From Cyprinodon diabolis (lineage: Eukaryota; Chordata; Actinopteri; Cyprinodontiformes; Cyprinodontidae), in NCBI GenBank assembly GCA_030533445.1, contig CM060072.1, positions 18,604,267 to 18,668,266 on the forward strand: a DNA stretch of 64,000 bases. Reading direction: 5' to 3'. This document shows, one piece after another, positions 1 through 64,000 of the stretch. Position 1 is the stretch's first letter, and each line of letters opens with the position of its first letter. Position numbers and translations under genes: made by a program. The notes beneath the pieces are model-generated. The model saw nothing but the letters and a program-made list of their open reading frames with translations, was not told the DNA's origin and searched no databases.

Positions 1-31
1 GCTCCAGATCCCAACAGTACCCCCCCCTCAA
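1..31 (-). repeat. Edge of the 3' LTR of element A plus polypurine tract
   Basis: Positions 1-16 are the reverse complement of the LTR start (TGTTGGGATCTGGAGC on the minus strand), identical to the terminus at 4928-4943. Positions 17-31 give a minus-strand polypurine tract (GAGGGG... then TAC), the plus-strand primer site. The rest of this LTR lies outside the window. Confidence 0.85.
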
Positions 32-1326
32 CGACCGCCTCTTGGCGGTCCAGAAGAAGTCGATGGGAGGGAGCGCTCGTAATCCTCTATCAGGGACGGA
101 TCGAGGATGTAGGAGCCAGGAACCCATTGGCGATCCTCCGGACCGTAGCCCTCCCAGTCGACGAGGTACTGCCATCCGCGACCTCGCCGACGGGAGTCCA
201 CGATCCGGCGGACGGTGAAGGCAGGATGTCCATCGACGTCCAGGGTGGGTGGAGGGGAGTCGGATGGAGGGCACAAAGGACTGGTGACAACTGGTTTTAT
301 CTGGGAGACATGGAACGTGGGGTGTATGCGGAGACTCGGAGGAAGGTGCAGACGTACGGCAGAAGGGTTTATAACCTGGGCAATCTTGTATGGGCCAATG
401 AATCTTGGAGACAATTTGCGAGACATTCCCTTGAGGGGAATGTCCCGAGTGGAAAGCCATACCTCCTGGCAAATGACGTACTCTGGGGCAGGGCGTCTCT
501 TGGAGTCCGCAAAGCGCTTGGTGGTCACAGAAGATCGGTTGAGAGAGGCGATGCTGTCCCTCCAGACTCGTTGACAGCGGCGGATGTGGTGATTGACAGA
601 TTGAACCGAAATCTCTCTCTCGTCTGCTGGAAAAAGAGGAGGTTGATATCCGAGACTAACCTGGAATGGTGATTGACCGGTGGAAGCAGATTTGAGGGAG
701 TTGTGGGCATATTCGATCCATGTGAGGTATTGACTCCAGTCGGTGGGGTTTTTGGAGGTCAGACAGCGGAGAGTCGATTCGAGCTGTTGGTTCATTCTCT
801 CTGTCTGACCGTTGGACTGTGGATGATAACCAGAAGTAAGTGATGACTTACAATTGAGAGCTGCGCAGAAAGCCTTCCAAACTTGGGAGATGAATTGTGG
901 TCCGCGGTCAGAGAGAATTTCCTGGGGTATTCCATGGAGTCGGAAAACGTGCTTCACTAGGAGCTGGGCAGTTTGAAAGGCCGTGGGAAGTTTCCTGAGG
1001 GGGATCAGATGACATGACTTCGAAAATCGGTCGACGATGGTAAAAATAGTTGACATACCTCTGGAGATAGGGAGACCAGTGACAAAATCGATGGCGATGT
1101 GAGACCAGGGACGAGTTGGAACAGGAAGAGGATGCAACAGGCCAGAGGGTGGTTGATGTGAGGTCTTGTTTCTGGCGCATATGGAGCAGGCCAAGACATA
1201 CTCCTTCACATCCTTGTGCAACGTAGGCCACCAGAAACGTCTAGAAATCAAGGCGATTGTACGGCTCACCCCCGGGTGAGCGGAAAACTTGGCTGTGTTG
1301 GCGGGATCTGACAGACGAAGGGACAT
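28..1326 (-). pseudogene. Element A integrase and chromodomain (end of pol)
   Basis: A 432-codon open stretch. It starts in the zinc-binding HHCC region ([11 protein letters not shown]), runs through the catalytic core with D in AIDFVTG, D in LSDRGPQF and E in GQTERMN, and ends in a chromodomain ([17 protein letters not shown]) close to the stop at 28-30. The catalytic triad is kept. The upstream end is not a true start: integrase normally continues from RNase H in the same polyprotein, and this frame is entered only after a frameshift near 1300-1326, where the upstream SSVRSR coding continues in another frame. In the family the enzyme inserts cDNA and the chromodomain guides it to chromatin marks. 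Confidence 0.9.
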
Positions 1327-1566
1327 AGGTTCTGTTAGGAGGACCGTTACCTGGGTCAGGTTCAGAAGCCAGGGCAGAGTTTATGAGATCGGAGATCTCC
1401 CAGGAAACCACTCCAACAGTACAGGAAGCAGGCAGAACGGGTTCAGGCGTCTCGGATTGATCAACAGAGTAAAGACGAGATAGAGAGAATCGGGTTTGAT
1501 GTTCTTGGATCCGGGTCTGTAAGAGATTATGAGGTTGAACCGAGAGCAAAAAAGAGACCACCTTGA

Positions 1567-2895
1567 CTAACGAGGGTTAGCTTGTTTGGCGGACTGGATG
1601 TATGCTAGGTTTTTATGATCAGTCCACACTAAGACTTGGTGTTCAGCTCCCTCGAGCCAGTGTCTCCACTCCTCCAATGCGAGTTTGATTGCCAGAAGTT
1701 CTCGGTCCCCAACGTCGTAGTTTTGTTCCGCCGGTGAGAGTCTACGGGAGAAAAATGCACAGAGGTGAATTCTTTTATCAGAGTCGAGTTGTTGGGATAA
1801 CACGGCATCAACACCAGAATCCGAGGCATCCACCTCGAGGATAAATTGCTTGGCAGGATCAGGCTGGATTAACACAGGAGCTCTGGAAAACAAAGTCTTT
1901 AATTTATCAAAAGCACTTTGAGCTTCGGGGGTCCACTGGAAGGTCTTTTTGACTGATGTTAGAGTTGTGAGAGGTAGAGCTGTCTGACTATAATTCCTGA
2001 TAAAACGACGGTAGAAGTTGGCAAAACCCAGGAATCTTTGCAGCTGTTTTCGGTTTTCAGGTATCGGCCAATCCAAAACGGCTTTTATCTTTTCTTCAGA
2101 TGGCTTAACCTGCCCGCCCTCGAGCACAAACCCTAAAAAGGTGACTGAAGGTTGATGAAATTCGCATTTTTCAGCCTTTACAAAAAGTTTGTTCTCCAAC
2201 AATCTTTGCAGGACCAGGCGGACATGTTTTTTATGCTCGGAAAGGTTCTTTGAATAGATTAAGATGTCGTCAATGTACACAAACACGAAGATATTCAAAA
2301 AGTCTCTGAGGACATCGTTGACGAGGGCCTGAAAACATGCGGGAGTGTTAGTGAGACCAAAAGGCATGACCAGATATTCAAACTGGCCCAAAGGGGTTTT
2401 AAAGGCTGTCTTCCATTCGTCACCTTCTCTAATCCTGAGAAGGTGATATGCATTCCTTAAGTCGAGCTTGGTGAAGACAGTAGCCCCTTGTACTGGTTCA
2501 AAGGCTGATGCTAGTAACGGAAGTGGGTATTTATTTTTAACAGTTATTTGGTTAAGGCCTCTGTAGTCTATACAAGGTCTTAGAGAACCATCCTTTTTGC
2601 CCACAAAAAAGAAACCAGCACCCAACGGAGAAGAAGATGGACGGATTATTCCAGCAGCTAAGGACTCATTTATGTATTTTTCCATGGTTTCTCGTTCTGG
2701 TTTGGAAATGTTGTAAAGTCTACTGCTGGGCAGAGGAGCTCCTGGTAATAGCTCAATCGCACAGTCATATGGTCTGTGAGGTGGAAGAGACGTAGCACTG
2801 ACCATACTGAAGACAGGAGCCAGATCATGGTACTCGGAAGGGACCGAAGTAAGGTCAGGAGAGTCCATCTCCCCCCTACCTCTAGGAGACTGCAC
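1567..2895 (-). pseudogene. Element A reverse transcriptase and RNase H
   Basis: A 442-codon open stretch. The RT shows [13 protein letters not shown] near the start, the fingers motif [20 protein letters not shown], the VMPFGL motif and the catalytic YIDD box. RNase H follows with [15 protein letters not shown] and WTDHKNLAY. It ends at a TAG right after QANPR, where element B carries CAT TCA and reads on, so this is a nonsense mutation and not the natural end. Beyond it the reading frame shifts at least once before the integrase part. The function in intact copies is copying the element RNA into cDNA. Confidence 0.92.
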
Positions 2896-2916
2896 AGCGG
2901 GAGCTGCAGAACGAAG

Positions 2917-3312
2917 TCATGTTTCATGACATGAGGTCGACCACGATTCAATGTGGCGTTCAGCCCAGTTTATATGGGGATTATGTCGTTCCAGCCACTC
3001 AAAACCAAGCACCAAGGGAGAACATGTAGAAGGAAGAACAAAAAATGTCAGAGTTTCACGATGATTTCCAGAAATCAAAAGCTCTAGAGGTTGCGTTTGA
3101 TGGGTAACCTGATGGAGTCTCTTCCCATCAATAGCAGAGACACTAAGTGGCTTGGTTAAAGGGACAATTTCGATCTGTAGCTGCAGAACCAGGTTTGAAT
3201 CTATCAAATTACGCTCACATCCAGAGTCGATAAAAGCTGACAATGTGAGATTCTGGTTGGAGAAAAATAGGGTGGCTGGAAGCATCAAATGAGGAGACTT
3301 TACAGTTTTCAA
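2917..3312 (-). pseudogene. Element A aspartic protease
   Basis: About 131 codons with the retropepsin active-site motif FIDSGCERNLID, here DSG rather than the more common DTG, and the later hydrophobic-Gly motif VLGFEWLERHNP. The frame opens with a non-ATG codon because it is part of a gag-pro-pol fusion. It is out of frame with the zinc knuckle upstream and separated from RT by stops between 2917 and 2895. In the family this enzyme cuts the polyprotein during particle maturation. Confidence 0.82.
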
Positions 3313-3329
3313 ATGGCCCGTCAGACTCC

Positions 3330-4390
3330 TCAGTTCCTCTGACGGGCCCCGGCTTTTGACTTAGCTGGGCATGAAGCAATGAAATGGCCGGTCTCACCAC
3401 AGTAGATGCACAATTTACCCCTGGAACGTCTTAGTCTTTCCTCAGGGGTTAGCCTTGTGTGTCCAACCTGCATAGGTTCGGCTTCCGTCTCAACTGAGTG
3501 AGAGACCTGGAGAGGCATAGAGAGAGACTGGGTTTTAGGCCTCGGCTTGGAAACGGATTCTGTGGATCCAGAAAAAACAGAGGCATTATTCAATGCAGGG
3601 CTGACACAGAAAAACTTTGACTCTTTTGTCTAGAACTGTTTCTAGCACGAAGTCTGTTGTCCAACCTAATAGTTAGGCTGATTAAATCCTCCAGACTAGC
3701 TGGTTCGTCGAGAGTTGCAAGTTCATCTTTGATATTGTCATTCAAAGCCTTAAAATTTGCACTTTTAAGAGCACATTCGTTCCATCCGGAAGCTGCGGCT
3801 TTGACCCGGAAGTTGATGGAAAAATCCGCTACTGAGGAACTTCCCTGTCTTAAATTCAGCAGAGCTCGAGAGTCAATTGTTTGATCAGAGTCCTGATTAA
3901 ACACCTGGGAAAATTCAGAAACAAATTCAGAAAAAGTACATCTGAAGCTGTCCTCGGAGGCAAACCTTGCCTCTGCCCACTCTAGGGCTCGTCCGGTTAG
4001 TTGGGACAAAATAAAAGTTATTTTCTTCTTATCAGTAGGAAAACTGCCAGGAGAGTTCTCAAAAATAAGACGGCATTGAAACAAAAAACCTTTACAGTCT
4101 TTCAGATTACCTGAGAACTTTTCAGGGAGACTAGGACGGAACTCAGGAGATGACGTCACAGCCGGTGACCGTAGAGGCGGAAGTGGATCCGGAAACGGAC
4201 GTGCTGTTGATGCAGCGTTAGCGCTACCCATGTAGCCTGCAAAAGTTTGAAGCATTTGTTTTTGGTAATCGACCATGGTACGTAACTCACGGAGGGTTTG
4301 AGCTTGTCCTTGGATCTGAGCGTCTTGCTCCTCTAGCCTCCGACGGAGGTGGCCTGCTGGGCTTAGTGTTTGGCCGCAGTGTTCTGTCAT
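3330..4390 (-). pseudogene. Element A gag with CCHC zinc knuckle
   Basis: Gag begins at ATG 4390-4388 (MTEHCGQ...). It has a heptad-like leader (RRRLEEQDAQIQGQAQTL) and a capsid-like central part (ITFILSQLTGRALEWAEARF, then a FNQDSDQTIDSRALLNLRQG region). It breaks at a stop at 3590 and continues in the next frame (3330-3593) with the nucleocapsid knuckle CIYCGETGHFIASC. One net frameshift near 3595-3610, within or beside a T-run, separates the parts. The ATG lies inside the last six bases of the LTR, and the next codons coincide with the primer-binding site. Confidence 0.88.
4373..4384 (-). promoter_or_regulatory. Primer-binding site of element A, self-priming type
   Basis: Directly after the LTR (which ends at 4385 on the minus strand) the element reads GAACACTGCGGC. 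Its 11-mer AACACTGCGGC is the exact reverse complement of GCCGCAGTGTT inside the same LTR (minus strand, 4804-4794). Tf1 primes cDNA synthesis by folding the 5' end of its RNA onto such a site instead of using a tRNA. These bases also encode gag residues 3-6 (E-H-C-G). Confidence 0.7.
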
Positions 4391-4943
4391 GATTTGTTAC
4401 AGAGTAAACCCAATATGCAGAACACACACGGAGGCTGATAAAAAGTTTAACAAGGTTTATTGTTAACACAAGCACATGAATATTGCACAGGAACTGGTTC
4501 GGGCCTGGGGGCAGGTTCACTGGAGTCTGCAGGGATGACAGTTCAGTTAGCGCATGGACTGATGATTTATTAGTCTTTGAGTTTGCTGATGAATACCTTG
4601 AGTCTGGGTTTCTCTTTGAGAGAGGAAACTGTTGGGTCCAGAGACTGTTTGTTCAGCAGAGTCCAATAACTGCTTCAGCGTCTTACTTCTGACCTTGAGG
4701 GCAGACCTTGATTCAGGTTTGGCTCACGAGGGCAGGCTAGGCAGGTTAAGCTCATCCAGAGCTTCACAAAAAGACAGGATTCCAAACTAGATCAACACTG
4801 CGGCGTTGAGGCAAGGTCTGAATGCAGTTTATATAGTGGATCCTCTGATGATGAGATGTGCCATAGGTGTGTTGGAGGCTCAGCTCAGGAGGACCCACGG
4901 CGCACTCTGCTGGAGGAAGGTGGTACAGCTCCAGATCCCAACA
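4385..4943 (-). repeat. 5' LTR of element A (559 bp)
   Basis: Starts TGTTGGGATCTGGAGC (minus strand, at 4943) and ends ...CATGACA (at 4385), giving TG...CA termini. It shares both termini with the LTRs of elements B and C. It holds a TATATAAA box and a predicted RNA start. B coding sequence abuts at 4944, so the first five bases there (GGGAT) are the expected target duplication; the other copy would be left of the window. Confidence 0.88.
4794..4835 (-). promoter_or_regulatory. LTR promoter of element A: TATA box and predicted RNA 5' end
   Basis: On the minus strand TATATAAA starts at 4835 and the 11-mer GCCGCAGTGTT starts at 4804, 31 bp downstream, the usual TATA-to-start distance. This places the self-complementary 11-mer at the very 5' end of the predicted transcript. 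The same 31-bp spacing is seen in LTRs B (7139 to 7170) and C (8833 to 8864). Confidence 0.65.
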
Positions 4944-7027
4944 GGGATGAATGGAAGACTGCCTTTAAGACCCCCTTAGGACAGTTTGAGTACCTTGTCA
5001 TGCCTTTTGGTCTTACGAACGCTCCTGCCTGTTTCCAAGCCTTGGTCAATGATGTCCTCAGAGATTTTTTGAACGTTTTTGTTTTTGTTTACATTGATGA
5101 TATTTTGATTTACTCCAAGAACCTCTCTGACCACAGAAAGCACGTTCGTTTAGTCCTTCAGAGACTTCTGGAAAATAAACTTTTTGTGAAAGCCGAGAAA
5201 TGTGAATTTCACCAACAGTCTGTTACTTTTTTAGGGTTTGTGCTCGAGGGCGGGCAGGTGAAACCATCGGAAGACAAGATAAAGGCAGTTCTGGATTGAC
5301 CTACACCTGGGAACCGCAAGCAACTCCAGAGATTTCTTGGTTTCGCTAACTTTTACAGGAGGTTCATAAGAAATTACAGCCAGACAGCTCAACCTCTCAC
5401 TGCTCTTACCTCTGTAAAGAAGATTTTTCAATGGACTGCTGAGGCTGAGGCAGCTTTCAATAAACTGAAGAAACTTTTTTCCAGTGCTCCCATCTTGCTC
5501 CAACCAGATCCTACAAAACAGTTCATCCTAGAAGTGGATGCTTCTGATTCTGGTGTTGGAGCTGTGCTATCCCAGCAGTCTGATTCAGATCAGAAGACTC
5601 ACCCATGTGCATTCTTTTCTCGCAGATTATCCTCAGCCGAGCAAAACTATGATGTTGGAGACCGTGAACTTTTGGCTATTAAGCTCGCCTTGGAGGAATG
5701 GAGACACTGGCTCGAGGGGGCGGAACATCCGGTTCTGGTTTGGACTGACCACAGGAACCTCGCCTATATTCAATCTGCCAAGAGATTTAACCCTCGGCAT
5801 TCAAGGTGGTCTCTGTTTTTCTCATGGTTTAATCTCATCATCTCCTACAGACCTGGTTCCAAAAACGTCAAGCCCGACTCTCTCGTCTCGTCTGATCAAC
5901 CTGAGACACCTGAACCTGTTCTCCCAGCCTCATGCACTGTTGGAGCCGTTTCCTCGGAGATCATTGATTTAACCAACTCTGCCCTGGCCTCTGAACCTGA
6001 CCCAGGTAACGGTCCACCTAACAAGATGTATGTTCCATCCTCCGTCAGGTCCCGACTTATCCAGTGGATGCACGCAGCTAAATTCTCGGCCCATCCTGGA
6101 GTGAGCAGAACCATCGCCCTCATACATAGATGTTTCTGGTGGCCGTCTCTGCACAAGGACGTTAAAGAATACGTCCTGGCTTGCCCCATTTGCACCAGGA
6201 ACAAGACCTCTCATCTACAACCTTCTGGCCTGCTGGATCCCCTACCTGTTCCAACCCGTCCATGGTCTCACATCGCTGTTGATTTTGTCACCGGTCTCCC
6301 CATTTCTAAAGGTATGACCACAATCCTAACAATCGTTGATCGATTTTCCAAGGCCTGTCATCTCATCCCTCTCAGAAAGCTTCCCACTGCATTCCAGACG
6401 GCTCAGCTTCTGGTGAAGCACGTTTTTCGCCTCCATGGTATCCCTCAGGAAATCCTCTCAGATCGTGGTCCCCAGTTCATCTCTCAGGTCTGGAAAGCTT
6501 TCTGTTTTGCATTAAACTGCAAGTCATCTCTCACTTCAGGGTATCATCCTCAGTCTAACGGGCAGACGGAGAGGATGAACCAGCAACTCGAGTCCACTCT
6601 CCGCTGCCTTACTTCCAACAACCCTACTGACTGGAGTCAGTACCTGACTTGGATCGAATATGCACATAACTCCCTGAGATCTGCTTCCACTGGTTTGTCT
6701 CCCTTTCAGGTGTCAATTGGTTATCAGCCTCCACTCTTCCCCACAGACAAGAGAGAGATCTCAGTCAAATCAGTCCATCAACACATCCGCCGTTGCCAAC
6801 GCATCTGGAAGGAAACAATCACCGCTCTCACCCGTGCATCCGCCTCGACCAAGAGGTTTGCGGACTCAAGGAGACGTACCTCGTCGACTAGGAGGGTTAC
6901 GGTCCGGAGGACCGCACCTGGGTTCCTGGCTCATACATCCTTGATCCGTCCCGGATCGGGGAGTATGAGAGTTCCCTCCCGTCAAATTCCTCGGGACCGC
7001 CAAGAGGCGGTCATTGAGGGGGGGTAC
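4944..7027 (+). pseudogene. Element B pol: RT (partial), RNase H, integrase, truncated chromodomain
   Basis: Opens with [14 protein letters not shown] and YIDD of RT. The frame is interrupted only by TGA at 5297-5299, where element A has a tryptophan codon, then continues in the same frame through RNase H ([17 protein letters not shown]) and integrase ([22 protein letters not shown]). Near 6880 an internal deletion joins FADSRRR directly to the chromodomain coding strand in a different frame, so the integrase C-terminal part and most of the chromodomain are lost. The open frame then runs through the polypurine tract into the LTR. Confidence 0.9.
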
Positions 7028-7740
7028 TGTTGGGATCTGGAGAAGTTCCACCTTTCTCCAGCAGAGTGCGCCGTGGGTCCTCTGGGCTAGAGCCCTCCAG
7101 CACACCTGGAGCTCGTCAGCCCATTAGAGGACCTCCACTACTTAAACAGCTGCCAGACCTTCCTTCGACGCCGCAGTGTTAGCTAAGTTTGGTTAGCGAA
7201 CCTGAGCCTCTAAAATCTTGAACTCTGTCTCCGAGTTAAACCTAACTCTAACCAGCCTTGTCTTCTCGCTCCTAGGAAAACCTGTCTCTCGTGTGAAGCT
7301 CTGGGAGAGCTTAACCTGAACCAGCCTGCCTGCCCTAGAGAGCCAAACCTGAAGATCTCACTTTGGCATCCACCTGCTGCTCTCTGGATGAGAGCTAATC
7401 ACTCAAGCCAAGGTCAGACAAACAGTCAGAAGTTAGACGCTGCAGCTGCTGAGCACTCTGCTAAACCAACAGTCTCTGGACCCAACCGGTTCCCTCCCTC
7501 AGAGAAGAAAGCCAGAACCAAACCAAGGTATTTTCTGAGAAAATCAGAAATCTCAACAACTTCTCAAATCCACCTGGTTAACCAAACTGTCATCTCTACA
7601 GACGCCTGAGTATCCAGCCCGCACCTGTTTCCTGAACGTTATCTAGTTTTGTACCAACCTCAAATAAACTCTGTTAAACTTTTCATCAGTCTCCTTTGTA
7701 GTGTTCTGCATGTGGGTTTAATTCAGAACCGATCATGACA
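7028..7740 (+). repeat. 3' LTR of element B (713 bp)
   Basis: Starts TGTTGGGATCTGGAGAAG after the polypurine tract and ends ...GATCATGACA. It has a TATA-like TACTTAAA at 7139 and GCCGCAGTGTT at 7170-7180, the same self-complementary 11-mer as in A. An AATAAA polyadenylation signal lies near 7663. The following bases CTTAG would be the target duplication in element C. Confidence 0.86.
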
Positions 7741-8712
7741 CTTAGGAAACTACCTTCAGCCTTCCAGACCGCCCAGCTCCTAGTAAAACACATCTTCCGT
7801 CTGCACGGGATTCCTCAAGAAATCCTTTCAGATCGAGGTCCCCAGTTCATCTCACAGCTCTGGAAAGCTTTTTGTTCCGCTCTAAACTCCAAAATATCTC
7901 TCACCTCTGGATATCATCCTCAGACGAATGGTCAAACGGAGAGGATGAATCAAGAACTCAAATCCACTCTCCGTTGCCTAACCTCTAACAATCCGACTGA
8001 CTGGAGTCAGTTTCTGCCATGGGTAGAATACGCCCACAACACCCAAAGATCCGCTGCAACTGGTTTATCCCCATTCCAAGTTTCCATTGGTTATCAACCA
8101 CCTCTTTTTCCCGCAGATGAGAGAGAAATTTCAGTCCGGTCTGTCCATCACCACATCCGCCGCTGCCATAGACTTTGGAACGAAACCATCACGGCTCTCA
8201 ACCATTCCACCATCTCCAACAAAAGATACGCCGACAAGCATCGTCGTCCGTTACCTGAGTATACACCTGGTCAGAAGGTATGGCTCGCAACCCATGACAT
8301 CCCACTTAAATCTATGACTAAGAAACTCTCCCCCAGATACATCGGTCCATACAAGATTGCGCAAGTCATCAACCCATCTGCTGTCCGCTTGCACCTGCCA
8401 CCTACTTTTCGTATACACCCCACCTTCCACGTCTCTCAGATCAAGCCCGTTCTCACCAGTCCTCTGTGCCCTCCGTCCGACTCCCCTCCACCCGCCCGTG
8501 ACATTGACGGCCACCCGGCTTTCACCGTTCACTGAATCGGGGACTCCCGTCATCAAGGTCGCGGCTGGCAGTACCTCGTCGACTGGGAGGGTTACGGTCC
8601 GGAGGACCGCACCTGGGTTCCTGGCTCTTTCGTCCTTGATCCGTCCCTCATCGAGGACTACAGGAGTTCCCTCCCGTCCACTTCCTCTGGACCGCCAGGA
8701 GGCGGTCGTTGA
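7741..8712 (+). pseudogene. Element C integrase (C-terminal part) and chromodomain
   Basis: Reads LRKLPSAFQTAQ, then LSDRGPQF (catalytic D) and GQTERMN (catalytic E), then the integrase C-terminal barrel region ([28 protein letters not shown]). A TGA at 8533-8535 interrupts the frame just before the chromodomain; where A has an arginine codon, a CGA to TGA change would explain it. The same frame resumes as [17 protein letters not shown] and ends at TGA 8710-8712. The first catalytic D is missing because the 5' part lies beyond element B. Confidence 0.9.
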
Positions 8713-8722
8713 GGGGGGGTAC

Positions 8723-9453
8723 TGTTGGGATCTGGAGATCTGCCACCGGTCTCCAGCAGAGAGCGCTGTTGGTCTCCTGAGCTGGAGCCTTCCTACACAC
8801 CTGAGGATCATCAGCTAATCAGGAGACCTCTCTACATAAGCAGCAACCAGACCTGTCTTCAGCGCCGGAGTGTTGACCAGTTTTGGTTAGCTGAACCTGA
8901 GCCACTACTTGTGTTTTTGAACCTCTGTCTGCTTAGTGAGCAACCTGATCCTAACCAGTATCTGTCCTCTTTGCTCACAGGAAAACCTGACTGAACTCAG
9001 AAGCTCTGGAGGAGCTTACGTTTGGAACCCTGCCTGCCTGCCCTAGGAAGCCAAAGCTGAAGATCCTCAGTCTGAACCTTCCTGCTAGTTCTCAGGGGAG
9101 AACTAGGGAAAAATCTCAAGGTCTAAACCTCGCTAGCCTGAAGCTAAACTCAGTCGCTGCTGAACTCTCTCTGCTGGAACTACTGTCTCTGGACCCAACC
9201 TGTTCCCTCTCTCCTTTGAACAGTCTGAACCTCATCAGGTACAAACCAAGATCTAGGACTCTGCCAAATCACCATTGCTACCTGGCTAACCAAACTATCC
9301 CTCTCTGCAGATTACTCTGTGAAACCAGAACCCGGACCAGAACCAGAACCTGTACTATTTACTTTGTGTGCACCTTTAATAAACTGTTTAACTTTTACCC
9401 TGCTTCGTGTGGTGTTCTGCATGTGGGTTTGATCACAGAGACCCATCATGACA
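8723..9453 (+). repeat. 3' LTR of element C (731 bp)
   Basis: TGTTGGGATCTGGAGATC... to ...CCATCATGACA, preceded by a GAGGGGGGGTAC polypurine tract. TATA-like TACATAAG at 8833 lies 31 bp before GCCGGAGTGTT (8864-8874), a one-base variant of the 11-mer in A and B. AATAAA is present near 9378. Confidence 0.86.
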
Positions 9454-11059
9454 CGCATCAGATGTTTGTAAAGTGAACTTTTTAGGAGTGACAGCGGTGA
9501 CAGCCAATCACACAAGAAAAGTGGTGTGCCAATCAGGAGCTTATTGGTTGTCTAAACTCAGGTGAGCGGGATTCAGCTTGAGCTGTGGTTTTCTGCTCGG
9601 TCCTAGTGCTCAACGGCAGTCTGTGTACTGTAGCGTAACATTGTTTTTGGACAGCAAAAATTGCTGGGGCCAAAGCGGAGTTTTGAAAATGTGCAGGGGA
9701 CATGTCCCCCATGAGTTTTATCAAAATCTCAGATTTTTTTCCCAAATGTTTTTAAAAGTTGTTTGAAAAAATATAGAATGTTTGCAAGTTTATCAGGTGT
9801 GTTGACAAAAAACAAAAAAAACAAAGACCCTTACAGTAAGTCATGGGGCTATAAAGTGACAAGAAGTGATCGGGTATGATATGAATATGATGATTTAGCA
9901 AGGCACAAATAATCTGATACACACTGTTTCTCATAGAATTGAAACGTTGTGAGCTCATTTCAGTTCACATTGGAGTTATAACTGAAGGTTTACTGCTAGT
10001 GTTCTACATCCTAGAAAGTTGTGGCTTAATCAAGGATCAAGTGTAAGAAATATTATCCTCTGACCCAAACAAGCTTTACGAAACATCATATATGAGGCCC
10101 CTGAAACTGATTTAAATCTAAGTTTCTATTAAATATCAATGCTGACATACACCAATTCCTGGCTATGAAGAAATATATTTCCTTTAATTTTTTTAAAACG
10201 TATTGTTATATTTTGCATCAAATGCAAAAACAAAAATCAGTTCCTACTGTAGACTTGAAGCTGTTGAAGATAAAGATTTTAAACAGAATGACCATTGAAT
10301 ATTTCTTCTGCAGGAATGAGAGCTTAAGATCTAGTTATGTTGTTTATTAAGATTAAACATGAAACATGATGATTAGCCACACTGCATCAGAGCTGGAAGT
10401 CTCTTGCTGGACAAGTCATATGGAGTTTAGCCAGCGGGACTGTCTGTCCTTCATTTCTGGCAGAGCAGAGCCAAAGCATTCTAATTGAATTGGTTCTGTT
10501 AGCTTACAACCAAAAAACATCCAAAAATCAGGCCATAAATTCTTCTTTGGATTTGGCCCAATTTTGACCATTCCAAGATATTCTAAACTTATCTCATTGT
10601 CATTTTGAATACTAAATATCTAAAAATCATTGCTGGATAAAACAAAACAAAGAAAAAACTTTATTAGGTTAATTTATTGTTTAATAAATATGGAGGACCA
10701 TTTTAGGGCATACTGAGAAGTATGGCATTTTATCAATCTTTAAGTGTCCCACATCCTTAAAACAGCTCTATGATGGTGTAGACATGCAAAGACTGAAGCA
10801 TTCACTTTGACTAGGCTATTTGTTTGCTGAAAACAGACATTCTCTTCATTCTTTTTTGACCAAATATATAACTTCATTACAATATCACTGGGAGTTTTTG
10901 TCCAGTACTAACATGGTTAAACTTCCAGGGGATTTTTTTTATAAATTATTTTTGCAGAAGTATACCAAAATAGATAAATACCTTTTTATTTTTTTGAGTT
11001 TTTACGGCACTATTGGCTCGCTTTTTTTGACAGTAGGCTGAGAGGAAAAGGGAGTATGA
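9454..11059. other. Unannotated AT-rich stretch
   Basis: No coding domain or RNA gene was recognised. 9480-9760 is less AT-rich and has CCAATCA boxes in both orientations (9505, 9529), which may be the edge of an unidentified repeat or promoter; the open frames here have no recognisable domain. The remainder looks like ordinary AT-rich intergenic sequence. Confidence 0.5.
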
Positions 11060-11145
11060 GACGGGGGGGAGACATGGGTCAAAGAACCACAGGTCTCCGC
11101 ACATGGGCTGTGCACACTAACCACTGCGCCGCCTGCATGCCCATT
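11060..11145 (-). repeat. Degenerate tRNA-headed SINE fragment
   Basis: On the minus strand the sequence has a GGCGCAGTGGTTAGTGTGC-like box A region followed by a GGTTCTTTGACCC box B-like stretch, the layout of teleost tRNA-derived SINE heads. It is short and diverged. Confidence 0.45.
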
Positions 11146-11264
11146 TTTGTGTTCAAATTCCCATTAAGTGCTAAAAACATTTAAGGGCTTTTTGGAAGCT
11201 ATTTGTCAGGAAATTGGGCTTGTTTGGTGTGTTTTGCTCTACTGCATTCAGTATTTGTCTCTGT

Positions 11265-11390
11265 GTTGCCCTGTGACAGACTGGCAACCTCCAGGATGTA
11301 CCTTGCCTTTCATCCATATACTGCTGCAGGTAGGCACCAGCATGACGTGACCCTGATTGATAAGGTGAAGAAGATGGGTGGATGCTTCCA
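11265..11390 (-). repeat. Teleost dispersed repeat, fragment
   Basis: Contains the segment around GACTGGCAACCTCCAGG...CACCAGCATGACGTGACCCTGA, ending in a GATGGGTGGATG tail. This is the reverse orientation of the repeat at 42405-42690 (CATCACGCTTATCCC...GACTGTGGGAGGAAG), a common fish family. Confidence 0.55.
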
Positions 11391-11947
11391 GTTTTTCAGA
11401 CTCTCCATTAGAGGGCATCCTGGTTGCTGGGCTGGGTGTGTAATCTCCGCCCCTCCAAAGGTGCAACTCATCAGCTTCTTTGCTTCACTCTTTAAGCAGC
11501 TCAAAGAGAAGCCATGGACTGGGTTCATCATATGACAGGTCTCAGCTTCTCTGGCATAAAATTGCCTCCATGAATTCATCAGCGGCACTACCTGCCCGCT
11601 CATCCTTGCTGGATTCTCCGTCTTCTGGTGGAACAGGCAAACAAACTGTCAAGAACCCCATACAGACTTGCTACAGAACTACCACACTGACTCACCATCA
11701 AACTCTAACAAGAAAGAACTGTTCACACATCCCCATTCAGTTGCCAGGATTTCCCCACTGACACTCGTCTTTCTTCTCCCTCGTTGCTGTTCCAAACAGA
11801 CCAGATACTGTGTTGCACACATTCATTGTATTCAAAAAACCTGGTTGCACCTGATTCCTGTCCTTCTGAGTGTTCATCAGGCTTGTGGGTAAGAAGCTTA
11901 AACTATTTCATGACACTATTGTGACATTTGTACAACATAGATTCTTT
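11391..11947. other. Unannotated stretch between repeat fragments
   Basis: No recognisable gene or repeat. Open frames on both strands are short and show no domain. Confidence 0.4.
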
Positions 11948-12030
11948 AAACTCCATCCATCCATTTTCCATCACGCTTATCCCAAGCGGGGTCACGAGGG
12001 GTGCTGGTGCCTATCCAATCCAGTCTGTGG
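11948..12030 (+). repeat. Teleost dispersed repeat, 5' fragment
   Basis: CCATCCATCCATTTTCCATC followed by ACGCTTATCCCAAGCGGGGTC: the start of the same family seen at 42405-42690, here cut off after about 80 bp. Confidence 0.6.
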
Positions 12031-12434
12031 GGGAAATTTTTTTTATTATTTTTGTAAAATTATTAAAAATTATCACAACGCATGCTATTTCATTTGCTTT
12101 ATTTTTAGCTGATTGCTCTTGTTTTTACAGATGTATTTCATTCTTCTGTTTTAAGATCCCCTGTTGTTCCTTCTGTGTTCTGTTAATCATGTTGTGATAT
12201 TATATTTTGAGTGAGTTTCTTTGTCTAGTTAGTCTTAATGCTGTTTTTTTTATGCTCCATGATTACCAAAGTGCTTTGATCTCCTCATTAAATCCCCTGC
12301 CTTACATACCAGTACTAAACCTCACCAGCTATAAATACTGATCAACCTTCTGTTGCCAGCCACCCTGTTTGTTGGTGCCTCCTGCAACTTCTGGTATTGG
12401 ATATGTCCTGAATTCTGTAATGATCTATCAGTGT

Positions 12435-12733
12435 GTCTCCTTGAAGACAGACTAAAAGTTCTTTCTGTATGTCTGGTTCTGCCTCCTTGAACCTCAGTCG
12501 GCCTCTGCAGATGACAACTCACTCTGAGTCTGGTTCTGATGGACATTTCTTCCTGTTTAAAGGGAGCTTTCTTCTCCACTGTTGCTACACGCATGCTTGG
12601 TGTGAGGGTTTGCTGTCGATGAAATCAGACTTTTTTTTTTAGATAAAACCTCAAACCAATCTAACTGTATTATCAGATTGAATTGTCTCTGTAAAGTGCC
12701 TTGGAATGACATGTGTTCTGAATTGGCGCTATA
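12435..12733 (+). repeat. 3' tail of a teleost LINE-type repeat, split by a Tc1 insertion
   Basis: Holds the stretch TTCTTCCTGTTTAAAGGGAG, the block around GTAAAGTGCCTTGGAATGAC, and the end GAATTGGCGCTATA, shared with 15750-16012 and 37370-37595. The rest of its tail (TAAACTGGATTAAATTG) continues at 14346, so the Tc1 element at 12734-14345 landed in the TA of this tail. Confidence 0.7.
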
Positions 12734-12935
12734 CAGGTGCTGGTCATAAAATTAGAATATCATGAAAAAGTAGATTGATTTCAGTAATTCCATTTAAAAA
12801 GTGAAACTTGTATATTATATTCATACATTACATACAAACTCATATATTTCAGATGTTTATTTTGTTTAATTTTGATGATTACAAATGACAACAAATGAAA
12901 ATCTCAAATTCATCATATCAGAAAATTAGAATATT
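12734..12935 (+). repeat. Left terminal inverted repeat of the intact Tc1
   Basis: 202 bp, matching the reverse complement of 14144-14345 base for base in manual comparison. The shared inner end is GAAAATTAGAATATT; the two sides diverge immediately after. Confidence 0.9.
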
Positions 12936-13052
12936 GTGAAAAGGTTCAAAATTGATGGCCCCTGGTGCCACACTCTAATCAGCTAATTAACTCAAACCAC
13001 CTGCAAAAGCCTTTAAATGGTCTTTCAGTCTAGTTCTATAGGCTACACAATC

Positions 13053-14057
13053 ATGGGGAAGACTGCTGACTTGACAGTTGTCCAAAAGACGACCATCTAC
13101 ACCTTGCACAAGGAGGGCAAGACACAAAAGGTCATCGCTAAAGAGGCTGGCTGTTCACAGAGCTCAGTGTCCAAGCACATTAATAGAGAGGCGAAGGGAA
13201 GGAAAAGATGTGGTCGAAAAAAGTGTACAAGCAAGAGAGATAACCGCACCCTGGAGAGGATTGTGAAACAAAACCCATTCAAAAATGTGGGGGAGATTCA
13301 CAAAGAGTGGACTGCAGCTGGAGTGAGTGCTTCAAGAACCACCACACACAGACGTATGAAAGACATGGGTTTCTGCTGTCGCATTCCTTGTGTCAAGCCA
13401 CTCTTGAACCACAGACAGCGTCAGAAGCGTCTTGCCTGGGCTAAAGAGAAACAGGACTGGACTGCTGGTGAGTGGTCCAAAGTCATGTTCTCTGATGAAA
13501 GTAAATTTTGCATTTCCTTTGGAAATCAAGGTCCCAGAGTCTGGAGGAAAAGAAGAGAGGCACTTCATCCACGTTGCTTGAAGTCCAGTGTAAAGTTTCC
13601 ACAGTCAGTGATGGTTTGGGGTGCCATGTCATCTGCTGGTGTTGGTCCATTGTGTTTTCTGAGGTCCAGGGTCAACGCAGCCACATACCAGGAAGTTTTA
13701 GAGCACTTCATGCTTCCTGCAGCTGACCAACTTTTTGGAGATGCAGATTTCATTTTCCAACAGGACTTGGCACCTGCACACAGTGCCAAAGCTACCAGTA
13801 CCTGGTTGAAGGACCATGGTATCCCTGTTCTTAATTGGCCAGCAAACTCTCCTGACCTTAACCCCATAGAAAATCTATGGGGTATTGTGAAGAAGAAGAT
13901 GCAATACACCAGACCCAACAATTCAGAAGAGCTAAAAGCCACTATTAGAGCAACCTGGGCTATCATAACACCTGAGCAGTACCACAGACTGATCGACTCC
14001 ATGCCACGCCGCATTGCTGCAGTAATACAGGCCAAAGGAGGCCCAACTAAATACTGA
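13053..14057 (+). CDS. Tc1-like transposase, intact (334 aa)
   Basis: DNA-cutting and joining enzyme of the surrounding transposon. I chose the ATG at 13053 (MGKTADLTVVQK); an in-frame ATG-less extension to 13017 is less likely, since Tc1 transposases start near this motif. The N-terminus has a paired-like helix-turn-helix (KVIAKEAGCSQSSVSKHI), then a basic GRKRCGRKK linker, then a second DNA-binding region (KNVGEIHKEWTAAGVSASRT). The catalytic triad is D148 (SDES), D238 (QQDLAPAH) and E273 (DLNPIENLW), i.e. D34E spacing as in Tc1. It ends GGPTKY at TGA. There is no stop or frameshift and its length is normal for the family. Confidence 0.96.
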   Translation: MGKTADLTVVQKTTIYTLHKEGKTQKVIAKEAGCSQSSVSKHINREAKGRKRCGRKKCTSKRDNRTLERIVKQNPFKNVGEIHKEWTAAGVSASRTTTHRRMKDMGFCCRIPCVKPLLNHRQRQKRLAWAKEKQDWTAGEWSKVMFSDESKFCISFGNQGPRVWRKRREALHPRCLKSSVKFPQSVMVWGAMSSAGVGPLCFLRSRVNAATYQEVLEHFMLPAADQLFGDADFIFQQDLAPAHSAKATSTWLKDHGIPVLNWPANSPDLNPIENLWGIVKKKMQYTRPNNSEELKATIRATWAIITPEQYHRLIDSMPRRIAAVIQAKGGPTKY

Positions 14058-14143
14058 GTGCTGTACATGCTCATACTTTTCATGTTCATACTTTTCAGTT
14101 GGCCAACATTTCTATAAATCCTTTGTTTTTATTGGTCTTCAGT

Positions 14144-14345
14144 AATATTCTAATTTTCTGATATGATGAATTTGAGATTTTCATTTGTTGTCATTTGTAA
14201 TCATCAAAATTAAACAAAATAAACATCTGAAATATATGAGTTTGTATGTAATGTATGAATATAATATACAAGTTTCACTTTTTAAATGGAATTACTGAAA
14301 TCAATCTACTTTTTCATGATATTCTAATTTTATGACCAGCACCTG
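14144..14345 (-). repeat. Right terminal inverted repeat of the intact Tc1
   Basis: 202 bp, reverse complement of 12734-12935. It lies 87 bp after the transposase stop codon. Confidence 0.9.
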
Positions 14346-14919
14346 TATAAACTGGATTAAATTGAAATATTCCAGGTCACTGCCCTTCTGTGTGTTGTTG
14401 AAGGGATGTTTTCGTGTCTCTCTTGTTCAGAGCTCCTGCACAGGTGCTTTCACTCAGAGTCCGCACCTAAAGACGGGTGACAGGTTGAGGAGTGACATGT
14501 GGAGGTGTGACAGCCTCGGCTTCTTCTTATTCCAATCCTTGCAGCTTTGGTTGCAGAAGAGCTTCTGTTTAAGCATTTGATCCAGCGAGTTCCTTTGTCT
14601 GGGCACCTGTTTTGGATGTGACCAAGCATTAAATGGCCATTATTAGCAGTTATTAGTCCCATAATATGGCCTCCTTTACCTTCTAATAGGTTTCTTATGC
14701 CTGATAATTGCAGCTTATTGTTGAAAATGGCAGCTTCTTTCTATTTACCTATTTTATACTTTATCTATTTTATTTGCAGCCTACCTACCTTCTTTCTTTT
14801 TTTTTTTTACTGTGTTTATACAGCTTGACTTTTAGTGAATTTCTTGTTTCAGTCACATGGATTTGACAGTTGTAAGGATATTAGATTTTTTGGGGGGAGG
14901 GGTTGTTCCACAAACTGTA
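14346..14919. other. End of split LINE tail, then unannotated sequence
   Basis: 14346-14372 (TAAACTGGATTAAATTG...) completes the repeat tail interrupted by the Tc1. From 14373 to 14919 I see no gene; a T-run lies at 14801-14810 and a G-rich patch at 14891-14903. Confidence 0.5.
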
Positions 14920-16012
14920 GTTAAAAGCCTTCAGCTGATCCAAAATGCTGCAGCCAGAGTCATGATGAAAATTAAAAGGAGAGATCATATCTCTCCTATT
15001 CTGGCCTCTCTTCATTGGCTTCCTGTTAAATCCTGAATAGGTTAACAATCCTCCTTTCTCACATATAAAGCCTTAAATGACCAAGCTCCATCTTATATCA
15101 GAGACATGAACATTCCTTATGTCCCTAACAGAGCACTTCACTCTCAACCTGCAGGTTAACTAGTGGTTCCTAGAATTTTAAAAAATAGATTGGGAGGCAG
15201 ATCTTTTAGTTATCAGGCTCCTCTCCTGTGTAACCAACTACCAGTTTTAGTCTGTGAGGCAGAGAACCTGTCTACTTTTAAGACTAGGCTTAAAACTTTC
15301 CTTTTTGATAAAGCTTATAGTTAGTGTGGCTCAGGATATCCTGAGCTATCGCTATAGTTATGCTGCTATAGGCTTAGACTTCTGGAGGACATAGGGACCC
15401 CCATTAACTCATTCTGCTTCATTCTCTCTCTGCTCTCCCACTCTGTAGAATCGGTTAGTTCAATCTCTAACGTTGTTTCTGTTTGGCTGTGACACCATCC
15501 TGGAGAGAAATATAAGCTGGGTTTCTGCCATCAACACCCTTGTTTAAAAATGTTGGAGATTGGCCTGTTTTCCAGTGTAGTCCTGTTTCTCTGACTGTGA
15601 CTGGCTGGATGTGCTCTCTTCATCCTCTGACAGGGGAGCTGGCTTGGAGCTCGTCTGCCTGGCTGTGTGTTTCCTAGACCGGGCCGCCTTTTACAGTTAC
15701 TTCTTGTATTTCTGCTTCTGTCTCCTTAAACCCCAGTCGGTCTCAGCAGATGGCCGCCGAACTGAGCCTGGTTCCACTGGAGGTTTCTTCCTGTTAAAAG
15801 GGAGTTTTGCCTCTCCACAGTCGCTACAAGCATGCTTAGTGTAAGTGATTGCATTCGAGTCAATGGGTCGATGCAATCAACTGGTTTTCCTTAAATAGAA
15901 AACTTTGAATCAATCTGACTGTATGATCTGGTGAACTGTGTCTTCAGTGTCTTCAGAAGACATGTGTTGTGAATTGGTGCTATAGAAATAAACTGAATTG
16001 AATAGAATTGAT
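14920..16012 (+). repeat. LINE relic (L2/Rex-like) with 3' tail
   Basis: The first part translates in pieces to the C-terminal region of a CR1/L2/Rex-type reverse transcriptase (LQLIQNAAARVM, HWLPV, TYKALNDQAPSYI, PRI.K.R.GGRSFSYQAPLL), broken by stops and indels. The second part is its 3' region, with TTCTTCCTGTTAAAAGGGAG and GAATTGGTGCTATAGAAATA, ending in AATTG-type repeats at 16012. The exact clade cannot be fixed by eye. A longer copy of the tail occurs at 37046-37595. Confidence 0.72.
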
Positions 16013-16952
16013 ATGAGTGGCATGCCAATCAACTTTTTTTTGCAATAGATGAAGAACTGCTAAATTTATTTTCAGATTACACATAAATTGATTTATAAAC
16101 AGATAAAAAGGAATTTCTTTAGGATTAGGATTCATTTGGTGATGACAACCTACTGAGCCAAGGTAGAGGTCACAATGTGAAGCCATTCTATGGGAATTAT
16201 AACAGCCATTTATTGCGTTGATAACATCCTTAGTGGCTGTTCTGTGCTTGGCTTCTGCACTTGAGCTAAACTTTCATTTCATTTATTTTACTTTATTTCA
16301 AATATTGTTTTTTTTGTTTTGTTTTTTTTTGGCATCCACCGTCTGTTCCTGCTCCACCTGCTCCATTATCCATTGCAAAGTGTGCTGCTTGGTAAGCTAC
16401 TCTTCTAGTGTTTAACTTCTACAGTTAATCTGGTCTTTAAAGAAGATGTGTTTTGCTCTTTTATCATTCAAAAGTAGAATCGATCCCTTTCTCTGAACAG
16501 ATGAGGGCTCTTCATTATGCTGCAGTTCCATGGCGCCTGTGGGAAATACTGCAGAGAGGTTTTGAATTCATGGTAGAGGGAAAAACTCAGTTGAGAGTCT
16601 GTGCAGACCTTGAGCTACCACTCAGCCACAATCATTTGTGATCGACTCATTTCTCCTTTCAGAACTTCAGTTCAGTCCAGATGCCCAAAATCCGGGTCTG
16701 AAAATGTAGAATTTGGTGAAATCTAAATACACCGGTATCTGTGTAAATATCAAAGCATTTCCTATTGCTTCCAGTCTCAAGCCGTAAAAAGTCCTGTAAA
16801 GTTAGCACAAGCTTCCTGTGTGTTTCTGGTGTTGATGTATACTGTAAGTTTGCCTGTCTGGCCTGGTGAATTTGAAAACCATGGGTTTGTTTGTTTTTTG
16901 TTTGTTTGTTTTAGTTTAGTTTTTTTTTTTTGATTGCAGCCGACCTCTTTTG

Positions 16953-17011
<59 letters not shown>

Positions 17012-17281
17012 ATGTATGTATGTATGTATGTACGTACGTGTGTGTGTGTGTGTGTGTGTAAAATTCTTTTTTTTTTTTTTTTTACCTTACTAGGTGAAGA
17101 ATCCCAATAAAACATCTTGAAATTTATGATGCGTCAAAATGTGGACATTGTATTTTTGTTATGTGAAGTTTAACAAATCAGCAGCCAATTAGATTGATCT
17201 GCGTGTTGTAGTTATTGTTGTTTTTTTTAGTGCAAATCAGAACTAAAAAGGCAAACTGCGTGCGGCTTCTGTTGCAGCAAC
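16013..17281. other. Upstream flank of the receptor gene with microsatellites
   Basis: No coding feature. T-rich runs lie at 16300-16330 and 16918-16931. The microsatellite cluster at 16957-17059 is listed separately. A short T-run follows at 17068-17083, about 200 bp before the promoter. Confidence 0.5.
16957..17059. repeat. Compound microsatellite (TA)n-(TATG)n-(TG)n
   Basis: (TA)25 or so at 16957-17007, then TATG/TACG units at 17009-17037, then (TG)11 to 17059. Alternating purine-pyrimidine tracts like this can form Z-DNA or cruciforms. It lies about 220 bp upstream of the TATA box. Confidence 0.95.
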
Positions 17282-17816
17282 TATAAAACCAGCGCTTGGT
17301 AATGCAGCCGGGTTATCTACTACGGCCGCCGCCAACTTTATCAAACCGGATGCGCCATTGGCAGCCGGTGCGCGCGTCATATGGCGCATCTCAAAGCAGG
17401 GCGCGCTCCTTGATCTCTATGTTTTAAACAAGGATGAGGTCAAACGCGGTGCTTTTTGTGGTGAGAAGCAAACTGCGTGTCACATTGTGGGAGAGAGAGA
17501 CTGTGAGTACAGCTGAGGGATGAAGAGAGGAAGCGTGTCTGCTGTGGGCTCTGCTTTTTACGGATGACTGGATGTCGCTGTCTTTACGCACCGACTTTAT
17601 TTGTCTCTGCTCGGATTCAATTTATCTCCTGAAGTTACTGAGTCCTAAATGAGGGCTTCATTCAAACGAATCAGATTATTAGAATTAATAGTTTTAGGAC
17701 GGAGCTGGACTTTATAATTGATTATTTTTTTCTGTGGGTGTGGGGTTTTTTCCACGCGGAGGAGAATAAATCTGACTGATCTGGGCGTTTCAGCAGAGAA
17801 AGTTCGGAACTGCAGG
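17282..17816 (+). promoter_or_regulatory. Promoter and 5' leader of the relaxin-receptor-like gene
   Basis: TATAAAA at 17282-17288 predicts transcription start near 17312. The following 150 bp is locally rich in CpG (GGCCGCCGCC near 17324; GGTGCGCGCG near 17367), unlike the AT-rich surroundings. Two short upstream frames precede the start codon: ATG 17520 to TGA 17567 (15 codons) and ATG 17564 to TGA 17632 (22 codons), overlapping each other. No transcript evidence is available, so the start site and any upstream exon are inferred. Confidence 0.5.
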
Positions 17817-17871
17817 ATGGACGTACCTGTCCTCTTTTTCCTCATCCACCTGACCCAGACTCAGATTAAAG
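17817..17871 (+). CDS. rxfp1/2: Relaxin-family peptide receptor (RXFP1/RXFP2 type), predicted exon 1: signal peptide
   Basis: Encodes MDVPVLFFLIHLTQTQIK plus the first base of a split codon, followed by a GT donor at 17872. The short hydrophobic run VLFFLIHL fits a secretory signal. It is the first ATG in its frame after the GC-rich leader. The exon ends in phase 1, which matches the phase-1 start of the LDLa exon at 45450, so splicing gives ...QTQIK-A-LVANPVKEGTRC. About 30 residues before the first LDLa cysteine is comparable with known relaxin receptors. Joining across 27.6 kb is an inference from phase, strand and context; an unrecognised exon in between cannot be excluded. Confidence 0.55.
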
Positions 17872-18993
17872 GTACTCTAAAATACCATATATGCATGTTT
17901 CCATGTAAAAATATACATCGCTTTGAGGTGGCATGCTATATTTAAAGCTGAGCTTCTTTAACTACCACTGTAAATGATTGTCTCATTTTTCAGACACTTT
18001 ATTGTGGCCGTTTTACGCACTAAGCCTTGAAAGATTTTGAGTTGGACAGAAATCTAATATCTTTAGTTAATTTTGCTGCTCCCCTAGCAGGTGAGAAGGT
18101 GAAATTGGCTCTCAGATTGCCCATTCCTGACAAAAAAACAAGACAGGGATGGGGGTCATCTGTGCAAGTCTAAAGATAATATTTGCACACAATGGGAAGG
18201 AAATATCCAATGTCATGAATATGTTGGAGACATAGCTTTATATTGTATTTATTTGGTTGTGCACCAAAAGGATACAATGTTCAGAGGTTGTTTTTGGAAC
18301 GCACCCCCGGAGCCCAGTGTATGTAAAGTAATTTAATATAAAATTCATGCTGTATTCATTTCCATTACCCATGCCCATTCGCATTTCCTCCAGCACCTCA
18401 CACTCTGACTCATCCTCAGGGGGAGATACTGTGTGTCAGTGCTGTGTTTCGAATGCTATTCCTTTCCAGTCTGTATTCAGTCTATATGTGGAGTTTTACT
18501 CAAAATGCCTGATTTAGAGATAAGGTCTGCTGAACAGTTACTCACTTGTTGAGTTGCTACATAATGGTAAATCCCCTTAAAGTTTCAGTCTCCTGTTTAT
18601 TTTATTGTGCAAAGCTTTAGCTAATTTATTTCACTGGAGTCTTTGTTTCTGCACTTTCAACATGGTTGGACACAGTAGTCAGTGGAAAGATCTAGACCTG
18701 GATTTTTAACCAGAATTTGAGAGAAGTGGCAGATATAGTGACCAACAGGATGAGGCTGGGGCTGCACCATATTAGGAAGAGCTGCAAAACCAAAAACATT
18801 GTTAAATATTAAGCTCAAAATACTGATTGTAATAGGGCAACATTTTCCTTCTGTTTTTTTTTTTCTGTCAACAGTTCAGGTTGTTCTTGTATGCAGCAAA
18901 GACTTTGATTTTGTTTTTTCTTTGTGTGTGTGATCAGAGCATCTGAGTTAAGTCCCCCGCTTGGTTTGTAGGGCATATGCATTGTAAGCTTTT

Positions 18994-18998
<5 letters not shown>

Positions 18999-19037
<39 letters not shown>
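18999..19037. repeat. (TA)n microsatellite
   Basis: About 19 TA units, following a T9 run. Confidence 0.95.
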
Positions 19038-19043
<6 letters not shown>

Positions 19044-19574
19044 TAATAATGTTTTTCTATACATAAAAGACAGAAATGTGGAGTGTGTTAGAAGTCAGGT
19101 CACCATGTCCTCAATTCAGAGCTGTTGATTCTTGCAACTCCTTTTAGCTGCTTTTAATTATCTTAAGCAGGTTTGCCATTGTAGTTAAATAATCAAGTCT
19201 TTCTCAAGTTTTCATTATGGCTACTATAAACAGAACTGTACAATCTAAGGAAGGATTTTGGTGTATGGTAAATCCATACAAATCATCTTTTTAAAATTAC
19301 ATATTAGGTTGGAAATTAACTAGAATTTAATGAGTAATATTCCACCTTTTTTAACACTAGAAAATATAACATGAAAGTATCACAATGTGCACATGTGCCA
19401 AGTAGTAACTGCTCTGATCAACCATGCAAAACAAAAGTACCTTGCAACAAAAAGCGATGTATCTTAAAATTAGTTTATTAAATTCAACAGTTTGTGAAGC
19501 ATTATAATTACGTTTTATGTCTGTTAGAAAAAGTCAACAATTTTGATTCAGACTGCAGCCCTGTTTGGTGCGTT

Positions 19575-19690
19575 GCGTGACTAACTGGTGAAAAGTCAGG
19601 AAACCTGGATGGTGACGGAGTTTGTAACACTGCTACCTCGCAGCATCGAGATCATGAGTTTGATCCCTGCCTAAGGCTTTTCTGTAATGA
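19575..19690 (+). repeat. Possible degenerate tRNA-headed SINE
   Basis: The block AACACTGCTACCTCGCAGCA followed by ATGAGTTTGATCCCTGCC resembles the box A to box B part of teleost SINEs (GTTTGATCC as box B). It is isolated and diverged, so the call is tentative. Confidence 0.35.
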
Positions 19691-21614
19691 ATTATTTGAG
19701 GTTTATTGTGTTAGTTAGACTAACCTGATTAGTCTTGGTATTTTACTGCAATTAAAATATTTTTACTAATTACCAAACTGAGTGCCAGATTTGACCTTTG
19801 CAGTAAGGAACAGTTTATAGGTTTATTTATTTTACAGTGTACTCTGTGGTGTGTTTGATCACATTCGGCTTTGTGTTGCCTGTTGCATAACATCCCGGTA
19901 AATTGAATTTAAGTTATTGGTTATAACATTACAAAATTTGTGCATAAACCTGTCATTTTCATATTTATTACACACTGCGGGAAGGCTAAACTGTAAGATT
20001 ACATATTTAACTCTGAATCACAAACCTCAGATGTTACTGTCTTTGAAAAATATAAATTGATTTAGATTGAAACCCACACATATATTTATACATGCTGCAT
20101 TTAGATATCTGGAACCCTTTGCTTTTAAAAGCATGTTCCTGAAAGAAGGGGAGATTTGCTCAGGGTGACATTTACAATCAATGTTCACACACTCAAAATG
20201 TTACCAGCTACATAGATTATGGTGGACTATTTCTTACAGTTTTCTTTTAATTAAAACATTTGTAATATTATCATTTGAGTCTTTTTTTCACAGCATAATC
20301 TTCATAACTGTCATGTAAGATTCCCAATTATCCGATTTAATGTCATTAGGTTGCATGAATATTAATTTTTCTATTTGGAATCCATTTGATCCTTTACTGA
20401 GTAACAGATGTTAAAACTTAAAAAATGATCTATCAAAGGTGTGCAGTGCCTTACAAAATGCATTATAGACCTGCTCAGAAAAATTATAAAATTTAATTCA
20501 TGGAAAAAGAAGACTTTCCTGATGCCTGTGGGCTTAATAACATATTACAGTATTGAGACAAAACTATTGTCTCAGTATAGGTAGAGGCTGTGTTTAGTTT
20601 TTACAGTAATTAGATATTTCTGTCTGTAAATAAAAGTTTTCTAGAGGACAGCAAACAAACAGGAAAGAGAACATGACTTATCTGATAGTGTTGGACTCCA
20701 GCTGTTACAAATATAATTTGCCGTGTGCAGGGATAAGAGCTGCTGCTGAAAGACGGACTCCTTACAATATAAGGAAAGGAGTGTTACAGCAGGAACAGCG
20801 TAAACACAAAAATGAATAGCAGCTTCTGGTTTCCCTTTTTCTTAATTTGCAGCTAGAATTATCATTGATGACATATTACCTTTGAGGCAGTTTTAATGTC
20901 ATTTTCTTCTGACTCATGTTGATCTGCTAGCCCTCATGGATGTCTTCTTTAAATCCAGCTTCAGTTCTGAAAAGGTTGGGATTCCCAAAGTTTTCTCTAA
21001 TATACACAGATCTCATTGTGCTCCTGTATATCTATTCCTTTCATACAAATATTACAAGCTCAAATTTAAGAGGATGGGGATGTGTGCATTTATACTATGA
21101 AGGATATGTGGTTTAAATGATTAACTTTCTTATCTTTCTTCCTTTTATCTTTCACTTCTTGCCATGTTAATCTCTCCACAAAGGAGAATATTCTGTTCTA
21201 TACCATTCTCTTACTGCTAACGGCCAAAAAAAAATCCCCAAAACTCTCATCTAAGAAGTCTTCATAGTGATTATTCAAGAGTTGCCACAGGCAGGAGAGA
21301 ATGCACTAAGGAAGAAATTACTTAAGCATGAAAATCTCTTTAATTTGACCTTTAAGACAATTTTAAGTTGGATAATCTTTCACAATGTTACAAATTGTTT
21401 TCTTTTAAACATTTGAATAAATGCAGTGTAACGTATTGGGTGTTTGTAATGTGTTAAGCTGAAGTGAGATAATAACTCTGCATGGTTACACATGTATGAA
21501 ATTTTAGGTACAAATTGTATAATAAAAGAAAAGGCCAGAATGGTCATAGAAACAACTTTAATTTGAGAAATGCACTAATGAGAGCAAATTCTGTAAAAAT
21601 GAACAAATGAAAGT

Positions 21615-21720
21615 CACTCCAGCCATCCATTCATCCTGGGCTATGGAAGAAAGGCAGGGTACACTCTGGACCAAGTCACAAGTCCATCACAGAAATTGAA
21701 AGGTAGAACAACTACGCTTG
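21615..21720 (+). repeat. Teleost dispersed repeat, degenerate fragment
   Basis: CCAGCCATCCATTCATCCTG, then GGCAGGGTACACTCTGGACC and CAAGTCACAAGTCCATCACAG parallel the middle of the repeat at 42405-42690 (GGTTACACCCTGGACATATCGCCAGTCTATCG). Confidence 0.5.
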
Positions 21721-22369
21721 AACAGAATTATGTATCTTAAAAAATAAACTAGTAAAAACTTTCATTGCACAAGCTTTTTGAGGTAATTACTGCAGTTAAA
21801 TTTTTCTTGTTATTGTCAATGAGACTTCTGCTCCTCTTGCAGGTATTTTGGCCCCCTGAGCAAACTGCTCTAGTTGTCTCAGGTTTGAAGAATGCTTATT
21901 TCAGACCACATGTTTCAGCTCCTTCATATCTGCTCAATAAGATTTAGGATTTCAGGGGTCATAAAAAGCCACTCCAGAAAGTTCTTATTTTTTCCTCGTG
22001 AGCTTGGTTTATGCCTGATGCATCCGCCAGGTCAATTTTTGGCTTCCATGACCCTTTGCACAGCATCCATGTAGACAAAATTTCCGCACCCAGCACCTTG
22101 GAAAATTTTTAGAAGGAATGGCAAGTGAGCAGCAACTCCTTCTGGCAAGGGTTCTCAAAAGTAAACAGCTAGATATGTGATTTAGCTCATAAATATCACC
22201 ATCAACAGGTTGTGGAAAAACCCCTGGAAATAAATGACTGTAGAACTGTAAAACTCCTCGACAAAACAAAGAGGCTTTGAAAAAGTTGTAAATGGCTGTG
22301 TTTTCTACATCCTCTTGTGCTGTGGTGTGGTCAGCTTGTAGCTTGTGCTGAACCCCCACCCCCAGAATA

Positions 22370-22575
22370 AGCCCTTTAGCCATTCTTGACTGTTTCTAGC
22401 TTTGTAATTTGAGTCATTATCCTGTTGCAAGACCCATGACTTGCATCTGAGACTAAACTTTCTGACACTGGGCAGCGCATTTTTCTTTAGAATCCCTTGA
22501 TAGTTTTTGTTAGATTTCTTGTACCCTGCAGCGATATGAGACACTCCAGATGAAGCAAAGCAGCCCCACAACATA
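22370..22575 (-). pseudogene. Tc1-like transposase fragment
   Basis: About 68 recognisable residues spanning the WGCF block and the second catalytic aspartate (QQDNDSNY), ending at NSQEWLKG. Upstream and downstream coding is scrambled by indels. Non-functional. Confidence 0.65.
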
Positions 22576-22774
22576 ACAAAGCCTACTCTATGCTTTACAG
22601 AAAGAATGGTATTCTTTTCTTGTTATGCTTCCTTTTTAGTCTGTGAGTATCCCTTAAAAAAAACTCAACTTTTGTCTTGTATCCATAGGAGATGCTACAA
22701 CAAGCATGCGCTCATCATTTAGTTTGGAAAATTCAAATGTTTTTTGTTTTTTTTTTGTTTTTTTTTATTATTTG

Positions 22775-23092
22775 AGGAACAACTGTGGAATCGGATGCAG
22801 AAGTTTACCCTGCAGACAAAATGTTGTCTGTTCAAACCCGAGCTCCGGCCTTCAGTGTTGTTTCCTTGGGCGACACTTCACCCACATTGTCTAATGATGA
22901 TAGCCCAAGGAATGGGTGGCAACCGTGTATTGCAGACTCACTTCCATACATGAGCCCCAGGGCAGCTGTGCCTACAATGTAGCTTGCCTCTATCAGTGTG
23001 TGCATACATGGATGAATGACTGAATGTCAAGAAGTGTAAAGCGTTTTTTTCAAGTGTCCTGACTTGATGAAGCACTACAAAAGTACTATTTC
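22775..23092 (+). repeat. SINE-like retroposon inserted in the Tc1 relic
   Basis: Shares an ordered set of blocks with 56285-56590: TTCAAACCCGAGCTCCGGCC (box B-like), TTCAGTGTTGTTTCCTTGGG, GAGCCCCAGGGCAGCTGTG, a GAATGACTGAATGT block, and CAAGTGTCCTGACTTGATGA followed by a tail. The tRNA-like head and conserved tail suggest a SINE. Confidence 0.6.
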
Positions 23093-23535
23093 CCAATTTT
23101 TTTGGACAATGGCGTCCTCTTTGGTCATCTCCCACTGAGTCCACTTTGGCTTAAACAATCACCTGCCTTTTTGTTTTGTCATCATTTAACCTCCTGAAGC
23201 CACATAGCTTCCTTCAAGATGGTCTTATAACCTTTACCTTTAACATGCTTGTCTATATTTTTTCTTTCTGAACTCCTGAGAAACCTTTTCATTCATTTTT
23301 TGTGGTCCATGTTGAGTGTGGTATACTCCATATATAGGCCTACTGCCCGATTAATAGATTATAGACACTTGTGATGTTTTGTCCAGGGCCGTTTCAAAAG
23401 TTTATGTTTAGATTATTTTCATTATAATTCTGTAGAAGCTTGGTTGAAAAGTCAGTGTCTGACTTTCATTTGTTCATTTGCCTTCAATTTTTATTTGTTT
23501 TTATTTTTGTTAGATTAAAGTTGTTTTTGTTACCA

Positions 23536-25044
23536 TTGTCCCAGAGATATTTCATATTTTCATATCTCAAATTATATTCTTTTTGAAATGGCAAGATCCT
23601 ATGTAAATAAATAGGAACAAAAAATAGGATTTAATTTTTAGTATATTTACTTAGTCTTAATTAATTACATTTCTTAATACCGGTAAAGTATTTTAAATAT
23701 GCATTTTCTTTTAATCTATATAATAACGCTCTTACATTTGTTGGATATTAGCGAATTTATTTTCAATGATTCCAAGCTTTCCTGAGCTATAAATGTGGCT
23801 TTAAGCATAGGGAAGTTTCTCTTAGCTAGCCTTAGATTAGGAAAAACAGAAAATGTCAATTGAGTAACACAGACGTATGTTGACCTTTTAGTCATGTAGC
23901 ATAAAAAAATATGGTAAACCTACACTTATATCTACTGCCAGTTTGAACAATAACATCAAAGTTTAAAGGGGGTTAGGGTTAGTAGAAATATCTAAACCTT
24001 GCTGCTGGAAAACAGCAGTTCCACTCTTGAGGATGCTGTAAAATATTTGAACTTACAGCAGTAGCCATTTAAAATTTCCCCTCTTTCCATGATGGGCCCT
24101 TAGCTGGTCCCTTACAGTTCCTATTTAAGCATCAGTCTTTGTACTTAAATATTCTTTCTGTCATGATTTGTGGTCATTAAGATCTAAAGAGAAGCATTAT
24201 CTCCTTTTCAGACGCTGTAATTCAGCGAAAGGCTGGATTCAGAGTAAAAAAATATGCACTCCCAGGAGAAGGCCAGTGGCTGGAAGTTGAAGGGGATTTT
24301 GCTGGGAGTTGCAGGGGAGTAGGCTACCATTCAGCTGGCGTTTGACTGGGAGGGGCCAATTTGATTGGCTGCTACTGTAGAAGGATCATAATAAGTGACT
24401 GTTTTATATAAAAATGCCTTCTGGTGTAAAAGCTGCTTACAAATATCTAAATAGATTAGATGACACTGGTAACAGTTCAGAGAGGAGCATCATTCTTTTT
24501 TTTCCCCATCCTCTTTATATTGACCACTCTTTTTATTCTAAGTAACATGTCTGAATTTATTTCAGTATTTAAAGAAGACCAACACACACTGTACAACTCC
24601 TTTAACAAAACATTTATTTACACAGGATTTATTCAACTAGTTGTTATTGCTAATGGTGGGAACTATAACAGCATCTGATTATCTTTGAACCTTCAACATT
24701 CATTCCCTATTAATGAAAACAATCTTGGCGAGCGATTTCACTTTAATTTTCTTGCTCCTATCCAAGATTTTCGCAGTGATTAGCACAATAAAAATGCCCC
24801 ATTCATTCAGTCAAAAGTTTGGAGGACGATCCAATATTGTCTTAGTTCCAACTTAAACAATTCCAATTAGCAATTCTGTTTTACCCATTAAAAATAAATG
24901 TTATACAAGTCTGACAGTGTGCTTGAGTCCTTTTTAGATTTTCATTTTTTTTCTCTTATGCATCTGTTATATAGATGTGCAAGCTGCTCTACTGAATTTA
25001 TTTAATTAAAGTGACAGAAAGTAAAATCTTATGACATTTACTCT
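23536..25044. other. Unannotated intronic stretch
   Basis: AT-rich, with no recognised gene, RNA or repeat family. A purine-rich moderately GC patch at 24230-24330 has no coding signature. Confidence 0.4.
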
Positions 25045-25915
25045 GCAGTAAAAACCCTGCTCTACTTTATTATAAAGCCCTTTAAAACAAGCATGGCTCC
25101 CACAGAGCGCTGTAGATACAAGGAAAGTTAAGGCCGTATAAAACAACATCAGATCGTAAAAGAATAAAACAACAGAATACAGTAAATTAGTTAAAGCAAA
25201 TAAAACCATATAAAAAATAATAAAACAAACCAAAACACAAAACAGATTATCATGCTGTGTTAGAAGCCAAAGAATAAAATAGGTTTTAAAAATGGGTTTT
25301 ATGCTCTAAAAATTGACAGTGAGGAGGATTGTCTAATGAGGAGGGGGATCTCATTCCACAATTTTCGAGCAGATCATTTAGAACTCCGCACCTCCAGGAG
25401 CATCAGGTGTGCTGACCTGAGGCACTGAATGGGAGCATTGAAGAGGAGAGGTATGAGGGGCCCAGGCCATTTAAAGACTTGATAACAAATAAAATAGTCT
25501 TAAAATGAAGTCTAAAATACACAGGAAACCAGTGGAGGGTGGCCAGGATGGGAGTTATGTGCTCCCTCTTTCGTTCCTCAGTTAAAAGGCCTGCGGCTGC
25601 ATTTTGCACCAACTGGAGACGTGCAAGGGATGACTGGCTCACCCCTAAATAAAGTGTATTACAGTAATCTGCTAAATCTGGTTTAAAAAAGGCATGGATT
25701 ACTATTTCAAAGTGCTGCTGTGCAAGAAAAGCTTTGACCTTGGCCAGCTGTCTGATATGATTAAAGCTGGACTTTACTACAGAGATGACCTGCTGATCAA
25801 ATTTAAAGGTTTTAACGGCTTTAAAAAAAAGAATAGTGAAAAGGTTCAAGTCAACAGGGAGGTATTCACAAAGGTTACTGGAAACAATCACCATCGATTT
25901 AAATTTTTTCCTCAT
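25045..25915 (-). repeat. LINE relic (CR1/L2-like RT C-terminus and 3' UTR)
   Basis: The minus-strand open frame 25403-25915 reads ADYCNTLYLGVSQSSLARLQ, then LVQNAAAGLL, HITPILATLHWFPV and IKSLNGLGPSYL. This is the thumb/C-terminal region of a CR1/L2-type reverse transcriptase (compare [11 protein letters not shown]...[14 protein letters not shown] at 43345-43968). The 3' UTR runs to about 25045. The 5' end is truncated, as usual for dead LINE copies. Confidence 0.8.
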
Positions 25916-28515
25916 TAAGATGCAAAAAAATTAAGAGCCAACCAGGATCAATGTCATTAAGGCATGCCAGTAGTGGAGCAAGGGAAAAATAGTTTTTTCC
26001 TTTTAATAGGCTAATATATCTGAATATAATTAATATAAAAATTATAAGAGAGTCTTCTCAGGATGGACCCCAAGGGCAGCAAGTACAATGAAAAAAGGGG
26101 TCCTAACACTGAACACCTAACACTGAGGTTCACTGTTCTTGATGGACAGGTTTAATTATTTCAAATCCGCCTGTGACACCTTTGTGGACAGTTTTACAAC
26201 CTTAATTATATAACTTAATTCTACCCAGAAGAAATTTTTTCATTTGAGAACAATTGCTAATTTACATGGTCTCGTAAATTTGCCTCATTGTTTATCCGTT
26301 CGCTGAGAAATCTTTTGTCATGTGAAATGAATAAATATGCAGATTGCATTGTTTTAAAAGGTGCATTCATACATTGATATTCAGGTATAGTTTCCGACAT
26401 GTATCTTGTAAAATCTGTAATCCTTTTCTCCTCAGTTGTTGTTGTTCAAACCTGTTTTCCTCTATGTCCTTTTGGTTTTGCCTTTGCCTTTCAGTGGGTT
26501 GTCTTTGGATGAATGACCCTCTTATGATTAATTTGTTCCCTTTTGTCTGCTTAGGGTGATACTTGTTGCTGATACCACTCATGAAAATGAATAGAAGTTT
26601 CTTCACATGCTGAATCATTTTCTCAATGCTGAGCAAAAAGAACTCACTTTAAACATTTACAGGGAATTCTACTGTGACAGCCAGGATCTTGCACTTCATT
26701 TACTTATTTCTATTACGTTGTTTTTTTTTTGTTTGCTAGTAGATGTATAAGATGCATAAAAAAACAAAATATCTTTAGCAGTAGTTTTGGACCTTTGATC
26801 AAAGCTCCTCTCATTATAAAAGAAGGAAGTTATTATTGGTCTCCTTATCACTTAAAACATTGCTACAAAAGTAGATTCTTTTCTATAACATTTTTCAGAG
26901 GAAATTGTCTGGAATGTTTAATCTTCAAATGTTTGCACTGAATGTAGATTAAAAAAAGAAAACTAAAAGTGAAAGTTGGCTATGGATAAGACAAAAGGCT
27001 GAAACGAAGAAGGGCAAACATAGTTTATAAGAAGGTTGGGTATGACTTCTCTTTAGAAATTTGTTTTGAGAAATTAAAACGTGCTTTCTAAAATGTCAGA
27101 GAGACTTAACTTCTCTGATATGGCTTTTCTGGCTGGAATCATTTTGGAACTGGTCAGATATGGGGTCTGATCAATCCAGAGAGCCATATTTCCCTTTTAG
27201 TGTTGATCTTCAATATCTTTGTATTCTTTCAAGAAAAACACTTCTAGTTGTTATGAGTGCATACTATATAAGCTTTCTTTGTTTTCAGGTTGAGAACTTG
27301 AGAAAAATTAGTGCTTATCCATTTTAAATGTAAGATCAAAAAAATTAAGAAAAAAGGATGACATTTTCTAAAATATAATGGTCATACTTATATATTATAG
27401 CAAACTAAGAACAGCAAAAGACAATTAACACTAACGCTATGGAAAAAGATTTGTCCTAAGGTGGGGGGGGGGGGGGGGGGCTGCTTTTAGTGGTCTTGTA
27501 TGTAATTGATAGATGGAGTGACAGGAAAAGGGATCACAGAGATGACTGTTTTGGGAAAACCAGGATGTCATACAGTTAATATGTGTAAGCTTATTTGATC
27601 ATGCATGCTTGTCAGAGAGACATAGCTTTAATTTTGTGCTAATTGTATATATGCCATTTTTAAGACGCTACACTGTTTTCCACGGAAAGCCTCAATGTTT
27701 GTATTACACGGGAAATAGGAATCTGAGGTAGTTTGTCAGCATGCTTTCCAATTAGCACACCTTCAGCCCAATGGATTTTGGATATAAGAACACACATTCC
27801 ATTGCCTGTTAGATATAAGTAAATCCCTAAGATTAAAAAGTAAATTGAAGAGGAGCAAGTTTTTTTATCGACCTGCATATGGACAGAGTTTATCTATAAC
27901 TTCACGATTAATTTAAGAGGACTACAAAGAATTGATTAAATGGTAATATCTTTAATTATATAAATAACCAGATAAATCTGATATCTACAGCACAAACATT
28001 CTACAATGTTTCTATACATATACATTCTATATATATATATAATATAATCTATATCTAATAATCTATAATCATAGTTATTTATTTGTATCAAGTAGAAGCT
28101 ATAGGCAGTGGAGTCAATGATGAAAGGATCCCCACAGACCTTGAACTCGTGATTTCTTCTCTTGCAGCTCTGTCAGCATAGAACTGTAAAAGACAAAAAA
28201 AATATACATATAATCTATGTGTGTGAGTGTATATTTTTACATCTATGTAAATGGTCAAATTAGGTTTACATGAAAAGCCAGTCTAATGAATAATTCTTTC
28301 TACAATCCAAATGAAAAAAATGCTCCTTCAAATTCTTACTTCATTCAAATATTTATCTTTCAACTGTTGCGAAGCAGTTTATAATGGATATATATACTAT
28401 CCTAAAATGTCAAAAGATCTTGTGAAACCTATTACATTTTGTATTCTGGCACATGCAGTGTTTACCCCATAGCTCATAAACTGGTATTTTGTCATTCCAA
28501 AATAGTTAAAATAAC
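25916..28515. other. Unannotated intronic stretch
   Basis: AT-rich with the G18 run at 27463 (separate) and an AT-dinucleotide-rich patch at 28018-28078. No gene or family was recognised. Confidence 0.4.
27463..27480 (+). repeat. G18 homopolymer
   Basis: Eighteen consecutive G after AAGGT. Such a run can form a G-quadruplex and is prone to length change and assembly error. Confidence 0.9.
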
Positions 28516-28690
28516 AAACCACTGGACTTTGTTTTCCAAGTTTGAAGACCTTTCGCTTCCCATCCAGGAAGCTTCCTCAGTTCAAAATGTCTGAATTAGT
28601 GTTGTCCTAATTGGGTGACTTCCAAGCTTTTTAGAGTAGCCAAATAAAGCCTTGTTTTGGCTTGGAAAACATGCATACCTCATAAATGCT
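28516..28690 (-). repeat. Inverted copy of a Penelope-like tail
   Basis: CCACTGGACTTTGTTTTCCA, AAGACCTTTCGCTTCC and CAGGAAGCTTCCTCAGTTC are the reverse complement of the tail at 29330-29420 (GAAAGCTTCCTGGAGAGG, GAAGCGAAACGTCTTCC, AAGTCCAGTGG). Penelope-like elements often carry such terminal repeats in inverted orientation. Confidence 0.6.
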
Positions 28691-28965
28691 TTATATTCAC
28701 TTTCAGTGAATCAGAGTTTCACAAATCTCTCTCTCACCTGGTTAGCTTAAATAGCCAAGCAGCCAGAACGGCCTGTCATCAGGACTATCTTACTCTATAA
28801 AAGCGTATTTAAAAGTCAAATGATTGATTACCTTTTCAAGCCATTCATTTGATTCAGCTGTGTTGAAGCAGGGATGCATCTAAAATCTGTAGGACAGTAG
28901 ATCTTGAGGACCAGGGTTGGAGACCACTGGTCTATAGGGATGGGTGAGCATGATCTGGGCCATGA

Positions 28966-29430
28966 TTGATGGATGGATTAACAGCAGTACTTGTAATAAA
29001 GAGGGGCGTGAAGGAAGCCATCTATGTTAAGAGAGGAAAACCAACTTTAAACAGAGGTGGTGGACTCAGATTCCAGCTTCCAAAAACTTACAATTCAGCC
29101 ATAGACATGATCCCTTCCAGATATCACCAAACCCCCCACCCCATCACAGAGGAACGAAGCACCTACCCGCTCCAGCCGGTGAACAATACCTCCTTAACGA
29201 CGACCATTAACAATCATAGACAGGTTTCAGATATTACAGGCTAACAATGGAACCAAATGACGCATTCATCGGTTGCCATTTGCATGTTTCCAAGCAATAC
29301 AAGGCCTTGTCCATATAAGACTCAAACTCACTGTGGATCCAGACATTTGAATTGAGAAAGCTTCCTGGAGAGGAAGCGAAACGTCTTCCAATCTTGGAAA
29401 CCAAGTCCAGTGGATATTTTTTTTAACTTT
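28966..29430 (+). pseudogene. Penelope-like retroelement relic (GIY-YIG region and tail)
   Basis: The frame 28966-29244 contains VIKRGVKEAIYVKRGKPTLN then RGGGLRFQLPKTYNSAI, which matches the C-terminal endonuclease part of Poseidon/Neptune-type Penelope-like elements. It is followed by the typical non-coding tail GAAAGCTTCC...GAAGCGAAACGTCTTCC. The RT domain is absent, so this is a 5'-truncated copy. With the inverted tail at 28516-28690 it forms an inverted-repeat unit. Confidence 0.72.
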
Positions 29431-29439
29431 TACGGAATA

Positions 29440-29763
29440 CTTGTAGTAAAAAAAAGTAAAAATCTGAGATAGTGACACAAAAATGATCTCAAAATGAGTA
29501 AAAATGTCTTAAATTAAGGATATTTACACTTAATTTGAGCAGGTAAATAATATGATTTGCAAAAGGAATTAGTATTTTTACTCTTAAAATAAGGTATCTA
29601 GATATTATGCACTTGAAATAAGACAATGCAATAGTTTTTCTTATTTTAAGTGCAAATTGGCTTGTTCCATTGGCAAAGTGTTTCACTTAAATCCTTAATT
29701 CAAGAATAAATGCACTTTATTTAAGAAAAAAACACTTATTTAGGTTTCATTTTTTTGCAGTGT
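29440..29763. repeat. Non-autonomous AT-rich repeat ending TTTTTGCAGTGTA
   Basis: Repetitive AAGTAAAAAT/TTAAGTGCAAAT motifs and the terminus TTTTTTTGCAGTGTA are typical of a widespread fish short element whose ends read (TA)CACTGCAAAAA. The left end is not clear. Confidence 0.45.
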
Positions 29764-29786
29764 AGTTTTGAGTGTGAGTATCGTAT

Positions 29787-30446
29787 AAATCCGGGCATAC
29801 AGTGTGCGATTTTTGGGGCGATTTTCTAGTCGTGCGAGAATCTTTCGATCAGGTCGACTTTCAGCCTGATCATGCCTAATGAGTCGTGTAGTGTACAGAG
29901 GGTAACGAGGGGTGATCAGGCTCTCAAGACCACCTCCTGATCAGGAATCATGAGGTCGTGAGAAAATCAAACATGTCGTGGGCAAATCGTTCAGGGCGCA
30001 TGAGCATAGAAGGATTTTTCTTTTATTCTTACTCTCAGATGTAAACAAAGCAGTGTGGCAGGGATGCAATGAGTGAAATGCAGTTCTGCAGTAGCCACGT
30101 TTGCTCAGCCATGTCTTTGTCCAAATACGTTATCGCCTTCTCTTTTCAGGGCTTTCAGCACAAAATTGCACAAACTGCCAACACAGGGCATTTCACTCTA
30201 TAGAGCTTAATGTTCCCCTTCTATTTGTTTGGCTTCCGGATAGACGAGTCAGAGCAGCTCCATCTCACTGCGAAGCTGAGTTTAGTCGTACAGTAGGAGC
30301 AGGTAGATCGCATGAGAGCGTCGGGCCGAACATAAATCGTGAGCTGAGCTCACAGTGTACGACTACACCTTGCGTTTAGTCATACAGTGTGAGCAGTAGC
30401 GGCGTGCAACAATAGAAAAAAATTGCACAGCGTATGCCTGGCTTAA
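29787..30446. mobile_element. Short TIR element (MITE) with GGCATAC...CTGTGC termini
   Basis: The left end CCGGGCATACAGTGTGCGAT and the inverted right end (reverse complement CCAGGCATACGCTGTGCAAT) match at most positions over about 29 bp. The right end is followed by TTAA. The interior is GC-richer than its surroundings and repeats the motif TACAGTGTG/TACGACT. No transposase is seen. A degenerate relative starts at 50177. Confidence 0.6.
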
Positions 30447-30649
30447 GGCATAGGATGTATCTCCATCTGCAGAAACAAAGTAAAAAAGGGGAAGAGGTTA
30501 AAGTTATGATGAGGAGGCTGGGAGTCCTGAGCTGCACCGATTTGAGCTTCTGAGATCTTCAAGGCGAAAGGTGCTGCCTGACTCCTTAGGCATTCAACTA
30601 TAGAATAGGTACAGTATTTGAGTGATAAGTTTGTGTTGGCATTTTTTTT

Positions 30650-30770
30650 TTTTTTTACACTGTCCTGTCTGGCGATGTGGCAATAAGAATAACTGTCTTG
30701 AAGCCAAAAAGAGCCCAACAGATTTTACTTTCTCAAGTGGAGCAGTACGGCTATCCCCATAGTGTTCTGC
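30650..30770 (-). repeat. Unclassified retroposon-like repeat, copy 1
   Basis: On the minus strand: GCCGTACTGCTCCACTTGAG, AAAGTAAAATCTGTTGGGCT, then ATTCTTATTGCCACATCGCC, AGACAGGACAGTGTA and an A-run. The same ordered blocks occur at 61225-61360. An A-rich tail in both copies suggests retroposition. Confidence 0.6.
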
Positions 30771-32789
30771 TTGATTTATGCATATAGATTGTTTTATTAT
30801 AATTATGCAGGAAGTTTTACAGATTATATGGACACTGCAATGTAGGTAGAAAAGGAAAGGAAAAACAGAAAAAAAAATAGAAAAGATGAAAGAGAGAGTA
30901 GATAAAAGGGAGACTGGCCCGCACGCACCATGCAGAACATTTTTGGTGACAGGTTATATTTAGATCATTGGCAATTTATCATTGAATATTAGGCAGTCTA
31001 AAATTCCCCTGTGAATTTAATATAGTACTAGGTGAAATATGCATTGTTAAATTTAATTAATGAAATCATTAAACTGAATTAAATGTGTGCTAAAATGCAC
31101 TGGATTTCATGAGTATATTGCACATCGATCAGCTGTTGAACCCCCTCTTGGATGCAATCTCCTCTCTGGAGAAGCAAGAAGCTGACTGTCAGCCTTTAAG
31201 AGAAATCTCCACTGAGACTTCAAAGAGCATTGAAGCAAGCAGTGTTAAAGTACAGCTCTGATTAAATAGAACATAAAAATCCTTCATTCATTGGTGTAGG
31301 AGCGGGGAAGGGTTAGGTTTTGAAGCTGGCTGCTCAATTGGCAGAGCACGCTGAAAGATTTGACTGACAGTGACCAGGCAGAGGGGAGGTTTTCCTCATG
31401 AGATTCAGACCTGATAGGAAAAAGGGATTATTTAGTCAGAACATTCCTCTTGTGCTGAACTCTTGCTGTGGTTTCTGTAGTTAATTTCAGAGGGTTTATG
31501 TTTCAACAATTGTTAATGCAATCTGTTAATTAACACCAGTGATCCTCCCCTGTTTAGTCTAGGCTTCTGAAGTACATTAGACTAAACTACAAAAACTATA
31601 CTCTGTATATTTACACACTTCAGGCTTAATGAAATGTCTGTCATTTTCACAGAAGTAAGAGGCATGTATTGTACTTACTTGACTAAATGGAATGGAGCTT
31701 CTAGGCAAATGGCTCTTCTCCAAAGAGAAGAGCTGACAAAACACAGTTTATAAGATGTCAAAGAGCAAGTATATCACAAAAGTGTCATTGATCTTGTCCA
31801 TCACTTTGACTTAGATAAACTTAACAAAGGCATGAAAGTTGACCAAGTTTGTAACACCTTGGGAAAGCAGCAGGGCGCACAACAAGTAGATTAACAGCAA
31901 AACTTGAATTCCTGAAGAATGCACAGTTAATTCTTGGCGCTTTGTGTACAAGGCAAATGTAAAGAGGTTTTTCTAACTGTTTTGTAGTCGTAGACAAAGG
32001 AAAGATAGCAGCTTATTTTCTGAGCAACCACATAAGATTTAACTAAGAAAAATCCTTTTGTAAAATTAAGAATATTATGGACAACTTTGAGCAATTCTTG
32101 AGATAGTTTTAAAGGTATTCCTGTAGCTGTTTACTTATTAAAAAGGCGTTCTCCGTTTGTTTAGCTATTCTTTCTTACTACACAGTAAAGGCAGACTTTG
32201 AATATTTTAGAATCTTAAGCCTAAAGCCTGTTTTACGACTGAAATTATTAAGTTAAACCAGATTTCAGAAACGGGTTGATCAGCTAACAATCAGCATTTG
32301 GCTCCCTTCCCTTTGGCAAGCTGGGTCCAACCACCGCCGCTGGCAAGCTGCATGGACTCTGTCCCCAACTGTTGCGTGTCTGTTGACACCATCACACTGG
32401 GTTAGCATGATGATGTCACCATTGCGACAGATATCAGAAAAGTAAATGAAAAGCATCATGGGAGGGAGCCAGAGCGTAGTAATTGTTTAGCTCTTTTTTT
32501 CTTTCCAATTTTCTCTCACCAGTGCTGCACCATGGTTATCGAATCAGACTCGAATTCTGGGGTGTGCTGACTTCCGTATGTGGTACTCAATGGCATCACG
32601 TAAATTAGCAGGTCTGATGTTCCCACTCTATGCCAATCAGAGCGGATCCGTCGTTACCTGGATTGCTTGCCCAGTCATTTGACACGGGCCAATGAGCTGC
32701 TCCCACTGCCACTAAAAGACAATTTTTTCCGGGTAAATGTGTTTTTTTCGCCAAGTAGAAAAAAGGTATACAGTACGTAAACAGAGTGG
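30771..32789. other. Unannotated intronic stretch
   Basis: No gene or known repeat was recognised. 32320-32480 and 32520-32700 are moderately GC-rich but carry no domain-bearing frame. Confidence 0.4.
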
Positions 32790-32970
32790 GGGAGTGTTGG
32801 CCTAGTGGGTTTAAGCAGTGCGCTTGTGTTCTGAGAAGGTTGCAAGTACTCGGTTCAATCTCCACAACCTACACTCTGGGTCTCTGAGAAAGACCTTTAA
32901 CCCATAACTGCTCGCCGAGTGCCGCACGAGGTATAGTTCTCCAATGTGAGATCAATGAAGTTCTATTATT
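32790..32970 (+). repeat. tRNA-derived SINE
   Basis: Head with TTGGCCTAGTGGGTTTAAGC (box A-like) and CTCGGTTCAATCTCC (box B). The conserved body is CACTCTGGGTCTCTGAGAAA, then ACTGCTCGCCGAGTGCCGCA, and the tail CTATTATTATT. This layout fits a V-SINE-like teleost family. The pol III boxes are diverged, so it is not a working tRNA gene. Confidence 0.75.
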
Positions 32971-34749
32971 ATTAACTTACTTAAGTCTTTTTGCCAAGGA
33001 AAATATGTCCTTCATCACTATGTATTTTTTATATACATATATAGGTTTACAGTGTTTATTAGTTATTTTTTTAGCTGTTATTTAACTTTATATGATGAAA
33101 TGACCCACAGAGAAGTTAATGGGGCTAATATCTAAATAAAATGAAAATTGAACAACTGACAGTAGTGGGGATGTTCACTGTAACAGTCGTAATTGTGTGG
33201 TGTCGATTTAAGTTCTCTGATATTGCTATGCGCCACTGCTTCTCTGTAGAGAGCTCTGGAGACATGTGATGCAGATCTATATAGGTTAGTTCCCTATTTT
33301 CTTAGTAATGTTACAGGTTGTTTTGACTCTGATCATTTTTCATGTTTCAGAATAAAGCAGCCGTTCAACTGGGCGTTGCAAGGTTGGTGAAGAGTGTGTT
33401 TATTAAAGGTCAACACTGTGGAATCCCCAATACCAGTGTGGTTGAGTTTCTGACCGTCCTGTCGAGTCTGCCAATACATCTCCTCCCTTAAACGCAACCC
33501 TAAGTATTACACCACTCAGAAAATAAAAGTGTGACGTGTTTTAGATACAGCCATTGGAAACACCTAAATTAAATGAATGGGCAAATGAACATATAAGGAG
33601 ATAATTCAACTATTCATACAGGTAGATAAGCTGAAACACATTTAAAACATCCAGGATGTGTGACACCACCACAGAAACACATTCACTCATTTCAAACCAA
33701 TTTATTACTAAGGTCGCCTTTGTTTTCAGTTTATATATTACTAATGGGGCCTTTGTTCTTAACCTTGCCTGCAGGCTGAACTGTTGCTGTATTTGTGAGT
33801 TCACAACACACAATAATCCATCTGTCCTGCTCCAAAGCCAACCATATAACACAGACCCAACACAGATTTGCAAATCATGCTGCACTAGTAGGGTTTAATG
33901 CAGGAGATATGACTGGGACAAAAACAAGAGCATCAAAACTGAAATAAATATTGCAGCTCAGTTGAACTTATGTGTGGCTGCTGCTATCACACGTGTTTTG
34001 TCACAATCCAAGATTTCTTTTTTAAAGAGACAGCAAGAGCATAAAATGGAATTTAATTTGTCATCTTGATTGGCTAAAACCAAACTTTGTTTGACTGGTA
34101 CAAAGTCTTACTTCACCCAATCAGCTCAGAAGGTTCTGCTGAATGTCCCTCTTTTCCTGAACAGCTTTGATTGGAGCGGTCCTACATTGATGATGTGTAG
34201 AACTAAACCTGAGTACTTACTTTGCCCTGATATTTGTTCCAGATTTCAAACAACCCAAAGAAATGCCGATACGCAGAGAATTCATATAAAATGACCTGAC
34301 CAATGTTAAAGATAAAAAATTGGAAAGACAAGATATAATGCATAGAAATGTATTAAATTATTTCAGAGTCTCCATATATGGAAGGTTCAGGGGATCCTTT
34401 GCACTCTGAACTTTTCACATTTTAATTTTATATACAAGTCTAACACTTCTATCAATTAAGAGTTTCTTTGTCAAGGAGATGTTGACTATTCGCTTACTCT
34501 GATATCTATGATAATTTCAAGTATCAGACTTTTATCAACGATGTCGATTAACATCTTAACCTTATTCAATAACATCTTTTGCCAAATGGTGCAAGGCAGC
34601 CCACTGCCTGATGTTCCACCCCACAAACTTCCCTTTTGCCATGGTGCTTCTTTATCCCAACATGATGTGTTCATTGATATCCAGAGTTCATCTTTGGCCT
34701 TCTATGAAGCTTGGCCATTTTCTCCCAGTATTTCATGCCATGAGCTACT
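32971..34749. other. Unannotated intronic stretch
   Basis: AT-rich sequence without a recognised gene or repeat; open frames at 33610-33898 on both strands have no domain. Confidence 0.4.
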
Positions 34750-35265
34750 CAGGGTTGTAACGATACTAAACTTTTCAACTCGATACCGATACTAGGTAAA
34801 ATATTCGATACTCGATACCCTTTTCGATACCACATGAATAAAAACAAAGACTCTAAATTCAACAGAAATATTTTCATTACTAAAAAAATACAATAAATAA
34901 ATAAAAAAACAATAAGAATAATATTTTGAGGTTGTATGCTGTGCACAATATTAGGCAAGCTCGATAAAAAAAACTTAGAAAATTTAAATAATGTGTTCTT
35001 TCCTTGGCTATGTTTTGCAGACATGACAATGACACTAGCCAAACCATTTAAACAAAAATAATTCTCAGCAGCTGCACCTGTTACAAAAAAGTCTGAAACC
35101 GAAGAATGCACAGAATTATTCAATCACACAGGGTTCAGAAAGTGCATTTTCCACTGTTCTGCACTTTAGATGGCTGTATCGATACTTTTGAAAATGAGTA
35201 TTGTTACCGAATACAACGTTTCAGTATTGATACTTTTTTGAGTATCGATACTTTTGACAACCCTA
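34750..35265. mobile_element. hAT-type short element with 8-bp target duplication
   Basis: Ends CAGGGTTGTAACGATACT... and ...GAGTATCGATACTTTTGACA then ACCCTA, with sub-terminal CGATAC repeats in opposite orientation. It is flanked by a perfect GAGCTACT duplication (34742-34749 and 35266-35273), the 8-bp length expected of hAT. At 516 bp without transposase it is non-autonomous. Confidence 0.88.
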
Positions 35266-35273
35266 GAGCTACT

Positions 35274-37045
35274 GTAACATTTAATTTCCCTATAGGATTA
35301 ATTATGTATTTTGTAAGTGAATTGAACTGAAAGTTGTTTTTTCTACTTTGAACTGATTATATTTTGGGATGATGTTGTCTTACAAACTATACCTGCCATT
35401 TCAAGGTCTTTCTGAAGCTCACTAGTATTACTCTTTGGCTCTGGAAGAGCAAATAACTAGAATAATCCTTTGGACTCTTCAGTCAGATATCTGACCTTAT
35501 GATGGGCCCCTGGTCATTGGAGAACTAATTTTCCCTCTGCTTCTGGAGTACAGCACTCCCTAAAACACTCAGAAGCTTAGTAATACAGCTGTAGCCATTG
35601 GCCTTGGTGCTTTTTTGTACAAATCTGTGAAACAGTTTGGTAATGAGAAACCTTTTAAAAGGCCAGCAAAAAATATCAAACCAAGATATAAGGACTTTGC
35701 AGGAGGAATACATTGTTAATACTGACAGACTGACTATTTTCTTGAGTCTCTTTGCCATTTGGTACAGCTTCTTCTTTAACTATTAATGTGTTTTATTTCT
35801 TTTTGTTTCATTCTTTTCCTAAAGCTCTACATCCATTTTACCTTGACTTCCTTATTAGTGGATTACAGTTTGAAGTGATGGGGAAGAATATTGTGTCAGG
35901 GCCGTCTGAGAAGACAATTATTTCCAGACACATGTCAGAGCAGGTTCATATATCTAGAGATTGTGAGACGTGGACCCTCAAGGGCCACAGCTTCATTTTG
36001 TGGTATTTACTCAGCCCTCATTTACTTTTAGTAGATTTTTTTAAAAGCCCTAAGGGAGGGTAAAATAATAAAGAAAGAGAACAACTAATAATGACAAAGA
36101 ATCATCATATGCACAACTAAATTAGCTTCTTTTCACATACCTCCTCCTGCTGCTGCTTTACTGTTGAATGTTGAGTTTGGACAGGAATCCTCTGTGAAAA
36201 GGTCTTATCACTGGATCAGTTTACTTGGACTGGCAAAACTGCTGCATATTTCCATGAAACTTTTAGCAGAAGCTGTGACACTGCCTGGTGTCATAAGAAG
36301 GGAAGGTTTATGTGATCCAGATTTGGGTCAAGGGGAGTTTTTGCATATCAGAGATCTGCAGAGATTTACCCTGACTACCGTTGTAAGATTAATAGATTTA
36401 ATCTCTTACATGCAATGTTTTAGCAATTTCAAACTAAAATACAATTAGTCCCTAAAATAATACATACTATTTGGTTAAATTATAGTTGTTCTTGCAAAAA
36501 TACGGGGTTTCTTTAAATAATCTGAAAAAACTTTTACTTATAGGCTTCTATGATTTAGACTCATGGTTCTTACCTCTTTGAATGTCTTGTAATATAAGTG
36601 AAAATGGTTTTGATTCTTTTATATAGATATTTTTTTGTTAATGTAACATTATGAGTTAACAATGTAGTAAAGATTTAGAATGGTATTAAAGGGAAAAATT
36701 AAATTTAAACTGACTAGAAAAGCTCTCAGAGAGTGCAGACCTCTGTCAAGTAGCTCATTTCCACCGATGTATTGTTACTTCCACATTTAAGTTCATACCT
36801 GTACTCACAGAATCTTTCAAAACTTTCCTGGATCCAGATAGTGATCCAGAACATCACCAAAATGTTATGATTTGTTGCCACTCACGTTATGCACCTTTTC
36901 TGAAAATATCAGCAAACTCGATCCTTAACTCTTTTAGATATTTTTAAAACTGACAGTCAAACCAACTACAATGAAAACATAATTACACTGGCAGAGGTAA
37001 TAATCCTATCTGCCAATTTTGTGATACCAGGAAAATAATTTGGCT
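35274..37045. other. Unannotated intronic stretch
   Basis: No recognised gene or repeat; AT-rich throughout. Confidence 0.4.
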
Positions 37046-37595
37046 TCCTTTTAAATCCAAAATAGACTTTCAAATCCTCCTTCTCACATATAAAGCATTA
37101 AATGGCCAAGCTCCATCTTACATCAGATATATGATTGTTCCTTATGTTTCTAACAGAGCACTTCGCTCTCAATCTGCAGGTTTACTAGTGGTTCCTAGAA
37201 TTTCTAAAAGTAGAATGGGAGGCAAATCTTTTAGTTATCAGGCTCTTCTCCTGTGGAACCAATGACCAAGGCTTCATCCGGCCTCTTTTTCAGTTTAGTA
37301 CAAGGGTTTAGGCCTTTGCTTGTGTCTCCTTGAATCCCATTCAGCCTCGGGAGATGGCCGTTCACTCTAAGGCTGGTTCTGCTGGAGGTTTCTTCCTGTT
37401 AAAAGGGAGTTTTCCCCCTCCACGGTCGCCACAAGCATGCTTGGTATGAGGGATTGCCTTCAGGTCAATGACGAAATGCAATCAGCTATTTTCTTCTTAG
37501 ACAGAAAACTTTGAATACATCTTGTTGAACTGTAAAGTGGCTTGAGATGACATGTGTTGCGAATTGGCACTACATAAATAAAATGAAAATACAGT
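37046..37595 (+). repeat. LINE 3' end (L2/Rex-like), same family as 14920-16012
   Basis: Blocks TATAAAGCATTAAATGGCCA, TTTACTAGTGGTTCCTAGAA, TTTTAGTTATCAGGCTCTTC, TTCTTCCTGTTAAAAGGGAG and GCGAATTGGCACTACATAAA are shared with 15060-16000 in the same order. An internal deletion relative to that copy removes the section after the WNQ codons. Confidence 0.75.
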
Positions 37596-37997
37596 GTAGC
37601 ACTTCCACAAAACTTTTAGGAAAGGTTTTGAACAGGCAAGCAGTGAGCAAGTGTCCATAATCAGAATGGCTGTATCGGGTCTAACGGGGATGGTTCAACA
37701 GATAGCCTATATAATGTGTGCCTATTGAATTAATGGGGAGGTTATTGTATATGTTCCACTTCAAAGTCTATCTCTAAATTAAGTGTGTTCATCACAGCGA
37801 AGATGGTCTGTCTGCACTGTTGACTCTTGCACTATTTGTCTCTCTTTACCCTATGATCATACTTGTGTGACTGCGTGTTCTTACTTAATGTTTGCATCGC
37901 ATTTTCATTTTTCGTTTTATTCTTTGTGGTGTTGTCCTTATTGTCATCTGCCTCACTTTTAGAAATAAGAATAGTTGGATGAATTACCTGAAGAAGC

Positions 37998-38168
37998 TCC
38001 ACAGTAAATTTTGCAGTGTTTAGCACTTTAAAATTGCATTTGGTCCCACTTAGAATTAGTGTTAAATTAAAACTCTACGTAGTGTATATCTTACTCCAGC
38101 TGTTGTTGTAATAACTCTAAAAGAGTCCACCTGACTCTACATATTTAACACTGTGGAATTTACTATGT
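37998..38168. mobile_element. Small MITE with CACAGTAAATT termini
   Basis: The left end CACAGTAAATTTTGCAGTGT and the reverse complement of the right end (CATAGTAAATTCCACAGTGT) match at 16 of 20 positions. The interior contains AACTCTAAAAGAGTCCACC, typical of a short fish element. It is about 170 bp with no coding capacity. Confidence 0.6.
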
Positions 38169-38339
38169 CCTGTTTATTCCCTGAATCTTAGCAATACTTA
38201 CCAGTGTTTTTGAAGCAATATCCCCAAAAGTAATTGGTGCAATTATAACAACACAAAGATAAATAAAGTAGGGGTTAGAAAATAAACACCTATTCATAAA
38301 AAATAGTAGATGAAGCAATTTATTAAGTCAAATCCTGCC

Positions 38340-38480
38340 AAAATACATCTTGAGGTATTTTTTTTTTTAACGAGTCAGTAGATTTGTGAAGCTCACAGAG
38401 TGGAATGGTTCTCCAGAACCTTGGAGCCACTGTTTGAAATCTTTGCGCTACACGGGTCTTAAAATGGGTTTGGGGAAGAC
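38340..38480 (-). repeat. Possible LINE RT C-terminal remnant
   Basis: The minus-strand frame reads RFQTVAPRFWRTIPLCELHK then STDSLKKKI, resembling the VAPRLWNSLP...SFKKHLK tail of CR1/L2-type proteins (compare [20 protein letters not shown] at 43860). It is short, so tentative. Confidence 0.4.
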
Positions 38481-41400
38481 CGGCTGCAAGAAGGTCTGCA
38501 ATATATTTCATAACTTGGCCATTGAGTCCCCTAAATGTTATGAATACACATTTTATTTACAATGTAGGTTAAAATTGTATAATGATAAAGATTTAACCAC
38601 TTATTTAATACCATTTGTCTTATTTCTACACAAATGCTTTTTTCATCAATAACGCGTGTTTAAAGATTACCATAACTTGCTCTGCTAATTATTACATAGT
38701 TGTTGATTTAATTGCAGAGCAACCCTAACTGTTTTTTGCTGTTCCCACCAGGGTGACAGAAAAGCAGCAGGAGGCTATTATTGTTAAACCATTTCCAAAA
38801 ATCCTCTGTGATTTCATTACACCATGCCAAGCAGTAAGACCCAGTCACTTTTAGCAATTGTGGCATTAATTTCCCAGTATTTAAGAGCTGAGAGTGTCAG
38901 ATTTTGGTGTAGGCCAAAAATAGCAATTAAATATGATGGATGTTTAACATGCAAGCCCTGCTAGACGTTGGCAGGAAAACATTTTTATTTGTGGCATCAC
39001 CATACTGACAGAACCACTGGAAAAAATCTCATAAGGTCCAGGGTGTCCCCCGGCTATGATTTGTTGACAGCCTGGATTGGCCTAAGCACCCTGGCAACAC
39101 TTAAAAAAACTAATAATACAAAGCAGACATAGAAAATGGACGGAGAGAGTCATTATGCAGCAAATATGGGCATTCCATGCTTTTATTTGATTTATTTGAT
39201 GTCTGCTGTTAATATTAGAAGATTTAAGTTTAATTCCTTTAAGTTTTTTTTTTAACTCTTCCTGTTTTGAATTATTTTGAAATGTTTAAATTGATAGATA
39301 AAGAGGTAAATAGACTGACTCCATTTCGCTGCATGTTTTCATTATAGATAGACGGCCTGTTTTGCTGGGTTTTCGTTTAATCTGTGTTCCCTCCATTTCA
39401 GTTCCAAAAATATAATCAGAAATATATTAACTTAGAGGATACATGCAGTTGGATAGCACAGCCCTAAGGTTCTGATTTTAATGTTTCAATTATGCCTTTT
39501 ACATAAGATATTATTCTCCTTCCACATCAAACATCTCACTTTGACAGATTAAACATAAATCAGCACATCACATCTTTTGGTACTAATTTCACTCCGTGCC
39601 GCCTCCCAGACTATAATTAAAGCCAAGTCCCTTGTGACTTTGAGTAAAACAAGGATTTATTTTTTAGATGCATTTACTGATTTAGTGCAGTGACCTTTTG
39701 TTTAAACTGAATGCTCTGGAAGAACACAAACCTCTATTCTTTTGTTTCTAGGAATTGATAACTTGACATCGGAGGCATAAAGTTTTGATAAAATTTCTGA
39801 AGATAGTAGAAGCACAGTTCATTTTATAAACATAAAGAATCTTAATTACATCGAGTTTTTTTTACTGCCAAGGCTACATGCAAGTCACTTCAAAAACATT
39901 TTCCCTATCGGCAATTCAGGTTTAATTTTTCTAATTTAAGGTTTAAAATTAATTCTGTACATTTGATTAGATTAATACATTCACAAAATGTGTTATTATA
40001 TAATAAATATGATTATGAGTCCAAGTTTAATCCAGTTAAGAGGAAGTTCTAACCTAATGTTAAAATTACAAAGTTCATTTACATTTGTTTTCTCAAACTC
40101 CCATTCACATTTTATGACTTCAGTATTTTACTTTTCAGCCTAGTATTTTACATAATTTGAACTTTCTTAACTGACAGAAAAAATAGAATTACGTTGCATT
40201 GCAGATTTCAGTTTTGTTAAAGTGTTGATCAGGCATTAACTGATTTAAATGATTAATAATAAGTTATTCCTTACATATCCTAAAACATTGTAACATAAGC
40301 TGTACAATAATTCAATAAATGCAAATATTTTTTGAAAAGGTTAATATTATAGCTTTATGCACTTTTTAAACATATTTATTATTTATAAAAAGAGTGATGT
40401 TTCAAAACTTTTATTTCTGTTAATTATGATGATTTTACATTAAACAACTTTAGAATTAGACTATTATGCTTTATCAATAAAGAACAAAATGATACATTTA
40501 TTTGGGCTTAATGAAAAGCATATTTCATACCTGCTTAAATGCTATTTTCAAAAGTTACTTTTAATCCTACAAACTGGCCTAATTCCGTTTTATATTGAGA
40601 ATAACTTGTCATGATGTGTCATGATGATCAACTCTAAATTGATCTAGCCTAAAGTTATTAAGTTTTTCAATAAAGGTTTCTGTAAGTTAGTTTAATCAAC
40701 TCTGAGTAAGCCCACTCAGAGTTGAAAACGTGCATAACAAGTATGAAAAATTATTATAAGTGAAGCCCCAGTTTGATGAGTCATCATGACAACTGGCAAC
40801 AGGAAATGCCCATTCTATCCCATTGGAACAAGAGATTTTAATAAAGAAACGAAGGAAAGAAATGGAGAAGGTGTTCAAAAGACAAACAGTGCTGCAAAGA
40901 AGAGGAAGACTGCTAAAGAGAAGACTGCTGCTGGAGTTGATGCGTAGGTTTATATGAAGTGGCCTATGAGCCGATTTAACATTTATTAAAAGCACTGTCC
41001 TCTGTGTTGTTTGATTTGTAGATCACCAAAATAGGATTCTCCCTGTTGTGCTATAATGATAGTGGATCAATGTATTGTATTTAGGTGAAATCACCTTTCA
41101 GAAGGGGAAGATGGAAAAAAAAACATTTTGGTCAAACAGGAAATAAGCATCATCTAATCGGCTTCCTCCTCTTTTTGATTCATATTCCTTTACACAGTAA
41201 ATACTAGGTGGCTGCTTATCATCCTAATAAATTGCCATTTTCAGTGGTAATCAATCCCATATCCCATAGAAATGCTTCAGCTTGTGCCTCCTGAGTTCCA
41301 GTAGGCTCAATCGGTTATCAACTAATTATTCCTAAGCCTTAGGAATTCCATTACTTCTTCATGTATTTACAAAAAGGAGAGAAAAAAAATCTGCATGTCG

Positions 41401-41848
41401 CAAACAGAATCAGAAACACAGAAACAGAAATATCATATCCTATCAATTGAGTCATTTTTAATTACTACATTAAATCCATGCGACTGAAATTTGTGAAATT
41501 CATTCGAAGTAAAACTTAAATACATAGGTTTTTAGTTTTTTTAAATTGGTACATTGTAAATAAAATAGATAAAACCTATGAAGGAGATAAATGGTAAATA
41601 AAACTTAAGGTTTTAGACGAAGCCGAAGCAGCTGTTATCAATGATATCATCAGCCATAAAAAACCTACGAGAAGAGGCACAGCCTGAATCCATTCTATGG
41701 GACTTGTGCTGTTTGACTGTACCTTCTTGTTTTCTATAATGCTGTTTTCACACACATACACACCAATGTTTTCTCACTGATATTAACTTCTGTTAAAAAA
41801 GTCTGTGTAATGCTGCCAATGTCAGGATGGATAAGGTTGTGTATGTGT
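38481..41848. other. Unannotated intronic stretch
   Basis: No firm feature in about 3.4 kb of AT-rich sequence. Around 40700-40960 there is a local palindrome (ACTCTGAGTAAGCCCACTCAGAGT) and a short arginine/leucine-rich frame, possibly the end of a Harbinger-like relic, but too little is left to call. Confidence 0.4.
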
Positions 41849-42178
41849 TAGGGCTGCAACTAACGATTATCTGGCGAATCGATTAATCTGTCGATTATTT
41901 TTTAGATTTATTGATTGATTTTATAGCCAAAGATTCGTTCATTACAAAATCACACCAGGTGAACTACAATTTTTCCACTTGTGCAATTCTGGACAGAGCA
42001 TATTAATAGATGAAAACATTTGTTAATAATTACTGTTCTTAGTGAGTTGCTCTGTCAATTAAAGGCATGTTTTACAGTCTCTATACTCCAGTTAATGATT
42101 AATCGATTACTAAATTAGTTGACGATTATTTCCATAATCGATTAATAACGATTAATCCGATTAATTGTTTCTGCTCTA
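41849..42178. mobile_element. hAT-type short element (330 bp) with 8-bp target duplication
   Basis: Left end TAGGGCTGCAACTAACGATT; right end CGATTAATTGTTTCTGCTCT then A. Sub-terminal AATCGATTAAT repeats face each other. The flanks GTATGTGT (41841-41848) and GTATGTAT (42179-42186) agree at 7 of 8 bases. It is non-autonomous; the terminus is typical of a common teleost hAT group. Confidence 0.82.
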
Positions 42179-42404
42179 GTATGTATGTGATGATTGAAAG
42201 ATGAAACGCAAGCCAGTGCTCATAAACATAATTTTCTGATTATGAAAAGTATGCATTAAATGTCTATCAATTAATGGCAATCATTCTTCCATAACTTTCT
42301 TGTCAAAAAGACATGCAATATTTGTTTTTTAAAACTTAAAGTGTCTAATGAACCTGGTGAATGATTTTTTTTTGTTATTGTATGCACAAAACTACAAGAA
42401 AATC

Positions 42405-42690
42405 ATTCATCTATTTTCCATCACGCTTATCCCTAGAGAGTTGCTGGTGCCTATCTGGAGGGGCAAAAGGCGGGTTACACCCTGGACATATCGCCAGTCT
42501 ATCGTGGGGCAACACAGAGATGAACAAGGCATAAAAACCATTCATGCACAAACTGACACCTAAGGAGAAGTTAGAGAAGCCAATTACCTAAGTCATGTTT
42601 TTGGACTGTGGGAGGAAGTCGTAGTACCCAGAGAGAACCTGGGCATGCTCAGGGAAAACATGCAAATTCTATCCAGAAAGACCCTGGCCC
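42405..42690 (+). repeat. Teleost dispersed repeat, longest copy in the window
   Basis: In order: TTTTCCATCACGCTTATCCC, GGGTTACACCCTGGACATAT, CGCCAGTCTATCGTGGGGCA, TTTTTGGACTGTGGGAGGAA, and ACCTGGGCATGCTCAGGGAA followed by AACATGCAAATTCTATCC. This string of blocks is a very common fish repeat of unsettled origin. Fragments occur at 11265, 11948 and 21615. Confidence 0.7.
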
Positions 42691-43344
42691 TTTCTATCTC
42701 CCTATATATACTCCTCCTCTGCAGTTCATCATAGCTGGATTCTCTTCTCTATCACCTTTATGTATTCTCCTGAGTGTCTCCCCTCTTTTAAATCTACAAG
42801 AAACCACCTCAGCTCCAGTCTCTGCAGTAGAGTCCTCTACAAACCTCCACCCAAGTTCACACTGTCAGAATGTCAACGGAAGAGTTGGACGTAAAAACTT
42901 GGTAGAGCTTTGAAATGGTGTGTTTCTTGCATATGTGACCTGGCAATCACTGGTTAGGGAGATTGTTAAAATATGCTGACTCTGATCACTAGTGATTTTC
43001 TTTCTTTGCATCTCTACTCTGATCTCTGGAAAAACAAAAACAAAAAATTTGTCTTAAAATTCCATTTCTAGAATTTGGTTTGCTGTTAAATCTCTTCCTT
43101 AACCTACGGTTAGTTGGAAACTAAACTGCTGTCCCAAATCGATCAATGTCTCCCTCTGATTCACAGCCCTGTAGGAATAGTGCATGTTTATTTGAATGTG
43201 TAATGCTTTATTAGTGGTTGGGTTTCATTTTGTTTTGGTAGCTTTGCCAAGTAGCAACAGAGGTGGTAATTTATTTCATAGTTGTTTTGTTTTTGTGGTT
43301 AAATGTCCTTTCATTTATTACCCGATGCAAATCAAATATAATCG
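42691..43344. other. Unannotated intronic stretch
   Basis: No gene or further repeat was recognised between the dispersed repeat and the LINE. Confidence 0.4.
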
Positions 43345-44072
43345 CCCAAAGTGCGGAACCTGGGTGTCATTTTGGACTCCACACTCTCACTCAGTTTCCA
43401 CATCCAGAGCATCACTAAATCTGCCTTCTTTCACCTCCGTAACATCTCAAGACTCCGGCCGTCACTTACCGACTCAGTCACCGAAACTCTCATTCATTCA
43501 TTTGTCACCTCCCGTCTGGACTACTGCAATGGTGTCCTGTCTGGGCTGCCCAACAAAGCCCTAGACAGATTGCAGTACGTCCAGAACTCAGCTGCCAGGG
43601 TGTTAACCCACACCAAGCCCTGGCAGCACATCACCCCCATCCTCAAGAAACTCCATTGGCTGCCAATCAAACAACGCATCAGCTACAAAATCCTCCTCCT
43701 CACTTACAAAGCACTTCATTCTCTGGCACCCAAGTACATCACTGACCTTCTTCACCCGCTCACTCAGTCACGGTCCCTGCGCTACACCAGCAAGAACTTA
43801 CTTTCCATCCCCCGTACCAGACTCAAGACCTTTGGTGACAGGGCTTTCTGTGCAGTGGCCCCGGCTCTTTGGAATGCCCTCCCCCCTCCTATCCGTTCCG
43901 CAACTTCCCTGACACAGTTCCAAAAGCACCTTAAAACACACCTTTTCTCTCTTGCCTACCCTTCCTAACCCCCTCCCTGTCCCTACCCCCCTTACTTCAC
44001 CTCTTGTAAAGCGACCTTGGGTGTCCTGAAAGGCGCTATATAAATCAAAGTTATTATTATTATTATTATTAT
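43345..44072 (+). pseudogene. 5'-truncated LINE (CR1/L2-type) RT C-terminus with ATT tail
   Basis: The frame 43351-43968 is open for 205 codons: [91 protein letters not shown], ending [16 protein letters not shown]. This is the end of the reverse transcriptase of an L2-like LINE. The stop is followed by a short 3' UTR with GGCGCTATATAAATC and the tail (ATT)7 at 44051-44072. Absence of stops makes it the youngest LINE piece here. Confidence 0.88.
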
Positions 44073-45449
44073 AAGTTAGTGCTGAGCAAGGACAGAGATT
44101 GATAGAAATGATAACTTTGTCCTTTTGCACAACAAATGTAGTAAATCAGCATGGGAGCCTTAATAAGTTCACAGATGAGTTGTCTGGGGTGCTTCAGCCT
44201 CATTAAGACAAGCCAATGATACACCAGTGTGCACTATAGCATTGGAATGAGTGGATGCTCAGCTGCTCTGGTTTTTTACTCAACACAATTAAACTAAAAT
44301 GTGCACAGTAAATAAATAAGCAAGTGATTTAACAAGTACAAAGAGCTAATATGTTACATTTTGTTCGGTGTTGCCAAAACCTGTCTCAACATTATATCCC
44401 TTTATGCCCATTCTCACTGAGGGAATAAATTAAAAACAACCATAAAGGTTGCATGCAAGTAGAAAATGGTTCAAGAGTGGATAGAAAAAATACTTGACTG
44501 GTTCTGACTAATTTTTCCAACACAGAAGTAGCCTAAGTCACTCAGCATGTATTTTCTACCAAAGGTTGCAAGGTGGAAAATAAGGTACTGTTTTCAGCCC
44601 TCAGGTCACCAGGCTCTAAAAACTAAATGGAACTCTTCAAAGAAAGCCATAACCTTTCATTTGAATACTAAGGAAGATGCATATGTTTGACCGTGGTTTT
44701 GCTTGTATCACAAAACAGTAAACTGTGTTAGAAGCAAGAAAATAGGAGCAGCCACATTTCAATAAACTTATTTGGTTAATGATATTCACACTACTCTGAC
44801 AAACATATTTGCTTGTCTGCTTGACATCTGGAGAAATTCAATGACAGACTATTCTTAAAACATTGGGATATTTATGAGGATGTCAGCTTTGCAGCTGTAA
44901 CATTTTCACATGTTTCTTGAAGGCTTACTTTTAAGTTTGAGTGTTTATTTGAATTTATGACTACTTTTCTACGCGTCAGTGAATTATGGTGTCTGCTCTT
45001 CATCTAGGAGGTCATCTAATGGCTTGACAGCAAAACTCTTATGTTTCCCAGTCAAGGTTTTTCTTGCCAAAAGTTGTGCAATTGCCTTGAGATCACATCT
45101 GTTGATCCTGCACAAAGGTCGGGATCTCAGCAAACTACGGCCCTCACAATCTTCTGACCCTACTCTGTGATTTTACGTGGCCTAGCACGTTGTAGGCAGT
45201 CATTCCATATCAATTCCATTTAATCCCTCACTCCGTTATGTTGTAGCAGTAAAATCGTACAACCTGATATATCTTATGTGCAGTCTAGCGTTACGATATG
45301 CTAACTGCAATTCACTCTGCTCATCAGACAGAGCCATTGTTTCAAAAATATTTGTACTAGCTGCTGGCTCTTGATGTGGTCATGGAAGTGTTTGATAAGT
45401 TTTCCTTTGATTATTTTTCTTTTCTTGTTTTTTTTTTTATCTTTTTCAG
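44073..45449. other. 3' end of the first intron
   Basis: No repeat was recognised. The acceptor region 45420-45449 has a strong polypyrimidine tract (TTTTCTTG, T12, ATCTTTTTCAG). Confidence 0.45.
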
Positions 45450-45593
45450 CCTTGGTGGCCAACCCTGTGAAGGAAGGGACGAGATGCCCCCTTGGCCAGT
45501 TTCCATGTGGCAACATGAGTGAATGCCTCCCTCAAGTTTTGCAGTGTAACGGGCACAGAGACTGTCCCAATGGAGCAGACGAGAGGCTTTGTG
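45450..45593 (+). CDS. rxfp1/2: Relaxin-family peptide receptor (RXFP1/RXFP2 type), exon encoding the LDLa module
   Basis: A 144-bp exon between TTTTTCAG and GTGAGT, phase 1 at both ends as usual for LDLa modules. It encodes ALVANPVKEGTRC followed by PLGQFPCGNMSECLPQ and VLQCNGHRDCPNGADERLCG. All six LDLa cysteines and the acidic calcium-binding residues (RDC, ADE) are present. FPCGN(M)(S).CLP..L.CNG..DC.NGAD is the signature of RXFP1/RXFP2. In these GPCRs the N-terminal LDLa module is needed for signalling after relaxin or INSL3 binding. NGAD and the AL start lean towards RXFP2, CLPQ.LxCNG towards RXFP1; the paralog cannot be fixed from this exon. The protein is a cell-surface receptor; LRRs and seven-helix domain lie downstream, outside the window. 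Confidence 0.87.
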
Positions 45594-46159
45594 GTGAGTA
45601 TGTTGGTCAGCTATGCTAAAGTGAGTGGAAGGGGCAGCCAGATTTTTTTCACATCAATACACAAAAAAAAATAAAACTGTACTCTCTTGCAAATCTTTTC
45701 ATCACCCGCTTCTTTTGGTCTTTTTAAGTGTTTCCTCATGTTGCTCTTTGAACTGCTACCTCATATCTTGCTCTAGATTTGACCAGATACTCTTAAAGAT
45801 GGGGTGAAAGGTTAATAAGAGAAATAGAGTATTCATTTTCTCCCAGCAATCAATGATCTGTTATAAACAAATGGCAAAAAAAAAAAAATTCCTATCATTG
45901 AGCCAAATCACAGTTTGCAACATAACAACTGTCTACTGTCTTAGAAACCCAATGTTTCCACTGACAGAAGCTAAAGAGGCCATATTTTTGTTTTTATCAA
46001 TGATTTTTAGATGTTCTCTGTAATGACACAGAGATGTGTTGCATGCATTGCTCCTCTCAAGGGCATAGTGGGCTCCTTGAATGGCCTAAAAAGAAGTCTA
46101 AACTCTAGACGACAGATTTGGATGAGAAGACAATTCTGCATCTGAAAGGAAGAGAGAGA
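45594..46159. other. Second intron of the receptor gene, first part
   Basis: Starts with donor GTGAGTATG. No repeat or exon was recognised. Confidence 0.45.
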
Positions 46160-46450
46160 CTGTTGCAAAGTAAAACACATTCAGTTTGGGGGAAATACAA
46201 AATAAAAAGGGAAAATAGTGAGGTTTGCCCCGTTTTAAATCACACAGCATGCATATAGAGGCGGGGCAGACTGGAACATAAACAATTAACAAAACATTTC
46301 AGTAAACAGAATACCTTACCCATTATAGGAGTTCAGAAGGAGAGAAATCAGATAAAGTGAAATAGTGATCCTCTTTGAGCCTAAAAAAAAAACAGGGACA
46401 GAGCAGGAAAGCACAGCTGATCATTCTACCTTCTTTATGAAAAAAAAACT
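46160..46450 (+). repeat. Local duplication, copy 1
   Basis: Shares ordered blocks with 46735-47030: AAAACACATT, TACAAAATAAA, TCACACAGCATGCATATA, GGGGCAGACTGGAACATAAA, CAGAATACCTTACCCATTAT, GAGTTCAGAAGGA, TAGTGATCCTCTTTGAGCCT, then an A-run and ACAGGGACAG. The offset is about 575 bp. Divergence is substantial, so the duplication is old. Confidence 0.7.
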
Positions 46451-46734
46451 TTGACAAACTTCACTGATCACTACTGGAGATTCCCCTCTTACTGTCACAC
46501 CTAGTAGCCTACCTATTTAAACCTTTTCACATCCTTTACTGCTACTTTTTCTTTTTTTAAGCATAGTTTCATTAACATTTTTGATTACGTAAAATCCTCT
46601 ATCTTCTCTAGTTGGAGCACTCAGCAGCAGGCTGAAGCAGGCTAAAGAATTCAGGCCATGCTTTGATGTCGTGCCAGCTTTTTTTTTTTTTTTCAAATAC
46701 ATCACAATCTGACCCAGCCAAATGCAGGATTTCG

Positions 46735-47030
46735 TTTCAATTTTAAACAATTTAAAACACATCTGTTTTGAGGGTTAATGCTAAATACAATAAATCGCAA
46801 GCCAAAACAGCCAGGTTAGAGTCACACAGTGCATATACAACATGTGGGGTAGACTGGGCATAAACAATCAGTAAAACTTTTTAAAAAACAGAATACTTTA
46901 CCCATGATATGAGTTCAGGAGGACAGGAAACAAATAAGTAGTGATCTGCTTTGAGCCTTGCAAAAAAAGAACAGGGACAGTAGAAATAGCAGTTTATCAG
47001 TCTTCTTGTAAAAAAAAAAAAACACAAAAA
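46735..47030 (+). repeat. Local duplication, copy 2
   Basis: Counterpart of 46160-46450: AAAACACATCTG, TACAATAAATC, TCACACAGTGCATATACA, GGGGTAGACTGGGCATAAAC, CAGAATACTTTACCCATGAT, GAGTTCAGGAGGA, TAGTGATCTGCTTTGAGCCT, A-run, ACAGGGACAG. Confidence 0.7.
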
Positions 47031-49429
47031 AAACGTTTTATAGTGAATAACATCTGCACATATTGGGATCTACTTAGTTGGATTCTCTCTCCACTCGCAG
47101 GCAGTGTGACTTGGAAAAAAATTAGATCAGAGGTTAAGAAGTCGTACCTGGCCTTATGGTGTCCGGAGCACAGGAGAACTCAAAATTATGGACAAGCATA
47201 CCTAGAGCATGGAGTCCTCTTTAAGGTTCCTTCTTGTGGTTAATAATGGTGACATTTGAAATAGAATTTATATTTTATTCAAGAATACAAAAGTGTGAGT
47301 TGAACAGTGCATTCAAGTGTTGAACAGTGCATTATGTTTGGTAAAGTCTCAATAAATCTCTGGACATTCACAAAATTTTTAACTGAAAAAAATCTGCATA
47401 AGCTCATGTTACCTATTCTAACTACATCAGTACTGTAGAATAAAACAACAGTTGATAAATTGGAAATCTTGGTTAAAGGTGAAATTACTTACAATTGTTA
47501 GGTAAGAAAGTTCTTACCTAACAATTGCCTTAAGCAATACAATTTGGACCCTGGAAGTAGTATTTCTACTTGGGCTTTAAGCTTTTACCATTTTTTTTCT
47601 TTTAAAGAACAGCTGGAAATCTCATAAAACACTGGGAACTCTGACCTAGACAGATTGATAAATGTAGTTCAATTTGAATTTCGCACAGTATCCATCTGGA
47701 AAGGCTTCTGTGGAAAGCGTTTGCAAAAAAGGATGAACATTCAGTACAATTCTTCAAGCCAAGTGAGTAAATCACCAAGGGGCACCTGCCTCCCATGTTG
47801 AGCATTTAGCCAGTTGCAGTAGCAGCTGTGACGTATTACATTCTTGATTTGTTTCAAAAATCATCTTTCCCATCCACAAAGGCAAAAATCGGGTCCTTTG
47901 CTTGTATTTAAAAAAGAAATTGAGGATATTACAGCTAAAACAGTCTAAATAGCAAAGTTTACAGGTGTAGCCATGTTTTCTTTTTTTTCAGCCTGCTGCT
48001 TGTGTTTGATGTCACTGAATTCCATTGTTTCAAAATCAGATCTGTATTCAAGGCTATTGCATCCATTGGCTTCCGCCAAGATTTTAGAGAGTTTATGAAT
48101 TCACAAATCTTGCGACAACTCATATTACTTGTAATGGTAATGAGAAAGTACAGAAATGTGTGCTCGTTATTCCAGATACATTCATCCTCCTTTACCCGTC
48201 TTTGTTGGAACTAAAGAAGATAAATGAAAACCTGCAGGTGCAATGCCAAAGGCTGAAGGAAGCACTGCACATCTTTTGTTGGGCCAGATGAACACTATTG
48301 CCTTGGAGCAAGATGTTACTTTGATTGAATTCTGGTAGGCAGTCTTTCTGAATGGAGTTTTCATCCTCTGCCAGTGTGTGTCTTGGTTTTTCACTTGGTA
48401 CTCTAGCTTGATCCTTCTATTAAAAATATATCTGTCTCTTTTTAAAGTTGATCGCAATCCCTGAGGTGCACCCTACCTCAGGGAAAACCCTTAAGAGTTA
48501 GCTTGCATGTAGAAATAATGGATGGATCGATTGATATACAGGATTTTTAGAGACCTTTTATCTAGCTCAGCATCTTCCTCCCTTTTCTCTCTGTGGAAGA
48601 TGAGCTGCCTTTGCTCATTCATTTTTAAAATATGAATAGTAAAATAACTGCAGTATCATATTCATGTTAAAATGTACACAATAGGGCTGTCTTCATAAAA
48701 ATATACTTGGAAAAATAGTCATGAAAAATAAAGTGTACCATTTGTTCCTAGGATTTATTTATTTTATTTATTTTTTATAGTTTTACAGGCTTTGTGATTA
48801 CTTATATTTAAGTGCTTATGCATGAACAAAAAAATGCCCTACAATATCATCAATAATATGAAACCAATAAAATAATAACAAAAAAGAAATGTTTTATTCT
48901 GTATACCTTTGATGCTTCCACAGTATTTAGTCTTTAAACCTAATCCTTTCCAAACTGATCCCATCTCTGTTTAATCAGTCGTTTACTGGTGGTGCTGTGG
49001 GCAATTTTAGCAGTCGTCGAGTTAGGATTTGCAACAAGCTTGAACTTAAATATTTTCTAGGGACTTTAGCAGAGCTGTGAAAACCTGGGCTTAGCAGTGA
49101 CTGGATATGACCCCATGAGCCTCATTAGACAGAAAAGATGCTGAGAGTTATTAAGGTGTGTTAAAGTTTGGATCATTGAATGCTTCCACCATCACTTTAT
49201 TATTAAACAATTTAAAATAACAGAATAAAGTAGTTAGATTTTTTTTTGTGTATATTAAGGTTAGTTTAAAATAAAAGTGAACCCAGTTTATTTTGTGCCA
49301 TTTAACTGCTGATGGGGTGCACCTTCAGCTTTAATACATAATATTTTATGCTAAATTGAATATTTAATTGCTACCTTTTTTAGTGAGGCCTCTATTTCAT
49401 GTCGACAATGTTGTCAAAAGTACAAACAT
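47031..49429. other. Intronic stretch with a perfect palindrome, otherwise unannotated
   Basis: The hairpin at 47492-47527 is listed separately. Near 48520 there is an ATGGATGGATCGATTGAT tail of the kind left by dispersed fish repeats. No exon was recognised. Confidence 0.4.
47492..47527. repeat. Perfect 17-bp inverted repeat, 2-nt loop
   Basis: CAATTGTTAGGTAAGAA, then AG, then TTCTTACCTAACAATTG. As RNA it would be a near-loopless stem; as DNA it could extrude a cruciform. Confidence 0.9.
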
Positions 49430-50110
49430 TTGTTACTCAAGTAGAAGTATAGATACTGCAGTTTAAAAATACTCTTGTTAAAGTTGAAGTATCAGCTTCT
49501 AAAAGTGAAAAAGTATGTGCTCCAAAACCTCCTTAAAGTAAAAAAGTGTAAAGTAACCTTTAAAAAAACAGCCAGATGCCACTCTATGAATAGCAAGCTC
49601 AATTCTTTCCTGACTATTTTGTAAATTCTTTGAGATAGGGCCAAGGATGAGGGAGGTCTTGTTGGTCTCCGTCTCCATCTCCCGATACGCTCTCGCCTGT
49701 GTCCGACCTTTCAGCAATTTCAACATCTTTTTCTGAATCTGACATTGTAGCATGGCATAGACAACTCGTGTTTGCAGTTTGAAAAACACCTGCTTGCTTC
49801 TGATGATTTCCTTTAGCTAACCAATGAGTGTTTGCGTTATACGACTCATCCAATTACACTAGTTTTCACTAGATGTGGATGGCGCCAATGATCTGCATTG
49901 GATGGTGCAATTAAAATAAATATTCACAAACTTTAAACCGAAGCCAAGAGTAACGAGTAACATTTGTTTAAAAAATGTAAGAAATAGAAAGTACAGATAC
50001 TTGTGTGAAAATGTAATGAGTAGAAGTCAGAAGTAGGAAGAAGCATAAGTAATGGAGTAAAGTATAGATGCCTAAAAATTGTACTTAAGTACAGTGATAA
50101 AGTATTTGGT
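49430..50110 (-). mobile_element. Non-autonomous element with AGTAC-rich ends (hAT-like?)
   Basis: Both edges are made of AAGTACA/AGTAGAAGTATAGATAC-like motifs (49430-49560 and 49950-50100), a layout common in a teleost DNA transposon group. Between them, on the minus strand, is a short frame that resembles the start of a BED-type transposase (49614-49745). Exact termini and target duplication were not resolved. Confidence 0.45.
49614..49745 (-). pseudogene. N-terminal transposase fragment (acidic leader before a BED finger)
   Basis: MSDSEKDVEIAERSDTGESV then SGDGDGDQQDLPHPWPYLKE and FTK, then stop. HPWPYLKE(F/L)F is the sequence that introduces the BED zinc finger in several fish hAT-like transposases. 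The finger itself and the catalytic part are missing, so only the first exon or a deletion derivative remains. The call rests on one short motif. Confidence 0.4.
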
Positions 50111-50176
50111 TAGATAGATGCGTAACAGCCAGTAATGCAAAAATTAAATTGACAAAATAAAATAGGAAATGCCTTT

Positions 50177-50340
50177 AAGCTGGGCATACACGATACGAAC
50201 ACGGCCGGCTGAATTTCAAATATATGTGAATTTGGTGGTCGTGAGAGGCTAACTGCCCCTCACCATGCAGGACGCACGAACTCGCGCACGACTGGAAAAT
50301 TGGCCCGAAAAGGGCAGAAACAGCGTATGCTTTAGTTTAG
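50177..50340. repeat. Degenerate relative of the GGCATAC MITE
   Basis: Begins TTAAGCTGGGCATACACGAT (compare the right end of 29787-30446, reverse complement TTAAGCCAGGCATACGCTGT), and ends with AAACAGCGTATGC at 50330. GC-richer than its surroundings. Confidence 0.5.
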
Positions 50341-52420
50341 CCTTTGTGTTGGTGCTTAGACTGCAATGCCACTTATTAGAAAAATACGTTGCCTTAATGC
50401 AGCCCCAACACCCACCCCCAGAGCTGCTGCTTATTGCCTTCATACATTTGTTAAATTTAAGGGTGAACATGTATTTGTTGGCAAAGTTAAGCAAAAAACT
50501 GGCAGGCCATAGTTTAACTTTTGAGTCATTCAGATGGAAAGTTGCCCCTCTCCTTGATAACTCTACTAACTTTTCACAGCGTTTCTGCAATGACAAACAG
50601 CTGTATCCTGCAGGAGAAATTACTACAACCAGGACTTGAAACTGAAAAAAAAACTATCAGTTTAAGTAAATTGTGATTGCATTAATGAATTAATGATTTG
50701 TTCTGATTCATCCTTTTCCTGCTTGAACTTCAACATGCATCTGGATGGATTTCTAGTATGAAATCGTTGTTTTATAGAATTATAGGTGTATATTTTGAAG
50801 AGACTATAATATACCAACAATAGACCAATGATGTCTGTGAATCCAAAACTGAACAGCAGTTTCCAATGTCTTCCCTCCTGGCTTTACCCGTTAAAGTTCC
50901 TGTTCCCACCACCTGTGATTCTTCTCCCCTTGGATGCTGTCCAGGAATTACAGGTGACATTCAAGCCACTAATCGGGCTACAATAGTGTTCTTAGTTGAG
51001 GAGGTAAAGCTACACATTTCCCAAGACAGACAGTTTTATGTGCTTGCTTTTTTAAGGTAATACAATATACTGCTTGGTCTCATTTTTACTACACAGTTTG
51101 TTCAGATTCCAACTTGCTGCATAGAGAAGAAGGAGGCAAATTACTTATCCTCATAATGCTGTAATTATTTTCTCTTGGCAGTATATAGTAAACTAGAATA
51201 CTTAACCAGCAAATAGGACTCATAAAATTCACCAGTAAAGATGTGTTTCAATTGCACAGAACTCCATTCTGATGGTTTGGGGAGAGAGTTTGTGCACATG
51301 CACCCAATGAAAGAGAAGGCCTCTATAATTTAAAGAGCAGTCTCACAAATTGAGTCTAAAGCTGCTAAAAGACATTTTGACCTCCTCTTTCTTCTATCCG
51401 TGATGGAGATTCTCCAGGAAGAAGGGTGTGTTTAGATAAATCGGACTCACCAACGTGACTCTTCAGTGAAAAACTATTCTAAAAATAACCAGAGCTGCTC
51501 TGGTTGTGAAATGCCAGGCACATAGGTATAGTCCTGGTTCTGTTTCATAACAGCCTTGGGAACAGGCTTCAAATAAATCTCTTAAAGCACAAGCCACAAA
51601 GTCAAGTTCATTACTAGCCCTATTTATGATATTTACTCTGAACACATTATGCCATTAGCTCTCCTTTAAATAAGCTTTGACTCAGTAAAACGGGAAAGAA
51701 AAACATAAATCAAAGCCAGCAAAAAGTTTGCTATGTTGTCAGTTGTTAAGCGCGTTGCTGACATCAAAGCAAGCGTGTATTCTTAGTACTATACCTGGCA
51801 TGATGTTATTTATAAAAGCATGCCACAAGAATCATTTAGGTCCAGTTATTTAATGTCAGCAATGAAGGCCATTCTTACACATTTACAGATCCGCTTATAA
51901 CATGTTTACTGCACAGGTGCTGTAATTAATTTATTAATAGTACCCCGGAATAATCAATGTATCAATTTGGATTAATCTATACTTGAATATTTGTGCTGGG
52001 TTTTAAATTTTACTCCTTATTAAAGTGTTTATTAAATAAAGTGAGACAAACAGATGTCTATAATTTAGATGTAGTTTGAGTGAATTGGGGAATAATAGAA
52101 AATCATAGTTGGCGCCCAGTTCTTTGTGCCTGAAATTCACATTTAAAAATATTTGGGTTTTTCTATTTGGAAAACGAAAAAAAAAAAAAACTTGATATTT
52201 TTCATAGCTGACTGAGTAACAAAGTTAAAAGGGGGGGCAGTTTGTCATTAGTAGAGGCACAAATAGAGAGGAAAAAATGCTGCCTGTTTAAAGTTTAAAG
52301 TTGTCCTTTCTTATGACTAAAAACTAATGTGTTTTAATTATCCCTCCAGCTCCTGATTTATTATACAGCCTAGCAACGATGCATAATTTTGACCCGTGTT
52401 TTAGTTCAATTTAAGACGTA
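50341..52420. other. Unannotated intronic stretch
   Basis: No exon or repeat family was recognised. A-runs at 50645 and 52180 only. Confidence 0.4.
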
Positions 52421-52684
52421 CACTCACAGGCCACTTTATTAGGTACACCTGTCCAACTGCTCGTTAACACTTAATTTCTAAGCAGCCAATCCACATGGCG
52501 GTAACTCAGTGCATTTAGGCATGTAGACATGGTCAAGACAATTTCCTGCAGTTCAAAGCGAGCATCAGTATGGGGAAGAAAGGTGATTTGAGTGACTTTG
52601 AACGTGGCATGATTGTTGGTGCCAGAAGGGCTTGTCTGAGTATTTCAGAAACTGCTGATCTACTAGGATTTTCACGCAAACCAT

Positions 52685-53947
52685 TAAAAATAATGTTTAA
52701 ACATTATCGATTGGGATTAAGTAGCTGTTCCCTCACTTCCACCTAATATTTGACCAACCTGTTGCTTTCCCCTGTCTGTCCTGATTCTTCCTCTGTCATC
52801 TCCTTCTTTCTCTCCATCCTCACAGCTGAATTAAATTAATTTTATGTTAAGTAGGGTTAAAAAATACAGCAGTCAAACCACAATAAAAATTAATCTTTAA
52901 ATTTGAATGATCTTCTTGTTGGATAACAGCTACTGACTGGACACTGCATCTGATCTGACTTATCAGATACATCACAACACCACTGTAGTGATACTGAATA
53001 AAACATTTAAACTCCAGTTTCCCCCTGCCAAAAAGGTTGGTAACATGGGTCACCGACCTTTTTGAGTCTAAGGGCTATAATGACACTGGATTAATGTGTC
53101 TGATACACACATAAACTTGTACAACTCATCTTTAATTAAAAAATCAATAATAAGAAATGTACATATGAGTGATTAAATCGCAGCCTAGAGGGCTAAGCGT
53201 TGGATCATAGCTGGGCGCTGGGCACTGGCCACGACATTTTAGCTTTCCTGTGTTAATATTTCACAAGTTTTATTTCGGTCTTTCTTACACTTAGTGTGTG
53301 GATATGTGTGTGTAACAGGCGTATGTGTCAGATATCCCCAGAAATACGGAACAAATCACGTTCCTTATCAGTTCAATAGGGACCCAACATTTAACAGCCA
53401 AATATAGGGCGACTCCGTATCAGACTAGCTTTATCTGACCTGCATATTTACAACCCTCCTGTCCTGTTGTCGATACACTGACAGAACTTACCTACTGTCT
53501 TTCAACCACATTGAAAGGCTTTTTTTCATCCCGCCAACAACTTTATCCTTCTCCCTTTTTCTTTTTCTGTTTTGCACCCCGGAGAGTTTTTTTTTTCTTT
53601 TTCTGGCGCTCCATCTTGCTGTTAAGTGTGCACTACGAGTGATAGTCGAAGTAAAGAAAAAAAAAAGAAAAACACGCCTGAGTGCGCCTCTTAGGGGCGC
53701 GTGCGTAAGCCACCTGTGTGGGAAGGGAGAGCGACAGGAGGAGAGGTGAAGGGGGCGCATAATCAGTGGGGGCGCATCAGAGGGGCGCATAATCAGTGCT
53801 GTCTCTCTGTTATTGATCAGTTTATGCTGTTACATATAGAAAATTACAACTAGAAGAATTTATTTTCTAGAGGGGTTTTTTGACGCCCCCTGGAGTGCAG
53901 CGCCCCTATGCATTGCATGCGCTGCATACCCGGTTTTTGCGCCACTG
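52685..53947 (-). mobile_element. hAT-like relic inserted in the Tc1, one end lost
   Basis: The right edge, read on the minus strand, is CAGTGGCGCAAAAACCGGGT, a hAT-like terminus. The Tc1 sequence is interrupted exactly here, with similar flanks (CAAACCAT at 52677-52684; CAACCAT at 53948-53954). The expected inverted terminus is not visible at the left edge, so that end is deleted or diverged. The interior has a purine/pyrimidine-rich part (53480-53660) and GGGGCGC repeats (53690-53800), and no recognisable transposase. Confidence 0.6.
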
Positions 53948-54147
53948 CAACCATCTCTAGGGTTTACAGAGAATGGTCCGAAAAAGAAAAAACATCCAGT
54001 GAGCGGCAGTTCTGTGGGCTGAAATGCCTTGTTGATGCCAGAGGTCAGAGGAGAATGGCCAGACTGGTTCGAGCTGATAGAAGGGCAACAGTGACTCAAA
54101 TAACCACCCGTTACAACCAAGGTGGGCAGAAGAGCATCTCTGAACGC

Positions 54148-55505
54148 TAGAGATGTCCCGATCCAGGTTTTTGCACTTCCGATCCGATACCGATATTGTT
54201 ATTGGACTTCCGATCCGATACCGATACTGGCTGATACCAGCCTATCCGAGCATGTATTTAAGTTTAAAGCTACAGTGTGTAATAATTTCAGGGATATACA
54301 GTCAGAAATGTAATATATTATACATAACTATGTTATTTATCATCATCTATGAGCTAGCCTCTTAACCTTAATATTTGCGTTGCCTTAGAATTCGTTATTT
54401 ATAATTACATAGGAGCGGGTCTCGCAGCCATGGAGGCAGACATCTTTGCGCTACGGCAGCGCAGAGCCAACAAACGAGCGATTGCGAGATCGCCCATTAC
54501 GCTCGAAAGTAACTACGGCAAGTTGAGAGAGATGAACTGAGACGGTACTGAACACACAGACTAATGAAATACTATCTGTAAAATTATCTATGTAAACAAA
54601 CCTCATCACTTGAGAAGGTAGTTGATGCGGACGTCGTGGAAGACATTTTGTCCCGTAACGCTCGCCGTACTGTTGGGGGGGAGAAGCGGTGGGGGGGAGA
54701 TATTCATGTTGCTGCGGTCTGCAGTCTGGACGTTAGATGTCGCTAAAAATTTCACACTGTAGCTTTAAGTTAAAGTATTTAGCCTTAGTTGTAAGACTCA
54801 TGTTGAAAAGGGTTTTAGTACTCTTGATAACATCTAGCCAGCTGAATTAGGTGAGATTGAATAAAACACAATGATTGGTAACAACAAACTTACCTGTTTA
54901 TTAAGAGATAAACACAAACTGGACAAAATTATGAATAGCAATCTAATATTGCACAGTGAACAGTAAAACCGTAAACAGTTAAAGGTGCAAGTATTACTGT
55001 AAGTTTTAATAAAAATGCAAAACAGACAAGAGTGGAAAATAGTCTATTAACTTAGAATCAGGACTCTACTCTTGAAAAAAGAGACTGCTTAAAAAAAAAA
55101 TCAGTGCAAATAATAGTTACACAAAAATGCCTTATACTCCCCAATGTTCTCCACACCTAGTCTCCATCTACACATCGTGCAGGATAAAATAATCCCACAC
55201 GGCTGACATTTTCCCCGATATCTTCCAATTCACCTGTTTTAATAGTTAGGCCGGGAGACAGACCCAAAAAGACCTATGGGTGTGTTGAAGGTGTTCTGGA
55301 AAATACGGACCGGATTTGGGGAACACTGGCTCAAAATAGTGGAATGGATTGTTTCAATCGGCGAAACTGGAAAATACGGACCGGATTTTTTTTTAAAAAC
55401 TGGATCGGCAGTCTGGATCGGCATTTTTACATGCTTTGCCGATACACATTTTTTTGCCAATATCGGCATCCGATCCGATACATGGATCGGATCGGGACAA
55501 GCCTA
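54148..55505. mobile_element. hAT-type element with 8-bp target duplication, inside the Tc1
   Basis: Left end TAGAGATGTCCCGATCCAGG; reverse complement of the right end TAGGCTTGTCCCGATCC. The sub-terminal ends are full of CCGATCCGATACCGATA repeats. A perfect CTGAACGC duplication flanks it (54140-54147 and 55506-55513). It has no transposase. It carries its own insertion at 54264-54768. Confidence 0.92.
54264..54768. mobile_element. TTAA-flanked MITE inside the hAT element
   Basis: TTAA then AGCTACAGTGTGTAATAATT on the left; the right end reads AATTTCACACTGTAGCT then TTAA, giving a 12-bp perfect and longer imperfect TIR. TTAA duplications suggest a piggyBac-like mover. About 505 bp, locally CpG-rich (54430-54520). 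Confidence 0.82.
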
Positions 55506-56284
55506 CTGAACGCACAGTACGTCGAACTTTGAGGCAGATGGGCTACAGCAGCTGAAGACCACACCGGGTGCCACTCCTTTCAGCTAAGAACAGGAAACTG
55601 AGGCTACAATTTGCACAAGCTCATCGAAATTGGACAATAGAAGATTGGAAAAACGTTGCCTGGTCTGATGAGTCTCGATTTCTGCTGCGACATTCAGATG
55701 GTAGGGTCAGATTTTGCCGTCTACAACATGAAAGCATGGATCCATCCTGCCTTGTATCAACGGTTCAGGCTGGTGGTGGTGGTGTCATGGTGTGGGGAAT
55801 ATTTTCTTGGCACTCTTTGGGCCCCTTTGTACCAATTGAGCATCGTTGCAATGCCACAGCCTACCTGAGTATTGTTGCTGACCATTTCCATCCCTTTATG
55901 ACCACAATGTACCCAACTTCTGATGGCTACTTTCAGCAGGACAATGCGCCATGTCATAAAGCTGAAATCATCTCAGACTGGTTTCTTGAACAAGACAATG
56001 AGTTCACTGTACTCAAATGGCCTCCACAGTCACCAGATCTCAATCCAATAGAGCATCTTTGGGATGTGGTGGAACGGGAGATTCGCATCATGGATGTGCA
56101 GCCAACAAATCTGCGGCAACTGTTTGATGCCATCATGTCAATATGGACCAAACTCCCAGAGGAAGGCTTCAAGCACCTTGTTGAATGTATGCCACAAAGA
56201 ATTGAGGCAGTTATGAAGGCAAAAGGGGGTCCAACCCGTTACTAGCATGGGGTACCTAATAAAGTGGCCGGTGAGTGTATTAGG

Positions 56285-56590
56285 ATATGACAATGAAGGA
56301 GTTTGTCCTTTAGCCGGAGGGCTGTTGGTTCAAGCCCTAGTTCCGGCTTTCAGTGTTGTGTCTTTGGGCAAGACACTTCAACCGCATTGCCTACTGATGG
56401 TGGTTGGAGAGACTGGTGGCGGCAGTGTACAGCAGCCTCAGTTCTTTCAGGGAGCCCCAGGGCAGCTGTGGCTACAAAGGCTTTTGCCACAATCGGTGTG
56501 TGTGTGTGAATGGGTGAATGTATTGTAAAGCACTTTGGTCAAGTCCTTTGACTGGAAAAAATGCTATGTAGGTACAGGCCGTTTACCATA
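56285..56590 (+). repeat. SINE-like retroposon, copy 2
   Basis: tRNA-like head AGCCGGAGGGCTGTTGGTTC then AAGCCCTAGTTCCGGC (box B GGTTCAAGCC). The body contains TTCAGTGTTGTGTCTTTGGG, GGAGCCCCAGGGCAGCTGTG, GTGAATGGGTGAATGTATTG and AAGCACTTTGGTCAAGTCC. Related to 22775-23092. It lies 8 bp beyond the Tc1 end. Confidence 0.68.
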
Positions 56591-58473
56591 TTAAAACGAG
56601 TTCCAGGTCAAATAATAGCATTTGCCAAAAGTGATGCTTTGTGTTGGCTGCTCTTCTCAAAAACTCAACTATGTAGGAGGATCTCACGCTCAATGAAAGT
56701 TTGGGTCGCCCATTAGGGTGTTAACCTCAAATCAGGCTAATTTAAAATTTCAGCGTTAAAAATAAATGTACTGCTTTTCTTTTAATTTACCTTCATGTTT
56801 TCATTGGATTACTTATATTCATGTCTGTCACATCAGCACTTAATAAACTACCAAATATTTTAGGATGCATTTTACCACCTACCGAAATGACTCAATTTTC
56901 CTGATGTTTGATTTTATTTGGCACACCATATTTTGGTTGAAAAAAATTACAATACATGATTTAACAAATGCAGCCATTTGTTCTTAAACGGCCAACTACA
57001 ACCATGTCTCAGCAATTATGCTGTAATAAGAATATATATGATTTTGTGAATTGAATAATTCTCTAAAAGTGATCCTTTTTTTGAACCACGTCTGTTTTAC
57101 GGCATATTTCCAGCACTTGAGGCTTTCTAACGAGATAGCTATTCTTTCATTTGCCTTGCCAAACAAAATAAATAAAATACTTGACAACAGTCTGTTGTTC
57201 CCTTCCGAGCATTACAGTCTCTAATAAATCTTTACTATTCATTTTTCTCTGCAGAGAGAAGTATTTTAAATTGATGTTTTCAGAATATAACAGAGAGCCT
57301 GTTCCAGGATATAACTCTACGTTTGGGGGTTACATTACAGGATGATTAAACTTGTTATTTTTTTTTAAAACAAAAGTATGGAATAAAAATCAAGAAGTTA
57401 TGAATGTATATAACAATGGTGTGATTTACTTTGGTGTCGGTCTTGGTATTTAATGGATCAGTTGGGGAAATAACTCCCTAACTCCCCTGCAAATGACGTT
57501 TTTACCAAAGACGAAACCAATAAAAAAGAGAATTGTGATATGAAGGAGAGTTAGGTTAATCTAATTGACTGATAAAAAGTTTTTTGCAAGATGCTGAAAA
57601 TAAGTATATAATTAGAGTTGTAACAATAAACCCATTAAGGGCGACAAAGTCCCAATACACTATGAGGGCATCTTTTTCTCAGTAGGGTGGATAACAGATG
57701 AATTTACTGTAGATATAGCAAAGACAGCTGATTACTTGATTGATTTAAAACACTTAAATACATTCCTATTTACAAACTAGTAAAACAGAATGCTGATTTG
57801 ATTAGTGTTGATAAAGTTCCTTCAACATCTCATTAATCAGTTCATAGCTGGAGCTGTTCTTCAGGGACATCAACAAAACACGTAATAGGAACAGGTAGCA
57901 GGCAGCCCAGCCATCAGCAGCTGATTCACTCTACGCCAGCCTTCCTGTGAAAGTGTTAGATTCACTTTCCTGCTCCCCAGTGGTAAACGCATCACTGTAA
58001 CTTTTGGCAATCCAGTAGTCCACTGCAGTGACTGTGTAATCAAAACTTCACAGCAACGCAACTCTGGAAGAGCCAAGGCAGGACTCAGCTGTGATGTCAT
58101 CACATGCAGTATTTCATTACAGCCTGCTGGGCAGTTTGGGGATGTGGATGGAGGACATAGAAGACAGATATATACTGTAAGCAACATCCCATTGTATCAT
58201 CAGCTGCAAATTACTGTGATGACATCTTAGTGGTAACAACACACAAGAATAAGGTTGTTGATATGATCTCCAGTTAGATTAATCTCATTCAAAGGGTTTA
58301 TGTTAATTAAAACGAGGAAGCAAGAGAAATTAGAACAAATTATTACATATTATGTATTTTCAACAGATTTTGATATACAAGTACCAAGCAGAAGCTTATG
58401 ACAACAGTCATAATGGTCTGCTTGTGAAAACCAATCTGTTGGGCTATCATCTAGCTCTGGGAGATTTGTTCCC
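56591..58473. other. Unannotated intronic stretch
   Basis: No exon or repeat was recognised in about 1.9 kb. Confidence 0.4.
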
Positions 58474-58815
58474 TGTTGGGATCCAGAGGTTTTCCCTCCA
58501 GAGGGAGACGTGGATCCCTTTCTGTGGGCTTCTGTTTATCTGTTGGGATCCAGAGGTTTGCCCTCCAGAGGGTGATGTGGATCCCTTTCTGTGGGGTTCT
58601 GTTTTTCTGTTTGGATCCAGAGGCTTGCCCCCATTGTTGTCTTTGTTTTGTTTAAGCAAGCCCAAGCCAGCCTGCCTGTCCTGAACCTGTAAGCCTGAAC
58701 CTGATTACCTGTACCAGAACCTAACCTGCTGTGTCCTCTAAATATTGGACTTTTATCCTGCCTCAGTGTCCGTGAGTTCTGCATCTGGGCTAGTAAAACC
58801 AACCAGATCATGACA
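58474..58815 (+). repeat. 5' LTR of the non-autonomous element (342 bp, internally deleted)
   Basis: Relative to the 3' LTR it lacks about 104 bp after AGAGGCTTGCCC (58620-58632), which contains the predicted RNA start, and about 37 bp near 58740 including the AATAAA signal. Post-insertion deletion, or copying by recombination, is implied. It can no longer drive its own transcript. Confidence 0.85.
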
Positions 58816-59883
58816 GAACAATCCGGCCAACAGACTAGCCCAGCAGACTCAATGGAGACATACCTGATGATGTTTGAGGAGGGACCGACAAACTCCACGG
58901 AACCACACTGGACGGTTTTGTTCTGTCGATGGCTGGAGATTCTGGACCGTCTGGAGACCCCTGAGCCCGCTCTGAGCCGTCTGGAGACCCCTGAGCCCAT
59001 TCTGAGCCGTCTATTGTCCTCTCTGTACGTTCCATGGACCTTTGAGCCCTCTTCGTTCCTGTACGTGGAGCCGCAACAGGCGGCCTCCTCTGTTCCTGAA
59101 GTGGAGCCACAGTCGGTGGTTTCCCCTGTTCCTGAAGCGGAACCGCAAGGGACGGCTTCCTCAGTTCCTGTTTGGGAGCCACAGTCGGTGGCCTCCTCTG
59201 TTCCTGATGTGGAGCCACAATCGGTGGCCTCCTCTGCTCCTGATGTGGAGCCACAATCGGTGGCCTCCTCTGTTCCTGATCCGGAGCCACAATCGGCAGC
59301 CTCCTGTGTTCCTGTGGAGCCACAGTCGGTGGCCTCCTCTGCTCCTGATGTGGAGCCGCAATCGGCGGCCTCTTCAGTTCCTGATTCGGAGCCGCAGTGG
59401 GCGGCCCTGTCTGAGCCTGTTGCAGAGCAGCAGAAGCGGAGGTGGCGCCCTCCTCGGAGCTTCCTGCAGAAGCGGAGGCGACGCCCTCCTCGGAGCTTCC
59501 TGCTGGAGCGGAGGCGGCGTCCTCCTCGGAGCTTCCTGCTGGAGCGGAGACGGCGTCCTCCTCGGAGATTCCAACAGAAGCTGGGATGGCGTTCTCCTCC
59601 GGGGTCCCTGCAGCTTCTGAGACTCCAGTCCCGCTGCCGGCCTCCGGAGCGTCTACTTCAGCTCCGGCTCCACGGCCGGTCATCTATACTCTGCCCTGCT
59701 GCCGGTCCCGCGGCCGGCCACCTGAGACTCTGTCTTGCCTCCGGCCCCGGGGCCGGTCACCTAAGACTCTGCCCTGCTGCCGGTCCCACGGCCGGCCACC
59801 TGAGACTCTGCCCTGCTGCCGGCCCCACGGCCGGCCTCCTGAGACTTTCCCTGTCCTCGCCCACCCTGGGTGGGTTGTTTTGA
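58810..59883 (+). CDS. Gag-leader / tandem-repeat protein of the non-autonomous LTR element
   Basis: 357 codons. The ATG is in the last six bases of the 5' LTR. Residues 1-90: MTEQSGQQTSPAD leader, then LETPEP/LSR repeats. From about residue 90 to 200 there are roughly ten copies of a 12-residue repeat of the type VEPQSVASSVPD. After 59430 the frame becomes arginine-rich (RRRRPPRSFLLE, four 12-residue copies) and then GHLRLCPAAGPTA copies. The +1 frame there reads SSELPAGAEAA repeats and stays open to the LTR, so a one-base shift near 59430 is likely and the natural product probably continues in that frame. No enzyme or known domain; function unknown. Confidence 0.6.
   Translation: MTEQSGQQTSPADSMETYLMMFEEGPTNSTEPHWTVLFCRWLEILDRLETPEPALSRLETPEPILSRLLSSLYVPWTFEPSSFLYVEPQQAASSVPEVEPQSVVSPVPEAEPQGTASSVPVWEPQSVASSVPDVEPQSVASSAPDVEPQSVASSVPDPEPQSAASCVPVEPQSVASSAPDVEPQSAASSVPDSEPQWAALSEPVAEQQKRRWRPPRSFLQKRRRRPPRSFLLERRRRPPRSFLLERRRRPPRRFQQKLGWRSPPGSLQLLRLQSRCRPPERLLQLRLHGRSSILCPAAGPAAGHLRLCLASGPGAGHLRLCPAAGPTAGHLRLCPAAGPTAGLLRLSLSSPTLGGLF
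58816..58828 (+). promoter_or_regulatory. Primer-binding site of the non-autonomous element, self-priming type
   Basis: GAACAATCCGGCC follows the LTR directly. AACAATCCGGC (58817-58827) is the exact reverse complement of GCCGGATTGTT at 60281-60291 in the 3' LTR. The 11-mer differs from that of element A yet again matches its own LTR. The bases also encode gag residues 3-6 (E-Q-S-G). Confidence 0.72.
59071..59412 (+). repeat. 36-bp coding minisatellite
   Basis: About ten in-frame units of type GTGGAGCCACAATCGGTGGC followed by CTCCTCTGTTCCTGAT, encoding a 12-residue VEPQSVASSVPD repeat. One unit (near 59310) is shortened by one or two codons, so the array keeps the frame. Confidence 0.88.
59431..59845 (+). 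repeat. Second and third coding repeat arrays
   Basis: Four units of about 36 bp (GCGGAGGCGGCGTCCTCCTC then GGAGCTTCCTGCTGGA) at 59431-59578, then four units of about 39 bp (GCCCTGCTGCCGGTCCCACG then GCCGGCCACCTGAGACTCT) at 59690-59845. Confidence 0.8.
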
Positions 59884-60018
59884 TTTCTGGACCCTGTTTC
59901 TGTTCCTGTGCCTGGCCCTCCTTGCCTGTTTCCCCCTCCGCCCGCCCTGGGTGGGTTGTTTTTGTTTTTGGTTTTTTGTTCTTGGGCGTCTGGTATCCGC
60001 CCTTAAGGGGGGGGTACT

Positions 60019-60501
60019 GTTGGGATCCAGAGGTTTGCCCTCCAGAGGGCGACGTGGATCCCTTTCTGTGGGCTTCTGTTTATCTGTTGGGATCCAGAGG
60101 TTTGCCCTCCAGAGGGCGACGTGGATCCCTTTCTGTGGGGTTCTGTTTTTCTGTTTGGATCCAGAGGCTTGCCCACCAGAGGGCGCCGTGGATCCTTCTG
60201 GGAGCTCGTGCTCTCAGCTGATCCCCATCAGCTCATGATTAAGCTCTCCCCATATGCGCTGGGTGAGAGCTCCCCTCTGAGCCGGATTGTTGTCCTTGTT
60301 TTGTTTAAGCAAGCCCAAGCCAGCCTGCCTGTCCTGAACCTGTAAGCCTGAACCTGATTACCTGTACCAGAACCTAACCTGCTGTGTCCTCTCTGCCTCC
60401 CAGGAGGAACCCTGTGTTATTCAATAAATATTGGACTTTTATCCTGCCTCAGTGTCCGTGAGTTCTGCATCTGGGCTAGTAAAACCAACCAGATCATGAC
60501 A
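60019..60501 (+). repeat. 3' LTR of the non-autonomous element (483 bp) with tandem terminus
   Basis: Begins TGTTGGGATCCAGAGGTTTG. This terminal block repeats at 60085 and, slightly changed (TGTTTGG), at 60152, a 66-bp tandem array of 2.7 units. The predicted RNA start GCCGGATTGTT lies at 60281-60291; the TATA-like element upstream is weak (CATATGC at 60251). AATAAA is at 60424, and the LTR ends ATCATGACA. Confidence 0.88.
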
Positions 60502-60659
60502 TTCCCGGAACTATATTGGAAAAACAGGACAAAAAAACAGCAAAACAAAAACGATACTGATCTAATTCAAATATCATTTATATCCGTGTTAGCAAATTAG
60601 TTCAGATGTAAATGAAATATATATTATTTATTAAGAAAATAAGCAGCAACAAGAAATGT

Positions 60660-60756
60660 ATTACCGATATTTGTAAAGTGCACTGGATCGGATCTCAGAT
60701 ATCCGATATCAAATCCCAATATCCGATCCAGGTATTGGATCTGTCCATCTCTAATT
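60660..60756 (-). repeat. Terminal fragment of a hAT-type element
   Basis: On the minus strand TAGAGATGGACAGATCCAAT, then CCTGGATCGGATATTGGGAT and GATATCGGATATC. Same terminus type as the hAT element at 54148-55505. The other end was not found, so it is a remnant. Confidence 0.6.
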
Positions 60757-61224
60757 CTTATATCTGCTGTAGTGCTCTATCTCTGCAAAACGTTACTCTG
60801 TTGTATTCTATTCTCATAACATTCCTTCACTCTTTTTAGCCTGTGAAAATTCTCAGTTATCCACCTCATGGCAATCAGAATTGCACCATAAACATGTTTG
60901 AATCAAAGGCAACTGGAGTTTCGCTTTTTTGAAATCAGAATCATACTTTAGCGATAGTTTCAAGGTGTTGCTTTATTGTATATCTCGTACCACGTCTTTT
61001 GGTTGTGCTGTTCTTTTTTCATCTCGTTACAGGTGATGAAGCAGACTAAAAATGTTTTGTCATTGTCTCCTTTCTATCTCCTCTTTCTTTCATCTTTTCT
61101 CCTTTTTTTTCTTTTTTTTTTTCTTTTTCTTCTTCTGTTTTTCTGCTCTACTTACATTGTAGTGTCCATGTAAACTGTAAAACTCCCTGCATAATTATAT
61201 TAAAGAAATTTATATGCATGAAAC
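60757..61224. other. Unannotated, with a polypyrimidine tract
   Basis: 61066-61145 is nearly pure C/T on the + strand (TCTCCTTTCTATCTCCTCTT and following). No gene was seen. Confidence 0.5.
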
Positions 61225-61360
61225 AAGTGGAGCAGTTGGCAATTGCCATACCGCTACACTTGTGAAAGTAAAATCTGTTGGGCTCCTTTTGGCATCAAGA
61301 CAATTATTCTTATTGCCACAATGCCAGACAGGACACTGTACAGAAGAAGAAAAAAAAAAA
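61225..61360 (+). repeat. Unclassified retroposon-like repeat, copy 2
   Basis: ACAAGTGGAGCAGTTGGCAA, ATACCGCTACACTTGTGAAA, GTAAAATCTGTTGGGCTCCT, ATTCTTATTGCCACAATGCC, AGACAGGACACTGTACAGAA and an A-run. Matches 30650-30770 (minus) block by block. Confidence 0.6.
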
Positions 61361-61527
61361 ATTCAGAAAACTTTCAAACAATTTTCTCCAATTCAAGTCT
61401 GTTTTTGTTTGCAGTTGTTTATTCCAATTTATACAATTCCAAATGTATTCTTGTGAACCTTATTTTTTTGTATGTAGCACCTTGTCACCAAACCAAATTC
61501 CTTGTGCGTGTAAAACAAAACATAGCA

Positions 61528-61609
61528 ATTCCGTAAAAATTCAAAAAATATCCACTGAACTGAAGACCAAATGCAAGTCCAGTGGATATTTTTTGAATTT
61601 TTACAGAAT
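61528..61609. repeat. Inverted repeat built from a Penelope-like tail
   Basis: GTAAAAATTCAAAAAATATC then CACTG (61533-61557) and its exact inverse (61580-61604), loop 22 nt. With one mismatch the arms extend a further 5 bp outward. The AAGTCCAGTGGATATTTTTT part and GGATGACTGAGAACCTTCAT after it resemble the end of Penelope-like elements (compare 29400-29430). Confidence 0.8.
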
Positions 61610-61639
61610 GACTATGACCTGGATGACTGAGAACCTTCA

Positions 61640-62492
61640 TCAGCAAAACATAGCAATACATTTTTTGGAGTTTTAGCACAGAAAACTGACAACTCAATGG
61701 GTGATGGTTTGGTAAAATAAGTACTGTGATTGATATGTCAGGACTAATCAAAGCATGAACGGGTTGTTCTCTAACCTCTCAGAGAACATAAAAACGGGTA
61801 AATGCATCTTTAAAACTCTCACGGTAACAGGATTTTTTTAGGCCTTTTGACTGAATGCTCTCGGCAAGATCAGCAACATGTGGCGATAGGTCAACCTCAA
61901 CTTCTTTGGCAAGAACTCAGTGTACTCATCCCGAAGCTATGAGGCTCATATTAAAATAGACCTCACCATATAGGCATTAAGTTGCAGCAGATTAGCAAAG
62001 TATAAAATATATAGTTTTTATTTCAATATGATAATGTACCAATAAACAGTTTAGCCAATATTTACTTAACCTTGTTGTATTAGACCTCTGTCAGCTGTTC
62101 TTTAGTCAAGCTTGCATAATTTGTTTATAGTGAGCTATGACCTTGGTGGCTTTACACATACACATATCAGGATCTGGGTTGTTTGGGGGTTGGATTCTAG
62201 TTTTGATAATTTTTGTCTTGTGTTACACCAGTTTTTATTTTTTATTGAACTGATCTTTTAATACTTATTGTGTCCCAGTATTTTCCCTGCCCCTGCTACC
62301 CTGTGGATTTCTTTTCTCATTCCTGCCTCCCTGTGATATTTATAGGTTCTCTTCATTACTTTCTCATTAAATATCCAAAAACTACTTGCTGCCTGCATTT
62401 GGGTCAATACAATGTTCAATGTTTTAAATACCACATTGTTTAAGATAGTTTAACGAACAGTTTTAAGAAGGGATGATTTGAGGCTTAGCCTT
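61640..62492. other. Unannotated intronic stretch
   Basis: No gene or repeat was recognised. Confidence 0.4.
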
Positions 62493-63550
62493 TTAAAGGC
62501 ACACAGTAACTTTTGGCCACTAGGGGTGCTAGACCTCTAACTGTCCAATTTTGCTTCTACTAAACATCCTTAGTTTTCTTACCCATATGCAGAACACTCA
62601 GAGTTTCTTCAGGGCGTCTGGAAACGAAGGGAGCGTGAGGCGCACTGCAAAATAGCAACAGAGATTGAATGGGAGTACTAGTACGATGAGAACAACAGCG
62701 CTGAAAGGGGGGCGGGGATGCGTAGGTCCATAGATGGGAAATGCAGGAGCTTGTAGTGTGGAAATTGGCTGGTCAGTGGAGGATTTGGCAGGGCTCGGCC
62801 AATCAGTCTGCGGGGTGGCGGCAAGTGAAAGTCAGCTGAGCGACGCGCTGATTGAGTGCTGGTGTGACGGCTTGAACCTTTGAGAGACTGCAGAGAAAAC
62901 CAGAGGCTGGTTGTCTTGACAGAGATCTGTGACTCGCGAAAGGCACTCCGAAGTTGGATTTGGAGCAAAACAACCACATATGGCTAACAGAAGAAAAACA
63001 AAGATTGCACTGGTACCACCGCACCACCTGACAAAATCGAATATAATAACAAAGATCCATGACTGTATACTAAGAGCAAAGTGTTAAGTTACCTGTGAAA
63101 TGATTAAGTTGAGAAAAGACAATTGGTTTTACATTCGGCTTCTTTCAGCCTGTGACAACGAATTAATTCCTTTCCATGATCGGCTCTTGTTTTTCCTCAG
63201 GCACAATCCCTTTGACGTTTTCTCTTTTTGGCCTCAGAAGGTTTAAACTTTTTCCTTGCCTTAGCCAAGTCGAGACCAGTAGTGGAGCAGGCAGAAAAAT
63301 AGTAGAGCAAAAGCCTTAGCTCCATAATGATATAAGAGTCTACCGCCGTAAAGTGATTGATTTTTCCAGGTCACATGACTAGGCCAATTACGGTGCGTTA
63401 TCTCCCAACTTAACGTAGTCTGTATTTCAAGAGGGGAGGCCTGTTTGTAGCATTGATAGTGTCAATTGCTGTATATTGGCCTGCGGAATCATTTAAAGTA
63501 ACTCATATGTGTCAACTCTTTAGGCAACAAAGTCTCCGTTGTGCCTTTAA
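62493..63550. mobile_element. TTAA-flanked TIR element (piggyBac-like, non-autonomous)
   Basis: Left TTAA then AGGCACACAGTAACTTTTGG; reverse complement of the right end: TTAA then AGGCACAACGGAGACTTTGT. The TIRs align imperfectly over about 22 bp. The interior is more GC-rich than the flanks (62600-62950) and has no transposase frame. About 1.06 kb. Confidence 0.62.
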
Positions 63551-64000
63551 TGTGTATGTTCTTAGAAAAGGCGGTGGATTTGAATAGTATCGCTATGCAA
63601 ACCATGCAGCAAACCGCAAGGAAGTAGCCAGCGAATTCCACACATTGAGAGCTGTTCCCTGCCCTCTCACCGCATGCTACTTGACAGACAGGGGAGATTG
63701 GAGTGGTTACCGCTGAACTTGATACATCTGAACTTTTCAGTGAAATCGCATCAGCAATCAGCGACTTGTTTTGACATAGGTTTAAAAATTACAGCTGAGA
63801 CAAAGGGTTTTTCAGTCAAAATGAAATATAGAGAAAATAATGTTGACAAATGTTGAAATGAGGAATGAAGAGGTTTTCAGATGACTTTAAAAAAAAAAGT
63901 TGTTTTAATTTAGCTGTAGAAAGACCATTGTCATCCTCCCTTACTTTCAGAGCAGACACTTGCCAAACACTGTCTCTCCCCAGCACTGTTGATCTTGCCC
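63551..64000. other. Unannotated end of the window
   Basis: A splice-acceptor-like tract (CCTCCCTTACTTTCAG, ending 63950) is followed by sequence that does not translate to the expected receptor exon. No gene is called. Confidence 0.4.

What the first reader, a model, noticed from the sequence alone, without database searches (positions are those of the whole stretch)
58817..60291. A second LTR family with a different 11-mer pair: compensatory covariation
In the short element at 58474-60501 the primer site is AACAATCCGGC and its LTR carries GCCGGATTGTT, again an exact 11-nt pair. It differs from the element A pair at three positions (GCCGCAGTGTT against GCCGGATTGTT). Changing both partners together is what selection on base pairing would produce, and is hard to explain by chance.
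Basis: seen in the sequence. Interest (0 to 1): 0.82.

Follow-up and report, generated by a model that had tools for sequence, protein, structure and literature searches.

The report
Matched primer pairs in fish retrotransposons
A fish retrotransposon appears to start copying itself with the first 11 letters of its own RNA, and in related families those 11 letters and their landing site have changed together so that they still pair.

Summary
The pair is real. In the short element (58474-60501, target duplication TTCCC) the 11 nt after the 5' LTR and a 1-nt spacer, AACAATCCGGC (58817-58827), exactly complement GCCGGATTGTT in its 3' LTR (60281-60291). It differs from element A's pair at two positions, not three, and this copy's 5' LTR has lost the site by deletion. 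I ran the proposed test on the host genome (1.22 Gb, a fish near Cyprinodon by gag similarity). A pattern blind to the PBS finds 2,955 copies; of the 100 listed, 91 carry one of six PBS types, and in the copies read each type goes with its complementary LTR 11-mer. Exact cross-type matches: 0 of 154. The 11-mer starts 30-31 nt below a TATA-like box in 68 of 77 copies and pairing stops at 11, as described for yeast Tf1. This is self-primed reverse transcription of the Tf1/sushi chromovirus kind, already described in vertebrates. What I add is natural covariation within one genome, with the PBS inside the apparent start of gag. Unpaired changes also occur, some perhaps inherited. Whether selection, copying of the primer into the PBS, or both keeps the pairing is undecided; one lagging copy (L052) fits copying or recombination.

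The parts
58469..58473 (.). left target-site duplication TTCCC of the short element E
   Evidence: repeated at 60502-60506
58474..58815 (+). 5' LTR of E, with deletions that remove the TATA region, the first five bases of the R site, and the poly(A) signal
   Evidence: 337 of 342 aligned positions identical to the 3' LTR; no R site
58817..58827 (+). PBS of E, AACAATCCGGC, one nucleotide (G) after the LTR
58810..59880 (+). open frame of E starting at the ATG in the LTR end (MTEQSGQQTSPADS...); no Pfam match, no homologue at E<=0.001
60005..60014 (+). polypurine tract AAGGGGGGGG before the 3' LTR
   Evidence: read by eye
60018..60501 (+). 3' LTR of E
60251..60256 (+). TATA-like CATATG, 30 nt above the R site
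   Evidence: other copies have TATATAA-like boxes there
60281..60291 (+). E self-primer site GCCGGATTGTT, inferred +1 to +11 of the transcript
60502..60506 (.). right target-site duplication TTCCC
4385..4943 (-). 5' LTR of element A
   Evidence: its 3' LTR is in L089, left of the window
4828..4835 (-). TATA box TATATAAA of A, 31 nt above the R site
   Evidence: read by eye
4794..4804 (-). A self-primer site GCCGCAGTGTT
   Evidence: same in the 3' LTR
4373..4383 (-). A PBS AACACTGCGGC, inside the apparent gag codons (MTEHCGQ)
3593..4390 (-). A gag (Ty3_capsid, DUF4939, Retrotrans_gag)
28..3357 (-). A protease, RT, RNase H, integrase and chromodomain, in separate open frames
7028..7740 (+). 3' LTR of element B, R site GCCGCAGTGTT at 7170-7180; B's PBS, left of the window, is AACACTGCGGC
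8723..9453 (+). 3' LTR of element C, R site GCCGGAGTGTT at 8864-8874; C's PBS, left of the window, is AGCACTCCGGC

Best explanation
E belongs to a set of fish LTR retrotransposons related to the Tf1/sushi chromoviruses. They prime reverse transcription with the first 11 nt of their own RNA. The RNA 5' end (G at +1, about 30-31 nt below the TATA box) folds onto the PBS one nucleotide after the 5' LTR. RNase H is expected to cut after nt 11, and the freed 11-mer primes minus-strand synthesis (these steps inferred from Tf1). Related families keep the pairing while the 11-mer drifts, in six types: A GCCGCAGTGTT, C GCCGGAGTGTT, F GCCAGAGTGTT, E GCCGGATTGTT, H GCCGGATCGTT (one copy seen), G GCTGGATCGTT, each with the complementary PBS. 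I think co-change comes from selection for a working primer duplex together with copying of the primer sequence into the PBS during plus-strand synthesis, so that R leads and PBS follows (inferred; one copy fits). E itself is a non-autonomous element that would need enzymes from coding relatives such as A (inferred).
For: Exact pairs in the window. Expected in my working (not logged in a note) and then read: B's PBS exact; C's PBS 10 of 11 with both diagnostic bases right; from PBS listed, F 4 of 4 read exact, H 1 of 1, G 6 of 8 read exact with 2 at 10/11 (G's R had already shown up in L052). PBS-blind sample, first 30 of 2955 copies, many of them also: 22 exact, 5 at 10/11, 3 without a site. 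R called without reference to the PBS in 95 of 101 distinct copies: 65 exact pairs; 432 of 475 cells paired at the five variable columns against shuffle mean 319.6, sd 8.9, maximum 353 in 10,000. Only 1 of 720 ways of dealing six R types to six PBS types reaches full pairing. Cross-type exact 0 of 154. With R called without any TATA requirement, a TATA-like box begins 30 or 31 nt above in 68 of 77, 29 in 2, none in 7. The base after the 11-mer never pairs with the spacer, 0 of 89. R 11-mer majority 0.98-1.0 against 0.60-0.85 in its flanks, in copies kept for at least 9 of 11 matches. A encodes gag, RT, RNase H, integrase, chromodomain. The sequence after the LTR does not begin with TGG, so no usual tRNA PBS. 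E leaders with an exact pair fold with it in 30 of 30. Tf1 rule of 11 bases and cleavage between 11 and 12: passage in PMC7175516.
Against: Transcription starts were not measured. In the longer A and C leaders the lowest-energy fold holds at least 9 of 11 pairs in only 3 of 21 and 3 of 7. Few independent events; AU tests do not reject a single origin of C-type (p 0.265), F (0.488) or G (0.052). L129 (PBS AACACTATGGC) and L131 (AACACTGTGGC) had no matching R in the stretch fetched (best 8 of 11), and L130 (AACACTGTGGC) has an A-type R. 9 copies with hybrid PBS: 8 share AACAATGCGGC with an A-type or decayed A-type R where it could be read; on the tree two of them (L082, L085) are sisters and three lie in one six-row group, so some unpaired changes may be inherited rather than single-copy decay. 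Most loci were chosen by PBS pattern, and the listed part of the PBS-blind search covers contig C1 only.
Confidence: 0.9

Rival explanations
1. Covariation without step-by-step selection: the plus strand copies the attached 11-nt primer, so the PBS is rewritten from R each cycle and simply tracks R.
For: L052 has R type G in both LTRs but PBS type E, in an LTR body 194/200 identical to a G/G copy, the state expected if R leads. No copy with PBS type G and R type E among the 8 read. [quoted passage not shown] paper not held).
Against: One copy only; recombination between E and G RNAs would give the same result. Copies with only the PBS changed exist, and a few may be inherited.
Confidence: 0.5
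2. Pure selection on pairing: mismatched copies transpose poorly, and only doubly changed ones founded families.
For: Strong conservation of the 11-mer (on copies kept for matching); the differences between the six types are paired.
Against: Two of the five changes (R5, R7) are transversions with no wobble path, so each needs a mismatched intermediate; L052 either was reverse transcribed with its R mismatched to the PBS or was made by recombination.
Confidence: 0.35
3. The PBS is conserved and changes because it encodes the start of gag; pairing is incidental.
For: The PBS lies in the codons for the third to sixth residues of the apparent gag (MTEHCG, MTEHSG, MTEQSG in this and other fish).
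Against: Four of the five paired changes alter the amino acid (S/C, H/Q, Q/R, G/S) and one does not, so nucleotides, not residues, are kept matched; the LTR partner is non-coding (codons of F, G and H read by me).
Confidence: 0.04
4. Ordinary tRNA priming, with the LTR match a coincidence.
For: LTR elements in general use a tRNA primer.
Against: No TGG at the start of the PBS in any of the six types; all six are matched in the LTR.
Confidence: 0.01

Closest known systems
Tf1 of Schizosaccharomyces pombe (self-primed Ty3/gypsy element)
   Same: First 11 bases of the RNA complementary to the PBS (Tf1: passage; here inferred from position) and pairing that ends at 11; no tRNA PBS.
   Different: Host is a fish; PBS inside the apparent gag start with a 1-nt spacer; transcript start and cleavage not shown here; E lacks coding genes.
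Vertebrate Tf1/sushi group (sushi-ichi and relatives; Butler et al. 2001, seen only as a citation in PMC6317226 and PMC4600332)
   Same: Vertebrate chromoviruses for which self-priming has been described.
   Different: I could not read that paper, so I cannot say whether these families or their covariation were reported; RT was not placed on a tree with sushi-ichi here.
Tcn1-clade chromoviruses of mosses and club-mosses, and Tj1 of S. japonicus
   Same: Self-priming predicted from LTR-PBS complementarity.
   Different: Other hosts; no covariation test in the passages I saw.
TRIM or other non-autonomous LTR elements
   Same: E is short, with LTRs, PBS and PPT but no recognisable gag or polymerase.
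   Different: E has a long open frame with 36-nt repeats.

Membership tests
Tf1/sushi chromoviruses (element A) | gag, protease, RT, RNase H, then integrase with C-terminal chromodomain | tested here: met
   Pfam matches; three protease models at E 9e-06 to 4.4e-04, two of them below their curated cut-off
Tf1/sushi chromoviruses (element A) | PBS complementary to the LTR, not to a tRNA 3' end | tested here: met
   no TGG at the PBS start; tRNA genes themselves were not searched
Tf1/sushi chromoviruses (element A) | complementary stretch is the first 11 nt of the RNA | tested here: inconclusive
   position below a TATA-like box fits +1 in 68 of 77; transcripts not mapped
Tf1/sushi chromoviruses (element A) | RNase H cut between nt 11 and 12 and priming | not testable with these tools
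   sharp end of pairing at 11 (0 of 89 pair at 12) is consistent
Tf1/sushi chromoviruses (element A) | RT phylogeny inside the sushi or V clade | not tested
   no reference RTs were aligned
Tf1/sushi chromoviruses (element E) | encodes gag and pol | tested here: not met
   no Pfam match and no homologue for its frame; E is a non-autonomous relative by its LTR end, PBS and PPT only
tRNA-primed LTR retrotransposons | PBS beginning TGG near the LTR end | tested here: not met
   GAACAATCCGGCC and GAACACTGCGGCC follow the LTR
LTR retrotransposon insertion (A, B, E) | LTR pair with short target duplication | tested here: met
   5-bp duplications GGGAT, CTTAG, TTCCC; C has cacat/cgcat, one mismatch, read by eye

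The most novel reading that the evidence does not exclude
In these elements the transcription start sequence is the master copy: each cycle writes the first 11 nt of the RNA into the PBS, and because the PBS lies inside the start of gag, the LTR promoter region thereby dictates the first residues of the Gag protein. R changes first, PBS and Gag follow; L052 would be a frozen intermediate.
Probability: 0.4. Interest if true: 0.62.

Novelty: new member of a known kind. Interest (0 to 1): 0.45.

Why it matters
As far as the passages I saw go, self-priming was demonstrated in fission yeast Tf1 and is inferred elsewhere from LTR-PBS complementarity. Six naturally matched pairs in one fish genome, at a fixed distance from the TATA box, are evolutionary evidence that the duplex is used in fish. 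Copies with unmatched pairs make the order of change (R first or PBS first) open to a direct test across the 2,955 copies counted. A PBS inside gag codons also offers a way to guess primer sequences from Gag protein starts in other species.

Tried and rejected
Scans of viral contigs found no relative and the scan of prokaryote contigs one distant one, L009, of no use here; Rfam gave no match in the window. The protein search with the E frame found nothing at E<=0.001. A search of the genome with A gag, which would sample more distant families without using the PBS, did not complete. Reading R from masked flank alignments gave a read for 61 of 87 copies, but several reads slipped by one or two bases because of flank indels, so I replaced it. 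A first TATA-anchored call used a faulty expression and called only 28 of 101; the corrected version is. In one search, 25 of 95 copies had more than one candidate and six calls match their PBS at only 5-7 of 11, probably wrong sites; they are kept in its counts. Because requires a TATA-like string, the 83 of 89 copies with the box at 30 or 31 are not independent evidence; I use instead. Trees use flanks only, with R and PBS left out; copies with under 9 of 11 matches were dropped (6 of 95). The C-type copies L030 and L040 fall inside the A clade, which looked like a parallel paired change, but the AU test does not reject one origin, so I do not claim it.

Full report
OBSERVATION. The short element E runs from 58474 to 60501 and is flanked by the 5-bp duplication TTCCC. 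One nucleotide (G) after its 5' LTR lies AACAATCCGGC (58817-58827); the exact reverse complement GCCGGATTGTT lies in the 3' LTR at 60281-60291. Element A, on the minus strand, has AACACTGCGGC one nucleotide after its 5' LTR (4373-4383) and GCCGCAGTGTT in the LTR at 4794-4804. In E the site survives only in the 3' LTR: the 5' LTR carries a deletion that takes the TATA region and the first five bases of the site.

SURROUNDINGS. A is a coding element: gag with Ty3_capsid and DUF4939, protease, RT, RNase H, integrase and chromodomain, in separate open frames. A is nested in a second element B (duplication GGGAT), and B in a third, C (duplication CTTAG for B; cacat against cgcat for C, by eye). LTR pairs are 98.7 (A), 99.0 (B), 97.1 (C) and 98.5 (E) percent identical over aligned positions. 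E's internal frame, MTEQSGQQTSPADS..., has no Pfam match and no homologue at E<=0.001 among 7993 scored candidates.

PREDICTIONS CHECKED IN PLACE. B and C are cut by the window edge, so their PBS were unknown. From their 3' LTRs I expected AACACTGCGGC for B and AACACTCCGGC for C (in my working, not logged in a note). The genome to the left of the window shows AACACTGCGGC for B and AGCACTCCGGC for C: B exact; C 10 of 11, with both diagnostic bases right and one extra change in a visibly decayed LTR end.

GENOME-WIDE TEST. The E-type 25-mer with up to two mismatches occurs 625 times; the reversed control 0. PBS with a base other than A at position 5 occur 2276 times, while those with A at 5 and not C at 7 occur 9 times. 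A pattern blind to the PBS (LTR end, 11 free bases, downstream gag motif) finds 2955 copies, reversed control 1. Of the 100 listed, all on contig C1, I count by eye A 66, G AACGATCCAGC 9, F AACACTCTGGC 6, E 5, C 4, H AACGATCCGGC 1, other 9. As PBS, F, G and H were new; I expected the LTR partners GCCAGAGTGTT, GCTGGATCGTT and GCCGGATCGTT (again in my working; the second had already been seen as the R of L052). Reading gave F 4 of 4 exact (6 listed), H 1 of 1, and G 6 of 8 exact with two at 10/11 (9 listed). In the first 30 of these copies, many of them also, 22 have an exact pair, 5 have 10/11 and 3 have no site.

CONTROLS. Exact complement of the own PBS type in the 850 nt before the LTR end: A 20/28, C 7/7, E 30/42; of another type 0 of 154; 10 copies with other PBS not counted there. 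With R called without looking at the PBS (a TATA-like string upstream and only six of 11 positions fixed), 95 of 101 distinct copies give a call; 65 are exact pairs, and 432 of 475 cells at the five variable columns are Watson-Crick, against a shuffle mean of 319.6 (sd 8.9, maximum 353 of 10,000). An earlier two-column version gave 139 of 154 against mean 73.5, maximum 103 of 20,000. Shuffles ignore kinship. On a tree of LTR flanks from 89 of these copies (those with at least 9 of 11 matches), lineage pairs on well supported branches in which R differs show PBS going the same way about 1.9, 1.0, 2.5, 0.8 and 2.8 times in columns R3, R4, R5, R7 and R8, the opposite way 0, unchanged 2.1, 1.0, 0.5, 0.2 and 0.2; no column alone is significant. 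So the covariation is plain, but on well supported branches it rests on about nine lineage pairs.

UNPAIRED CASES. Of the nine copies with hybrid PBS, eight have AACAATGCGGC and one AACAATTCGGC. Where R could be read it is A-type, decayed A-type or, for the last, E-type. They fall in several places of the tree, but L082 and L085 are sisters and L083, L084 and L088 lie in one six-row group, so some may be inherited unpaired changes. Several copies have one changed base in R. L129 (PBS AACACTATGGC) and L131 (AACACTGTGGC) had no matching R within the stretch fetched, and L130 (AACACTGTGGC) has an A-type R. L052 is the most telling: R is GCTGGATCGTT in both LTRs, the PBS is E-type, and its LTR body is 194/200 identical to a G/G copy. 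It is either a recombinant or an element caught after R changed and before the PBS did.

ANATOMY. With R called without any TATA requirement, a TATA-like box begins 30 or 31 nt above it in 68 of 77 copies, 29 in 2, none in 7, which fits a transcription start at its first G. The base after the 11-mer pairs with the spacer in 0 of 89. R majority is 0.98-1.0 within types, flanks 0.60-0.85, in copies kept for at least 9 of 11 matches. Leader RNAs with an exact pair fold with at least 9 of the 11 pairs in 30 of 30 E copies, but in only 3 of 21 A (window A included, where all 11 form) and 3 of 7 C. The ATG in the LTR end CATGACA opens the gag frame, so the PBS falls in the codons for the third to sixth residues: MTEHCG (A), MTEHSG (C and F), MTEQSG (E), MTERSG (H), MTERSS (G) (A, C and E translated; F, G and H read by me from the codons). 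Gag starts of other fish show MTEHCG, MTEHS and MTEQSG among the 57 proteins found; their DNA was not seen.

MECHANISM. Shown: matched pairs, their place, their co-change. Inferred from Tf1: the 5' end of the RNA pairs with the PBS, RNase H cuts between bases 11 and 12, the 11-mer primes (passage in PMC7175516; Tj1 passages in PMC4600332). Inferred by me: if the 11-mer stays attached while the plus strand is made, the plus strand copies it into the PBS, so the PBS is renewed from R. The title of Atwood-Moore et al. 2006, seen in a reference list, says the Tf1 self primer is not removed; the paper is not held. That experiments with restored complementarity were done in Tf1 is my recollection and comes from no call.

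KNOWN OR NEW. Passages of PMC6317226 and PMC4600332 state that self-priming was described or implicated in elements of yeast or fungi and vertebrates, citing among others papers by Lin and Levin and Butler et al. 2001; I could not read Lin and Levin 1997 in RNA or Butler et al.. My searches listed no paper that by title or opening of abstract treats natural covariation of self-primer and PBS, in an open-licence library that lacks most of this literature; so I do not claim that it is unpublished. The mechanism is known; this is a clear new set of members.

Noticed in passing
1-9453 and G000 sequence to the left (L089, L090): Three nested LTR elements, A in B in C, each with its own target duplication; C's LTR pair is the most diverged.
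   Followed up: partly
58474-58680 and 60018-60230: U3 of E holds a 67-nt unit repeated about three times in both LTRs.
   Followed up: no
59031-59464: About ten copies of a 36-nt repeat (VPDVEPQSVASS-like when translated) inside E's frame, of unknown origin.
   Followed up: partly
12730-12935 and 14144-14349: 206-nt inverted repeat with 100% complementarity, 1208 nt apart; perhaps a young fold-back element.
   Followed up: no
30642-30759 and 61237-61354: Dispersed repeat in inverted orientation (86%) with a TGTTGGGCTC motif; by eye not an LTR of this set.
   Followed up: partly
15015-15243 with 37040-37268, and 15762-15887 with 37367-37492: Two pairs of direct repeats 82-85% alike, probably one dispersed element.
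   Followed up: no
L009 1034-2290: A Bradyrhizobium assembly contig (NZ_PYFX01000053.1, 4999 bp) encodes a relative of A's RT, 42% identical; perhaps eukaryotic contamination.
   Followed up: no
P0012, P0014 (Poecilia formosa, Xiphophorus maculatus gag): Gag starts MTEHSS suggest a further PBS type that could predict R GCTGGAGTGTT; the DNA was not seen.
   Followed up: no
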